From NCBI GenBank assembly GCA_963402885.1, contig OY727093.1, forward strand, positions 11,977,501 through 12,041,500: a stretch of DNA of 64,000 nucleotides. Direction: 5' to 3'. Source of the DNA: Antedon bifida (lineage: Eukaryota; Echinodermata; Crinoidea; Comatulida; Antedonidae). How positions within the stretch are numbered: the stretch's first letter is position 1; every line of letters begins with the position of its first letter. The notes below the pieces were generated by a model that saw only the letters and a program-made list of their open reading frames with translations, searched no databases and had not been told where the DNA came from. Shown piece after piece: positions 1 to 64,000 of this stretch. Made by a program: the position numbers and the translations under genes.

Positions 1-3000
1 CCGGCACCGTCAAGTGGAAAGAACGAAGGGTGTTTATGTTTGAACAAATTATCATCTTTAGTGAACCATTGGAAAAGAAGAAAGGGTTTAGTAATCCAGG
101 ATACATTTTCAAAAACAGTGCCAAGGTTTGAATATACTTCTTTAACAGTTAAATTGTGTAGTTTATTTTATTGGAATATTTCATTGTGAGATTTATACTG
201 TAAACTGGATCATGAAAGTGACTTCTGCTGACTTATCATTGTCACATGTTTCCCAATGTTATGCCTACTCAACAAATCTTGCTGCCTACGACTGGCTTCT
301 GTTGTTAAGGAGAACTAGCTATAGAAAGTATAAAAAAACAGTTTTCTCAAACTACAGTAAATAGACACCAAGCTATTATTCACTGTTTATTTTCACTTCA
401 TTTCAGTATTCATATTCTTCATAATCATAATATTGATATAAACGTTATGCCATTTCAAAGTACTGGTACATGTGAATTTTGAAGATATTTAAATAATAAT
501 GGTGATGATAAATGCTATTAGTCATGTTGATTGTTTTATTCGAATGAATCAGCAACTTTTTTGCCTTTGTAGATAAACACAATGTCATTATCAGATCAAG
601 AAGATGATCCTGTGAAATTTGGTTTACGAGTAAGAACACAGGGAGGAACAGAAACATTTTCAATTCAAGCCAGTTCTCCTGAAATGAAACAAGCATGGAT
701 TCAGAATGTACGCCAAGTCCTCGATCAACAGTCAAATTTTCTTAGAGGTAAAGTGTCTGAACCCATCTTGTCTATTTTCTCATTGACATCACAGACTAGT
801 ACTCTGGTATGATCCTCACCCTCACAGCTTACACAAAAACAAACACTACCTTGATGAATTGATACTGTGACTACATCAAGTTTGCTACAATATTAGCTTG
901 TGTTACTTTTATAGTAAGTACTAAGTTTGAAATCCAATCCAATATCATTGGAATACATGAATTTTGTTTTTCTTTAATAATCTAATAACCGATCTAGTAA
1001 CTCACTATTTAAAACTACAGTGAGTCGATACATAAAATGAAAAATTCATGTTCTCAATCCATCCTATAGCATATTGTGCATTGTTGTTTACCATATAGTA
1101 CACAAATGCACTGAATATAATATTGGAATTTGTTTTGTATCTTACAGCCATTCAATCACCAATAGAATATCAGAAAGAATTAGAATCAAGTAGTCCATCA
1201 AATAAATTTGGGTAAGTTGATGTTGAGTATATGGTAGAGTTTGCATAATATTGTTCATGACCACTCTAATTTCCTGTACCTAAAATTGTACAATTGACAA
1301 CTCAAATGAGAAGTCTTCATTATTACCCTTTATTATACAATACCACAAAACCAATGAACTTCAAGCTTTTTCTACAATTCCTAAAATCTAAATGGGCTAC
1401 CACAACTTATATGATCCACAGAAACACTGGCAACATTTAAATCACGGCTCAAAACACATCTGATCAACTCAATTTAACCTTCTTTTTCCCGTTTCCAGTT
1501 TCTTTGACTTAGGAGAGTACCACAAGGGAATATTGCGGAAGTGTATTTATTCTGTGTATACACTATTCCATTTACACACATCTGATTATTATTTGATTAT
1601 TTTTCTAGTTACTCTTCACCAACAAAGTCTTGTAAGGATGTAAAAAAAGGAAATTTTTTTAAACTACGTAAATCGCACAGTAGTCAAGGAGCCAAGGAAA
1701 ATGAAGAAGTGTCAGATGACATAAACACAACTCAACATTCTAGTTTGAAACGTGAACGACGCAAACATACTACCGCCCCCGCTGCAATATCAGTTTTTGA
1801 ATTAAAGGATAAAGAACACTTAGAAGTGCCGAAAAAGGACTGTCCTAGATCGCCAGATGTTGGTACATTTGATCAGTCACCTTCTATACGCAAGAAATTC
1901 TTTGATGGCTTTATGTTTTGGTCAAAATCAAAAGAGAACTCACCAGTAGGATCAAAAGAAAGTTTAAAATCCAGAGGATCTGGTGATTCTCAATATAAAG
2001 AGGTTTTATCATCGAAAGAGAGTCTGGGAAAGGGGAGCAGTAAGTCGCCATCCCCTATCTCAAGTCACTCTGATATTGGTGCTCAACAAGAGATTCCAGT
2101 CAATAATAATAAGCCATCTAGGATTCCGGTACCGAAAGGTCATGTATCACGAAGCGACAGTCCAACAAAAACTGCTAAGACACAGCGAGGCTCCGGGCCA
2201 ATGTTAGTTGAATCTAGTAATCATAGTTTAAATGGATCGCCCGTTGAACATCGGAGTCGGTCCAATTCAAAAGAAAGTGGAATTCCTATTTCATGCAAAT
2301 CTTCACCACGTAGTGATGTAGTATCCTTGAGACTGAAGGAGGTGCAAATCCAGGAGGCAGATAATCAAATTAAACAAAACCGTTCCAGCTATACATCGGC
2401 AACCAGTTCAGAAGGAGGGGTCTTTGATAATGTGAGTATAAGAAACTGTTACACTGTGAAAATATAATGTCTTTAGTTTACAGTTAAAACTGAGAAATAA
2501 AAATTGAAATTATCATTACTTAATTAACAGTGAACAGTAGTAATTTTAGAATTCATAATGTTCAACTTTTTAGTAAATTAAGTATTTTGATTCCTCAGTA
2601 ATGCACACCTAAAATGTTTTTTCAAATAAACCTTTTTTATTAAAAAAGATTTTTTCCTCCTTTCATTTTTCCTATCTCTATTTCACCCTACATTAATTAA
2701 AATGTTAAGCTTGATAGCAAAAACTTATTGTACTGGCAGAGGTAAATCTTTCGTTCAATTAAAATTGTGTTATATCCAAGTACCAAGGGAGGTACAATAT
2801 GTTATTGTTTTATTAATACATTTAAATATATTTAACAGATTGATAATTCACCATGTCTGGCATCCGTTATCACCACATATAATGCTGTCAAAGAAGATGA
2901 AATAAGTATTGCCAAAGGAGAAACAGTACAGATACTTGCTGCTAACCAGCATGACATGTTCTTAGTGCACCGGGCAGCCAACGAAGTGTCACCAGCTGCA

Positions 3001-6000
3001 GAAGGCTGGATACCGGCACATGTACTTGGAACGACACGTGAACAACTTCAGGCCGAAAGCTGTAATAAGTAAGAACAATTGCAATGCCTTGCTTTCAACA
3101 TTTCAACTCATCTCTGATGAACTATACTTAATTCTTTTATACTGCCGATATGGGATTAAGCATTGGTGATGGATAGTAGTGCATTTACACAGGTTTTTGA
3201 GGCTTTAACATGTTCACTGCCAAACATTTTTCTCCTGCATCCATTTTTTAAAAAGAATTAAGGGTGATCCTATGATTAAAATTATCAATAGTGCTTTATT
3301 AGCTGTATTGATGAACAATACATGTTATGGGCACATACTTAGCACACCTCTAACTTGTGTTCTTAATCCTGTGGAAACATTTTCTTAGATTCTTTTAAAA
3401 CTAAGCATGTTTAATGTGGTATCCTCTACATGACCGTTTCCTTAAAATTCCTGGTGTCATGGCTGAGGTCCCTTGGCAGTTCGTGTGTTAATCTTACTCA
3501 GTGCATCTTCAACCATCTAACCAGCTTTGACACTGTAAACATGGGAAGTTGACCTAACATTTTAAATGGCACATTACAGGCACAATTGTTTTTAAAATTG
3601 CTGGATTAGTTTTAGAGGTTGGCTAAAATATTGTCTAATAAAAACTAAATCTAATATTGTTATAATTGGTTGAAAGAAAAACTAAATTTTACTAACTTTA
3701 TTATATTGTAGTTTTATAATGCTAACCTGTAATCACTTAATAATCATAATTCAATTTTCAAAATAGTCATAATTTTTATCAACACCATTAAAATAATTTT
3801 TTTCAAACCAAGATTCAGAAATCGTGAATTAATTTTACATTGTTATTCCTAGTTTATCATAGCTTAATCAACACTCAATATGCCCTCAATGCATTTTGTT
3901 TATTTTAGTAAAACATTTTAAATTAAGTTTTGTAAATAAAAAGGTATTGAATTTTAATTAAATACAAATTAAAAGAGTGTCATTCAGCATCATTTGTTAT
4001 CAATTCTTAATGCTAACATTTGTATAATTTATCATCATTAGTCTTTCAACAGTATTAAATCATACGGTCATTGACATGGTCAAAGTTCAACAAGTTAGTG
4101 TGGTTACTTAACACAATCTGAAATATACTATGTATGTTTCTCTTTACATTTTATTCATAACTTGTTTTGCACATATTCGTAAGTTGGACCTTTTGCTTAT
4201 ATTAAATTTCACAAAGCTACTCATTACATAAAATATGTTTAAATATTTTATTAAATTAATTGTTTACATTTAATATCTATGCAGATTAAAAAATAAGTAT
4301 TCTTTCTCTCGTTTTCTTACAGCATTTGTATCTTCAATATTCTGTTTTATAGTACTTGCCAAAATGATTAGACATACAGTAGCCATAGTAATTAGTTCAA
4401 CACAAAACTAGTGCCAGATTTCTGTATTCAAATTAACAACACTGTGTTCAAATTAACAAATACACTGCATTCAAATTAACAATAACACTGTGTTCAAATA
4501 ACAACACTGCATTCAAATTAACAACACTGCGTTCAAATTAACAACACTGTATTTCAAGTTGAATCTGGTTGTTTTTGGAATATTATCTGGTTAATTGTTT
4601 GCTCATTAACTAAAATTGTCCTATGTTACTTAGGGACTGTACTTAAAACTAGTTTTATTAGCAATATTTATGTTGCTTTTAATTTATCAATATAAAGGGT
4701 ACTATTACATCAATATGCCATATTGGTAGTAGAAATGGCGTTGGTAGATTGTACATAGTTACACATGTACACACAACACACAATTTGCCAAGTACAAATT
4801 AAACCTTACACAATTTTGGTTTTATTATTACTTTAAATTTTGTTTTTCTTGAAATAAAATGTTCAATTATTGAACAGTTTATCATAGTACAAATCAAACT
4901 TCACAGTGTGTATTTTATAAGTCTTTTTTATAAGCTATGTTAGAACTATATTATTTGTTTCATATATACATGTAAATAGTTTTTACTCTCTGAGGTTTTG
5001 TGTTAAAATTGTATATACTACTTATCGTGAGAGTAGAGATGTTTTTATTGTAGTTTGTATTCAACTTGGTCAAAATTTGTGCAATGAGCATTATATCTTG
5101 ATAATTATGTCAAATATACCATGTTTAAATTATTTATTAAACTTAAATAATTGTTTTAATCGATGTACAAATAAACGATCAAAAGATTAGTGAATTCAAA
5201 CTAAAATGTTCATACATACCTCATTAACATATACAACATTGTTATAATTTTAGTTAAATTATTAAAATTGTATTTATTTTATAAAAAAAAAATGTTCATA
5301 GATGTATAAAAAATAGGTAAGTAAGATCTTTTAATTTATTGAATTCTCTGTACTGTATCTCCACATGGGGCAAATATTTGTCCAGTATCTGTAATACAGT
5401 GGTTAGGTCATGGATGTAACAATGTTTACTTCCATGGTTAGATTAGGCTTATGTCCTACAATACAACCATCACATTTGATGCATATGCAAAACTGTATTA
5501 CAGAATTCGTATATGACACTGGACAAACTAGATACAGTACCTAGGATCCGCTATTTATTGACACTTGGTTAAACTTTCTGAAGTTGGTGTGAACATTCTT
5601 TACAAAGTTTATATATACGACGTGGATATATATTTCTATCCTGATGTGTACTGTAAAATTGACTAGTGTGTTAATGTAGATAAAATGTTTTTTTATTTAC
5701 TAATTGTTTATGTTTACAATTTAAAACTAGATAATATATATTACATTGGATATGTTGGCCTATGTAAAGTATACTTAATTACAACCTCAGATTAAATTTA
5801 GAAAAAAATGTCTACTAAAACATAAAAATGATTTTTTAACAGTTTCTGGTAGATTCATTTTTATTATAGAATTATTTTTCTTAATAAGAAATATTACATT
5901 TTTGGAAAAGTGGACAATAAAATGTTTCACAATAAACTGTGGTGAAAATATTGATATTTAAAAAAGATATATCAGAGATTATCTTTTAGGATACTGTTTT

Positions 6001-9000
6001 TAAAATTAGATTTAATGAATTTTAAGGAACACTCCAATTTTCCTTTTTGGCTAAAGTACTATTTCTAATAAAAATACTTCACTGTATTCTTTCAGTCTTG
6101 ACTAGAATGATCCAGTACCTATATTAGTAAGTTATGGTATTTCTAGAAATACAAATTCAATTCTAGCTTCCAGGAGATCACATGACCAAACAATAAGAGA
6201 CGTTTATTTAGCATGTGGAAGCATCACGAGGAAGCATCACGGAACCACACTGGAATTAATGATTTGTTAGGTGGTTATTCAACTGTGGAAAATAAGTTGT
6301 TTATCCATACTTAAATAAATAAAATGGTTTTTACCAGAAATTGTTTGTGTGGCTTTAACTAGAAACAATCTGAACCACTATGTTCAAGAGTAAATAGAGT
6401 AAAGGTCATTACAATCAAATTAACTTTTAGCAATTTAAACTGAATTAAATATTTCCCTCTTCTAATAATATTTAAGAGACTATTCACCAAAACATTGAAC
6501 TTTAAATAGTCATTGTTTAAAACTAGACTAAAGAAAATAATACATACATTTTTAACAGAAGTGAGAGATGTTTAAAAACAGATAATTTTCAAAAAGGTTT
6601 GATACTTTAAAATATAATGAGGTTGTAGTTACGGTAACTAGCTAATGGTTACGTGTCCTGTAACCTTTGACATAATATTTGATGAATATGTATATTGTAG
6701 TTTACACATTTCACGTCAAAGAAATGGTTTAAAGTTATCATATATTGTAGATTGTATATAAATAATCTGATACAGGTACTATTATTATTAATATACAGTG
6801 CATATGATGAGCACCAAAACTGTAGGTAAATGTGTATTTATGCAAATAAAGTGAACAGACTATCAACCTATATGTTGTAGCACTATCCGTTCTGTTTAAA
6901 ATCAAGTTGCAGAATATGTAATATAGGCCTACATAGATAAACTGCCAAAGCAAATGAGAAATATTGCCAATATAAAAAAGAAAAACTAATTTCTGGATTC
7001 TAGAATTCACTATTACTATAACAGACAATTTAAGTAACATTTCAAAGTTACAATTTTTATTGTGACAAGTTGAAGAAAGATGTATTCACCAGATGATGAT
7101 GATGGTTCCAATTTCAAGACTTTGACATTTCTGTCAGCCATTCTTCAAGATGTTCCAACTGAAACATTGTTTGTGAAAATTAATTTACAGATTTCACTAA
7201 TTCTGAAGAAAGTTTGTAATATGTGTTGTGGTCTTTACTTCATAATAACAATTAATGTACCTTATTATAAATTGCTTAAAATGGTCTTTACAAAGAGATC
7301 TGTAACGTAGTAACAGTTATAGCATAGATTAGAACAATTTTAATAATAATAGTAAGCTTATGTTTAACTTCTATGATTTTTTTTTACATTTTTACATCGT
7401 AAAAGGTAACTGTATATAAATGAATATTCTGAATTAGTTTTCAAATTATGTAAAATGTTATTATGAAAAAAAATTATTAAAAAAAACCCAAAATTGCATT
7501 ATTTGTGTTTCAATGGATTTGAATTTCAAATATTGGTGCATTTTAATTAAATTTGATATGTATTATTTTGCTAAATACATTACCTGTTCAGAATTTTCAT
7601 TTCTTTAATGATAAATGTTAGTACATAATAATTCAAGTCATGTTAGATTGCATGTATTAGTATAAAATATTTGAAGTACATTTCATGTATTTTTTAATGT
7701 AAATATTACTCATATTAATCTACAAGATTGTCATTTGTGCTTATTTAAAAAGAAATACTTTGCATGTTGTGACAATAATTTCTGTTAAATATTAACTTCA
7801 AATTGAGATGTGTAATGACTTTTATATTTGTAATTCTTCCAATATTGTTCTTTGTTTTTGGGTTTTCACCAATGTTGCATGCATAAGACTTCTATTACAG
7901 AATGAGGTTACCACCAACTTCTGAATCATAATTTGTCATTATCTTAAATCATAATTGTTTACACATTCATATCAGCATCATTTCTTCCTTTCCATATCAC
8001 TTTATAATCACAACAGCAACAATATATGTACTTTTGTATTAACAATATAAAATTATCATCATTGATTCATTTGAACTTCACCCCCTCTCTTCCTTTATTG
8101 TTATGTGGTGTATTGCTAGATTACTAATAAAGACATTTTTGTGTGAGTCTGTTATACTAATATGTAAGAACATCAACAACATTTCCAACCTGTGAATTTT
8201 CAATAAATATTGAATTATTATTCTTATTTTAATACCAGATATTCATTAGTAAATGCTAGTAATATTTCTTTTATTTTTGTTAGGTCATGGCATGGTTCAT
8301 CTGATTTCTTTGATTCTCTAACATTATTAGAAGAGATTGAAGTTGTAACACCAACCAGCAGGAAAGTATCTGAAAGTAGTCGCGATTCAAATAAAGTTTC
8401 ATTACAGGTAAGAACATTGGATTAAAGTGGTTATAATTTTGTTGACATTGTAATAAACCATTCAATCTTATATTGATTGATACAATTGAGACTAAAGTTG
8501 ATGATGATAATGAAGAAATCAGATTTTTAAGTATCAAAAAAAATTATCTCCTTTTTTTCAGTTGCTGAATCCTAACTTTCTTTATGAAGGTAAGTCATAA
8601 AGTTGTTATTTTGCTGTTATAATAGAAAATCCCCTTTTACAGTGTCACCTTCAGTACCAAACAAGTGCCCTCTTAATAATGTAAAGTTTCACCTCAATTT
8701 TAAATCCGAAATCTTCAATGGATGTTCTCTGAATAGAGAGGCGTCCCAATCTGAGTTTCTATTATATGATATCATTTTTTCTATTCGAATGACTTTCTGT
8801 TGAGCACAAATTTACAATTCGCATACAAAAAGTACTCAACGAATCTTTATGTTAACAACGAAAGTTCCCAATCGAATACGACAATTGGCAATTATCCACA
8901 GTATGTGCCAAATGCCCAGCATTTCACTTTCACCGTATTGCATATTAAATTTACTCCAGATGTTGTGTTTTGTGTTTGGATTACCATTCATTATAATAAC

Positions 9001-12000
9001 TATGGGATATAGTTAATTCATGTTATGATTTCTCTTTTGTTAGCTGCCCCAGAATTTGTTATTCCACCATTTAACCAATGTGCGGTAGAAGGGTCAGTTG
9101 CATCTTTCACTTGTCAAGTAACTGGTCGACCTGCACCTACACTCACCTGGAAAGGTCCTGACAACTCAGTACTTCATCAGAACTTCAGAACACGAATGTT
9201 TGAACTTCATGATGGGCTAGCTGGACTAGAAATTATTGGATGTACATTTGAAGATCGTGGCAAATATACATGTTTTGCTAATAATGATGTGGGATCAAAA
9301 TCGTTAAGTGCAATTTTATCAGTTAAAGGTAAGTTTGTGTGATTAGATTAATACCGCATTATTAAATGAAATACAGTATTAAAAGCATTTTAAATACAAC
9401 AATATCTTGAGAAAAGTTTACAATTTTATAAGTGTTGATTGCTAAATTTTGTATTTTGGTTTTAAACAGGTAAACCAGGTTCACCAAGTATACCAACAAT
9501 CCATGATAAAACACCAACATCCGTAGAAGTAAGGTGGCAACCACCAGAACATACTGGTAACTGTTCAATCACAGCATATACAGTGGAATGTGCACAAAAA
9601 GGTAGTCTTATTATATTTACATTAATTTGTATAAGAGCACAATAACAATGAGACTGATTTAGATTTTAATATCATGTTCTGAATAAAAGTGGTCATTGAG
9701 AATAAGTTAATACTAAAATGTTATTCTCTTCAGGATTAAATACAGTAAAATGGGAAGTTGTAGCTGTGTATGTGGTAGACCTTTTATATCATGTGGAAGG
9801 ATTGACTCCAAGTGGAATGTATGTATTCCGTATCAGTGCCAATAACGAGGTTGGCATAAGTTTACCAAGTGAGCCTTCAGAAACAGTTGTTCTTCCTGAG
9901 ATGATTGGACCAGTGTCCAATACAACTGGACTTGTGACCCTCTGGAGGACAGACTTTGAAGAGAACTTTATACTTCTTGGAGAACTCGGAAGGTAAGCAG
10001 ATTATGTTTAAAATTAATGGTGTAAGTTAATTTTATCATCTCTCCAATCAAGTTGTATATAATTCTTGTAAAAAATTCAGTAGAAAAATCTGGGTTTTTT
10101 TCGTTTTCAGAGGGCGCTTTTCTGTAGTGAGGATGTGCAGTGACCGTGTCAATCAAAGAGATGTAGCGGCAAAGTTTATTACCAAGAAGCTAATGTGTAA
10201 AGATCAGGTTGAGAGTGAGATGGCTATTCTAAGAAGTATTCTTCACCCCTCCATTGTACCATTTATTAGTTGTTTTGAATCAACTCAGATGTTGATACTT
10301 ATACTTGATCTGTAAGTACTTTCAAGATTCTAGTAAAGACTTTAACTAAAAATATTTAATTAGACCAGGCCTGTTAAACATTACATATTACACATGACGC
10401 CTGTCGTTGCATTTGCTCTTTTCATACCTTGCATCTATGTTTGTCTTCCAGGGTACCAAACGGTCGTCTATTTGATTTTATTGTAAAGTTACCTGTATAC
10501 AGTGAGCGACAAGCTGTCAGCTATCTTCAGCAGGTATTAGAAGCATTGCTGTACTTGCATACTTGTCGGATAGCTCACCTAGATATCAAGGTAAGTATTT
10601 ATTACGTAAAACTTTGGAAAGAAGCCAGTTATTATATTTTGATAGAAACCTTACTGTCAGTAGAAAAACTTCCTCAGTAGTCAGTCCTACTGTACATTTA
10701 TATATATATATATAGGTAACTTTATTTCCAAAAAATGTAACAAAACCTACATTTATAGTATACAAATATATTTTGTAGAGGTGCACCCAAAATACTACTA
10801 CAGTATTCACTGAGTGATTCAGCAGCCTCTTCTCAATCTCAAAATGTCAACATTCTGAAATAGCCAATGAACTACAATACTGTACTACTTTCTAACCTGT
10901 ACAATCATACATTAGTTTTTTTGGAGAAAATTATAATTTAATATATCTCTTTCAGCCTGAAAACATTCTAGTAGACCTTAGCAGTATGAGCCCAGTATTG
11001 AAGCTGATTGACTTTGGTGATTCCATCCATATTGATCACAAGAATTACATTCATACATTACAAGGAAGTCCAGAGTTTGCTGCACCTGAACTAATTAACA
11101 AGTTTTATGTTGATGTCAATACAGATATGTGGTTAGTACTGTATACCTTTCTCTAATGTTTAAGACCTTCCACACTCAGTGTTTCTTTCTGAGCAGGTGC
11201 CGTTAAAAGCATGTGCTGATTTATCTACCAAAGCATACTATCTAAATTTGTCAGGTGTCGAGGGCCTATAAATTGTAAAAAAAATGAAGTGCTTAACTAA
11301 CAACATCATTTCTTTTGCATTGCAATGTCTGAAATTTAGCCCTTGAATCCACCATGTGTCTACCATATCATTGGTTCAGAGGGTTGATTCTCTTCCTTTT
11401 TATGGTCTTCTGCTCTCTAAAAAGTCTGCAAGATTGTGAGAAACCTTTATTGTAAATATATACAATACAGCCTAACAATTTCACTTATTGTCTCAAAAAG
11501 CTGCCATGGTTTTCAGAATTTCTTAAGAACAGAATTTGGTTTTTAAGGTGTTTTCAAGTTTATTTTTATTTAATTTTAGAGAAATTTTCAATAATACTCC
11601 ACCTTATTAATATTAGATTGTAGATGACTAATACAGTTTTTTAATTTGATCCTTTTTAGGAGTTTTGGTGTGCTGACATATGTTATGTAAGTTCATGAAT
11701 TTGTTTTATTATTTAATGTGGTAAATATTATGTACACTTTACATAGTAAGTATTTTTTCTTTGATTATTATTTTGCTTACAATAATTCTGTTTTATTAGG
11801 TTGAGTGGTGTATCTCCATTTCTTGATGATAGTGTTGAAGAAACCTGCCTCAACGTAACAAAAGTCGACTATTGTTTTCCTGACGAATATTTTACCAATG
11901 TCAGTGGCATAGCAAAAGAGTTCATCTCATCGTTACTTCTTCTGGAAATAAAGTATTTTATTCATTCTTTTTCTATTCTTTTTTTTAAAACATACAGTAA

Positions 12001-12635
12001 AACTTCTTGTTTTAAGCACCCCCAATTCAAAGGGACACTTTCTTGTGAAACAAAGGTGAAATATATGTTTTGGCACTACGGCGGACCCCTCTTTATGTTC
12101 TACTGCATTATCATATTATAAAAAATATGATGCACAATTATAAAGTTGTTTCTTTAAAGTAAAGTATTTCTTTTATTTAGTGAAAGAAATTCTGCAAAAG
12201 AGAGCATGGAACATCCATGGATAAAGACAGTAAGCAAGAACATGGCAATGCAACCCACTTCAAATCAACTGGACACAACAAGATTAGCAGACTTCATCGC
12301 TAGAAGAAAAACTCAGGTAATACTTGCGTGTACTATTGTATTCATTATATTTTATGTAATGTGTATTTGCATGCAGTGGCAGATCTAGTATTTTGAAATA
12401 GGGCCTAAAAGTGCTAAAATAGTGTGTTAAATCTTTTGCATTGTATTTTTTTAATGTATTTATGGTGGGTGGTGGGGTGGGGTTGGTCATGCTGGGTAAA
12501 TCCAAATCCAAGTGGTGATATTTCAAAATCTGCAATTTTATTTTACATTTTATACATGCATTTTCACAGAATGATATACATCCTGTGGTACCAGTCTCAT
12601 CACACTATCTGATAGGTAAAACTTCAACAGTCTGA
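1..12635 (+). CDS. Trio/Kalirin-type RhoGEF kinase, C-terminal part (5' end outside window)
   Basis: Spliced reading of 17 exons: 1-125, 573-747, 1148-1211, 1609-2431, 2839-3068, 8284-8407, 8562-8589, 9044-9328, 9470-9601, 9734-9992, 10111-10311, 10452-10590, 10956-11131, 11660-11686, 11800-11952, 12181-12316, 12570-12635. Frames join without a stop to give 1046 visible residues. Domain order: end of the second RhoGEF PH domain (RRVFMFEQIIIFSEPL), a Ser-rich linker of about 300 residues, SH3 (396-465), linker ending LLNPNFLYE, Ig (523-617, WKGP and Y-x-C), FN3 (618-730), kinase (about 740-1000). The kinase has the Gly loop, VAAK (K769), HLDIKPEN in place of HRD, DFG (880-882) and APE (904-906), then LDTTRLADFIARRK, a Trio/Kalirin signature. 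Family role: Rac/RhoA exchange factor in axon guidance and cytoskeletal control. Trio versus Kalirin cannot be decided; invertebrates usually have one copy. Confidence 0.9.
1391..1477 (+). pseudogene. Non-LTR retrotransposon ORF2 C-terminal fossil
   Basis: Inside a Trio intron, the frame from 1391 reads NGLPQLI, a stop, then STETLATFKSRLKTHLINSI and a stop at 1475. This resembles the C-terminal end of CR1/L2-like ORF2 proteins, which often finish with an F-K-S-x-L-K-T-x-L stretch. Only the tail is present and it carries an internal stop, so it is a dead fragment. Confidence 0.5.
4425..4552. repeat. Tandem repeat, about 20-bp unit
   Basis: About six imperfect copies of a unit close to ATTCAAATTAACAACACTGC lie in the 5.2-kb Trio intron (3069-8283). 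The units differ by small indels and single substitutions. Confidence 0.85.
5350..5540. repeat. Inverted-repeat element in large Trio intron
   Basis: The left arm (5350-5400) contains GTACTGTATCT, TTTGTCCAGT and CTGTAATACAGT in that order. The right arm (5492-5540) contains their reverse complements in reverse order. The arms are about 50 bp around a 90-bp centre, and intervening bases have diverged. This looks like an old MITE or foldback element. The rest of intron 3069-8283 is AT-rich, and I see no exon in it. Confidence 0.65.
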
Positions 12636-12664
12636 AGACATTGAATCTGATTGGATCACCAGTC

Positions 12665-12784
12665 TAACACTATGGAAGTAACACTATGAAAGTAACACTA
12701 TGAAGTAACACTATGGAAGTAACACTATAGAAGTAACCATTATGAAAGTAACACTATGAAAGTAACACTATGGAAGTAACATTA
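12665..12784. repeat. Tandem repeat, about 15-bp unit, in presumed Trio 3' UTR
   Basis: About eight copies of a unit close to AACACTATGGAAGT begin 30 bp after the Trio stop codon. Copies vary by G/A substitutions and one-base length changes. Confidence 0.85.
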
Positions 12785-15031
12785 TATAATACAAGAATGT
12801 ATTTTAAGTGATATTTGACTTTAACAGACCTAAAAAACAAGATGCAGACAAATTGTTTCTGATAATTCACGTTTAATAACAATAACGTCAAATAGTGATT
12901 AGAATAGATATTGTATTATTTTAAATGTAAATTGCATTTTGTAACTTATTGGGTCAGATACAGTACTCAACTTCTAATTATAGCACCTTGGTTAATATCT
13001 ACATATTAAATTATATCATTTTATCCATTGATGAATCGAAATGATTGATTCCATGTTTTAACCAAGTTATGAGTAAGATTTATGTCATGTAATTTTGGGG
13101 TTAATTTTTTCGGATAATTATGAAAACTAATACACATAATAATGATGGTCTACAAATTGTTTATTTTGGTTTTCGAAATATTATTTATTTCCAACTAGCT
13201 ACAATACAAAAGACAATATTCATTAAAAATAATTGTCAAAATTTGTTTTTCAAGACATATTGGGATTATACCTTGAATTGTCATTTTGTAATTGTTAAGT
13301 CGCTACAATTTGTTGTACATTCCGTATGTGTATAGACTTACCTACAAACTATACTCTTAATACATACTAATTGTATATCATTGTGTTTCCAAATTTAAAT
13401 TCTGTAATTTAGGTGTAGTACGTCACAATGAAGGTGCTATTGTAACTTTTTAAAAATTCAATATCTTGATAAATGGGAAACAAAATGCTGATACTCTGTT
13501 TAAGTTTAATTTTAGTAGTAAATAGGCCTACTGTATTTATCTACGCCATCAAGGTTGAATGACATTTCTAACATTATCATTATCATTTCTAATGATAATA
13601 TGTTGAAATATTGAATTCCCATTGTGACTTTTTTAGATTATACTTTCTTTTTAAATCTAAATAATCAGTATGCCTTATGGTAGTAGTAGTAATGTAATAT
13701 TTGTTTATTTTAAATTAAATGTTTTGTTGAAACATCTCATGGATGGCTTAGAAACAGCCACATTTTCCTGTAAATAGTTTTATACATATTTCTTATTTGT
13801 GTGAATGAGATTGCAGTGTTTGTGAATTTTGTTAAAAAGCAATTGTACAAATTGTAAAATAAGGACAAATATATATGTAGAAACATCAGTTGTAAAAATT
13901 GTGTCTTGGTTGATTCTTTGCATTTTAAATTTATATTATTTTTATTTAACAATAGTTTTGTTGATAAAATTACTCCAGTTATAATCAAATATTTATGAAT
14001 ATTCATGAAGAGTTATTGCATGAACCAATGAAGTCAAATTTGAACTAAATAGTACCAAATGTGACTCATTTTTATATTAATTTACACTAGTATTCAATGG
14101 GATTTTGAATTAAATAATATTAATTTTACTATCTTAATATTTATATTCACTGCAATGAAATGATAGCTAGGTAAATTTACATTTTTTCAGAACACAAAAC
14201 CTTGGGATAAACGCGTCCCCCATGACGTGGAGGCAACATGGTTAGGGGCTGCTATGGACATCCTGGAGATAATAATAGTTTAATAGTTAAGTCTTCTCTC
14301 CTTTAAAACGGACGAACACTCGCGTAACGAGAGGTTCGACCTATACAAAATGTTTACAAAATTAAAAGTTACATTATATTGGTCTAGATACAAAAATGTC
14401 CATGATTGCCAAAATAGCCTGCAACAAGGGATATAAATTCTACGGCATACAAATTAAGAATTACATTCATATTAAATGGTGGAAATGTGTTTTCGTCCTA
14501 TTTTTAATTAAAAATGATTTACCATTAATAATTAATATAGTCAAAAATTGAGCAAATTGGTATAAATATTGTTATTGTTATCTAGTAGAAAGTGGTGTTT
14601 AAATTATGTTGAACCTTTTTAATAAAAAATGTCATTAGTATTCATTAATTGTACATAAGTCTCCTTTAAATTCATTTAAACAAGTATTTCTTTTGTAGAT
14701 TTCACAATCAAATATATTGGATCATGGAGGTATAAAATTAGACTCTATGATTGGATACTGCTATGGAGAATTACGCCAAGCACTTTTGTATTGTATTGTA
14801 GGGTTCCTGTGGGTAAACATAAATCGAAATAGGCCAAAACAAAATGGTTCTTCCAGCTGTTTGAACGGAACCAACGTATTTCTCATTCGGGAAACTTTTT
14901 TTTTCAGCTTGTTATAATAAGTTTTTTGCAATATACATTTTGTTTAAGAGAAGTCTGGAACTAAGTCACCGTCATCGGTGCACGTTTTAAATTTAGTGTA
15001 CATTAAAAATGTTTTCAACTATTATAATTAT

Positions 15032-16581
15032 TAGGTGATCATTTAGAATAAAATGATCACCTATTGTTATTGTATAAAATCTTTATTATTATTTTTTTTA
15101 TTTTTTTTCTTTTTATTGTTTCTGTACACTATTTTGTGTAACAGATATCTCAAAAAGTTTAATGTCAATGATTACCAAAATTTCAGAATATCTTTTAAAT
15201 GATATAACTTAATCCTAATAAGCTTTCCAGCGTGATCACTCATCCGTGACGTCATTTATACGCCATTTTGTGAAATCACACTATCAAATATATCTCCATA
15301 ATTCATTATCACATATTAATGAAATTCACTACACGTAAACTTCAGGTCAAGGGTAAAAATATTAGCAAATAAAAAGTTGCGCGTTTCAAGGTCATGCATG
15401 TGAAATCGCGCGTTAAAAATTTAGAACGCTCAAAATTAAGTTTTGATCAATTTAGAGCATGAATTAGGCCATTTGCGCGTTTCAAAAAATTACTGCGCAA
15501 AAATGCGTTTTTGCGTGCGCGATACTTAAAAAGCGTAAAAAATATGAATTTTTTTTACAAATCTCATTCTACTCACCATCCTTAGTACATTCACCAAATT
15601 TGAGTCAGTTCCGACTTAAAATAACGCTATACGAGCACGTTAAAAATGACAAAATGCGCACATTAATTTTACAAAAGTTCTGAAAATGGTGAAAAATAGG
15701 TCTTTTTTAAAATGAAAATAATTCTTCAGAATGCAAGATGACCCCCGATTTTTTTAACTTATTCTGGAAGCCATTGAGTTGTAGATATGAATTCATGTAC
15801 ACATTTGACGTACAAAATGTTGTGACGTCATCAAATGGCCACTTGAATTTAAAATTAAGTTTTTTTTCTCTTTTGTGTAGATTATCACATTCAACAGAGC
15901 GCATCTTGGTTATGTGTGCTCGAATTTCGCACAAATTTCAGTATGTGCTTGCTTAATTAATTATTTTTATCATGAGTTGACACTATTTTCATTTTAGTGA
16001 CGTCATCACGCGTAAAAACTTGAATAACGTAGGCCGTGTAATTTCACCTTCGCAGTAAATTTGAATATCTTACAGCTCTTCAGAATTGAAGGTTACCTTG
16101 ATGATTATAATTTATTATGAAAGCTGATGAAATGTAGATATTAATTCATATAAAAATTAAGCCTATCGGATGTTGTGACGTTAACATATGGCCAGTTGAA
16201 GTGAAAAAGTAGTTTTTTCATATTTTTCGTCAAAGTTACACACATTTCAAAGAGCGCGCACAGCGCTTCTACGTGCCAAATTTTTTTCCAAATCTTATAT
16301 TTTTTTGCTCAATTAATTATCTTTCGAAATTGTCATCTTAAAGTTTAGTTTGATAACGTCATCATGCCAAAAAATTAGAACATGTGTGTCCCGTAATTTC
16401 ACCTATGCTACACTGTATATAGATATACAGTATATACTGTACATATTGTGGCATATAGGCACAACTCAGCACTATAAGCATGTAATAGGATGGCATACAT
16501 CAACATTTTCCGATCATATGTTAACGTACGTGCATGTTTAAAAAAAAATAATTTAAGTAAAATGATAAAAATGATCACCTA
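15032..16581. mobile_element. Non-autonomous repeat element with internal tandem duplication
   Basis: The left edge is a hairpin, TAGGTGATCATTT and its complement, at 15032-15063. The right edge (about 16559-16581) ends in ATGATCACCTA, the inverse of the left end. The interior has more CpG and GCGC than its surroundings. It also holds two diverged copies of a roughly 330-bp unit (about 15770-16050 and 16110-16400) sharing TGTTGTGACGT, ATGGCCA-TTGAA, AGAGCGC, ACGTCATCA and GTAATTTCACC. No transposase is visible. Flanking TA would fit a TA target site. Confidence 0.55.
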
Positions 16582-16957
16582 TAATTCGTCAAAGTGACGA
16601 ATTAAATTCTAGTTATTATTGTATTCGTAATGATGTTACAGACATTATCTTTGGTTGGTATTATCTACAATCTCACAATGATTTACAAATGCATATCGTA
16701 AAATTCACTTATGCAACCTTTATAAAAATATAACGAACCCATATCCAACTTGTTGAATTTCACAATTTCCTATCAAGTTTAATAAACCACATTACACAAT
16801 TGAATTTATTCATAATCATTTCGAAACTAGTATAAATAAAAATGGGAATACCCTCTTCGAGGAAATGGACGAACCCATTTGCTATGGCCTTTCTTAAATC
16901 TTAATAGGCCTACAGTAAATACATTCGATAATCAAATTCGGTTGTTATTTCACCAAG

Positions 16958-19517
16958 ATGGGATCGTCGAAGTATCTAGGATTATTGATCATTTTTACCA
17001 GTGTTTTTTGTATTGATAGTTTTAGCTGGAGCCACTGTAATGGTATGCATATTTTATTTTTTTTGTATTTTAAAGTTAGATCTGATTCAACATTTTAAAT
17101 AGTGAAAGGGTGAAATGTGTTCCACTTCGAGTGATATAATTTATTATGTTGCAACATTTTAAAATTAGATATTGGTTAATACATAAATAACTTTTCATTA
17201 TTATGTTCTGTGTCCTGTATGGAACATTTTTGCTACAGTATGTAATTTACCATTTATCAAGTACCGTCAAAAGTAAAATTTGAATAAAATAAAAATAAAT
17301 TCGGTGAGAAGTTGATTATGATTATATCTCCGTTCGTATAAAATTTACGAATAATGTATTTTAAAAGGCCTAATAATAAAGATTTGACAAACATCACTCG
17401 GTCGCCCTCTCCTTTCATATTTCATAAACCATGTAGCCTACATATTTGCAATTATGTCTTATCCATTATATCCATGTTTTTGTAGAACAAAGTAGTTAAT
17501 TCAAACATATTAATTATTGAAACAATGAGCCTAAATCGTCATTACAAACGCATAATTTTACTACAATGCGAGCTGTAAATCGTGTTTCTGCAACTTGGTA
17601 CTCTACCATGCTCTAATTTTACTCCAAACAACTTGCGCGCAAATACGATCGAAAACAGAAATTTTCTATTAAAAATTCATGTTTTTCATCGTCACTTTAG
17701 GACACATGGAGCTTTACCATGTCTCAGGGTATTGTTGTGTGTTATCGGTGTGAAATTTGAGTTGTAAGCTAATCATGCCGTATAATTAACTTTGGTTGAA
17801 TTAATGTGATAAACAGTTGTTTATTTATCGGATTCGGCCTGAATGGAAAACCATGAAAACGAAAGAGGAAACAATCCTAGATTCGCTTTAGAGCATGGAG
17901 TAACGAATGTACTCCATGTTTAGAGCCCATCGTCAACATGAAATAATACATTTTCAGTAGGCCTGGATTTGAGAATATGATTCCGTTTCCGTTCGTCTTA
18001 GGCCTGATGGGCATAACAGGATACAATAACAATTTATTTGCCAAAAAATACAATTCAGTAGCATATCAAACTAGTAAAACAAACAGCGCAATTTGCATTT
18101 GCAACACAACTATTAGAGGAATCAACAATTAAAAAATCGAAAACAAATTCAACAAAATACAAATACAATCAAATAACTCGCCCTCCCTTTAAAAATAATC
18201 TTCATATTCAATTTAACAGGACATTCACGTGGTGGTGCTCAGCGAAAGGTCACTTTCAAACATCTACAATTGTCGCCTGATCCTATAGTTTTGCCTGGCA
18301 CAATTCGTATAGATTTCGAGGCTGAAGTATCTGGCCATATCGAGGCACCTATGTCACTGGAAGTCAAAATTTGGAAGTTTGTCAAATTGTTCTGGTCTAC
18401 ATCTAGGATCCGGATTTATGGCTGTTGGTAAGTGGTTGGGGTTTTTTTTATCGATTTTATGTATTCATCCAAACGTCTGTTTTTTCGTTCTTTAGTATTT
18501 TGGGCTTGCTTTTACTTATTATTGTTTTCTTAGGCAACCAAGGGAAGAGTGAAATTAATTAATTTAAATTAATTTCATTTTCTCTGGGCAGCCATACCAC
18601 CTGGTGACTATACAAACTATATGCCTAACTCTACATATGACCTAAAATTAAATAAAATTGAATTTCCCCTACGAAAAGATTCGTTACAATCGCTCTAGTA
18701 ATGCACCAATAACTCTCTCTGTAGGTGTTAATTTAATTTCGTATATTACATTTTATCTTTTAGTTCCTATAATGACATTTGCAAAAGCGTGGGTGCTGGG
18801 ACTACTTGCTCGGATGAATTTCTGGTAAACTGCAATGACTGCACTTGCCCTCCGACTGCTGGACTGTACAATACAAGCAGAAGTTCTGTTTCAATGACTG
18901 TCAATACACTTCCATTTTATATGTCATTTCTTGCTAGTGTATGTATTTAATATTTATTTATTTATCTATTCTCAATTGATTAATTGGAATTAGGTCCTCC
19001 GCGTAACCACGAAAGCCACAGCGCGGCGACTGAAACAGAGGATGACCTAGTTAGTACCTTCAACTCTTCTGAAATATGCACTGGGTATTTTTAAAGTGCA
19101 CACGAGCCATATGAGAAGTAAGACGAAAGTGTGTGAAAGATAATTATGTGTTAGATGTCTGTCCCTTTAGAAAATGTGTATAATATTTATCTATATAGGC
19201 CAACTTTTTGCTTTCTTTGATTTTAGGGAAAGTTTGAAACTCACCTCATCTTGAAGGATGGAAACGGTAATGTATTAGACTGCCTAGATTTACTCCTCCA
19301 AATCCAAACTGTATCGAATGATAAAAAAGAAGTACCTCATAAACCTAAAGAAACTTTAAACGAGACAAAGGAGCAAACTTATAAACCAGTGATGCCTAAT
19401 TACTGTTACCCCGAGGAGAAAAACACAGAAGAGATCAGCATGATTATGCCGATAACCGACAACTCAGAAGATGCGCTTATAACTGTCGTAACAGACACAA
19501 CAACAGGAACAAACTAA
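16958..19517 (+). CDS. Secreted GM2-activator-like (ML/saposin-type lipid-binding) protein 1
   Basis: Four exons (16958-17042, 18220-18427, 18764-18938, 19227-19517) encode 252 residues. The ATG has a good context (A at -3, G at +4) and starts a hydrophobic signal peptide. The mature start FSWSHCN matches the FSWDNC start of mammalian GM2A. Other family features are LSPDPIVLPGTI, GCW, a Cys-rich loop with NDCTCPPTAGLYNTS, LPFYMSFLAS, and a final GKFETHLILKDG-NVLDCLDL strand. GM2A proteins extract glycolipids from membranes for lysosomal hydrolases; whether this one does so is inference. Intron phases are 1, 2, 0, matching the downstream copy. Unlike that copy, it has about 65 extra C-terminal residues, Lys/Glu- then Asp/Thr-rich, with no domain I recognise. 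Confidence 0.88.
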
Positions 19518-20140
19518 CATAGAATCATTTTCTTATAGAATTTGTTGTTTCTTAACAAGAATATTATAGTGTAGGCCTCCTACGCGTGAGGCCTTTCCCA
19601 TTATGCGTGCAGAGGTATGGCCTATCTCTCATCCGATGGATTATACTTAGATTTTGGAGAGTACAAACATGCATGTTATCCTCATTAACTAAATCTCGAC
19701 CTTTGTAATAGGCGATAACCAATTTTCTGGAAAAATTTTATTTTAGTGTATATGTTACTACGGTACATTCTCTGTCCCATTTAAAGTTCGTATTCAAGGT
19801 TCCGATTTTAAGAACTGTAATGTAAATGAATACATTCTACGTGGTATAACCTTAATATTTTCTTTCTATTATGATATATTGTGATAAAATAATAAAAATA
19901 AAAAGATAATTTTGCAAGCGTTTTGTTATTTTTCACGACAGGTTATTTAAAGTTATGTAACTATAAATTCCAACTTATCAGTACACGTCTTAACATTATA
20001 CCTATTTTCAAATGGAACAGTCTGTTGTTCATCTTTGGTGGACTGGTCGGTATTTCTTTACTGAAATTCATCAAACTTAGTTGGGACCGTCACAGTTGTA
20101 CTGCTTTACCGACTTGAAAACTTTCAACACCTTGTTATCA
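19518..20140. other. Intergenic gap between tandem GM2A-like genes
   Basis: This holds the 3' UTR of the first gene and the upstream region of the second. An open frame at 19923-20117 has no family resemblance and is probably chance. Confidence 0.6.
19893..19904 (+). terminator. Poly(A) signals of first GM2A-like gene
   Basis: Two overlapping-spaced AATAAA hexamers (19893-19898 and 19899-19904) lie about 380 bp after the stop codon. Confidence 0.5.
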
Positions 20141-22553
20141 ATGGAACGACATCAATACTGTGTTTTTATTTTTGTGTTGCTGTTTTACTCGATTGAATCC
20201 AGGTTTAGTTGGCGGTATTGTAACGGTAAACTTGTTTTTCTTATAATAGTATTGGTAAATATTGTATGTGCTTATTAATTCATCATTGGAAATCTTTATT
20301 TTCATGTATTGTCAATTACGTATATTGTTTTAGTTAAGATCAGATTATTCAACATTAAGTGTCTTATGTAACATACCTACACAAACAATAGTAGGACAAA
20401 GGAGCATTGTTTCTGTACAAAATTTAGAAAGTTAAAGAAATTAAATCGTAAGAATAAGATACATTAATTAATTAAGAAAAATTAAATATAAATAAGAAAG
20501 ATTTATATTTGCGCTATTTTAGTTTTCACAAAAAATAATAAATGTGCTCACATTTTAGCAGTAAATTAAGTACAGTATAGGCCTAATGTACACAAAGGTG
20601 GATTCATGCTGATGCCGTACTGAAAGGTATAGGAAATCAACAATTCAGTAGGCCTGCACGAATTTTCTTATTTTCTAATGTTTATGCTTTGTTTAAATTG
20701 TAATCCAACAGTTTCATGCTTTTGTTGCTGGTTGGAATTTTAATGTTTTTATACCTAAATAAATAATCGTTTTCTATACGGTACTTTGATTTGTATGCAT
20801 TTTGCATTAGTTTGGTTCTTGCTGAATTCCATTATTACGCTACCATTTTCTAGAGGATATTATGATTGAACGATACTTCGCATAGGTTCAATATAGCTGT
20901 CAATTTCAGTTAGTATTATATAACGTCATATAACATTTCATTAACACGACATGATGTCAATATAATTGGACCACACACATACAACTGCAAAGTCTTGTTA
21001 CAATATCAGAAATTAAATCTTCAAAGACTGGAGATTAACCGCCTACCATGATGGGTTGTGTGGCAACTGGTACACTCGCAACATTTAACAACGCGTGATG
21101 TACCGCCTGTTTCTTAGTATGGGTGGTATTGAGTGTGAGCCAACTGTAGTGTTAAAAGAATGTTTGATCTTATCTTATAGGCCTATATAAGATAATTATT
21201 CAATGAGAGTATTGTCAAAATATACAAATATAATCAAGGTGTATTAAAGTTTAACATCCAACGACTGCATTCCACTGTTTAACACAGTTTGTGTTTAATA
21301 CAGTAAAACATAGGATTTTTGTTTGTGATAATAAGGAACGGTTTTTCTTTATTTTCTGATTACTTTAAGTGTGGTTATTTTATTCAATTATTTCTAGGCC
21401 GACAAACATCTGATGTAGTATCTATTGACTCTCTAAATATCTCACCAAAACCCATTCGCCTGCCAGGAACAATCAACATTGAATTTTATACGCAGCTCCA
21501 TGGAAATCTGACTGGACCGTTGTCGGTGAAAGCCGACATATGGAGAGTAAAGAAAAGACGATTCACTACCATGCGGACAAAAATACCCGGATGTTGGTAT
21601 GTTTACAATAAAGTTTCATGTTGTTATTTGAATGTTACAACAGTCAAAACAACCACATAGTGATTTAGATCTTGCTATAACTTTAATCAGTGTTTTAAGT
21701 TAGTACTACGTGACCAACGTGGCTGATGCAAAGATTGTAGACATAACCCCCCGCAATTTTGTGCTGGACAGGAAGGAGTTCTTTATTTTTATTTACATGT
21801 TATATGCCTTCCCATACCCTACTAAAATACGTTATATCATTTCTAATGATTTTCTTTCTAGTAACTATAACAACTTGTGTGCTGAGATGTCAACACATGA
21901 CGAATGTCCATCTTACCTGACGTCTAACAACATTCCTTGTACCTGCCCACCAACACCTGGATCGTTTAACACATCTGTTACACCTGTCACGTTCACCGTT
22001 GCAGAAATTCCACTCTATGTCGCAATGTTTGCTACGGTAAGACATAGGTTATTTTGTCTAAGATGCTTTCGTAGACAGTTCACTGTTATATTAAATATAT
22101 TATGAATGAGGCCATTGCATATACGACAAAAATGATCTGATAAATTAATATGTTATCGGAAGAGATGACTTTGAATTCAGTATATTAAAACAAACTTACA
22201 CATGCATGTCTTTAACACACGCTTATGTTGCCTGTTAAGAATTTAAACTTTCGACCAATCGGCTAGGCCGATGATAATGCTGCGGTTGCGGAACTAATCT
22301 TGCGTGACATTGGGTAAACATATTCGTGGTTTTAGAATTATCACATACAAATTCCGTATTAAGCAGTCATCATGGTATTCCGAAATATAAAGATGAATTG
22401 TATAGAGAATTTTAATGACGTGATGTGTACGTTTTTAATGTTTCAATTCAGGGAAATTTTGAGGCCAGGATAAAGCTTCGAGATGGTCCCAATAAGCAGC
22501 TTCTCCTGTGCGTAGAGGTTGATGTTAAGATACTAGCTGGTGCTCAAGGGTAG
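20141..22553 (+). CDS. Secreted GM2-activator-like (ML/saposin-type lipid-binding) protein 2
   Basis: Four exons (20141-20225, 21398-21596, 21862-22036, 22452-22553) encode 186 residues, close to the normal GM2A length. ATG 20141 starts a signal peptide ending before FSWRYCN; an in-frame upstream ATG at 20081 would bury that signal and is less likely. Shared features with the upstream gene are LPGTINIEF, GCW, CNYNNLC, IPCTCPPTPGSFNTS, IPLYVAMFAT and GNFEARIKLRDG, ending LLLCVEVDVKILAGAQG. First exon (85 nt), third exon (175 nt) and intron phases are identical to the neighbour, which shows tandem duplication. A possible acceptor at about 21703 would break the frame. Confidence 0.87.
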
Positions 22554-22727
22554 AATAAACGACACTACACAAAGTAGGCCTACATGTGCTGGACAGCTTA
22601 TAGAGCCAAATGTATAATTATTAATAATAGATTTCTTGAGGTTGTTGTGCAGTAGAATCACACAACTGTGTCTCCATAGTGATGTTGTATCGGTACGATA
22701 CGGTAACATAAATTAACAATATATGTA

Positions 22728-22733
22728 AATAAA
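22728..22733 (+). terminator. Poly(A) signal of second GM2A-like gene
   Basis: AATAAA lies 175 bp after the stop codon at 22553. Confidence 0.55.
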
Positions 22734-23452
22734 ATTGTTGTCGTTAACATGTGTTGTTCAATAATATAGATATTGGAGATACACAGATACTTGTAAAACC
22801 GATAATTAGTTTTAATACATCAGACTTGTTGTAAATATGTTCTTTGCTGTTGCAAAATGACTAGGGCCTATATAAGGCCTTCATTTCAAAATGACAATGT
22901 TATTATTAACATACAAACAAACATTTCCTTTATCATTCAATGTGATATCAATATAGTTGACCGTTTGCTAATATTAGGTGCTGTAGGTTGCGATATATTT
23001 TGTTATTTGCTGTAATAAAAACAATATGTATAATCATTTTTAATTCATTTTTTTTTAAAGAGTGGCAAAATACCAAATATCAACTAGGTCAAAAAACATC
23101 AGCAACAGCAACGATTGTGGTGGTCAGTAGTTTATTGACCCAGTATCATTAGTATGAGTATAGAAAATAAATCCCCGGATTATCGATTTAATATGAATTT
23201 AATACATTTTAAACTAAGAACCATATTATTACCCACATGTGTGTAAGCCTGGTCATGTGATTTGAGGTTGAAATACGGTACGTACGAAATAAATACAATA
23301 ATTCGACATAGTAAAAACGTTATTATTCACCATTAAAGATGAATCGGGGCCCAACTAACAATCCTCAGGTTGTCCCCTCGTTTATTTGACAAAATAGTGT
23401 CTAAATATGAGTGTAGCCTGAATAGGGGTGTCCCAAAAATTGATTCTATTGT

Positions 23453-23731
23453 ATAATAATAATAATAATAATAATAGTTCATTCTTATATAGCGCATATA
23501 AGCAAGCTCTCAATGCGCTGAACATTATTACCCCAGTCATTTCCTGATCAAACACCCTTATATGCAGCTAGTAATCAGCGCAAAGTTGTGTCTTGATACA
23601 CCTGGGTGGAGAGAGGCAAAAGTAAGTAAAGTATCTTGCCTAAGGATACAAGCAATGCGGCGAGAGTTGGATTCGAACCTTAGTCTAACGATCAGTAGTC
23701 AAACGTCCAACACACAGCGCCACACGCCCTT
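23453..23731 (-). mobile_element. tRNA-derived SINE
   Basis: On the minus strand the element starts near 23731. It has an A-box-like TGGCGCTGTGTGTTGG (23723-23708) and a canonical B box GGTTCGAATCC (23679-23669), about 30 bp apart as in a pol III promoter. A body follows, containing GCGCTATATAAG, and it ends in a (TTA)n tail near 23453. This is the layout of a tRNA-headed SINE. It is not a functional tRNA, because the acceptor stem does not pair. Confidence 0.7.
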
Positions 23732-24708
23732 ATATTACTTAATAATATATTTTAGCGGAGCCTATTAGCCCACTCTCTCAATCTCATGACCCTATAACCG
23801 ACCAAATAAAATATTTCCTCAATTTGAACAAGGAAAGGGGGGTAGGAGCAGAGAGTTACCGTAATTTCAAGTACTCTATTTTAATAAAGAGATTATAAAA
23901 GTCGTTTGTTTAATGTAAAGTTTTACATATAGACATTGAGTTTGAAAGTAGGTTTGGCTGTAAAATCGAATACACGCCCGCATATTTAGATATAACTTGC
24001 CAGTATAAACGTTTTTACGCTAAGACACACCTGTATGGAAATTAATGAATTCCTTGACAACAGAAACACTCATTTGGAACGATGGTATTCGTCAATAGAT
24101 GTAGACCTATTGTTTGCGCTTGAGATTCGAGAGGTAAGAAGTAATATTGTCAATTACAACATTATTTTAAACTTTGCTCTTTTATATATAATACAATATT
24201 GAAATATAAGAGACATAGAGTACTCGAAAATACCACGAATTGCAAACGCTAGTGCCGTTTTCACACTTAGGATTAGGATCACTTCGGCAATGTATAGCTT
24301 GGACGAATTATATAGGCTATTCTAACCAACTGAATTGGCGAGAAGTGTAGGCCACGTCTTACATCATCAGCGAATGCACAAGTAAAACTATAGGCAAACA
24401 TTTGGTCAGAAACAGAAATTGTAGGAAGGCCTATTTTTTTATAATTATCATTCCGTAAATGAATGACGTCATACCGACGCCTAATTAATAGGGGATTATT
24501 TGAGCGTTGCGACATTGGTAAGTGTTAAAACAACAGTCCGTTCGATCATGGTTCGATCCCGTCTATTGATCGTCACAACGTTCTCTGTTTTGCATTATTG
24601 TTGTAATCTAAACAAACACAATGAGTTGATTTTTACGTACATTTCATAACTTATACAGTGATTTATTTATATGGATGGACTCGGACGAGCCCGGAATTTT
24701 GAAACAAG

Positions 24709-26905
24709 ATGGAACCGGAAAAACATGTAAGTTGTCATCAATATTTTACCATAATGGCATAATAAGTTTATTATAGCATGGATAATAATTATTTCTCCAT
24801 GTTTATTGCGGTTGGATTTACGTCACAAAAATGTATCCTCAATTCAATTTACTCTATAATATTACAGCAGAGGCCCTATTAAGGGGACACCTTCGGAACT
24901 CAGCTAAGTGTCCCCTTAAGGAGAGGTTCTACTGTATTAGAATTATAGTTTGTGACCAATTTTCGATATGACATACTTCAATGCAAGGACTTTAATAAAG
25001 CACCCCTTCATTTTGCTACGACTGTTCTTAACCAATATACTATATTTTTTTAATTGAATAAATAAGTAAATATAGGCATATATATCCTCATAATCATAAT
25101 GTCTTGTTTAATTAAAACATAATTATTATTTTTATTAGGATGTACACGGCAGTGTTTATGGTTGGATATGGCTCATCTTCCTTATATGCATTCCTTTGGC
25201 ATTTATGTTCGGCGCGCCACATGAGCACTTTGGACAGGAATTCGTGTCAGTGTCAACTCTTTACATTGCTCTCAGTGTCTGTATATCAGCAGGAATAGTG
25301 ATTCTCATTCTGTTACTGATCGACTTCCATGACAAAGAAAACGACGTTGAAGGCACTGTAGGAATATTCTTTGAAAATGGCGCCTCAGATGTTATCCACA
25401 GTTTCCAAGATAATGGTATTTATTTGATGATAACCGGGAGTGTTCTTCTACTAGCCACGTCGGCGTTCCAGATCGCTCCATTATATATTTACTCGACTTG
25501 TATTGGACACCCGCTCTTCAACATCAAAGTCTCAATGATAGTATTCGTATGGGTCTTCATAATGATGGAAATGGTCTTAATGCACTGTCTGTTCGGTACT
25601 CCTCGACAGAGCAACTCTTGGTGGCATTTTACCGGGTTGTTTCTTCTCCGATTCACACTCATTCCGATGAAATATGTAGAAAAACGACGATGCCGAAAGA
25701 GATTGCGTTCAACAATAAGAAACTATATGATGATGGCCACTCTACTATGGGCAAACTTTTCATTAATATTGTACGCAATGTTTGAAAACGCAAAATCGGT
25801 AATTGACGTCGAACCAAAACAAGAGGTGAACTGTTCTTTAGGACTTATTTCTGTAATAAACCAAGATGACACTGTTAAATTCTTCAACAACATGTATATA
25901 TCAGTGCTGTCAGAATTCACGGCTCTTATGATTGGGATTATATACCAAGTTTTCTGGTTAAGTATGTCCGGAGACAACAATACGCAATCAAGACAAAGTT
26001 TGGAACCGTCACAAAAAGCTGCACCTCAACAACCACTTCTGGAGACTTACAATGAAAAGAGTAGACTGGTGCCATCTACAGATCAGTCTAAATTCTGGCA
26101 GCATAAACCAGGGCTAGGCCTCGTTGTTCATGTATTTCTTGCAATCGTAACTGTAAGCGTGTTTGTGTCTTCTGAAATAGCCTTGATGGCGTTTTGTTAT
26201 CACGAACAGAGGAACACTCACCAGAGCACAGAGCATCAAGCCAGTCTTCTGCTTCAACTGGATGGCACAGCAGAAATACTCATTTATTCATTTCTTTTCT
26301 TCACCGTTTGCTACATCTGGTATAAAATGATAGAACCGCTCTCAAACCCAACACATACTACCTGCATAACTGGTCTTGATCAGAACCTCTTGTTACTATC
26401 ATTAAGTGGAATCTTCCTTCAAAATACATGCTCTCTCATTGCTGCCGTCTACAGCATCGTAGATAAGACAACGCGCTACGCGGCATTTGTCGTTCTTGTT
26501 CGCGATTGTCTGATCATCCTACAAAGCACAGCGCAGACAATATTTTTATGCAAACTTGTAAGAATAGATAGATACAACTTCTCGAATGAACTAAAGACGT
26601 TTCTACTTGTACTATTGGTTTACAACCTTATATTATATATATTTAATCTTATGGTAGAGTCGAAAGAACTATGCATTGAAGAATTAGAAGTTTCATTTTA
26701 CGATGCCGGTGATTGGGGTGCTCTTCTACGAGTCGTTTCACCGTTCTTTATCTTTTATAGATTTCAGTCATTTGTTATCATTGCAGCAGTAATTCAAAGA
26801 CATTACATTTGTGGTACTTCTGCAGACGAGCCACAAGAAGGTAAACATAAAATGGTTGAGTCGACAGACACTGTTGAAGGTTGCATTGAGCTAACTGGAC
26901 ATTAA
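24709..26905 (+). CDS. Otopetrin-like multi-pass membrane protein (putative proton channel)
   Basis: Two exons (24709-24726 and 25139-26905) give 594 residues. Exon 1 encodes only MEPEKH. Its ATG is the first after an in-frame stop, and it joins in phase 0 to DVHGSVYGWIWLIF. About 12 hydrophobic segments fall in two halves, separated by a polar loop with QSRQSLEPSQKAAPQQPLLE. The last segments read DWGALLRVVSPFFIFYRFQS, close to the PLCIFYRFHS end of otopetrins; LIILQSTAQTIFL resembles their LIQNT-Q segment. Otopetrins conduct protons across membranes and take part in acid sensing and otolith/biomineral formation; function here is inference. Having nearly the whole protein in one exon is unusual. 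AATAAA lies 96 bp downstream. Confidence 0.8.
24865..24936. repeat. Small foldback element in otopetrin intron
   Basis: Arms ATTAAGGGGACAC (24878-24890) and GTGTCCCCTTAA (24908-24919) are flanked by TACAGCAGAGG and its imperfect inverse CTCTACTGTA-like sequence. Related but decayed pieces occur near 11996-12050 and 38585. Confidence 0.55.
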
Positions 26906-27000
26906 CAGCAACTGTGTGTAGTGTTCAGAAGATCTGTTAATATTGGAGTACAAGAAGTTAAGCAGGCTTTGCTGGCGAGCCATATCATTTTGTAGTATAT

Positions 27001-27006
27001 AATAAA
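27001..27006 (+). terminator. Poly(A) signal of otopetrin-like gene
   Basis: AATAAA lies 96 bp after the stop codon. Confidence 0.6.
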
Positions 27007-27266
27007 GGCATACATTATATTTTTTCCTAACAGAACATAATTATTGTTTATTAAAGACTACGATACATTTCTTGTAGTGATTTAATATACTTTACCCACC
27101 ACTAAGTGGCCCTAAACTTGTCCTTTTTTATGCCTACATTTCTTTGTACAGTATTAATTCACTCATTTACTAGCATACATACAATTATAGTGTACCAAAA
27201 AATGCGTAAATTTGTCCTAGATAATTGAAATAAAAAAACCAAACAAAATGTGTTTATACAGTATAA

Positions 27267-27272
27267 TTTATT
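27267..27272 (-). terminator. Poly(A) signal of SLX9-like gene
   Basis: The minus strand reads AATAAA about 310 bp after the stop codon at 27583. Confidence 0.45.
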
Positions 27273-27582
27273 TTCCTTTATCCAAATAATTAAATACTGA
27301 ATCTGTAGTTCAATTTAATTTCACATTGTATTGACTGTAAACCTGTTTATCTGTGCCACATCTCCATGTAGTATGACAATATTTTGTCCAGTTCTTAGGC
27401 AAATTCCATAATACAGCATCACATGGATATATTTAGGGTATTTGATACATACTTCACATGTGATGCTGTATCACACAATTCTTCTATGATATTAGGCAAA
27501 GAGATGACAATATTTTGCAGTATTTTAATAATTCCTGTTATTAATCCAAAGCAATATTAGATATGGAAAACACTACTAACGT

Positions 27583-30500
27583 TTATCCATCATCCATCTC
27601 ATCTTTTTCATTGTCTATTGTGTTCTTTAAATGTTCATTTATAGTTGCTAAAGCATTGGACTTGAAAGATGTATGATTGAGAACTTGCTTGTATTTGGCG
27701 AGTTCATTCATTCTAGAAAAAAAAAACATAAATTGACAAATAAATTACAAATCTTTTTGAAAGCATAATGTGGGTTGTAGTTTCTTGTAAGGCTTTACTA
27801 CCCCATTTCCGACCGACATGATTTGTGGCCTGGCTTTGGATGTTAGAACCGGAGAGTTCGAACGCGAGGCTGTGTCTGATCGGATGCAGCCTGCATTTTT
27901 ACCCCGAGGCCTGTCAGTTAAAAAGGTGGTCAAAATTGTTGAAATTTAGAATAGCTTCCAATACTCTGGACTTCACACACCCCAGGGCATTAAGACCAGT
28001 GTTTTGTATGGTGTGTGTGATCTCCCGAGTTTTGATATTCGATGTGCTGAATTTAATTTAAACTTTTAAACATTCACTAATCACATGACATGCAGTAGAC
28101 TTTGATTGCACAATACTTACACATGTTTTTGACGATCCTTTGCTTTCCATGTGCCTGATTTTTTCTTTAAGCTGGAAATGTAACGATAATAGACAGAACT
28201 CAGTGAGTATACTGTACATCATTCAAGCTCAAGATGATTGACAAGATGTTGACCTTTGACACTATTTTACATATTATATTCATTTACCTGTCTGCATGTT
28301 TCTCTGCATTTGTCTTTTTTGTTATTTTTAGAATTTCTGTAAGTTCTGGAAGTGCTTCTGTCAAAGGTTGAAGGTCACCAACGATAGCTGTGTTCGCCCT
28401 CTTTTTAGCCTCAGATTTTTTCTTTTTATTTGATTTCACAGTTTCAATTTCTGGTGGAAAAATTATATTATATTGCTTAATATTATTAATAAAGTTTATA
28501 TCTGTATTATAATTAAGAGCTGATGACATAAGAAAAATAATAAAAAGAATATTTACACCGCTAAATGGAATGTTAAATGGATATTATAAGGTATAAGGTA
28601 AATTATATATATATATAAATTTGTTGTGTATGTCAGACAGATGGATACACCAATCATGCCCCTTTTATTTTATTATCTCTCAATTCTGACATACTCCTTC
28701 AGAACATATCCTCAAATTTAAGCATTCTTACTTTCTAGCCATTTATCATGTCTTATTTTCATTTTATCCTTTTTCTTCAGCTGCTGTCCATCTTTGATAC
28801 TCTTTTTTGATATAAAACTTCTCGTATCATCCTCAGGTGGTTTTAATTGAGTGTTAATACTTGATAAATCAAAGTTTGGCAAGCTGAACAATCCCTCAGT
28901 TTGAAACACAGGTGTTGAGCTTATTTCAACATCATCAGGCTGTAGATAAAAAATAAAATAACAATCAATATAATGGAAAAATACGTTGTATGTATGTATG
29001 TTGGGATCAGGTGCCGTTTTCGGCCACCTCGACTTGTATGGACTATACCATTATAAAAAGATGGGAAAATAGGGGTGTCCCATTTATTAATTGAGTGTGT
29101 TAATGTGTTAAAATACTGCTGCTTTTGTTATTTTGTTTAGTGCATTATGTTTCAGCAACAAAGGGAAAACAACTACGCCCTGCATGCTGTAGAATTAATT
29201 TCAGTTTTCAAGTTAATAGGCCTACAGTATATTATGGCTCTTTATTTCTATATAATTTTTAGGTATCCTTCCTTAATATATTAGGTGGATTCCCTAAGGT
29301 GGATATTGAATAATGTTTACGGATTTATAGATACAGAAAGTATATAAAAAAGTTTTTATTCCAGTTACAAATAAAAAATATAATTTACCTAACGATAACA
29401 CAGTAGTACATTTAATAAAGATGACAGTAGTACATTTAATAATTTAAATTTAAAGTTTAACATGTTTTAATTCCGATTGTATAGTAGTATTTGAGATTTT
29501 CTAATTTCGAATCCGATTGTAAATTCTAAAATTTAAAGTGTTTAAATCCAGATAGGAATAACATAGGCCTAGTATTTAATATGCTTTAATTTTGATTATA
29601 CTGTAGTGTTTAGTTTAGTTTTTATATAATAAGTAAGTATACCTACTTATATAGTTTTTATTTATTTATTCATAGGAATCACCTTTATATCGGTGTCACA
29701 CATTTATCAGTTAATGGTGCATCCAATTTACAAATAACATAAGCCACAAAGTTCTAAATACTAATACATAACATCAAAACAAAATGTAAACTAATTACCG
29801 TAATTAATTAGATCTGTATGAAAATACATAATACGTAAATTGTACAATATATAACTACAAAAATAAAAACAGAACAACAAAAATACAGGATAGGCCTAAT
29901 AAATAAATAAAACTTACAGATACATCCTCATAGAGATGTCTGTAGCTTGTTTACTATATTAATCAATTAGTTGAGAAAGGTAGTGCTGATAAAATTGTAG
30001 ATCTAGTAACCCATGCTTTCATTCAATATTTTTTACAATAAAAATCCAAGATTTTTCCTAATGTTTCATTTTCAGTGAATAAATTGTCTAGCATAAAATG
30101 GTGTTTTAATTCCCGAGATCCAACAAAAATTATCCCAGTACATACTTAATTATTGTCAAAGGACATTTAAATAAAAAATGGTTTACAGTTTCTTTTTCGT
30201 TAGTACTACACATCTTACATAATCCTGTGTTATGACTTGACCAGGATTGTCTACGACCCTCAAGATCTAGAGAGTTTGATCTTGCTTTAAATTTTAAAAT
30301 GATACTCTTAAAATTAGTTTTATCTAACAAATATTGTTCAAGGTTTGGAGTTCCTTTTATACATAGTATATTCCGTTAACGTTGTTTTGCATTGGGCCTT
30401 TGAAAACCACTCGTTATGATCAACTTGTTCATTATTTTTCCTAAATGGCTTTATCCAGTTAGTAGATGGTTCTTCATTAAATTTGTCTATAAAATTTGTT

Positions 30501-31099
30501 TTATTTAAAATATCTTTAGTTAATATAGTAATATTGTTACAAAATCTTGGCATTCCCTAACACAGTACCTAATAATAACATGCCTTATAAAAAGTACATG
30601 CATTGCTAGTTTTTGATGTTTTGTATGGTTCCTTGTAGTTTGTACTGTAGGTTACATAACAGAACAATTGTATTGTCTTCCCATTCAATAGACACCCTTC
30701 TCTACATAAAACATAATACACCACACCCCTATCATAATAATGGTATAGTCCATATAAGTCGAGGTGGCCGAAAACGGCACCTGATCCGTATGTTGTAATG
30801 TAAATAGAATCTTCGGCCCCACTTATTCCGGGACAAAGTGACTCGAATTTGCTGTCCCGATGAGGCTAGATCTCTTTGTAGCTATAGATGTACTCGTTGC
30901 GGCTACATGTCTAGGCCTAGTTAGTAGGCCTGTCAAATTCATGTTCTTGTAATAAAAATATGTGAATATTACGAACTAATACTTTTTTATTGATCTTTAT
31001 AAAGTACATTACCATTTCTGTATCAATATCTTTATTTCCCTGTCCTAATTTGGACGCTGGAAGATGATATTTCGAACGTTTTCTTTTTATTTTCCCCAT
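27583..31099 (-). CDS. SLX9: SLX9/FAM207A-like ribosome biogenesis protein
   Basis: Five exons on the minus strand (31099-31013, 28939-28732, 28450-28288, 28171-28121, 27712-27583) give 212 residues; human SLX9 is about 230. It starts MGKIKRKRSK as in the human protein (MGK). An in-frame ATG at 31138 would add 13 residues, but 31099 has the better context (A at -3, G at +4). The conserved blocks line up in order: KKKDKMKIRHDKWLEKIE (human KKEKMKLRREQWLQKIE, here assembled across an intron), KRANTAIVGDLQPLTEALPE, and a C-terminal helix with DRQKHVMNELAKYKQVL-H-SFKSNALATI. SLX9 acts in pre-40S maturation and export in yeast and human cells. The donor GTGTAAGT of exon 4 keeps the frame. Intron 1 holds a TIR element. 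Confidence 0.88.
29004..30787. mobile_element. TIR element, 1784 bp, with 8-bp target site duplication
   Basis: Both ends begin GGATCAGGTGCCGTTTTCGG on their inward strands. The inverted arms match for about 51 bp with one mismatch (29004-29054 with 30787-30737), then share ATAGGGGTGT after a gap. Directly outside both ends is the same octamer GTATGTTG (28996-29003 and 30788-30795). An 8-bp duplication fits hAT, P, Merlin or related DNA transposons; the superfamily cannot be named. No transposase is seen, so it is non-autonomous. It sits in intron 1 of the SLX9 gene. Confidence 0.85.
30130..30553 (-). pseudogene. Non-LTR retrotransposon C-terminal fragment inside the TIR element
   Basis: The minus-strand frames 30553-30338 and 30330-30130 read as one broken C-terminal region. 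The second piece has SWSSHNTGLCKMCSTNEKET then VNHFLFKCP, the C-x2-C...H...C zinc-knuckle end typical of LINE reverse transcriptase proteins. A one-base frame change after NSKP separates the pieces. Catalytic RT motifs are absent. Confidence 0.7.
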
Positions 31100-31181
31100 G
31101 TTTACAGTCCATGTGCTTGCTGCTACGTTAGAAATCATTCAAGCATTAACATTATAGAGGGCGACTTACAATTCTGAATAA

Positions 31182-31211
31182 CAGAGCCATATATATATAT
31201 ATATGGCTCTG
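31182..31211. repeat. 30-bp perfect palindrome flanked by 8-bp direct repeats
   Basis: CAGAGCCAT, an AT run, and GGCTCTG form a perfect 30-bp palindrome. The octamer CTGAATAA directly abuts it on both sides (31174-31181 and 31212-31219). CAGAG-type termini with an 8-bp duplication are typical of hAT transposons, so this could be a minimal deletion derivative. It lies 83 bp upstream of the SLX9-like start. Confidence 0.75.
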
Positions 31212-31271
31212 CTGAATAATAGTTTGAGGAGTTTAAAAATGTTCAGTTGAGTTGATTTCCAATTTTATTTT

Positions 31272-31790
31272 AAAGGCCAGCTTCGGGAAAAATTTATATT
31301 GATCATACATTCCAATAATTATTTTCATAATTTTGGGATTTTATTTGTTTTACACGAGCTTGTTGAAAATAAGCACTTTCTTACACAGTAACATCTCTAT
31401 TCTTTTGTACACAAAATGTTGTAAGGCACTTTTAAAAACTATGAATAAACTGTGTGGTAAAAAATGTTATCAGATGACTAAATATAGGTAATATAACTTA
31501 AATTTTACATCTCTAGTAGTTTTATTCAACTTCAGAGTTTTATTTCCATGCTATAGCAAAAATTATCCACCATATATCCACCATTTTTTTCACCTTCTAG
31601 GGAGTCACCAGACATGTTATTACATTTGTTAAACTACCTAACTACTGAAAAAAGTCTTCCTGGTTTTTATAGCAGAATTTTCTATTTGAACATTTCAAGG
31701 AAAATTCATGTTTTTTCGTCTTGATTTCTATTACAAATATTTGATTTATATACATTTAACCAGATATTATATTTAAAATTCATGCCTGTA
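31272..31790. repeat. Dispersed repeat, copy 1
   Basis: It shares AAAGGCCAG, TTGATCATACATTC, ATAATTTTGGGA, AATAAGCA-TTTCTTA and ACATTTAACCAGATAT-ATATTTAAAAT, in the same order, with 52743-53042. The copies have diverged with indels. No coding potential was seen. Confidence 0.7.
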
Positions 31791-32000
31791 CCTGAGCTAA
31801 GGCCTAGTATTAGTACTTGTGAAGAGGATAACTGCCTGTTGTTAATATAAACCCGTCTTTGTTGATGAAACATACAATTAAGTGCATTACAACTGATTGA
31901 ACATATGAAATCCAGAAATTACGGTCTTTGTTTTTATTGATAATAGAGGTTTTTAAAATATGTACATTGTAACTTTTAGGAAGTTTTATTTTAAAATGTA

Positions 32001-35000
32001 TTAATGTTTGTAGCATAAACAGCCAACGAGAAACTTATATCGGGTATTGACGTCCAACATGTCGATTTCACTGGATGAGGCGGATACAGCTGAATCGTCT
32101 CTATCATTCACGACCTCGTCTTCATTTTTGTTTTCGGTGGCGTCGTCACCTAAATCTTCAAGTGGAGTGGCCGCGCTCCTGGTGGTGGCAATATCTGTAT
32201 CATGTGTGTCGTCATTATCATCCTTAAGTACGTCATTGTTTGTTTGATCTGCGTCACCTCCAGCTATAGGTGGTGTCTGGCGTCTTCTTTTACGGAGGCG
32301 TTTTCGAATTCTTCTTAAAAAACGATGAAAGACCCCGGCAGATGGGGCATTGGGCACAGCAGTATCTTCCACATTGTCGTGTTTTTCTTCCTCGGTATTC
32401 ACTTCAGTGGAACCTTGGGAGAATAAATACGGTAAATAACTATGCCTATATTTCATCTACTAAAGCAGACCGCGATACTCAATGTCAAATGATGAAAAAT
32501 TACGTAATTGGTAAGTGGTAATAAAGAATTATGGATAGCATTGGACCTGGCCTAAATATTGAAATAATTTAAGAAAAAGTAATATAACCAACCTTCGTTG
32601 TGGATATCAATTTCATAAAATATATCTTCTGGTTTGCCTTCAGGGTTAAGACTTATATCATGGTGACGTTGAACGTCTGCGGGAATTAAGTTGTCCATAC
32701 CAGTAGTGACATCATTATCAATAGAGAGGAGGTTGATGTCACCTCTCATCATTGTGTTTCCATTTATATCAGCATGTTCTAGGTAACTCCATTCAGAACT
32801 ATTATGATGACGACGAGGATATGTACTTTTGTTGTTGTCAATAATTGTTAACTGTTCACTTTCATTGTTGCTGTAAATAACTGTTGTTTTTAACTGTTCA
32901 CTTTCATTGTTGCTGTCAATAACTGTTGTTGTTAACTGTTCACTTTCATTGTTGCTGTCATCAATTGTTGTTGTTAACTGTTCACTTTCATTGTTGCTGT
33001 CAATAACTGTTGTTGTTAACTTTTCACTTTCATTGTTGCTGTCAATAATTGTTAACTGTTCACTTTCATTGTTGCTGTCATCAATTGTTGTTGTTAACTG
33101 TTCACTTTCATTGTTGCTGTCAATAACTGTTGTTAACTGTTCACTTTCATTGTTGCTGTCAATAACTGTTGTTAACTGTTCACTTTCATTGTTTCTGTCA
33201 ATAACTTTTGTTGTTAACTGTTCACTTTCATTATTGCTGTAAATGACTGTTGTTAACTCTTCAATTTCATTGTTGTTGTCAATAACTGATAAATCTCCAC
33301 TTTCATTGTTGTTGCCAATAACTGTTAACTCTCCACTTTCATTGTTGTTGTCAATAACTGATAACTCTCCACTTTTATTGTTGTCAATAACTGATAACTC
33401 TCCACTTTCATTGTTGTTGTCAATAAATGATAACTCTCCACTTTCATTGTTGTTGTTGATAACTGTTGCAAAATAGGTTATGATATTCGTAAGTGACACG
33501 GATACATCATTGAAATAATTATGTTACGAATTTATATGTTATTTATGTGCTTCAATTTTACGTCATTATTTTGTCAACTTGAATACAAGAATTACGTCTA
33601 TGTCTATTACACATTAGATAATCTGACCTGTAGGAATTGATTGTTTTTCTTGATGTCCCTCAACCAGGTTTCTCATATGTTCAAAATGTTGGATTTTATA
33701 CTTGGTTGACCCTCGTTGTATTGGAATATCCTCAATTAAAGCAGTCTTGAAAGAAAAAAAACATGAATGTTTACAGGTCGGTGATTAGAAGTACAAAGAG
33801 ACCTACAAAATAAGACGCATTCCGTGATAATAATGATGATTTGAAGTATTGTTGTGACGTCACGTCCACTTTGATATCATACCTGTACATCTAGGACATT
33901 GTTGTGGTAGTGTCTTGGATGGTATGCCACATCTCCAGCTGCTACCTTCCTCTCGCAATGTTCATGGATACCTATCTTTGTTTTGAATTTCTTTGCAGGC
34001 TTGGGTGCAACAGCAGGTTTGACTTTTTTAGATACAGGTCTATCGATCTTTGATTCATCAGCAATTGTCCCTTCTGGTTTCTCATCATTTATGACATCAT
34101 TTTGTTCCTGTGCATGAGTATCTTTGACAACCTGAAGAGCCGATTCGATTACTCCTTGAACAATCTGTTGCGCCCTTTCTGTCAATATCTGGGTTTCTGC
34201 GGCAGCTTCTGCGTTAACAATTGTAATAGCAGATTTAAGAACCCCTTCGACAATCTGTTGTGCTCTTTTATTCATAATGACACTGTCAGTAGAAGCGCTG
34301 ACGGATAAAACATTCTGATTGTCTTCTTCGGCGCCAGTATCATTATCACGACATGCCGTTATCTGTGCGTCATCTTTTGGGGATTCGTCATTACCGATGT
34401 CTTCGACAAAATATTCGTGTGTTACAAAACCTGTTTCATTTGTAGGTAATTGAATGGAAGGTACCACGTTGTGTTCTGCATTAGTGGCAGGTGCCTCGAT
34501 AGGTAAATAAGTAGGCCTATCATTAGATCTGACCATCCCATCAAGAATAATAACTTGGTTTCGCAAGGCGTTGAAAATATCTGGGGTGAGCGTCTGTCCT
34601 TCGTCAGCTGCGATAAATGTCATACTAGTGCAAGGGGGAGTGAAAAATCCTTCGTTGTCTACCGCAATCTGTTCGTCTTCAACTGGGCATATCTCATCCA
34701 GTCTGGCTAAAGCTGTACTGGAGTGAATTACTTCTGGTTTACCATCAACGATTTCGGTGAGGCTGACATTGGAATTGCTAATAAGACGTGTAAGTCTTGG
34801 TAAATCACGACGGAAGCTTTCGGCAAGACGTCTTCGTTGTGTTGTTTTTGACACCCACTCATTAAGAAGGGCTGTTGATGACATCCGATTCACAAGCATT
34901 CCCATGTCCCAGAACATGTCCTTTCGGTAAGGAAGTGGAGCAGTATTGGCACTGCAGAAGCTAATGTTACTTTCACAAGCCATGTCATGTTGACTGGGAC

Positions 35001-35484
35001 AACAGCTAGGGACTCTACTCGACTGCCGACTGTTGATACCGATCTTGACTCTGGATGACGCAGAAGAGACAAATCCAAAGGATTTGTTCATAATCAGATC
35101 ACTCGGTTTAATACTCAGTGGAAAGATTGACTCTTCTGCTGAGGAGATTTCTTCTTGATCATTGTCCGAGGTTTCTGGTGGTGTGTAGGCCATATATTTT
35201 AGGATTTTCGACCTTTTGATCTCGAAATTAACAACATGTGTGTCATCTATAAATATAAATAATAAGAAAAATTAAAAGTTAAGGAAACAGAGGCTTCTAG
35301 TGACTAATAATGACGAGGATTTTGAAATTCGTCATGTACAAAGAAAATGAAAAGAAATTTTCATTGTCATTGTCAATAAAGTGAAGAGGATGCCATCATA
35401 AAACAGATACAAATTTGCCAATTTTTTACACAACTGATAACATACAAATAACAACTTACCGGTGTTGTTGTCGTCTTGTTCCAT
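32001..35484 (-). CDS. Uncharacterised acidic protein with tandem RII-binding-like helices and NNESEQLT repeats
   Basis: Five exons on the minus strand (35484-35460, 35246-33883, 33745-33628, 33462-32593, 32413-32001) join in frame to 929 residues. I do not recognise the family. Seen directly: an N-terminal acidic start MEQDDNNT; an internal 30-residue duplication at 336-395, each copy beginning RAQQIV and continuing as an amphipathic helix (IVEGVLKSAITIV and IVQGVIESALQVV); a Lys/Pro-rich stretch; 16 tandem imperfect repeats of 12-15 residues such as NNESEQLTTVIDS (about 503-715); a basic patch RFLRRIRKRLRKRRRQ; and an acidic, Ser/Asp-rich C-terminus. The two helices fit the PKA regulatory-subunit binding pattern of AKAPs; scaffold function is inference. 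Donor GTCAGA of exon 3 is non-ideal. No signal peptide or membrane segment is evident. Confidence 0.72.
32840..33462 (-). repeat. Coding minisatellite, 36-48 bp units
   Basis: This is the DNA behind the 16 protein repeats in exon 4 of the AKAP-like gene. Unit lengths differ by multiples of three, so the frame is kept. The 5' units (coding sense) read NNNESGELSVID and the 3' units SNNESEQLTTVID, showing two sub-families and recent amplification of the second. Confidence 0.85.
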
Positions 35485-36112
35485 CTTCGTCTTTTTTAAT
35501 AAGATTTTGAAATGTTATCTCATAATAAAACTTTATTCAGTCCACATAATGAAAAACATTCCCGGTTTTGTAAAGCTAACTGCCGCTTTGTTGCTTTGTT
35601 AGGCATTGGCATAGTGATTGTACGCGTGTTTGTAGCTTAGGACGCTGTCTCACGTGCGTGCGCAATATCGCGCTCTGCTTAATGAAATAAAGCAAACGCA
35701 CTTAGCATGCACATCAATATTATATCATTTTAAATAACATTTTTTACATAAAATAATATCAAAATTGGAGAAATTGTTTAATTTAACTAATTCCTACCAT
35801 ATTTATAACATCTTTAGTAATAGTATGAACTTGTGGAAAGGTTTCATCGGATTTAAAATTAATAAAGAAATTTATACTTATTTATATAGTGGTAAAAAAT
35901 AAAAAATGCGGTCTTTTTAGAGATTAATTTGTAGCTTAGCGCCCCCACTATTTCCCGTTTGCACGCTTCACTGATTAAGATTGTTTGGCTATTCCATTCC
36001 AAAGTGACAGATCGATTGGCAGCGCTGCAGCAGCAGGGAGGTTCGGAAGGTGTTCCCCCAACATGGTGGATTATCGTAGGCCTAATTCATTTTGTTCATT
36101 TTAGTTTATAAG
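35485..36112. promoter_or_regulatory. Divergent promoter region of AKAP-like and SESTD1-like genes
   Basis: The minus-strand gene starts at 35484, and a candidate non-coding first exon of the plus-strand gene ends at 36112. Between them is DNA with more CpG than its surroundings (CACGTGCGTGCGCAATATCG near 35651), including an E-box CACGTG at 35651-35656. No TATA box stands out. Shared regulation is inference. Confidence 0.4.
36000..36112 (+). other. Candidate 5' UTR exon of SESTD1-like gene
   Basis: GC-richer DNA ends at a consensus donor (AAG then GTAAGT at 36113), which could splice to the acceptor before 37450. It contains a 13-codon upstream ORF (36063-36104). The 5' boundary is unknown. 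Confidence 0.4.
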
Positions 36113-36440
36113 GTAAGTTTTATTTTCGTATTCTGACAGTGTATGACTCTCTTTAATATGCGCAGTTTGTTTTCATGCAGCCGCCTATTTTTATTTCCTC
36201 GGCATGCATGCAAAAGTGGGATGTGAGACAAAATAAATTGTTGGTTAACCCCCAACCCCCATTGACTTTATTCCACAGGTGGTGGTGATGTATCCAGTAT
36301 CTGATTCCTAAAGATTGGTTTTCAGGCCACCGTGGGTGCAGCATAGGCCTACATACAAAACAAAGGATGGGGGTGCAGTACCCACTTAAAAAATATGAGG
36401 CGATACCTGTTTAACTGGAAATTCTGTCGCATTTTCTAAT

Positions 36441-36626
36441 AATAAGGTTTATTTATAACTTTATTTCGCGAGGAACGTCATTGCACAATGCATGATGGGA
36501 AGGGTCTGGGAGCAAACGTTATGACGCGTATGTACAAACAACAAATCATGTACGTGTGAGTTGTGACATTCGCTCCCAAACCCTTCTCACCATGCGCCAC
36601 GCACGATATTTGCGATAAACCTTATT
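36441..36626. repeat. Palindromic MITE in 5' intron of SESTD1-like gene
   Basis: Ends AATAAGGTTTA and TAAACCTTATT are inverted. Further in, CATGATGGGAAGGGTCTGGG (36491) pairs with a near inverse at 36572-36594. The whole forms a large imperfect hairpin of about 186 bp. Confidence 0.65.
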
Positions 36627-37462
36627 GCGTGATTTGTAACAAAATTGCACTGTTCTCAACAGGAAAAGGTCACACCAGAGAGGGTGCAATATTTGTACTG
36701 GTTCCTGACGAACAAAAGGAACAATCACATACAACGTCCATTCCGTTCCCACGAAAATATACCCTGTAAATGCGGCACCTCCTTGTATAGATATATTCAA
36801 GAGTGATTGGGTATGATGTGTATGTCGTCCTTGAGTTGCGTCCCAGTTGAAACAGCGATTTAAAGTAATTTTGTTTTTTATGTAGCCTATCTGGTACTTG
36901 AGATGAGTGACAATACTACTCTACTGTATGTTCAAGTTTCAACAATCATTTGCTGCAATATGTTTTTAAATCTATACATCTCAGAAGCAACATTAAGTAA
37001 TAGGCCATATGAATCGTTTTTTATCCATTCTTAATTCCTTATTTATGTTAACACAAGATATACAGTTCCTGTATAGTATAAATCTTTTAACTGAGTGTTC
37101 TTTGTTTAGATATTAATACAGGTGAAGATTTGGTTACAATGCTTATTCATAGGCATGTTGAGAAATAAATGTATATAAAATACCCTCTTTTATAATAAAA
37201 TTGTATAGTGGTAGTATTCTAGTTCTGTTGGCGACATGTCATTGTTAGTTTCTTTAGTTGTTGATAAAAAGGTGTACGCTTTGAGAATAATACAGTAGGT
37301 CTTCGTAACATAAATTGTATATACTCGTAAAATGTTTAGTATCTTTAAAATACGTTCCATTTTGTTTAGACCTATTATGAATACAATGCAGTATTAAAAT
37401 AATTTTGTGTCTAATTTTGAAAATTGCTGTTTTTATTTTCTGTTGCTAGGTGATGATAAATA

Positions 37463-40400
37463 ATGGCTTCCAACCAATATTCTGCGAGTAACCACAGGAA
37501 CTTGAAGTCAAAGAGTATGTCCAATATACATGCAGATCATCATGGCAATGGCTCACCTCAACTGATGTCGTCATCTGTAAGTGATGTACGAGAAGCTCAA
37601 GAGCATGGCCAGAATTATCAAAAAGAAAAAGGTGTAGTATGATGATTATTGATTTTTTACTGTAACAAATAAAAGTATTAGAAATACTGAATTTTAGAAT
37701 AGAAAGACGTACACTAAACAAAGTCATAAACAAAACAATTAATGAGGAAAAAAGGAAAGTTGTAATATGGAAAATGTGGTTGGGTATGTGGGTGGTAATG
37801 TAACACCCAACATAATTGCTTAGCAACTCAAAGCTTTCATCCAGCTTATTTTTTTAATTGGGAGCTTTAGATTTGTGGTGAACTAGCAGCTAGGTCATGT
37901 TAATTAGTAGCTAGGTCATTTATTTAAAATGCGTGTATTGAAAATGTGCTCCCTCCCGCAATTCCTCTACACAGTTTTTGCATAATATGCAGAGGTCATA
38001 GGTCATCACAAATTGGAAAAAAACCAACACGAAAAAAAAAACCTATATTTAATTTATCTAAGTTATAAAATCTTGCATTTGTTAGTAGTCTTCATAAAAT
38101 GTTTGTAGCTACATCGATGATTAAAAAGAAGAATAAAGCCCATTCATTTTTGCACTCATGTTGACCCTTTTAGGCTACTGTATCTACCAAGTATTGGCTT
38201 GATATGAAATTGTATACCTTCACACACACCTGTGAATTATATTGAAGGTGTGTTCAAGCATACAGATGGAGTATTGTTATTCTTTCTTGTTGTCTTGTTT
38301 ACATTCTAAAGTTCACACTCTTTATTCAAATACACTTGTGATCTCTGGTATGCTGTTTACCCAATGGGAGCTCATAATGAAACATAATTAGTTAAGACAG
38401 GGAAGGGAATTTCATTCTTCTCTGCTTAAGAATTTAGTTGTTTATTAACCCAATGACACAAATCAAATAATAGAAGATAGACAATTTACAAAGAATCTTT
38501 TTTATTTTATTGATTGAACTGAATTTGATAGGAAATACAGAGTAAAATCCCTCATTATTTAACCATACTGTAAGAACATCTGCATTAAGGGGACAAGTAC
38601 TTTTTGTGGGATGTGGGAGAGGTAGATTTTGGGGAATTCTAAAACTGTTTTAATTATTTATGAAATAAATATATTTAGAATTACAATAACATTGTTTTAT
38701 TGTTTAGTAAACCAACATATCTCTATCTTTCTATAGTTGCTTCTCCTTGGGCTTCTCAAATTGTAGATTTACTAAGAAGACGTATTGTGTATAAATCTGG
38801 TAAGTATCAAATTGAAATAAAAAATAAATTAAAAACAGATTATTCAATTGGTGAAACTTAACCGCTGTGCAATTGTGTTTACTATTCAGTTTATTAACTA
38901 TCTCTACTTAAATTCTAAATCAACATCGTTGGATCCCTACAGTTCAATATGTTTTATTTTGTGTTAAATAGCCAATCCAAGGAATGTTTAAGGTTGATTT
39001 TAATTCATGATTTCATGAACAGTCGTGACCTCCTCCTTTCATTATTGACAATCTATTATTATTTCAAGAATGTAGAAAAGAAAGCAGAGTGCCTTTTGTA
39101 TTCATTAACCTTGCACTAAATAGACCCACTGCTACTCTATTTACTTAAAAGATAATTTACATTGTAAATACAATAGCTCCTCTAGTTTAATTACTCAATA
39201 TGACGAATCTAATATTGTACAAATAATAATATGACTAATGTACAGTTTATGTTGCAAATTTGTCACTTTTATTATTGGACACACCTAAATATACAATCAA
39301 ATGAATATAGTTATATAATACCATATTTTGTTATTATTTGAACATTAACTTTAGTAATTAAGATTATAACAAATTTATATTGAATATTTATGTTACAATA
39401 TCTTGAAACTCTCAAGATTATGCCTACTGAAAACATCTTCTACAGTGACTGTATGTAATTGTCCTATAGGTCCCTTTTCTACTGCAAAAAAAATAACCCA
39501 TTAATAAACATGTGAATAAATTAACCCCAATTTCTTTGGATCAGAAACGGGATAAATTTTCAATAAACAATTAAATGGCAGCCTTAAAATAACGGTTAAA
39601 AAACCCAATTGATTCGGTGTTAAAACGCCATTTACACTTTTAGCCGCAACGCAAAATAAGGGTTATTTGATTGACAGCCGTGTCAACTACAATGCAGTAA
39701 CGTTTGAATTGCCTGCCAGTGCCCATTGCATTTTGGGTACTATTTCAACTTATTTAAACAGTTATTCTGAGCAAAAATTTAGCAGAAATGAAAGTTATAT
39801 TTTTAATCTATTTTGAAATAAACGATTTATTCAGCGCTATGCAGCAGAAATAGACCATGTGTGTTCTTTGCTTCCAGTAAAATACTACAACAATCTTCTT
39901 CATATCAGTACAGTCTTGTGGATTACCTAACTCGTCTTGTTCACATTCAGGTTTTCATGTTTCATTCAATGCAGTATTGCTGTACTAAAATATCCATTAG
40001 GCCTACTCTTTATAATATAATATGTACTTCAAGGTACAGTATATCGTAAGACCATGATTATATATTTATTAATCAACAGGCATATGCTGTTATGACCTTG
40101 AGTAGTGTTTTTTGTCTTTGGTTAACTGGACAAAAATAGTACAATAATATACAAATGATTGCGATTGTTACAAAAATTAATCACCCTGTAAATGTACAGA
40201 ATTAGATCGGACACAGAATTCACTTTTCGCGACCCTTTTCAAATTCTGTGAACCATACTCAAAAGTACGTTGGTATTATCTGTTAATATACCCATTGTTA
40301 TGATTATATGAATTAGAATTATTTATAATAATATTGTATACAATTTGATATTAATATATGATTGCTATTTGTTGGTCAGTCAACTTATTAAGTTAACTGT

Positions 40401-43400
40401 TTAGTAAATTAATTTTAATGTTGCGTGATGTGTCACATTATTTTTTTATGAAAATGATTTATTATTGTTACCCAGGTGGGCAGGATAAGAGAGGAAGATC
40501 ACTTATCTCCATAGACATTCAAAAAGCTGATACACTACATGACATTGCTACCTGTATACTGTACTTAACATCAAACACAAGGTACTGCACTTGATACCAT
40601 TTTGACTGCCTTTTCATTCAGAGACCCTTTAAGGTTACAGTAGTACGCCCACCAAATACCAACATAGATCAATCAACCTACCTATCAATCGCCTACATGT
40701 ATTAAGTACCTAAAGTAATGTAGTAGTAAAATATATTAATATTGCTATTATTATTTTTACTTACTCAGAAATTGACCACTTTGTTATGGTTTATATTTGA
40801 TATGCGTTTGATGGATTTTTTTAGGAAAAGAAGCCATCAGAAACCGTTTGTAATAGTTGCAGATTTCACAGGGTTAGGCTTTCAACAAGTACGCTCCATT
40901 TTAGATATGTTACAGGTAAGTCTACAATGTCTATTTCGTGCCTAGCTTACCCAGATAAACTGAGAGGCAGGAGAACATACAGTATGTATTGCTATTTACA
41001 TTCATGTAAAATGTGAACCTCATGATTTCGGTTTGAAGTTTGGTGAAGCCTTTCAATTTAAATGTTAAATATAATAAACATAACATCAACTATAAATAAA
41101 AGGTCTTCTTTTCCTTAATATGGTGCCTAATGAACAACTCATTCATTCATTATGAAACGATGAGAATATGCAATTAAATCTAAATATTTTCCTGTAATGT
41201 ATTAAACATTAACCTATTAATTTATTTATTGCCTAAGTCGGAAATTGCCATCCATTATTGAATTAATGCAAACATTTTGTATTGGCTTGGCTCTATCTAT
41301 TTTATTGCATTTATCATGAAGTAATCAAATCGCAACTTCCTGTATTACTGTCAATTCAATTATTTATTCAATTTATGAAAATAAGATTAGATAAATAGAA
41401 TAATAGAAAGTACAGAAATAGATAAAACATTCAATTAATTATTACTGAGAACTACTTCTTTTCGAATATAGTTTTTTTACTAGTGATTATCTAATATATC
41501 ATTTGTATTATAGAAATCTTGCCGTCATCAAATTCACACAGCATATCTAGTTGTACCTGGTGCATTTAAGGGGAAAGATGGCGAAAGATGGAAATATAAC
41601 TTCAGTTTTGAGGTAATCTTACACCATTTTATATATTTATATATAGATATACTTGTTTTCGATTCAGTTAAACTTTATTTAATCAATGAGGCCCAGATCA
41701 ACTCATATCTAATATTTTTGTTTTTTTAGACGGTATTATTCCCCACTTTATCCAAGCTTTTTGAAGTGATTGACACACACAATTTAACTGAGGATTTTGG
41801 AGGAACACTTTTGTATAATCATGATGAATGGGTGGAGTTAAGATTGGTAAATAATCTTTGACATTTTTATATGAACTTCAATAAATATTATTGTTGATAT
41901 ATTAGTGCTTTATCAGAAAAATGGACATGTTTTCCACAAATTGAAGTTTCAAAATGCACCTTAATAGGGAAGGTGTAGGTCTTTCATTATTTATTTTATT
42001 GTTTATAATTAGTTATAATTTAATATATTTCTGTGACATTTCAAAGTTTTATGCATGCATGTGTGTGTGTAGCTTTGAAATGCATGTAACATGAAAAAAT
42101 GTGAGGAATTTGCAGCTAACATGATTACTATTGTATGTTCCTTAGGATTATGAACGCTTTTTGAAAGATGCATCTACACTTATCCAACGACTAGACAGGG
42201 TTAATTATGAGGTGAAGAGACAAGATAAAAAGACAATGGAAAAAAAGACAAGAAGTCGTCAAAGATGGCACGATGTTGTCTTTAATCAACCAGGTGCTAC
42301 ATATCAACATGGTACATTTATTTGCAATTAACCCTTGCTTTTTTCAATATATAAATATTGTTTATTTATTTTATTTTATTTCAACCACATCCAACAGCGA
42401 AAAATCGCCAATTACAGGATGCCTTAATTTATTAAATTTAATTTATTTAACTCTTATTAGTTTATCATTAATTACCATAATCTGAGCATTTGACCACCTC
42501 ACCACTCACAAGATATTGTTTGATTAAGATTGTTTACATAAATATATTAAATACTATGACAACAAGTACAATTGGTAGTGAATTATTTCCAAATAAAAAA
42601 TGTTTGTATAATATTTTAGAGCTCTTCTGTATACATTTTAATAAGGCATTGTTACATTTATGTTTTCTTTTTGTTTCTATTGAACCATTTAACTACATTT
42701 TATATTAGCTTTTTCTATATCAGAACAGTACACCATAGCAGGTGCACTTTAGCCAACATCATAAACCGTAGTAAACAAACAGCTTTGGTATGCTTTGCAG
42801 GTACATACATTATACGAAAGCTAAGAAAAGACAGATCAGAGCAGCCCTTGCAGGAAGATGAGACGTTAATGTTGAATGAAGTAGAGGGGATGTTAAATGA
42901 GATACAAGACAAACAGGGTGAATTAAAACATTACCTCTCAGAGGGTAAAAAGGAACATCATGTACCAATTGAAGTTCAGGAACTTGAGAGTGGTATAAAA
43001 CGAGTAAGTTTGGTGTTACATAATAGCAAAATATTCTTGTGTTTGCACTGTCATATAAAGGAAAGTATATATTTTAACAGTGTTCTTTGACTATCTTCTT
43101 ACAAGTAAGGTAACTTCAGAGCATGTTTAGAGATTTATTTTTTTAATTACCATTGCCAGCAATATTAAACATGTTCTGTTCAAATATTGTTCTACTATTC
43201 AGGTAAACTCAATTTAATTCAACTTGTTTGTTTTTTTGTAGGTTGTTGATTGGATCATTGGACCAGGAGAAAAATTACTATCATCTCAATCAACCATTGG
43301 CAACAACCTTCAGTCTGCTGACCAACTTAGGAGAGATCATGAGAAATTAGAGTTGAAATGCACTGTACGTATCTTGAAAATTCCCTATAGAATAAAGCGT

Positions 43401-46400
43401 GGTTCCCACTAGCGACGCAATACAACGTATTGCTGTATTGCATAATCACAAATGGGAACCGACGATGCAACAGTGCTGCAAACATCACAGGTTTGATTTC
43501 ATGCAGACGGGGGCAAACACAATCATTGGAAGGGCATTTTCTTACGTCGCGTAGGTTGCGTTATGTTGTGTCACTAGTGGGAACCAAGCTTTAGGACAAA
43601 CCTATACACAGACCAAATCTTGTATTATCATCCTAAAAGAGAAAGGCAATATTTGCTGAATATGTTTCTTCATTTACAACATTTTTTTATTTTTTTGTGG
43701 TAAAAATAGGAAACATATGCAACATTTGCTGAGCTTCGTTATGTTGCTAACGGTTTGATAAAAAATGGAGGACCTTCAACTGAGAGCGTTGCTACCCAGA
43801 AGGAATATATGGACTCGGTGTGTAGGAGCTTTGCCAGTCGGCTGGAAAAAAGAAGAAATCTACTTATTTGTTCTGTTTGTTTTCATCGTACCTTAGAAAA
43901 TGTATGTTTGTATTTTATTTCAATCACTAATTACATTTGTAATATCAGGATTTGTATTGTATTTATGATGCTAAGCTCTGGACAACAAAATTATATTTGT
44001 CAATACGTTGAATCTTGTATTCTTACACACAGCCTACTTACCATTTTACTTGCCTATATGTATGTACTGCATTGAATCTTGAATATAATTCATATTTTTA
44101 GAATTCAATAAATCCTATTTTATTTTGTTTTTGTTTACAGAGTATGCATACATTGGAAGATTTAATTGAGATGTTCAGAGGTGAAGTAGTTGCTGACAGT
44201 ACAGAAATGGTCAAACGAGTTGTGTCAAATATTGATGATAACTGTCATGCAATTGGTCAGTATTTCTATGTTATATCAGTTATTACATTTTTACTGGAAA
44301 ATCCCAAATATATGTTTATGATCATGCACATTATTCAAATAACTTCATCATCAACATTTTTTGTTTCAGCATTTTCTATTGAACAGACGGAAAGAGAGGG
44401 AGAAAGATTGTTAGAAATGATGAGTAGCCCTGTTAAGAATGCTTTCGGTAAAGATATAACACCAAAGTTCGACAGCCAGAAAAGTCATGTGACCACATCT
44501 ATCCATGAGATGAATAAACAACGCAAACAAGTTAACGAATTGGCAGATTTATGGAAATTAAAGTTACAACAAATTTTACAGCTTCGCACGTGTGAGGAAG
44601 ATTCAGTTCAGGTAGGGCCTAGTAACAGTATAACAAGTCTAGGTGAAAATTCTGGCTACCGTACTAGGATTTGTTTTCAATAGAAAGCATAGTCATAGTT
44701 GAAAAAAGGCATGGCAAGTAGATAGGTTGTGTACGTATCACTTTTTTTTTTCAGGGAATTGTTTGGCTAGAAGAACTGTGTGATGTCGTAACCAGATCTC
44801 ATGCTGATATTGGGAGTACTACCGTTGAAGCAGACCAGCGGAAAAAAAGTCATGCCAGCTTAGAGGCCACTGCAGAGGTAATAATTAAGTTTAAATGGTT
44901 TATTATTTTCTGTAATTATTATCTTCTATAATTTGTTTTCATCTTCTATTTTAGTTATTCTTGGCATGTTCCTTTTCTTGTTAAATAATAGTCTAGTAAA
45001 ATAAAATAAAGAATAATACAATTCATTTCCAATGTGTTTTTCTTTTATATTTTTTCATTTTAGAAAACTTATGACTACAGCAAACAGTTATTAAGTGCAG
45101 GCCTAGCGATTCGTAGATCTCTTGAGTACGATACAGCACCAAATGATTCCCTGGCACATAGGCTTCATCTTGCTTGGAAGAGCTTTGCCAAAGAGAGTGA
45201 GGAACGGGCTTCCAGACTTTCTGTCTCACTTATGTTCAATAACAATGCAGAAATGGTACGTATGTTATTGAGTTTACATTCCGTATGTTAGATACTGTAC
45301 TTTGAAAGGTCTTAATTTTATGAGCATGCATAGATTGATTGTTAGGCTCAATAGCTGCATAGTCGCATATCCCTCATAAAAACAGAATGTTAGTAATAAC
45401 CAAATCAGCAGAGCTCTTACACTTATAATTTTTGTTTAAAATAAATATATTTATTTTCCAGCTTGGTCAAGAAATGGATAAGTTCTCTGCAGTAGTAAGG
45501 GAGAGTTTTAATGATACCAACTTTTCTGAACGGGACTTGCATTATCATAGAAATAGGCAAAGTTCCATACAAAATCGATATGTTGATACAATTGCTATGG
45601 GCAAAGCTTTGTTAGATAGAATAGCCGCTCCATCGTCATCTCCTTACAGGTGAATTTCTTTTTTTGTCTCAATAGTTTATGTACAATTTTGAATATAACT
45701 AAGGAAAGTATTGTATGTTTAGTGTTACTTATAAATACAAAAGCCAACTTATTGAATATACAACACTGCTGTCAAGATCAGTGACCCAATCTCAATTGAG
45801 TTAAATAATAAATAAGCAGAAAACCAAATCAAAACATACTGTTGTTGGTTTTACAAATTTTATATAATTTGTGATAGAGATTCATTGTTTCTGTAGAAGT
45901 CCCTGACAAAAGAATAGATAAAAATTAATGAATTGTCATGTTTTCAGTATTAGTAAAAGTAACTTAAAATTTCATCACAATATATATATATATTGCATTT
46001 GAAAGACAATAAAAAAATTGGCAGTATGTTTAGAGTATGTATATTGTGAGCTAATGTATTGAATGTTGATCTCTTCTAGATTGGTTTCAACGCCAGAACC
46101 AGCAGGTCAGGTTTTTAGTCAAGATGATACCTTAATTAACCAGAAACTGTTAGAATTGAAAATTAAAAAGTTAGAGATGGATTTATTACTATCAAGACCA
46201 GAAGAAGCAGAGAGTATTCTTAGGCATATTAAAGAGTAAGTATTGGCAATGCCATCTCAACATTTTTATCTGATGGTTTGCCGTACTCTGACATAATTGT
46301 ACAGATTTCTCAGTATTAAGACCACTTTTGGAATAAATGTTTAAGTAATACTTTTGGGCAACTCAAACCAGATCACTAGCCCGGCATTCATACCTTTAGG

Positions 46401-49400
46401 TCACCGAGTCTTTGTTTTTTATTATTCAATTTCCGGTAATCTATTAACAAGTTAGGTCGTGTAAATTAATTTTCCGAAATGTACGTGCTTCATCACTCTA
46501 TGCTTTGATCCACTGTTTTGGTTTCTATGTCCAGACGAAGACCAATGACACATCAATGACTAGGTCATAGGTCATCGCAAATGGGAAGCTCCTTTTTAAA
46601 ATCTAAATCCAAATACTGTAGTCCTATTTTTAATAAAAATATTATTTAATTTTGTTTTATATTTGACAGTTTATCTGCATACCAAATATCAGGACCGAAT
46701 GCCAAAGACACTTCTTCTATTCTTGAATCTGACCTTAACAACGTTTCACCAGCATCATGGAAAGATGCTAAAGGAATGGTATCGCCATTCACAAACTCTG
46801 AACCACAACAAGTTGTCCCAGCAACATGGAAAGATGCTCAAGGAATGGTTTCTCCATACACTAAACCCAATCATAGTATAACATCCACATTTCAAGATGG
46901 TCCGGAAAAGGTGTCATCACCTATGTCTGATAACTATGCTAGTTATAATGATTCCATGAAGGGAGAACCTCTTGTACAGGAGCCTATATTTGCCAAGACA
47001 GAAGTTCAGAATACTGCAGCAGCAATGAACAATATTAGATTTGGGGATAGTTCTCCTGAAGAACAGGCTGCAATGAGGATATTAAAAGAGTTTGAAGCTG
47101 AAATAGACGAGGTAAGCTACTTTTATACACATTTTATATATAAAACGTAAGAAATAAACTTGTTTTGATGTTAAATTAACCATTTAAATGAATTGTCTCC
47201 ACAAAACAAACATACTCGACGTCATTTGTGTATATTTACCTCTACTTTTTCAGTAGATAATGCTACAAAATTTAGAGTTTTTAAGAGGTTATGCTTTTAC
47301 TATTAATATTATTATTGAGGGGTCATTCTAGTGACACAGTTAGCATGCTTTGAGTCGGGTTATTTTTTTAATGTGTTGGTTAGGCTATGTTTTACGTTAC
47401 TGCATAAAATATAGCACTCATTACTGTTGCTGAAAAACGGCGGTACTGAAAAAAGGGAAAACTATGTTTCTGTCAAGAATTAATAACCACCATACTTCTT
47501 CTTTACAGTACTAATACAATTTTTATAGTCAAATAAAAAGTAAATTTAGTAGCAATATACAAATTAGTAATTATATTATAATTTATGCATTGGCCGATTT
47601 TTGTGTATACATTATCAAATAAAAGATTGTGAAGTTTATTATTATTTTATACATGTCATTTTAAGTTAAGCTACCTAAAAGTATAATTCTCAATTCTCAA
47701 ATTCACATTTGTGATTTTGCTATTATAAATTAAGTTATTAATAGTTGCTATAAATCAATGATTGTAAAACAATGAGCTGGAAATAACTCCCATGAAGAAA
47801 TGGAATATTCCAAAGGGTCTGACTTCTGTAAAGTAGTAAACAGCTTTAAGCTCATGAATATTAATAAGGATTCATGCAGTTAACCTAATACATACTATAG
47901 AAGGCAGTTCATCAGCCTCCAGAGCTGCTGTTGCCAGTACAATCAGTATACACACATCTTCCGTGTGTAGATTGTTTATGTACGTGTTTATGTCCGTGCT
48001 TGTAATTGTCCAATATGATCGTAAAATTGTAACTTTTGGTGGATTTACGCGATTGTCGGTAACTGTTTGTGAGGGGTAAGGATGGCTGCACCAGGAGGGG
48101 TAACTGCGATCAGTACAGTAGCAGTGCAGTCTGGAGAGGCTCGTATCATCCTAGCGGTTTTGAGAGTAAGTGCTTCTATTCCAGTAACCTAGGGCGCAAG
48201 TCTGGTTTTAAAAGAGGTGGGAAAGGGGTTCTTAGCAGCCAGGGGAATGATTTATATTCAACTTTGAAAAACTTTACCACATAAATTTAAAACAATTTAG
48301 ATAATTCATGTATTATTTGATTGCTTGATTTTGATGCTTTTTTAATATTCAACATAACAATATTGCCAGTTTGCAGTATTTTAAATCACAATATTGAAAC
48401 TTGACTGCTTTGCTTTGAATGAAGATGAGAAGGTAGGGGGATTTTTTCCAGAGTAGGTGAAATGTTTTAAAAACATTAAAGCTTATCTTTACCTAATTTT
48501 AATTAGTTATTTAAAAATAAGTCAAATAGGTCTAATTAGTTCATTAAGTTTTTGTCAGTGATGTCTACATATTTAACACCACTATAGTGTTACACTAGGA
48601 ACTGGCATTTAAAGTGGTATTTAAAGAATGCATGAGATAAAATGTGCTGTGTTAATTTCTATGACCAGAGGGTCAATTCTGTAATTTATCTTATGAGTGT
48701 TAGTTAATTGTTTAATAACACCATGGAGAATTTCTAAATAAGACATATTATTGATACTGAGCATTTAAACTGTTTTAGCCAATTACAATGTCTGATTCAA
48801 TTTTGATTGAATTGTTAATTGAATAGTCATCTGAATTTGACATTTTTATGTTTGCATGACTGATTTTAACAAATGTTATATATTTTTATTTAAATAAAAA
48901 TATACATGCTCTAGTAATTGTTGTTTTATGGTTAATAATAAATTAATGAGGGGCCTGACCCTCACAATTGTCTGTCTTGTTAGAGTAACTTCGTTTTGAG
49001 ATCAGCATAAATATTTAGATTCTTGAGTGTCCAATAGTAGGCACACACAACTTGATAAGGCATCTTGCAGATGGAGATACTTTACACTTGTTATGGGTAG
49101 GGTGTTCATCTTAAAATTCTTTGAATATTAACATTTTTCCAAGTGCCAATATTAAATTCTGTTAAATTTTATATCTATTATTTATAATTTAAGCTTTTCA
49201 CAGTAGTATTTATAAGATGATGAGTTTAAAATAATTGTAACAAACTGTGATTAAACATAATTATCACCCCTGTGGAAAAACATACAGGTATACAAATTAT
49301 TGTAAACAATGAAACATTGAGTATATATTTCTGATTTTCACTAATTGTATTTACCAATTTGCTATCTTTGTTGAAAAAAAAAAACTAGGGCAGTTTTATA

Positions 49401-52400
49401 GATTTTTATTTCATGTTATGATAATTTTGTTATATCTTTTCCAGTAGTGATTTGCGGATTAAATTAATGTTCTTGCGGTTTTTCAGTTGTGGATTTCTCT
49501 AGGATTTAACGCTACTGACAGCCGCACACTTCAGCAATTATACCATGCTGTGAAACTGATATTAGCTATTTATAGGCATGGCTTAGTTGGGTGATTCGAC
49601 CTCTTTGAAAAGGGCAGTTAGGTAGTTAGTAGGTTTGAGTGAAGCTGTATTTACCAATTGTGCCCCCTGACGTCATTGCATTCTTTAATATTGGACACAT
49701 TTCAGAGTATGATCAATCTTCATGGTATGCCAGGGACGTGTTAATGTTTTTTTAATTTTAATATTTTATTAAATTATGATATGAATTACACTAAATAATT
49801 ACTGCACAAATACAATTCTTGTTACTTTGATAGAATTAAAATCAATTTTTTGAGGCATTTTGATTTTTAAGGCATGATGTATATATATATATATATTTTT
49901 AATGTTATAAAATTGTAGACATTTTTGACAAAAAACAATTATCAATTTAATGCAAAATGCATATTAATATACCACAAGTATGATAAATTAAAAATAATAA
50001 AAGATAAGTAGGTCAGAGACACAGACAATAATCATGGTCTTAAAGATACAGTGATACTAAACTAAACTGTCAATATTGAAAAATGTAAAATTTTCCAGAC
50101 ATCCATTAGCATTTAAGAATATATATGGACAGTTTTGGGTCAGGATATTTTTACATATTAATGTAAAGGACATTTTAAAAATTAAATAATAAAATAAATT
50201 GTTTAATTTTAAAAGGATAATTATAATGTGTCACCGCATCTTTAAAGTATCATTAATGTTGTGATGACAAGCATTGACAGCTGTAATAGCCAATTGTAGG
50301 TTACAGTAAAAACATCTGTTAAAACTTAAAAGATTTTCATCGTTAAACCGTTTAATAGGGATATGAAACTACACATGGCTGTGAGAAAAAGAAATGTAGG
50401 CCTACAGAAGGTTGAAAATAAATTATTACAGCATATTAATTTTGTAATAATATTAATAATTATACTGTACCCATGTGGCTACTGGTTATACAGACAAAAT
50501 TATGGAAATATTAAATCATCCCAAAGTTACAGATTATTAAAATATCCAAAGAATGCATTGGCCACCTGGCATTGAATGTTGATCATTACGTCCTTGATAA
50601 TCATACTGAAGACATAGAAATCTCATCCATAATTTAATAAAAGTAAAATTAAAGCGACTAGACTTTGCACAAATAAAAAAAAACCTCTTTTATGCTCTAT
50701 TTAATCATTTTATTACTGAGATTATTTCAATCTTGATACAGTACTGTATTTAATCATCTACTATGCTTGTTTCACATCAACATAAAATGTAAAAACATAA
50801 CAAAACCTGGAATTATCATCAGCCTTGATTTAATAACTATGTACCCTAAAGTGAATCTAACCAATTTACTTATTGCCTCAAACATTTCTAAACATACTGC
50901 AATTTATCTGTTGTGTTGTGGAATGCCTACCATAAATTAACTTACTTTGTGATTGGGTAGACTAAATTTGATTGGCTAATAGTAATGTTCTCAGGGTTAT
51001 GTTTACTAATGTTATTGTATAAATAGATTCAACTACTGTAGGATATTTTAAACCCTTTATTTATTTATAGTCTATTATCATATTGTTGTTGTACACATTT
51101 AATTAATATATTAATGATATCTAGAAGTTATTTAAATTAGTCCCAGCATAGTTCCACGATCCTATTATTAATCCCAAGACATCCTCAAGTACTGAGAGTA
51201 GATATATATATATTTTTTTTCATATTTCAGTCAACAGAATGGGTACGAGTAAAAGTTCACGAAATGACCCCTCGCATGACGGACGTTGGACAAAATAAGG
51301 AAGAAGCACTACATCTCAAAGCACAGCACAATAAATTAGTAGAACAAATAGCAGTAAGTTAACATATGTTTTAATATATTAATGTTTTAATCTCATTTTG
51401 CTGCCTCCTAAGTAAGTGGTGTCAGCCATTCAGTTAACTTTCTTTCACACTGTACAGTCTTAAAAGACTTTTAACACCATTTGAAGCCTCTGTGTGACTA
51501 TGTACTATTTCAACCATACCAACTTGCCATACCATAGCAGGCTCTCTTCATTAAGGGTTCAAGTATTACAATAGTTCTCTTAAATGGCGAATAAAAGTTT
51601 CAGAAGACCTTTTCCATGGCAAATAAATACTAGTAAATTTGTTTGTGGTATGGCCTATGTTTCCAATCCGTCATTTAAAAATTCCCAGCCATAATTTACA
51701 TGGTGTTCAATAAACCTAATTTTATTACCAGTAATGCATAATCTCACATTGAAATGATGATTACTTAATTAAATACCGATTTTTAATTTAAATATATAAT
51801 ATTGTACAGTTTAAGTCATGGGTATAAAGTAAGAGTAGTTTTCTACTTTATTATAGTTCCTATGAAACAAGTAATAATACAAAAGTTCCTTTTAGATGAA
51901 TTATCACCATGTTCATATTTCTTGACCTTTAACATCTGATATGTCTGATTTACTTTTTTGTTTCGGTTAGTTACGATTCTCATGGCGTTTGGCTTCATCA
52001 AATTTCTTCATATATTTTAGTACTTTCATTGTTACATTGGTAGAAATTGTAGAGGAAATATGCAATAACATTGTTGCTTAAAAACAATAGTTAATAATTT
52101 AACTTATAAATTGAGCTATACATTTGTTTTTAATACTCATATTTGTTTGTGTTTTGTCCCTTAATAAGAGAAAGATTTTTAAAAGGGCTAAACTGTGACG
52201 TGCGAACAAGTTATTCTATTCAGCATAACTACATGCTTTAAATTGAATAAAATTTAGTATCAGTGTCTAACCTTAAATTTGTGACTAAATGTAACAAATG
52301 CAGGTACAAAAGATGGATATATAAATACAGTATTATTGTTATTAACAAAAAAACTGTTAGAGAACATAAAATTTCCAAATCACCTGGGTTGTATTTCAAA

Positions 52401-55400
52401 TTGCATTGAATCATTTTATTCCAATGATTAGAGATACATGTGTTTTTAAACTGCACATACACAAACTTTCATGTCAGGTGAGACTGCCTGATAAATTGAA
52501 AACATGAACCCACTTGGAAAATGCTTTTTAAACTGCAATTTCCAGACAAGAAGACGACATTAGATTCACCTCTTTGCAACGGTTTTTTGGATTTTTTTAT
52601 TATATTAAACTGACTTGTGGATCTCCTACTATATGAAAAATATATGTCTGAATTAATACCGTACATTTATTATAGTATTTAGGAAATTGAAGCCTGTAAT
52701 AACCTATAACTATCACAATGTTTCCATGATACTATATTATTAAAGGCCAGATGCAGGAAAACAATTTCTATTGATCATACATTCTAATTATCGATTTATA
52801 ATTTCCCCTATGTTTTATAATTTTGGGACTTTTATTGTGCTACACGATTTTGTTAAAAATAAGCATTTTCTTATCAGTTGGGGATAGTTGAAATTACACA
52901 GTAAAATCCCTATTCTCTTACACAAATGTTGTAAATAGAGAGGCATTTTTAAAAATTAACTTATAACCAAAGTTTTTTTCATCGTAATTTCTGTTACACA
53001 TATTTGTTTTACGTACATTTAACCAGATATCATATTTAAAATGATACATGTTTCTTTACTTTCAGTCACGGCAGCAACAGATTAATGCTTTACTAACACA
53101 AGGAGATAATTTAGTATCAACTCAGCAATTTTATAACGATGTGTATGAAGCCATGGCCCAGTCTCTTGGCGAGGCATGGCAAGACCTTAACAAACAACTT
53201 CAAGACAGACGCAACTTACTGGATGAGGCTATTAACTTCTACCAGCTCTCTGAGGATGTAAGTAATTTTTTTTGTGGAGAAATTATTTTATAAATTTGTA
53301 GTACTATTACTACTACTATACTATCGATGTAACTGTAACCATTAAAGAATTAACATTATTTTTAATTTCTAGTTTTCTGATAAATTAAAACGGGCATCAG
53401 ATGAATCACGAAGCCAGGAGATGCCAGTTAATGTTGTTGATTCTGAGTCAAGGTTAAAAAACCATCACGATTTAAAGAAAGGTAATGTTTACAACTATTA
53501 ATTTGCAAATATACAGCAATAACGAACATTGCATTCTTGTTTATTCTAAACATAGTTCATAAAGTATATGTTATTGTGTTGATTTTCAGGATTAATAAAT
53601 AATGAAATAATGTCAAAATTACTTTCTCTTAAGAAGCTTTGTTTATTATGCTATTGAGAAATGAACTATACCCATTCATGTTTGTGCCAAGGGTTTTCTG
53701 CAATCCCATATGACCTATAATAACCTAGAAGCCAATTAAATCTAATAGGAACTGAAATTGTGTGTGTATTGGGAGTAGATGCATTGTCATATCTTTAGCA
53801 AAGGCTTTGAACCAGTACAATTGATTTCAATGACATTTAAAAATCATCATGTTTTTCTTGTTGTGTCTACCTACATTGTCTCTATACTATTGATAACATT
53901 TATAATAACATCAGTAATGCATTGTAACTGATTCAAGACAATGTATAGCTTTGGTGATTTAATTGTGCAAATAAAAGGTTTGCACTCAAATATTACAACA
54001 CTTTATGTGTTTGAATAATCACAATTTTGAAACTTAACTTTTAGATATTTTAGCAACATCAATGAAAGCAATGAATCTTGGCCGAACTTTGATACAGAAG
54101 CTTAATAACATGACACCAGTTGACAGTCCAGTCGAAGACAGGCACGCCACCACCACGGCGTGTTATGCAATAGAGCGTACACTGGAATCATTACAGGACA
54201 GGAGACGAGGACTAGAAGATGCTTGGAATAAGCGCCGGCTAGATCTAGAACAAAATATAGTCTTATGTAACCTAAACCAAGAGGTTGATGAGGTAGGCAA
54301 ACTAACAAACAAACACACCTTGCTTTTATAAAATTATATTCTGTTGTAATATAGTTGTTTAGTTTAATATATGTTATTACATCAACATTTTAGAAGTTTT
54401 TTGTTTGTTTAATGGTTGGTTTACTGGTTTGTATACTAAGCAATCATTTATAAAATATTAATTAAAGTATGTTGCATTTAAACGTAATTATCCGAGCAAT
54501 AAATATGAAATATAAAAACCAACCCCCAAATTTGATGTATATGCCCACCTGCATAAGCTTTACACAATAATAGAGATTGGCTTTAACCAAAGTAAGAAAC
54601 CTTAAAAATCATAGAAATTCCTCATAGGAATATAATAGGTTTTGACATATTGATACTTTTTAAAGAATACGTTTTTCGAGTTTTCATGTTACTTTTCACT
54701 ATGTTGAAATAAACTAAATTACCTTGTTACACAATAAAACAGCTATGTAGTTTGACCCACAATAAATCATCAATCCAGATGTTAGTAAGCCATTTGCAAA
54801 CACATAAATTTGTTTTCAGAAGATTTAGTAGTTTAGACTGAAAACAACTGCATGAAAATATATGTGAAGTGTGTGTTGAATATGATATAAATAGTGTTAT
54901 TAATTAAATGTTAATTCTAATGAAAAAAAGAAGAAATATTTTCAGTTTCTAAATTTTCTAATTGTTCATGAAAAAAAAAATGAAAACAAATTTTATATAG
55001 GTTTTTATGCTTTAAATATTTCTATGTAGAAACATTAAAGAAGTTTTAGTATTTAACTTATGCAACCCTTATGAAATACTTTATTATAATAGACCATATC
55101 TATATTTTTTTATAGGTTTCTGATTGGTTTAAGTCCTACGGAGAAGTGCATTTTGATGTTGGAGACAGTATTGAAGCAACCCGAACACGACTTAAGGACC
55201 ATGAGCGCTTGCAAGAGTCGTTCAAGGTTTGTAATTGACAAATTCACAAGGAAAGATAAAATTAAAATCATATTAGTATTAAGGAAAAACCAATTATCAG
55301 TTTTTATTGTGTGTATAATAAGCTACAGGGAATGTTAGATCATTAAATGCCAGACATAAAAATAGACCAACAAAATGCCTGGGGTAGGCCATGATATCAA

Positions 55401-58400
55401 CAACCATATTTAGTGCGACGGTGAATTTCATGGTAAATCTATATTAACATTTTTGTTTATTTTGAGTTTGTCTGTTGGCATTTCGAAAAACGAGATGCTT
55501 TTGGACGCGAGATGCTTATTGACGAGATACCGTTTGACGTCATTGATATATATTTTATTATTGTACTCCCTCTGATGGAGTTATTGCAGAAAACCACTTG
55601 ATTTATGTTTGCGCTAATTATTTTTTGAACTTCTATTGAGTTATCCGTAAGAGTGCACTGCCCACCAATTGTTTCTTGTATCTGGTTGCCAAAAAACTAA
55701 ATAAACAAAATATATTCTTAATATGACATCAACTCCAATATTTAGAGTGGTCTAAATTATAAATAAAATAGTAAAAATTTTTTTTTTAATGTAAATATTG
55801 CTATATATACACTATTCAAATTAATCTTATATAATTATATTTCATGAAATTTTTAAAATTATTTTTTAGGAGGTTCAGACAAAAGTATCAAACATGCATG
55901 TTGAGGCAGTGAAAGTATCGCCCTCAACACAACACAAACTACAACTACTCTTGACCCAGACCAGAGGTGTGAATACCTTGTGTGATGACTTTGCCGAGAA
56001 ACTTAATAATTGGCATCAAATACTTACATGTACTTTGGACTTTATGGTTCATACTCAGATGGTAAGATTATATTAGTGTTGTTAAGTGCTCCCTATATTT
56101 CAATGTAAAATACAGCCTGTTCTCCTACCACCCTTTGGCTGGCCCAACATTTCTGAGTTTCTATAGAATCTGGTTGTCACAATCAGCAACATTTTCAGTT
56201 TTCATTAATTCTGTCCACTTTTATTGTATTAAATTCTGGACACAATTTTTTTTTAGTTATATAAAATAAATTGTTTTGTAATAAAAATAAACGTAAACAA
56301 CATACTGTATATTTTGCAGGCTATGGAAACACTCTACAAGGTGGAGGTAGAAATACAAAATATTAACCAACAAGATCGACCAAAATACTTGAGTACTATA
56401 CACCATGCTATTGATCCAGTCGTCCAAGAGGGCCAGGTGCTTTTGAGCATGCTCACATATCCTACACCAGGGGCTTCTCATATTCAAATAACCATTGACA
56501 AGCTACAGGTAAAACTTATAATATAATACAACCATTTTTGTCCAAGATTTTATCCAAGTTCTATGGTTATTTCAGCCCTTAATGTATTTCCAAGAGTAAC
56601 CAATATTAAGTCTGTTAGTTAATTAGACTCATGCTTTCTTTTGAAAAGAAAAAATACAAGACTCTTACTTATTTATATTTTTAGATGGAAGGGGACCGCC
56701 TTGATAATCAGTGCCTTGATGATCGTGTCCATGAGAATAGTGTAACAGCAGACTTCGAAGAGCGATATTCCGTCCTTGTCCGCTGGTTAAGGAATGTGGG
56801 TGATAACTACTTAGCCACTTACAATGATCCTGGTGACCAACTCACCACAGCGATGGACTTCCTTGAAGGTCATGAGCAGTTAGATGATGATATGCGGGTA
56901 AGTTCAGGCCCTGTTTGTCCTATCAGGCTAGGAGCGATTGCACATCTCAAAGAGGTGAAAATAGCATTAATTAATGTCCGCATTTTGGGCAAACAAGTTT
57001 AGTTTTACTAGCGAGGTTCCCATTTCTAGTATCAGCATCAATATTATTATGGTATGTAACTTCGGTTCTTCATTAGTTTCCTTCTCACTGCTTATTTTTT
57101 CTATTTGCCATAGTAAACATATCTTATATATTTCTACTCCCATCTGCTGTTATTATTATTATTTACTAATACAAGTACCACCGCTTGTAAATACCAGACT
57201 AGACTTGTTTTATTTACCCCTATTGTTAATCATACTATTGATTTATTTCTGCAGGAGAAGACGAAGGAAGTGGAGAAAGTTTTAAGTGCTACTGCTGATA
57301 TAGTACGCTCTGGTGCTCCGGACTCATCCTCTGTTCAAGAACGAGCTGATAAACTGCGCCAACAATGGAGCAGAATCACAATCTCAGTGGAAAACCGAAT
57401 ACGTATCGCCTTGATACTTGTGAAATTTCATAAACTTACTAAAGAGGTAAGATAAGAGTAAAAGCTTATAGTTTGATATCAAACTATTTTTTAAATGAGC
57501 AAGAGACTGTGATAACGTATTATAATAGAAATAACTATATAATATGAGTTTCAAAGTAACAATAAAATTTACCAATTAGAAATATATCAAAACATATGAT
57601 TTCAGATTATTTATTGACTTCTTGAATGTGCAATGTCCCTAAGAACCAGGAAAATTGCCTGTATCAGAAGCAGCTATTAGATTTCTTACTGTATTATCAC
57701 TATCCTTTTTTAAAATAATCTATTAAAGTTGGTGAATGCAATGGAAAACCTTGAAACACATCTTAAAATAGCAATAAACAGCGAAACACCACCACAGAAG
57801 ACCTCAAATTTGGAGCTTCAGGAACGATGGAACCATGTAATTGAGTTGTATGTCCAGACAGAAAGCAAAGGAAAGAACTATCTTTCTGAAGCTAACTTTG
57901 TAAGTTCATATTTATATTATATGTAAATGACATTCTCTTTCTAGTAAATTCATAGTAAGGCGAGAGTGTAACGTTATTCCATAACTAATTGAATTATTCA
58001 CCTACAGCTCTGTCTACGCTATCAAACTTTATGTGGAAAAAAAATCTGATGTGCCCATATATGAACACAATGATGTCATATCATTACCATATTTAGGCAT
58101 ATCACTACTAAGGCACATCACACTTTTTTGTAAAAATAGTTTGATAGTGTAGACTGTTTTAAACTGTGCAAACTGTATATTCACCTCAACTTCACTTGCC
58201 TAGCATTACTCTAAAATTTTGAAACACATGATGTACAGCAAACCTCACTATACTAAATTAATCTTGTTATAAACTTTTTTGTGTAGGTAAGAGATGATCC
58301 TTTAATAGTGCTGCAACCATCAATAAGCACAGTGGAACTTAAACTACAGACGTATGAAGAACATAAAAATAAATTGACAGACATGTTTGATTCATGGCAA

Positions 58401-60695
58401 TTAAACCAAACATTAAGTAAAGACTTCGCCAGCCAGTGGAAACAGTTTGTTGCTGATGCACGACAGGTATGTACAGGCAATAATTTGTAATTCTATAGAC
58501 ATTAAGAGTTATTAAAATAGATAGATTTACTGCATTGAATATATACAATCGATTTATAATTTGACAGACAATTAGATGGGTGGAGAGGGTAGAGGCAGAT
58601 TTCTTTCCCATGTCTGGTGAGCTTGATGGTGCTTTACATGATACAGACTCACTCCAAACAAAATTTGATGAAATACAACTAACTATGCAAGTAAGTGTTG
58701 CTTTTGCATATACTGTAACTAACATGAGCCTTTAATGGGTTTATAATTATTTTTCATATACTGTTTGAAGGTTTGCATGGCGAAGTCAAATGTTGATATA
58801 AAGTTTGCGGTACACCACGTATATTAGTACTGAGAAGAACTGTAGAGTTTCTCCTCAACAGTTCTTTTCAGAAATAATATACGTGGTGTACTGCAAACTT
58901 TATATCAACAATTACTTTTCAATTCATTCAATTTGGTTTTAACACAACTTATAAATTACCAATATTTAAATAAAAAACAATAAAGAAATTAAATTTTCCT
59001 TACAGAGAATTAATGCAGAGATTGAACTGCGGTTAAAAACAGCTGAAATGCTAGCCTTAAAGGGAGACACCAAGGGTGAGAAGGATGCTATCGTTGAAGA
59101 GCTGTTAGCAGTGCATGAGGGACTCCAGGGACGTATCATTGAACTTCAAATCTTACTGACTGTCTCAAAATCATTTTTTGATAATATGAGAAAGGTAAAT
59201 AAAATAGAACCCACCTTTGGGACACCCCTTATTAAGGTGATACTTTCCGAGTGTTAAATAAACAAGAAGCAATATATATTTTAATGCTATGGCTAACCAC
59301 TATTCTGTGTGATGGTCCCAAAGATATCCCTTTAAAAGTGTTCTACTTTTTTTTTATTTGGCATTCTATTTAATACAGTAGCATTGTAATTACATTTTTA
59401 AGGTGTTGACTTTGATGAATACAACTGAGCGATCATTTAAAACAGCTGAGCTACCCAGTAATCAAACACAAAAATCGGTGCTAGTCAAGCGACATGAGAA
59501 ATGTCGTGAAGAGATTATGACACTTTATGATTCAACAGCGGCCAGAGCAAATGAAGTTATTCAAAGACTTCAACAGTCTGTAAGTAAAAATAGTGTAAAT
59601 GATTTTAATTTTGCTCTTGTTTATTGAAACACATTCTTATTAGTATTACTCCAGTTTAAAATGCATAGAGGGCAGAGTATTTTTTTTAATGTAAATAAAT
59701 CATACTATTGTTATTTTATATAACTGAAATCAGTAAAGCATTAATGATTGACAGTATATGACTTTTCTGCATGTCGTACAATGGTCTAACCGATTCCATT
59801 GCTATATTTTACTAATTGAATTCTAAGTTAAGAAAATTGATTGTTTTTAGGAGAAGCATTCAGGTTCTATTCAAGAGGTAGAAGATGCAATGAAAGGTGT
59901 TGATGATTGCAAGTTACAGTGGTTGGTAAAATGGCGGGAGCATAGAGATAGATTAGAGTCTAGTCATCAGGAAACACAGATCAGCAAAGAAAAAATACAG
60001 GTAAATAAATCAACAAGCAAAGTACCTACTAAGTTCATCTCTCTCTAGATTCACAAGATCAACTCTCCCAACCTCATCAAACTGGCCTATGACAATTTCC
60101 ATTTTGAATATTAGAGTATAAAGCTCTGTCTACACTATCAAACTTAGGCGTCACACTTGCAATATGATCGTTTGTTGCCTACATTCCTTGTTGTTTTATC
60201 ATGCTAATTACTTCCTCATTTACATACAACCTGTCCTATTGGTATATAAGTACTCTTGGCGTTGTTTTCTGTTCTGATGATGAGAATAGTTTCTCGAAAC
60301 ATGTGGAGGCATTTTAGGCAGTTTGCCTATTTATCAAATGCCTCACAATCGTTATTTTAAATCTTTAAATCTTTATGTGACAAAAAAATGTGATGTGCTC
60401 ATATGTGGACATGATGATCTCATATCACTACCATATTTTAGCATATCACTACAATATTTGGGCACATCACACTTTTTTTTTAAACTAGACAGTGTAGACA
60501 GAGCATCAATGCAATGCATACTATTATGATCTATTATATATACATCCTTTTGGTTCAATTATTAAATCTTAGTTGATGCGTGACCTTGGTATGGTTGAGC
60601 TAGAGTTAAAAGCCATTGAAAATGATTATGGAGACTCAATTCATTCAGTGACACTGATTGTTGAAAAGTGTGAGGATATACTTGTCAATCTTGAG
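37463..60695 (+). CDS. SESTD1-like SEC14 and spectrin-repeat protein, extended rod (3' end outside window)
   Basis: 33 exons join in frame to 1817 residues with no stop: 37463-37631, 38737-38799, 40476-40581, 40825-40915, 41514-41612, 41730-41846, 42146-42293, 42801-43003, 43242-43364, 43710-43901, 44141-44255, 44370-44611, 44755-44877, 45064-45255, 45462-45649, 46080-46235, 46670-47111, 51231-51353, 53066-53257, 53373-53481, 54045-54292, 55116-55226, 55870-56061, 56320-56508, 56685-56897, 57255-57446, 57729-57899, 58287-58466, 58568-58690, 59006-59194, 59403-59579, 59851-60000, 60573-60695. The SEC14 domain (about 57-235) has LTEDFGGTLLYNHDEW, nearer SESTD1 (LTEDFGGSLTYDHMDW) than Trio. Later matches are WIIGPGEKLL, FGKDIT and LRTCEEDS. 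SESTD1 binds phospholipids and TRPC channels and acts in planar polarity. Vertebrate SESTD1 is 696 residues; the homologous part here ends near residue 775, and the rod continues. ATG 37463 has a good context. Confidence 0.85.
43395..43591. repeat. MITE with terminal inverted repeats and TA ends
   Basis: Left AAGCGTGGTTCCCACTAGCG pairs with the inverse of the right end (...CACTAGTGGGAACCAAGCTT). Arms are about 33 bp with a few mismatches, each bordered by TA (43393-43394 and 43592-43593). This is the layout of a Tc1/mariner-type MITE, in an intron of the SESTD1-like gene. Confidence 0.75.
47112..51230. other. Large intron of SESTD1-like gene
   Basis: This 4.1-kb AT-rich intron holds the candidate alternative first exon at 48082-48165. 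A short TA run lies near 49879. I see no other exon or recognisable element. Confidence 0.55.
48082..48165 (+). CDS. Candidate alternative first exon of the SESTD1-like gene
   Basis: ATG 48082 (G at +4) opens 28 codons starting MAAPGGVTAISTVAV and ends at donor GTAAGT (48166) in phase 0. That is the phase needed to enter the exon at 51231. The upstream 100-200 bp are less AT-rich than the surrounding intron, as expected of a 5' UTR. The product would be a rod-only isoform lacking SEC14. It is inferred from sequence alone. Confidence 0.45.
52743..53042. repeat. Dispersed repeat, copy 2
   Basis: It is collinear with 31272-31790 but shorter in its middle. Its end lies only 23 bp before the exon that starts at 53066, so it supplies the DNA just upstream of that acceptor tract. 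Confidence 0.7.
58007..58154. repeat. MITE family A, short copy
   Basis: GCTCTGTCTACGCTATCAAA at the left is mirrored by AGTTTGATAGTGTAGAC at the right. The interior shares CATATCA-TACCATATTT and GGCACATCACAC with the copy at 60123-60504. Confidence 0.7.
58791..58910. repeat. 120-bp long hairpin in intron
   Basis: The arm 58791-58843 (TGTTGATATAAAGTTTGC, then GTACACCACGTATATTA...AAGAACTGT) is the near-exact inverse of 58858-58910. There are about five mismatches over 53 bp and a loop of about 14 nt. It is a foldback MITE or a hairpin transcript. Confidence 0.85.
60123..60504. repeat. MITE family A, copy with internal insertion
   Basis: Ends GCTCTGTCTACACTATCAAA and AGACAGTGTAGACAGAGC are inverted. 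Compared with the copy at 58007, about 225 bp (roughly 60147-60370) interrupts it after CAAACTT. Homology resumes at CTTTATGTGA. The insert contains TGATGATGAGAATAG-TTCTCGAAACA. Confidence 0.7.
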
Positions 60696-61815
60696 GTAAG
60701 TATTTAATAAATATATCCCAAATTTCCCAAATTTCGCGAGTTTTTAGGCTTAGGCCTAGCCTAGAGATTCAAAATCTAAGATAACCCACTGTTTTTTTTT
60801 GCCAAAACAAACATGTTATTTCACAATTAACACTGTTGGCATTGTTTATAATGATGCCCAGCAATATAAACAAAAGCATTTCTTTAGCCTTTGTTTCACA
60901 AATTAACAGCCATCTATCAACTGCTAAGCCAAGCACACATTGTTGTATTGTAAGTGTCACACGAAGTGTCAATAAGAGTCGGGCAGTGTTCACCCACATG
61001 GTGAAAAGAACTTTTTATGTGAAAACGTTAGTGAAACACTGAAAATATTGTCTACTTTATTATTATAAATTATTGTAGGCCTAGGTAGCTAGGCTATAGT
61101 ATACCACGCTTGAAAAAAAGTGGCTACTGCCAGATGATGTATGCTCGAGAGTTTTATAACTTAATTTTGAAGTTATATATAGCACACCCTCTATTGTTTA
61201 CCCAAAATTTCAGTTTTCAACTTGAATATCACTGTAAAGTACTCAAAATTTGCCCTGTCTGTGACCAGCACTTCAATAAGTAAAGTTGGTTAAGGTACTC
61301 CAACTCCGTTATACGCTGGCAAATAAAAGATTCAGCTGTGCTATATATTGTTAGGAAATTCTATTGTTATTACTGTAATTACTTTTCGTGTTCAAAATGC
61401 GCCATGTGGTATATGCCTATCAAATAAAAAAATAATTCTGGACGCGCTCATAAACATGAGAAGAATAATATGAAATGAAGTCAACTCCTTCTACACAAGT
61501 TAACTATTGTAGGCTATAGAAGCTAGAGCTAGCTACACAATCTTTGCGTCGTGTGTGTGGATCTGATGACTAAGACGTGTAAAGTATCAACAACCCAAAT
61601 GCAAAGTTGAAAGATACAGAAAAAGTGCAATCACATTCATTATCTCTCTTCTAAATGAATGATTTGTTCTTGCAATACAGTATAATGTTATATCATGACT
61701 ACAGTGCAGTACAGTTTTAAAATCTGTTTACCTTTGTATTTGTACTTTTTCTTCGTATCTGTTTATTCCGTTTGTTTCCTGGATGTATGATTTTTACCGT
61801 TTTAAATACTTTTAG
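60696..61815. other. Intron DNA of SESTD1-like gene upstream of the retrotransposon
   Basis: It follows the donor GTAAGT at 60696. It has a TAGGCCTA-rich stretch but no recognisable exon, and no endonuclease domain belonging to the following element was found. Confidence 0.55.
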
Positions 61816-64000
61816 CGTTTTATACATTTTATTGTAATTAATAAAATTAATAAAATTACTTCTCCTGAAAAGACAACAACCACTACATCAACTGAGCGCT
61901 ATACAACACTTATGACAGTGCTAAATAAGGCAGTTGAAGAAGTCCCGAAGAAAACAAGAAACCAAAATGCTCATCCCTGGGATGGTGATGAAAGACTACA
62001 ACAGCTTATAAAAGAAAGAAAGAATATTAACAAAAGCACAGTTACCTACAAAGAAGAGGAGATCAAGGCTATGCAGAAAGCAATTAAGATAAGGGTTAAG
62101 GAACTACGGAATGAATATTTGTATGAAGAAGCAAGCAAGTTAAATGAAGCCCACCAAAATAGAAAAATATTTGATTTATGGAGAAAAGCTAAGGAGCACG
62201 GTGATGTTATAAGAAAAGCACCAAAGCCTATAAAATGTCCTGGATTACGTGAACACTTTAAAGATCACTTTAATCCAGACCAATCTAGCCTTAAAATCCC
62301 AGATGAAATTAGCACACCTCCAGAATATATTATCAACCTGAGACAACCAGAATTTGAGATAGACAATGAACCTCCGTCCAAGAAAGAAATTATTGATGCA
62401 ATCGGACATCTAAAAGGTCGCAAAGCTACCCTAGATGTCGCTTCTGAAATGTTGCAAGTCGCCACAGAGAACCCAGTATTCGTCGACCATGTACATAGAC
62501 TGTTTGAGGAAATTTGGAGAACGAAAGAAGTACCAAGTGATTGGGGACTGTCCAAATTAACAACCATTTGGAAAAAAAAAGGCAGTCCACTTGATCCATC
62601 AATGTATAGAGGAATATCGATTGGGTCTACATTTTCAAAGATACTTATGGTTATCATTCTTTCACGTTTTTCCATCTTTTATGAAAGTCAACTTCTACGC
62701 ACACAGTTTGGATTCAGGTCCAACAGAGGGTGCAATGATGCTATATATGTAATCAAGCAGATCCAGGAAATTGCGTATCGCTCAAATCGCAAACTCTATA
62801 CATGCTTCATTGATTTAACAGCAGCATTCGACCATGTGAATCGTAATCTTCTTTTCCTAAGCGTTCGTAATAGGTTTCACTTAAACCAGTCTACTACTAT
62901 GATTGACATTATACAATCACTGTACAGCTCAACGAAAGCATACCTTGCTGACGACGATCCGAGTGATGATAAGTTCGAAACATCTTCTGGGGTGCGACAG
63001 GGTGGTATTGAGAGTACCAGCATGTTTAACCAATATTTTGATTACGTTATTAGAGTGTTCAAACAACGCTGTAAAGATGCTAGTTTGGATGGCCTAATGA
63101 TACAATACCTAATTCCTATTGAAGCTACAAATCGTGCTCAAAGACGTAAAGCACCATCAAGGGGCATCTATGACGACTTTGAAAGTGGCTATGCTGATGA
63201 CTTTGCTGTAAGCTCCTGGTCACAAGAAGAACTGCAAACCATTGTGAACATCTTGAATAAAGTTTGTCTGGAATTTGGTCTAAGAATTAGTGCCCCCAAA
63301 ACAGAAACCATTATATGGAACTGGAAAGAGGAAGTTGAAGAATACCCAAGATGCATCATACAAATTGGCGGCGTACACATTAACAACGTAACACACTTTA
63401 GATACCTTGGTGTATGGGCTACCTACAATGATGTTCATATTGGAGATCAAGAAGTAAAATACAGAATCAATTCAGCCAAAGGAGCATTTGCAGAGAATAG
63501 AGCATTGCTTACCAACAGAACGATCCACTTACAAACAAGAATGATGTTTCTTAATGGTCTAGTTAGGAGTAGACTCACCTATGGTTGCCATGCTTGGAGG
63601 GCAACAGGAAGTGAAATGTCCAAACTTAGCACAACATACAAAACCTTCCTAAGAAGAATGCTAGTGAATGGCTTTCAAAGAGTCTGCCCACCAAACCATG
63701 TAGACATATCCTCAGATGAAGAAACAGATGAAAACTATATAGACTGGCGTTACGTTATTGATAATGACGATCTCTACAAAATTACTGGCTGTCAACCGCT
63801 AGAAGAATATGTCTACAAGCAACAATTCAACTGGATCGGACATGTAATTAGAAAAGAAAATGAAGATCCTACAAAAATTCTTACTTTTCACACAACCCAA
63901 AGTAAACGAAGAGGTCGGAAGATACCATCAATACTTGATAGAGTTGTACAACAAAGTCAACTTACTAGATGCAACTTCATTAGAGCCTGCTTCAACAGAA
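61816..64000 (+). mobile_element. Non-LTR (LINE) retrotransposon, apparently 5'-truncated, running off the window
   Basis: The reverse-transcriptase frame opens after a stop at 61813 and stays open to the end. No AP-endonuclease domain precedes it, which suggests a 5'-truncated copy. It lies in the sense direction of the host gene. The 3' end and target duplication are outside the window. Confidence 0.8.
61912..64000 (+). CDS. Reverse transcriptase of a non-LTR retrotransposon (3' end outside window)
   Basis: About 696 codons are open from ATG 61912. Upstream codons to 61816 are also open, but the true N-terminus is probably lost. An N-terminal basic coiled region precedes the RT fold. Motif A is CFIDLTAAFDHV (D301), motif B SGVRQGGIESTSMFNQYFD, and motif C GYADDF (427-430), so the catalytic aspartates are present. 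The thumb and C-terminal part follow, with FNWIGHVIRKENEDP and KRRGRK, a basic W-x-G-H-V-x-R end seen in many LINE proteins. The clade is undetermined. The intact frame suggests recent insertion. Confidence 0.88.
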   Translation, partial: MTVLNKAVEEVPKKTRNQNAHPWDGDERLQQLIKERKNINKSTVTYKEEEIKAMQKAIKIRVKELRNEYLYEEASKLNEAHQNRKIFDLWRKAKEHGDVIRKAPKPIKCPGLREHFKDHFNPDQSSLKIPDEISTPPEYIINLRQPEFEIDNEPPSKKEIIDAIGHLKGRKATLDVASEMLQVATENPVFVDHVHRLFEEIWRTKEVPSDWGLSKLTTIWKKKGSPLDPSMYRGISIGSTFSKILMVIILSRFSIFYESQLLRTQFGFRSNRGCNDAIYVIKQIQEIAYRSNRKLYTCFIDLTAAFDHVNRNLLFLSVRNRFHLNQSTTMIDIIQSLYSSTKAYLADDDPSDDKFETSSGVRQGGIESTSMFNQYFDYVIRVFKQRCKDASLDGLMIQYLIPIEATNRAQRRKAPSRGIYDDFESGYADDFAVSSWSQEELQTIVNILNKVCLEFGLRISAPKTETIIWNWKEEVEEYPRCIIQIGGVHINNVTHFRYLGVWATYNDVHIGDQEVKYRINSAKGAFAENRALLTNRTIHLQTRMMFLNGLVRSRLTYGCHAWRATGSEMSKLSTTYKTFLRRMLVNGFQRVCPPNHVDISSDEETDENYIDWRYVIDNDDLYKITGCQPLEEYVYKQQFNWIGHVIRKENEDPTKILTFHTTQSKRRGRKIPSILDRVVQQSQLTRCNFIRACFNR

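Follow-up and report, generated by a model that had tools for sequence, protein, structure and literature searches.

An ancestral gene named connectitin, in which SESTD1, CCDC141 and titin are encoded together, was proposed as a hypothetical gene in a 2025 paper (PMC12198301). Connectitin is reported there as one gene for cnidarians and placozoans, with three genes in its place in bilaterians. The human order is given as SESTD1-CCDC141-TTN, with SESTD1 and CCDC141 lying just 5' of titin as separate neighbours; human SESTD1 comprises a SEC14 domain and three repeats, and CCDC141 comprises six repeats and an Ig domain. The Drosophila genes CG15822 and zormin are likewise described as separate, and transcripts spanning CCDC141 and titin are mentioned. 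The species used there for synteny include amphioxus, ascidian and fly, and sea urchin and acorn worm appear in the tree legends (PMC12198301). A joined SESTD1-CCDC141 frame or an array running from TRIO to obscurin was not found reported in the open-licence literature; database gene models may exist.

The analysed window was a stretch of 64,000 nucleotides of Antedon bifida contig OY727093.1 (hereafter C1), and positions are those of the window unless a contig is named. In the mitochondrial COX1 and ND1 genes of this genome, motifs judged conserved by eye have AAA at Asn and AGA at Ser positions, as in the genetic code that echinoderms and flatworms share; an echinoderm is likely on this basis, and a T-rich COX1 strand suggests a crinoid. 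The exons were chained by hand from the sites of the original prediction and then checked for GT..AG borders, phase and stop codons. The results showed a forward-strand frame from 37463 to 60695 that comprises 33 coding exons with GT..AG borders and consistent phases, and encodes 1814 residues with no stop, as expected from the original prediction that a SESTD1-like protein continues in frame past about residue 775 into an additional rod. The putative first coding exon (37463-37631, +) has a weak donor (gtgtag) and is the least certain of the chain. The Sec14/CRAL-TRIO part of SESTD1 (38737-41846, +) consists of exons 38737-38799, 40476-40581, 40825-40915, 41514-41612 and 41730-41846, and is followed by the SESTD1 spectrin repeats (42146-46235, +), an open frame of ten exons (42146-42293, 42801-43003, 43242-43364, 43710-43901, 44141-44255, 44370-44611, 44755-44877, 45064-45255, 45462-45649 and 46080-46235). 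A Pro/Ser-rich linker exon of about 148 residues (46670-47111, +) joins the SESTD1 and CCDC141 parts. Beyond it lies the window part of a CCDC141-like spectrin rod (51231-60695, +), for which the predicted count of 16 exons was recovered: 51231-51353, 53066-53257, 53373-53481, 54054-54292, 55116-55226, 55870-56061, 56320-56508, 56685-56897, 57255-57446, 57729-57899, 58287-58466, 58568-58690, 59006-59194, 59403-59579, 59851-60000 and 60573-60695. Residues 775, 923 and 1814 correspond to positions 46235, 47111 and 60695, respectively.

The three exons around the linker, which had been singled out beforehand, have GT..AG borders and share one consistent frame. The donor of exon 46080-46235 is in phase 2, matching the phase-2 start of the linker exon, and the phase-0 end of the linker exon matches the start of exon 51231-51353 across an intron of 4.1 kb (47111-51231). 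The linker exon is in phase with both neighbours and is strongly coding, with the second highest coding log-odds in the chain according to a home-made gene finder; no domain was assigned to it. No start codon was found at the 5' edge of exon 51231-51353 before its repeat, and therefore an upstream coding exon is needed. When the donor at 46235 is left unspliced, an in-frame TAA follows at once, as in GA|GTAAGT phase-2 donors, which would yield a SESTD1-sized product; short isoforms may be made alongside the long form. When the whole genome was searched with residues 56-1814, every one of the 32 matches (E<=1e-3) fell at this locus, so that no second SESTD1 or CCDC141 was found at that threshold.

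The gene finder combined coding potential with a splice model, and its training set comprised long open frames of the genome together with some exons of this gene. At three intron penalties it recovered the 17 exons between 46670 and 60695 with two flaws: exon 55870-56061 was dropped at the strictest penalty, and seven tiny extra exons were placed in the 47111-51231 intron at the loosest. The SESTD1 part was poorly found, with most Sec14 exons missed and exons 42801-43003, 43710-43901, 45462-45649 and 46080-46235 recovered at best partially. Codon bias is weak there, and these exons rest on protein similarity and the open frame, given the weakness of the model in this part. With a combined start and stop penalty of -18 or -10 nats the model held one gene; at -4 nats it ended at 47256 and restarted at 48419 while keeping the 46235-46670 join, and at 0 the gene broke into 20 pieces. 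The split at -4 nats means that sequence statistics alone do not force the join across the 47111-51231 intron. An almost unpenalised run gave 606 exons, mostly spurious, and was discarded in favour of higher penalties. Pieces of a retrotransposon ORF were taken as exons in one penalised run, and that stretch was masked in later runs.

A single SESTD1-CCDC141 transcript is the reading we consider probable, and the frame's order of parts, which matches the published human SESTD1-CCDC141-TTN neighbours and single cnidarian gene (PMC12198301), counts in its favour. The chief alternative, which we regard as unlikely, is that two separate neighbouring genes lie here as in vertebrates, so that the linker belongs to one of them and the continuity on its other side is accidental. 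That arrangement is the reported vertebrate state (PMC12198301), and the model's break at the 4-nat gene boundary and the TAA directly past the 46235 donor would suit it. AATAAA motifs also occur nearby, although they are found at 2.11 per kb throughout and were set aside as uninformative about gene ends. Against two genes, however, stand the strongly coding linker exon, in phase on both sides, and the need of exon 51231-51353 for a coding exon upstream.

The protein domains agree with the composite structure. Pfam assigned CRAL_TRIO_2 to residues 98-208 (E 2.2e-6; 28.5 bits against a cut-off of 23), Spectrin_SESTD1 (PF24915) to 427-535 (E 1.9e-17), Spectrin to six stretches (E 1.1e-31; the best at 914-1018), DUF7799 to 1024-1130, Spectrin_7 to 1439-1539 and I-set to 2106-2196. 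The Sec14 part matched the Kalirin Sec14 structure 7ur2 (E 7.1e-19), Kalirin being the Sec14 structure among the matches listed (60 of 101). The SESTD1 rod and the second rod aligned with 20% identity over 432 columns (E 3.5e-9, a value without a shuffled control). A phase-0 exon pair of 123 and 192 bp, whose 105 codons make up one spectrin repeat, has four exact occurrences, two in the SESTD1 part and two in the CCDC141 part.

Provisional, non-curated human SESTD1 and CCDC141 sequences were also compared with the frame. Residues 3-652 of SESTD1 aligned to 62-722 (E 2e-67), residues 37-1081 of CCDC141 aligned as one colinear piece to 926-1939 (E 6e-21), and the Ig of CCDC141 aligned to 2106-2197 (E 6e-6). 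Among 200 shuffled BLAST controls, the best E was 0.35 for CCDC141 and 0.43 for SESTD1, and among the phmmer controls one shuffle reached E 0.012 with SESTD1. The provisional SESTD1 scored 160 bits with the Spectrin_SESTD1 profile and thus appears true to record; the provisional CCDC141 reached 18.3 bits with DUF7799 at the corresponding place, below the cut-off of 27. The idea that any generic spectrin rod would give such matches was dismissed, since a 3586-residue spectrin ORF from the same genome gave no CCDC141 match at E<=10 and only E 3.0 with SESTD1. This ORF (C9:2057388-2068145, -) is a spectrin-repeat gene in a single uninterrupted frame, which is unusual beside genes of many short exons. 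A genome-wide Spectrin search placed none of its 80 matches on C1 (150 of 173 candidates scored); single exons of divergent repeats score low, and this result was therefore not counted against the rod. The extra rod is likely to be CCDC141, a strong lead that draws partly on the non-curated human sequence and on architecture and neighbourhood.

The frame does not end at 60695, where the original prediction had closed it: that position is the splice donor of the last exon inside the window. In window numbering run on past 64000 (68044 = C1:12045544), the frame continues on the forward strand through exons 64415-64606, 65340-65523, 66111-66526, 67243-67378 and 67823-68044. With this downstream DNA included, the chain comprises 38 exons and 2197 residues with no stop. 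The five downstream exons contribute further rod, a linker and an I-set Ig, and end at C1:12045544. The intron after 60695 harbours a retrotransposon reverse-transcriptase ORF in the same orientation as the host gene (61816-64000, continuing to 64005, +; RVT_1 E 4e-26).

The exon ending at 68044 leaves in phase 1. The next Ig, the first of the titin Ig exons (from C1:12054612), is encoded by exons 77112-77268 and 77515-77693 (I-set E 3e-20) and enters in phase 1. The first titin Ig exon is therefore in phase with the last CCDC141-part exon, on the same strand and across a gap of about 9 kb, and no in-frame start codon was found ahead of the Ig in exon 77112-77268. These exons had been given by the gene finder as 77112-77239 and 77642-77693; redrawing them by eye gave a whole Ig and an open frame. 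If 68044 is joined to 77112 and the chain is carried on into 77963-78250, an open frame of 2405 residues results, counted from exon 1. At -4 nats the gene finder still assigned the exons from 64463 onward and the titin Igs to one gene, linking them through three tiny exons (70126-70139, 70257-70283 and 73825-73828). These three recurred between 68044 and 77112 in other runs and at most of the start and stop penalties, and were rejected for their low scores. Reading on through an unspliced 68044 donor meets a stop after 19 codons, and the protein may therefore also end at a CCDC141-like size. A transcript running on from SESTD1-CCDC141 into titin may exist, but we regard it as rather doubtful.

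On C1 (+), the first I-set match downstream of the window is the closing Ig of the frame, 3.8 kb beyond the window's end, and further matches extend over at least C1:12055477-12327443 (+), with 150 of 1170 candidates scored. An FN3 cluster at C1:12147089-12192201 (+; 150 of 526 candidates scored) is followed by a kinase at C1:12192866-12193970 (+) and by Igs to C1:12202606. The best structure match of this kinase was twitchin (306 bits), and the human titin kinase scored 255 bits, below DAPK entries. As judged from the sequence, the series of an Ig array, an FN3-Ig array, a kinase and further Igs corresponds to a titin-type array. Two further kinases (C1:12227146-12229864 and 12248069-12249874, +), whose best structure match was MLCK family member 4, lie between the titin array and a RhoGEF part; two adjacent MYLK genes have been reported in amphioxus (PMC12198301). 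Beyond these kinases are two SH3 stretches, a RhoGEF (C1:12283029-12285503), a PH piece, Igs and two last kinases (about C1:12312950-12314097 and 12327972-12333896, +), both nearest to twitchin with obscurin far lower. The obscurin label follows from the order SH3-RhoGEF-PH-kinase-kinase alone, and the kinase labels denote the nearest solved structures of hand-joined and partly incomplete queries, which cannot prove orthology. Another array of Ig and FN3 domains, which includes a kinase (343782-345332), was seen at C9:341554-388029 (-), perhaps a twitchin- or SPEG-like gene. WNT matches were located on C1 (3.76, 14.1 and 25.5 Mb) as well as on C7, C11 and C16; connectin and WNT are reported on one chromosome in amphioxus and ascidian (PMC12198301).

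Upstream of the frame, the window contains what is, by its domain sequence, the C-terminus of TRIO/KALRN (582-12677, +), with a Kalirin-type SH3 (about 2865-3036; Pfam SH3_KALRN E 4.1e-23), an Ig (9044-9328; I-set 1.6e-16), an FN3 (about 9481-9885; FN3 profile match) and a Ser/Thr kinase (10111-12316; Pkinase 1.4e-41) in order on the forward strand. The end of a possible PH domain on its 5' side scored 23.1 bits, below the cut-off of 27.7, and RhoGEF matches further upstream (C1:11976194 and 11924711, +), outside the window, are candidate parts of the same gene. Between TRIO and SESTD1, the gene finder placed a gene on the opposite strand with an SLX9 domain (ribosome biogenesis; 27583-34899, -; Pfam SLX9 E 7.1e-25), which carries a long Asn-Asn-Glu-Ser repeat tract. 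The TRIO, SESTD1-CCDC141, titin, MLCK-type and obscurin-order units are thus all arranged head to tail on the forward strand and span about 409 kb, an array in which C1:12059784-12221500 was read at small loci only and other genes may intervene, also upstream of the window.

A second alternative agrees that SESTD1 and CCDC141 form one transcript and differs in history: the bilaterian ancestor would have had two separate genes, and these would have re-fused in this lineage. The separate human and Drosophila (CG15822, zormin) genes favour it, whereas a single gene is reported for cnidarians and placozoans (PMC12198301), and the exon pattern common to both rods, together with the adjacent TRIO and titin, points to an old arrangement; we judge such a re-fusion to be quite unlikely. 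An artefact of gene model or assembly, in which spectrin exons from genes unrelated to one another had been linked fortuitously, is extremely improbable: nothing positive was seen for it beyond the weak codon bias that leaves much of the SESTD1 part to similarity, and against it stand a single 33-Mb contig, 38 exons without a stop, the colinear domain order and the confinement of all genome matches to this locus.

The original prediction had posed an ancestral giant against a lineage-specific fusion, which was the right question; its proposal that the protein was cut short in vertebrates is probably wrong, as the rod has likely been kept as CCDC141. The titin, MLCK-type and obscurin-order domains downstream and TRIO/KALRN upstream, all on the same strand, did not figure in the original prediction. 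The position of CCDC141 beside SESTD1, 5' of titin in humans (PMC12198301), indicates that SESTD1 was probably not cut short, and a split into two neighbours is a more likely vertebrate history than loss of the rod. Under the preferred reading, one gene would encode SESTD1 and CCDC141 in succession, with a flexible linker connecting the Sec14 domain and spectrin repeats of the former to the spectrin rod and terminal Ig of the latter. This gene probably represents the surviving 5' portion of a Trio-derived ancestral connectitin; titin, its 3' portion, would still lie directly downstream on the same strand, and in vertebrates the components would have become separate neighbouring genes in unchanged order. 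The Sec14 domain may bind membrane phospholipid, the long spectrin rod could provide both spacing and a docking surface, and the terminal Ig, either by itself or through splicing to titin, might tie this membrane-side module to the contractile cytoskeleton.

The published inference of a hypothetical ancestral gene drew on separate bilaterian neighbours and single cnidarian genes (PMC12198301). The Antedon locus shows the SESTD1-CCDC141 join in one frame in a bilaterian, with titin adjoining and in phase. A bilaterian connectitin in one transcription unit (Sec14-SESTD1-CCDC141-titin, perhaps including the MLCK-type and obscurin-order units, next to the parental TRIO) is conceivable, but we give it less than even credence. 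If true, a membrane-lipid module and a sarcomere spring could be made as one protein. The locus also hints at a functional tie between the lipid-binding module and titin. It bears directly on the origin of titin, and brings within direct test both an origin of the titin family by tandem duplication and the sequence in which its members split.

Compared with known systems, the Antedon frame shares with SESTD1 a Sec14 domain followed by a Spectrin_SESTD1 repeat, with about 650 residues aligning to the non-curated human sequence; the human form ends after about three repeats, whereas the frame here continues to residue 2197, and it is therefore SESTD1-containing and not SESTD1-sized, unless short isoforms occur. 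With CCDC141 it shares a spectrin rod and one Ig 5' of titin, as described for the human gene (PMC12198301), and colinearity with the non-curated human sequence, but apparently no separate CCDC141 gene exists here, the rod being joined to SESTD1. A Kalirin-like Sec14 links it to TRIO/KALRN, which itself lies upstream on the same strand, whereas the SESTD1-CCDC141 frame lacks a RhoGEF. The three-part order is the same as in Drosophila CG15822-zormin-sls, which are reported as separate genes (PMC12198301). Connectitin of cnidarians and placozoans, as described in the same paper, shares with this locus a SEC14 domain, many spectrin repeats, many Igs, a RhoGEF, PH, SH3 and several kinases on one strand, and in Antedon the SEC14, spectrin repeats, Igs, RhoGEF-PH-SH3 and kinases lie in series over about 319 kb, in one gene or several. 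The locus differs from that description in the five kinases seen downstream of SESTD1, of which three precede the RhoGEF, two of these three being MLCK-like, and in belonging to a bilaterian rather than a cnidarian or placozoan. The Antedon locus is close to the proposed ancestral connectitin, with TRIO still adjoining.
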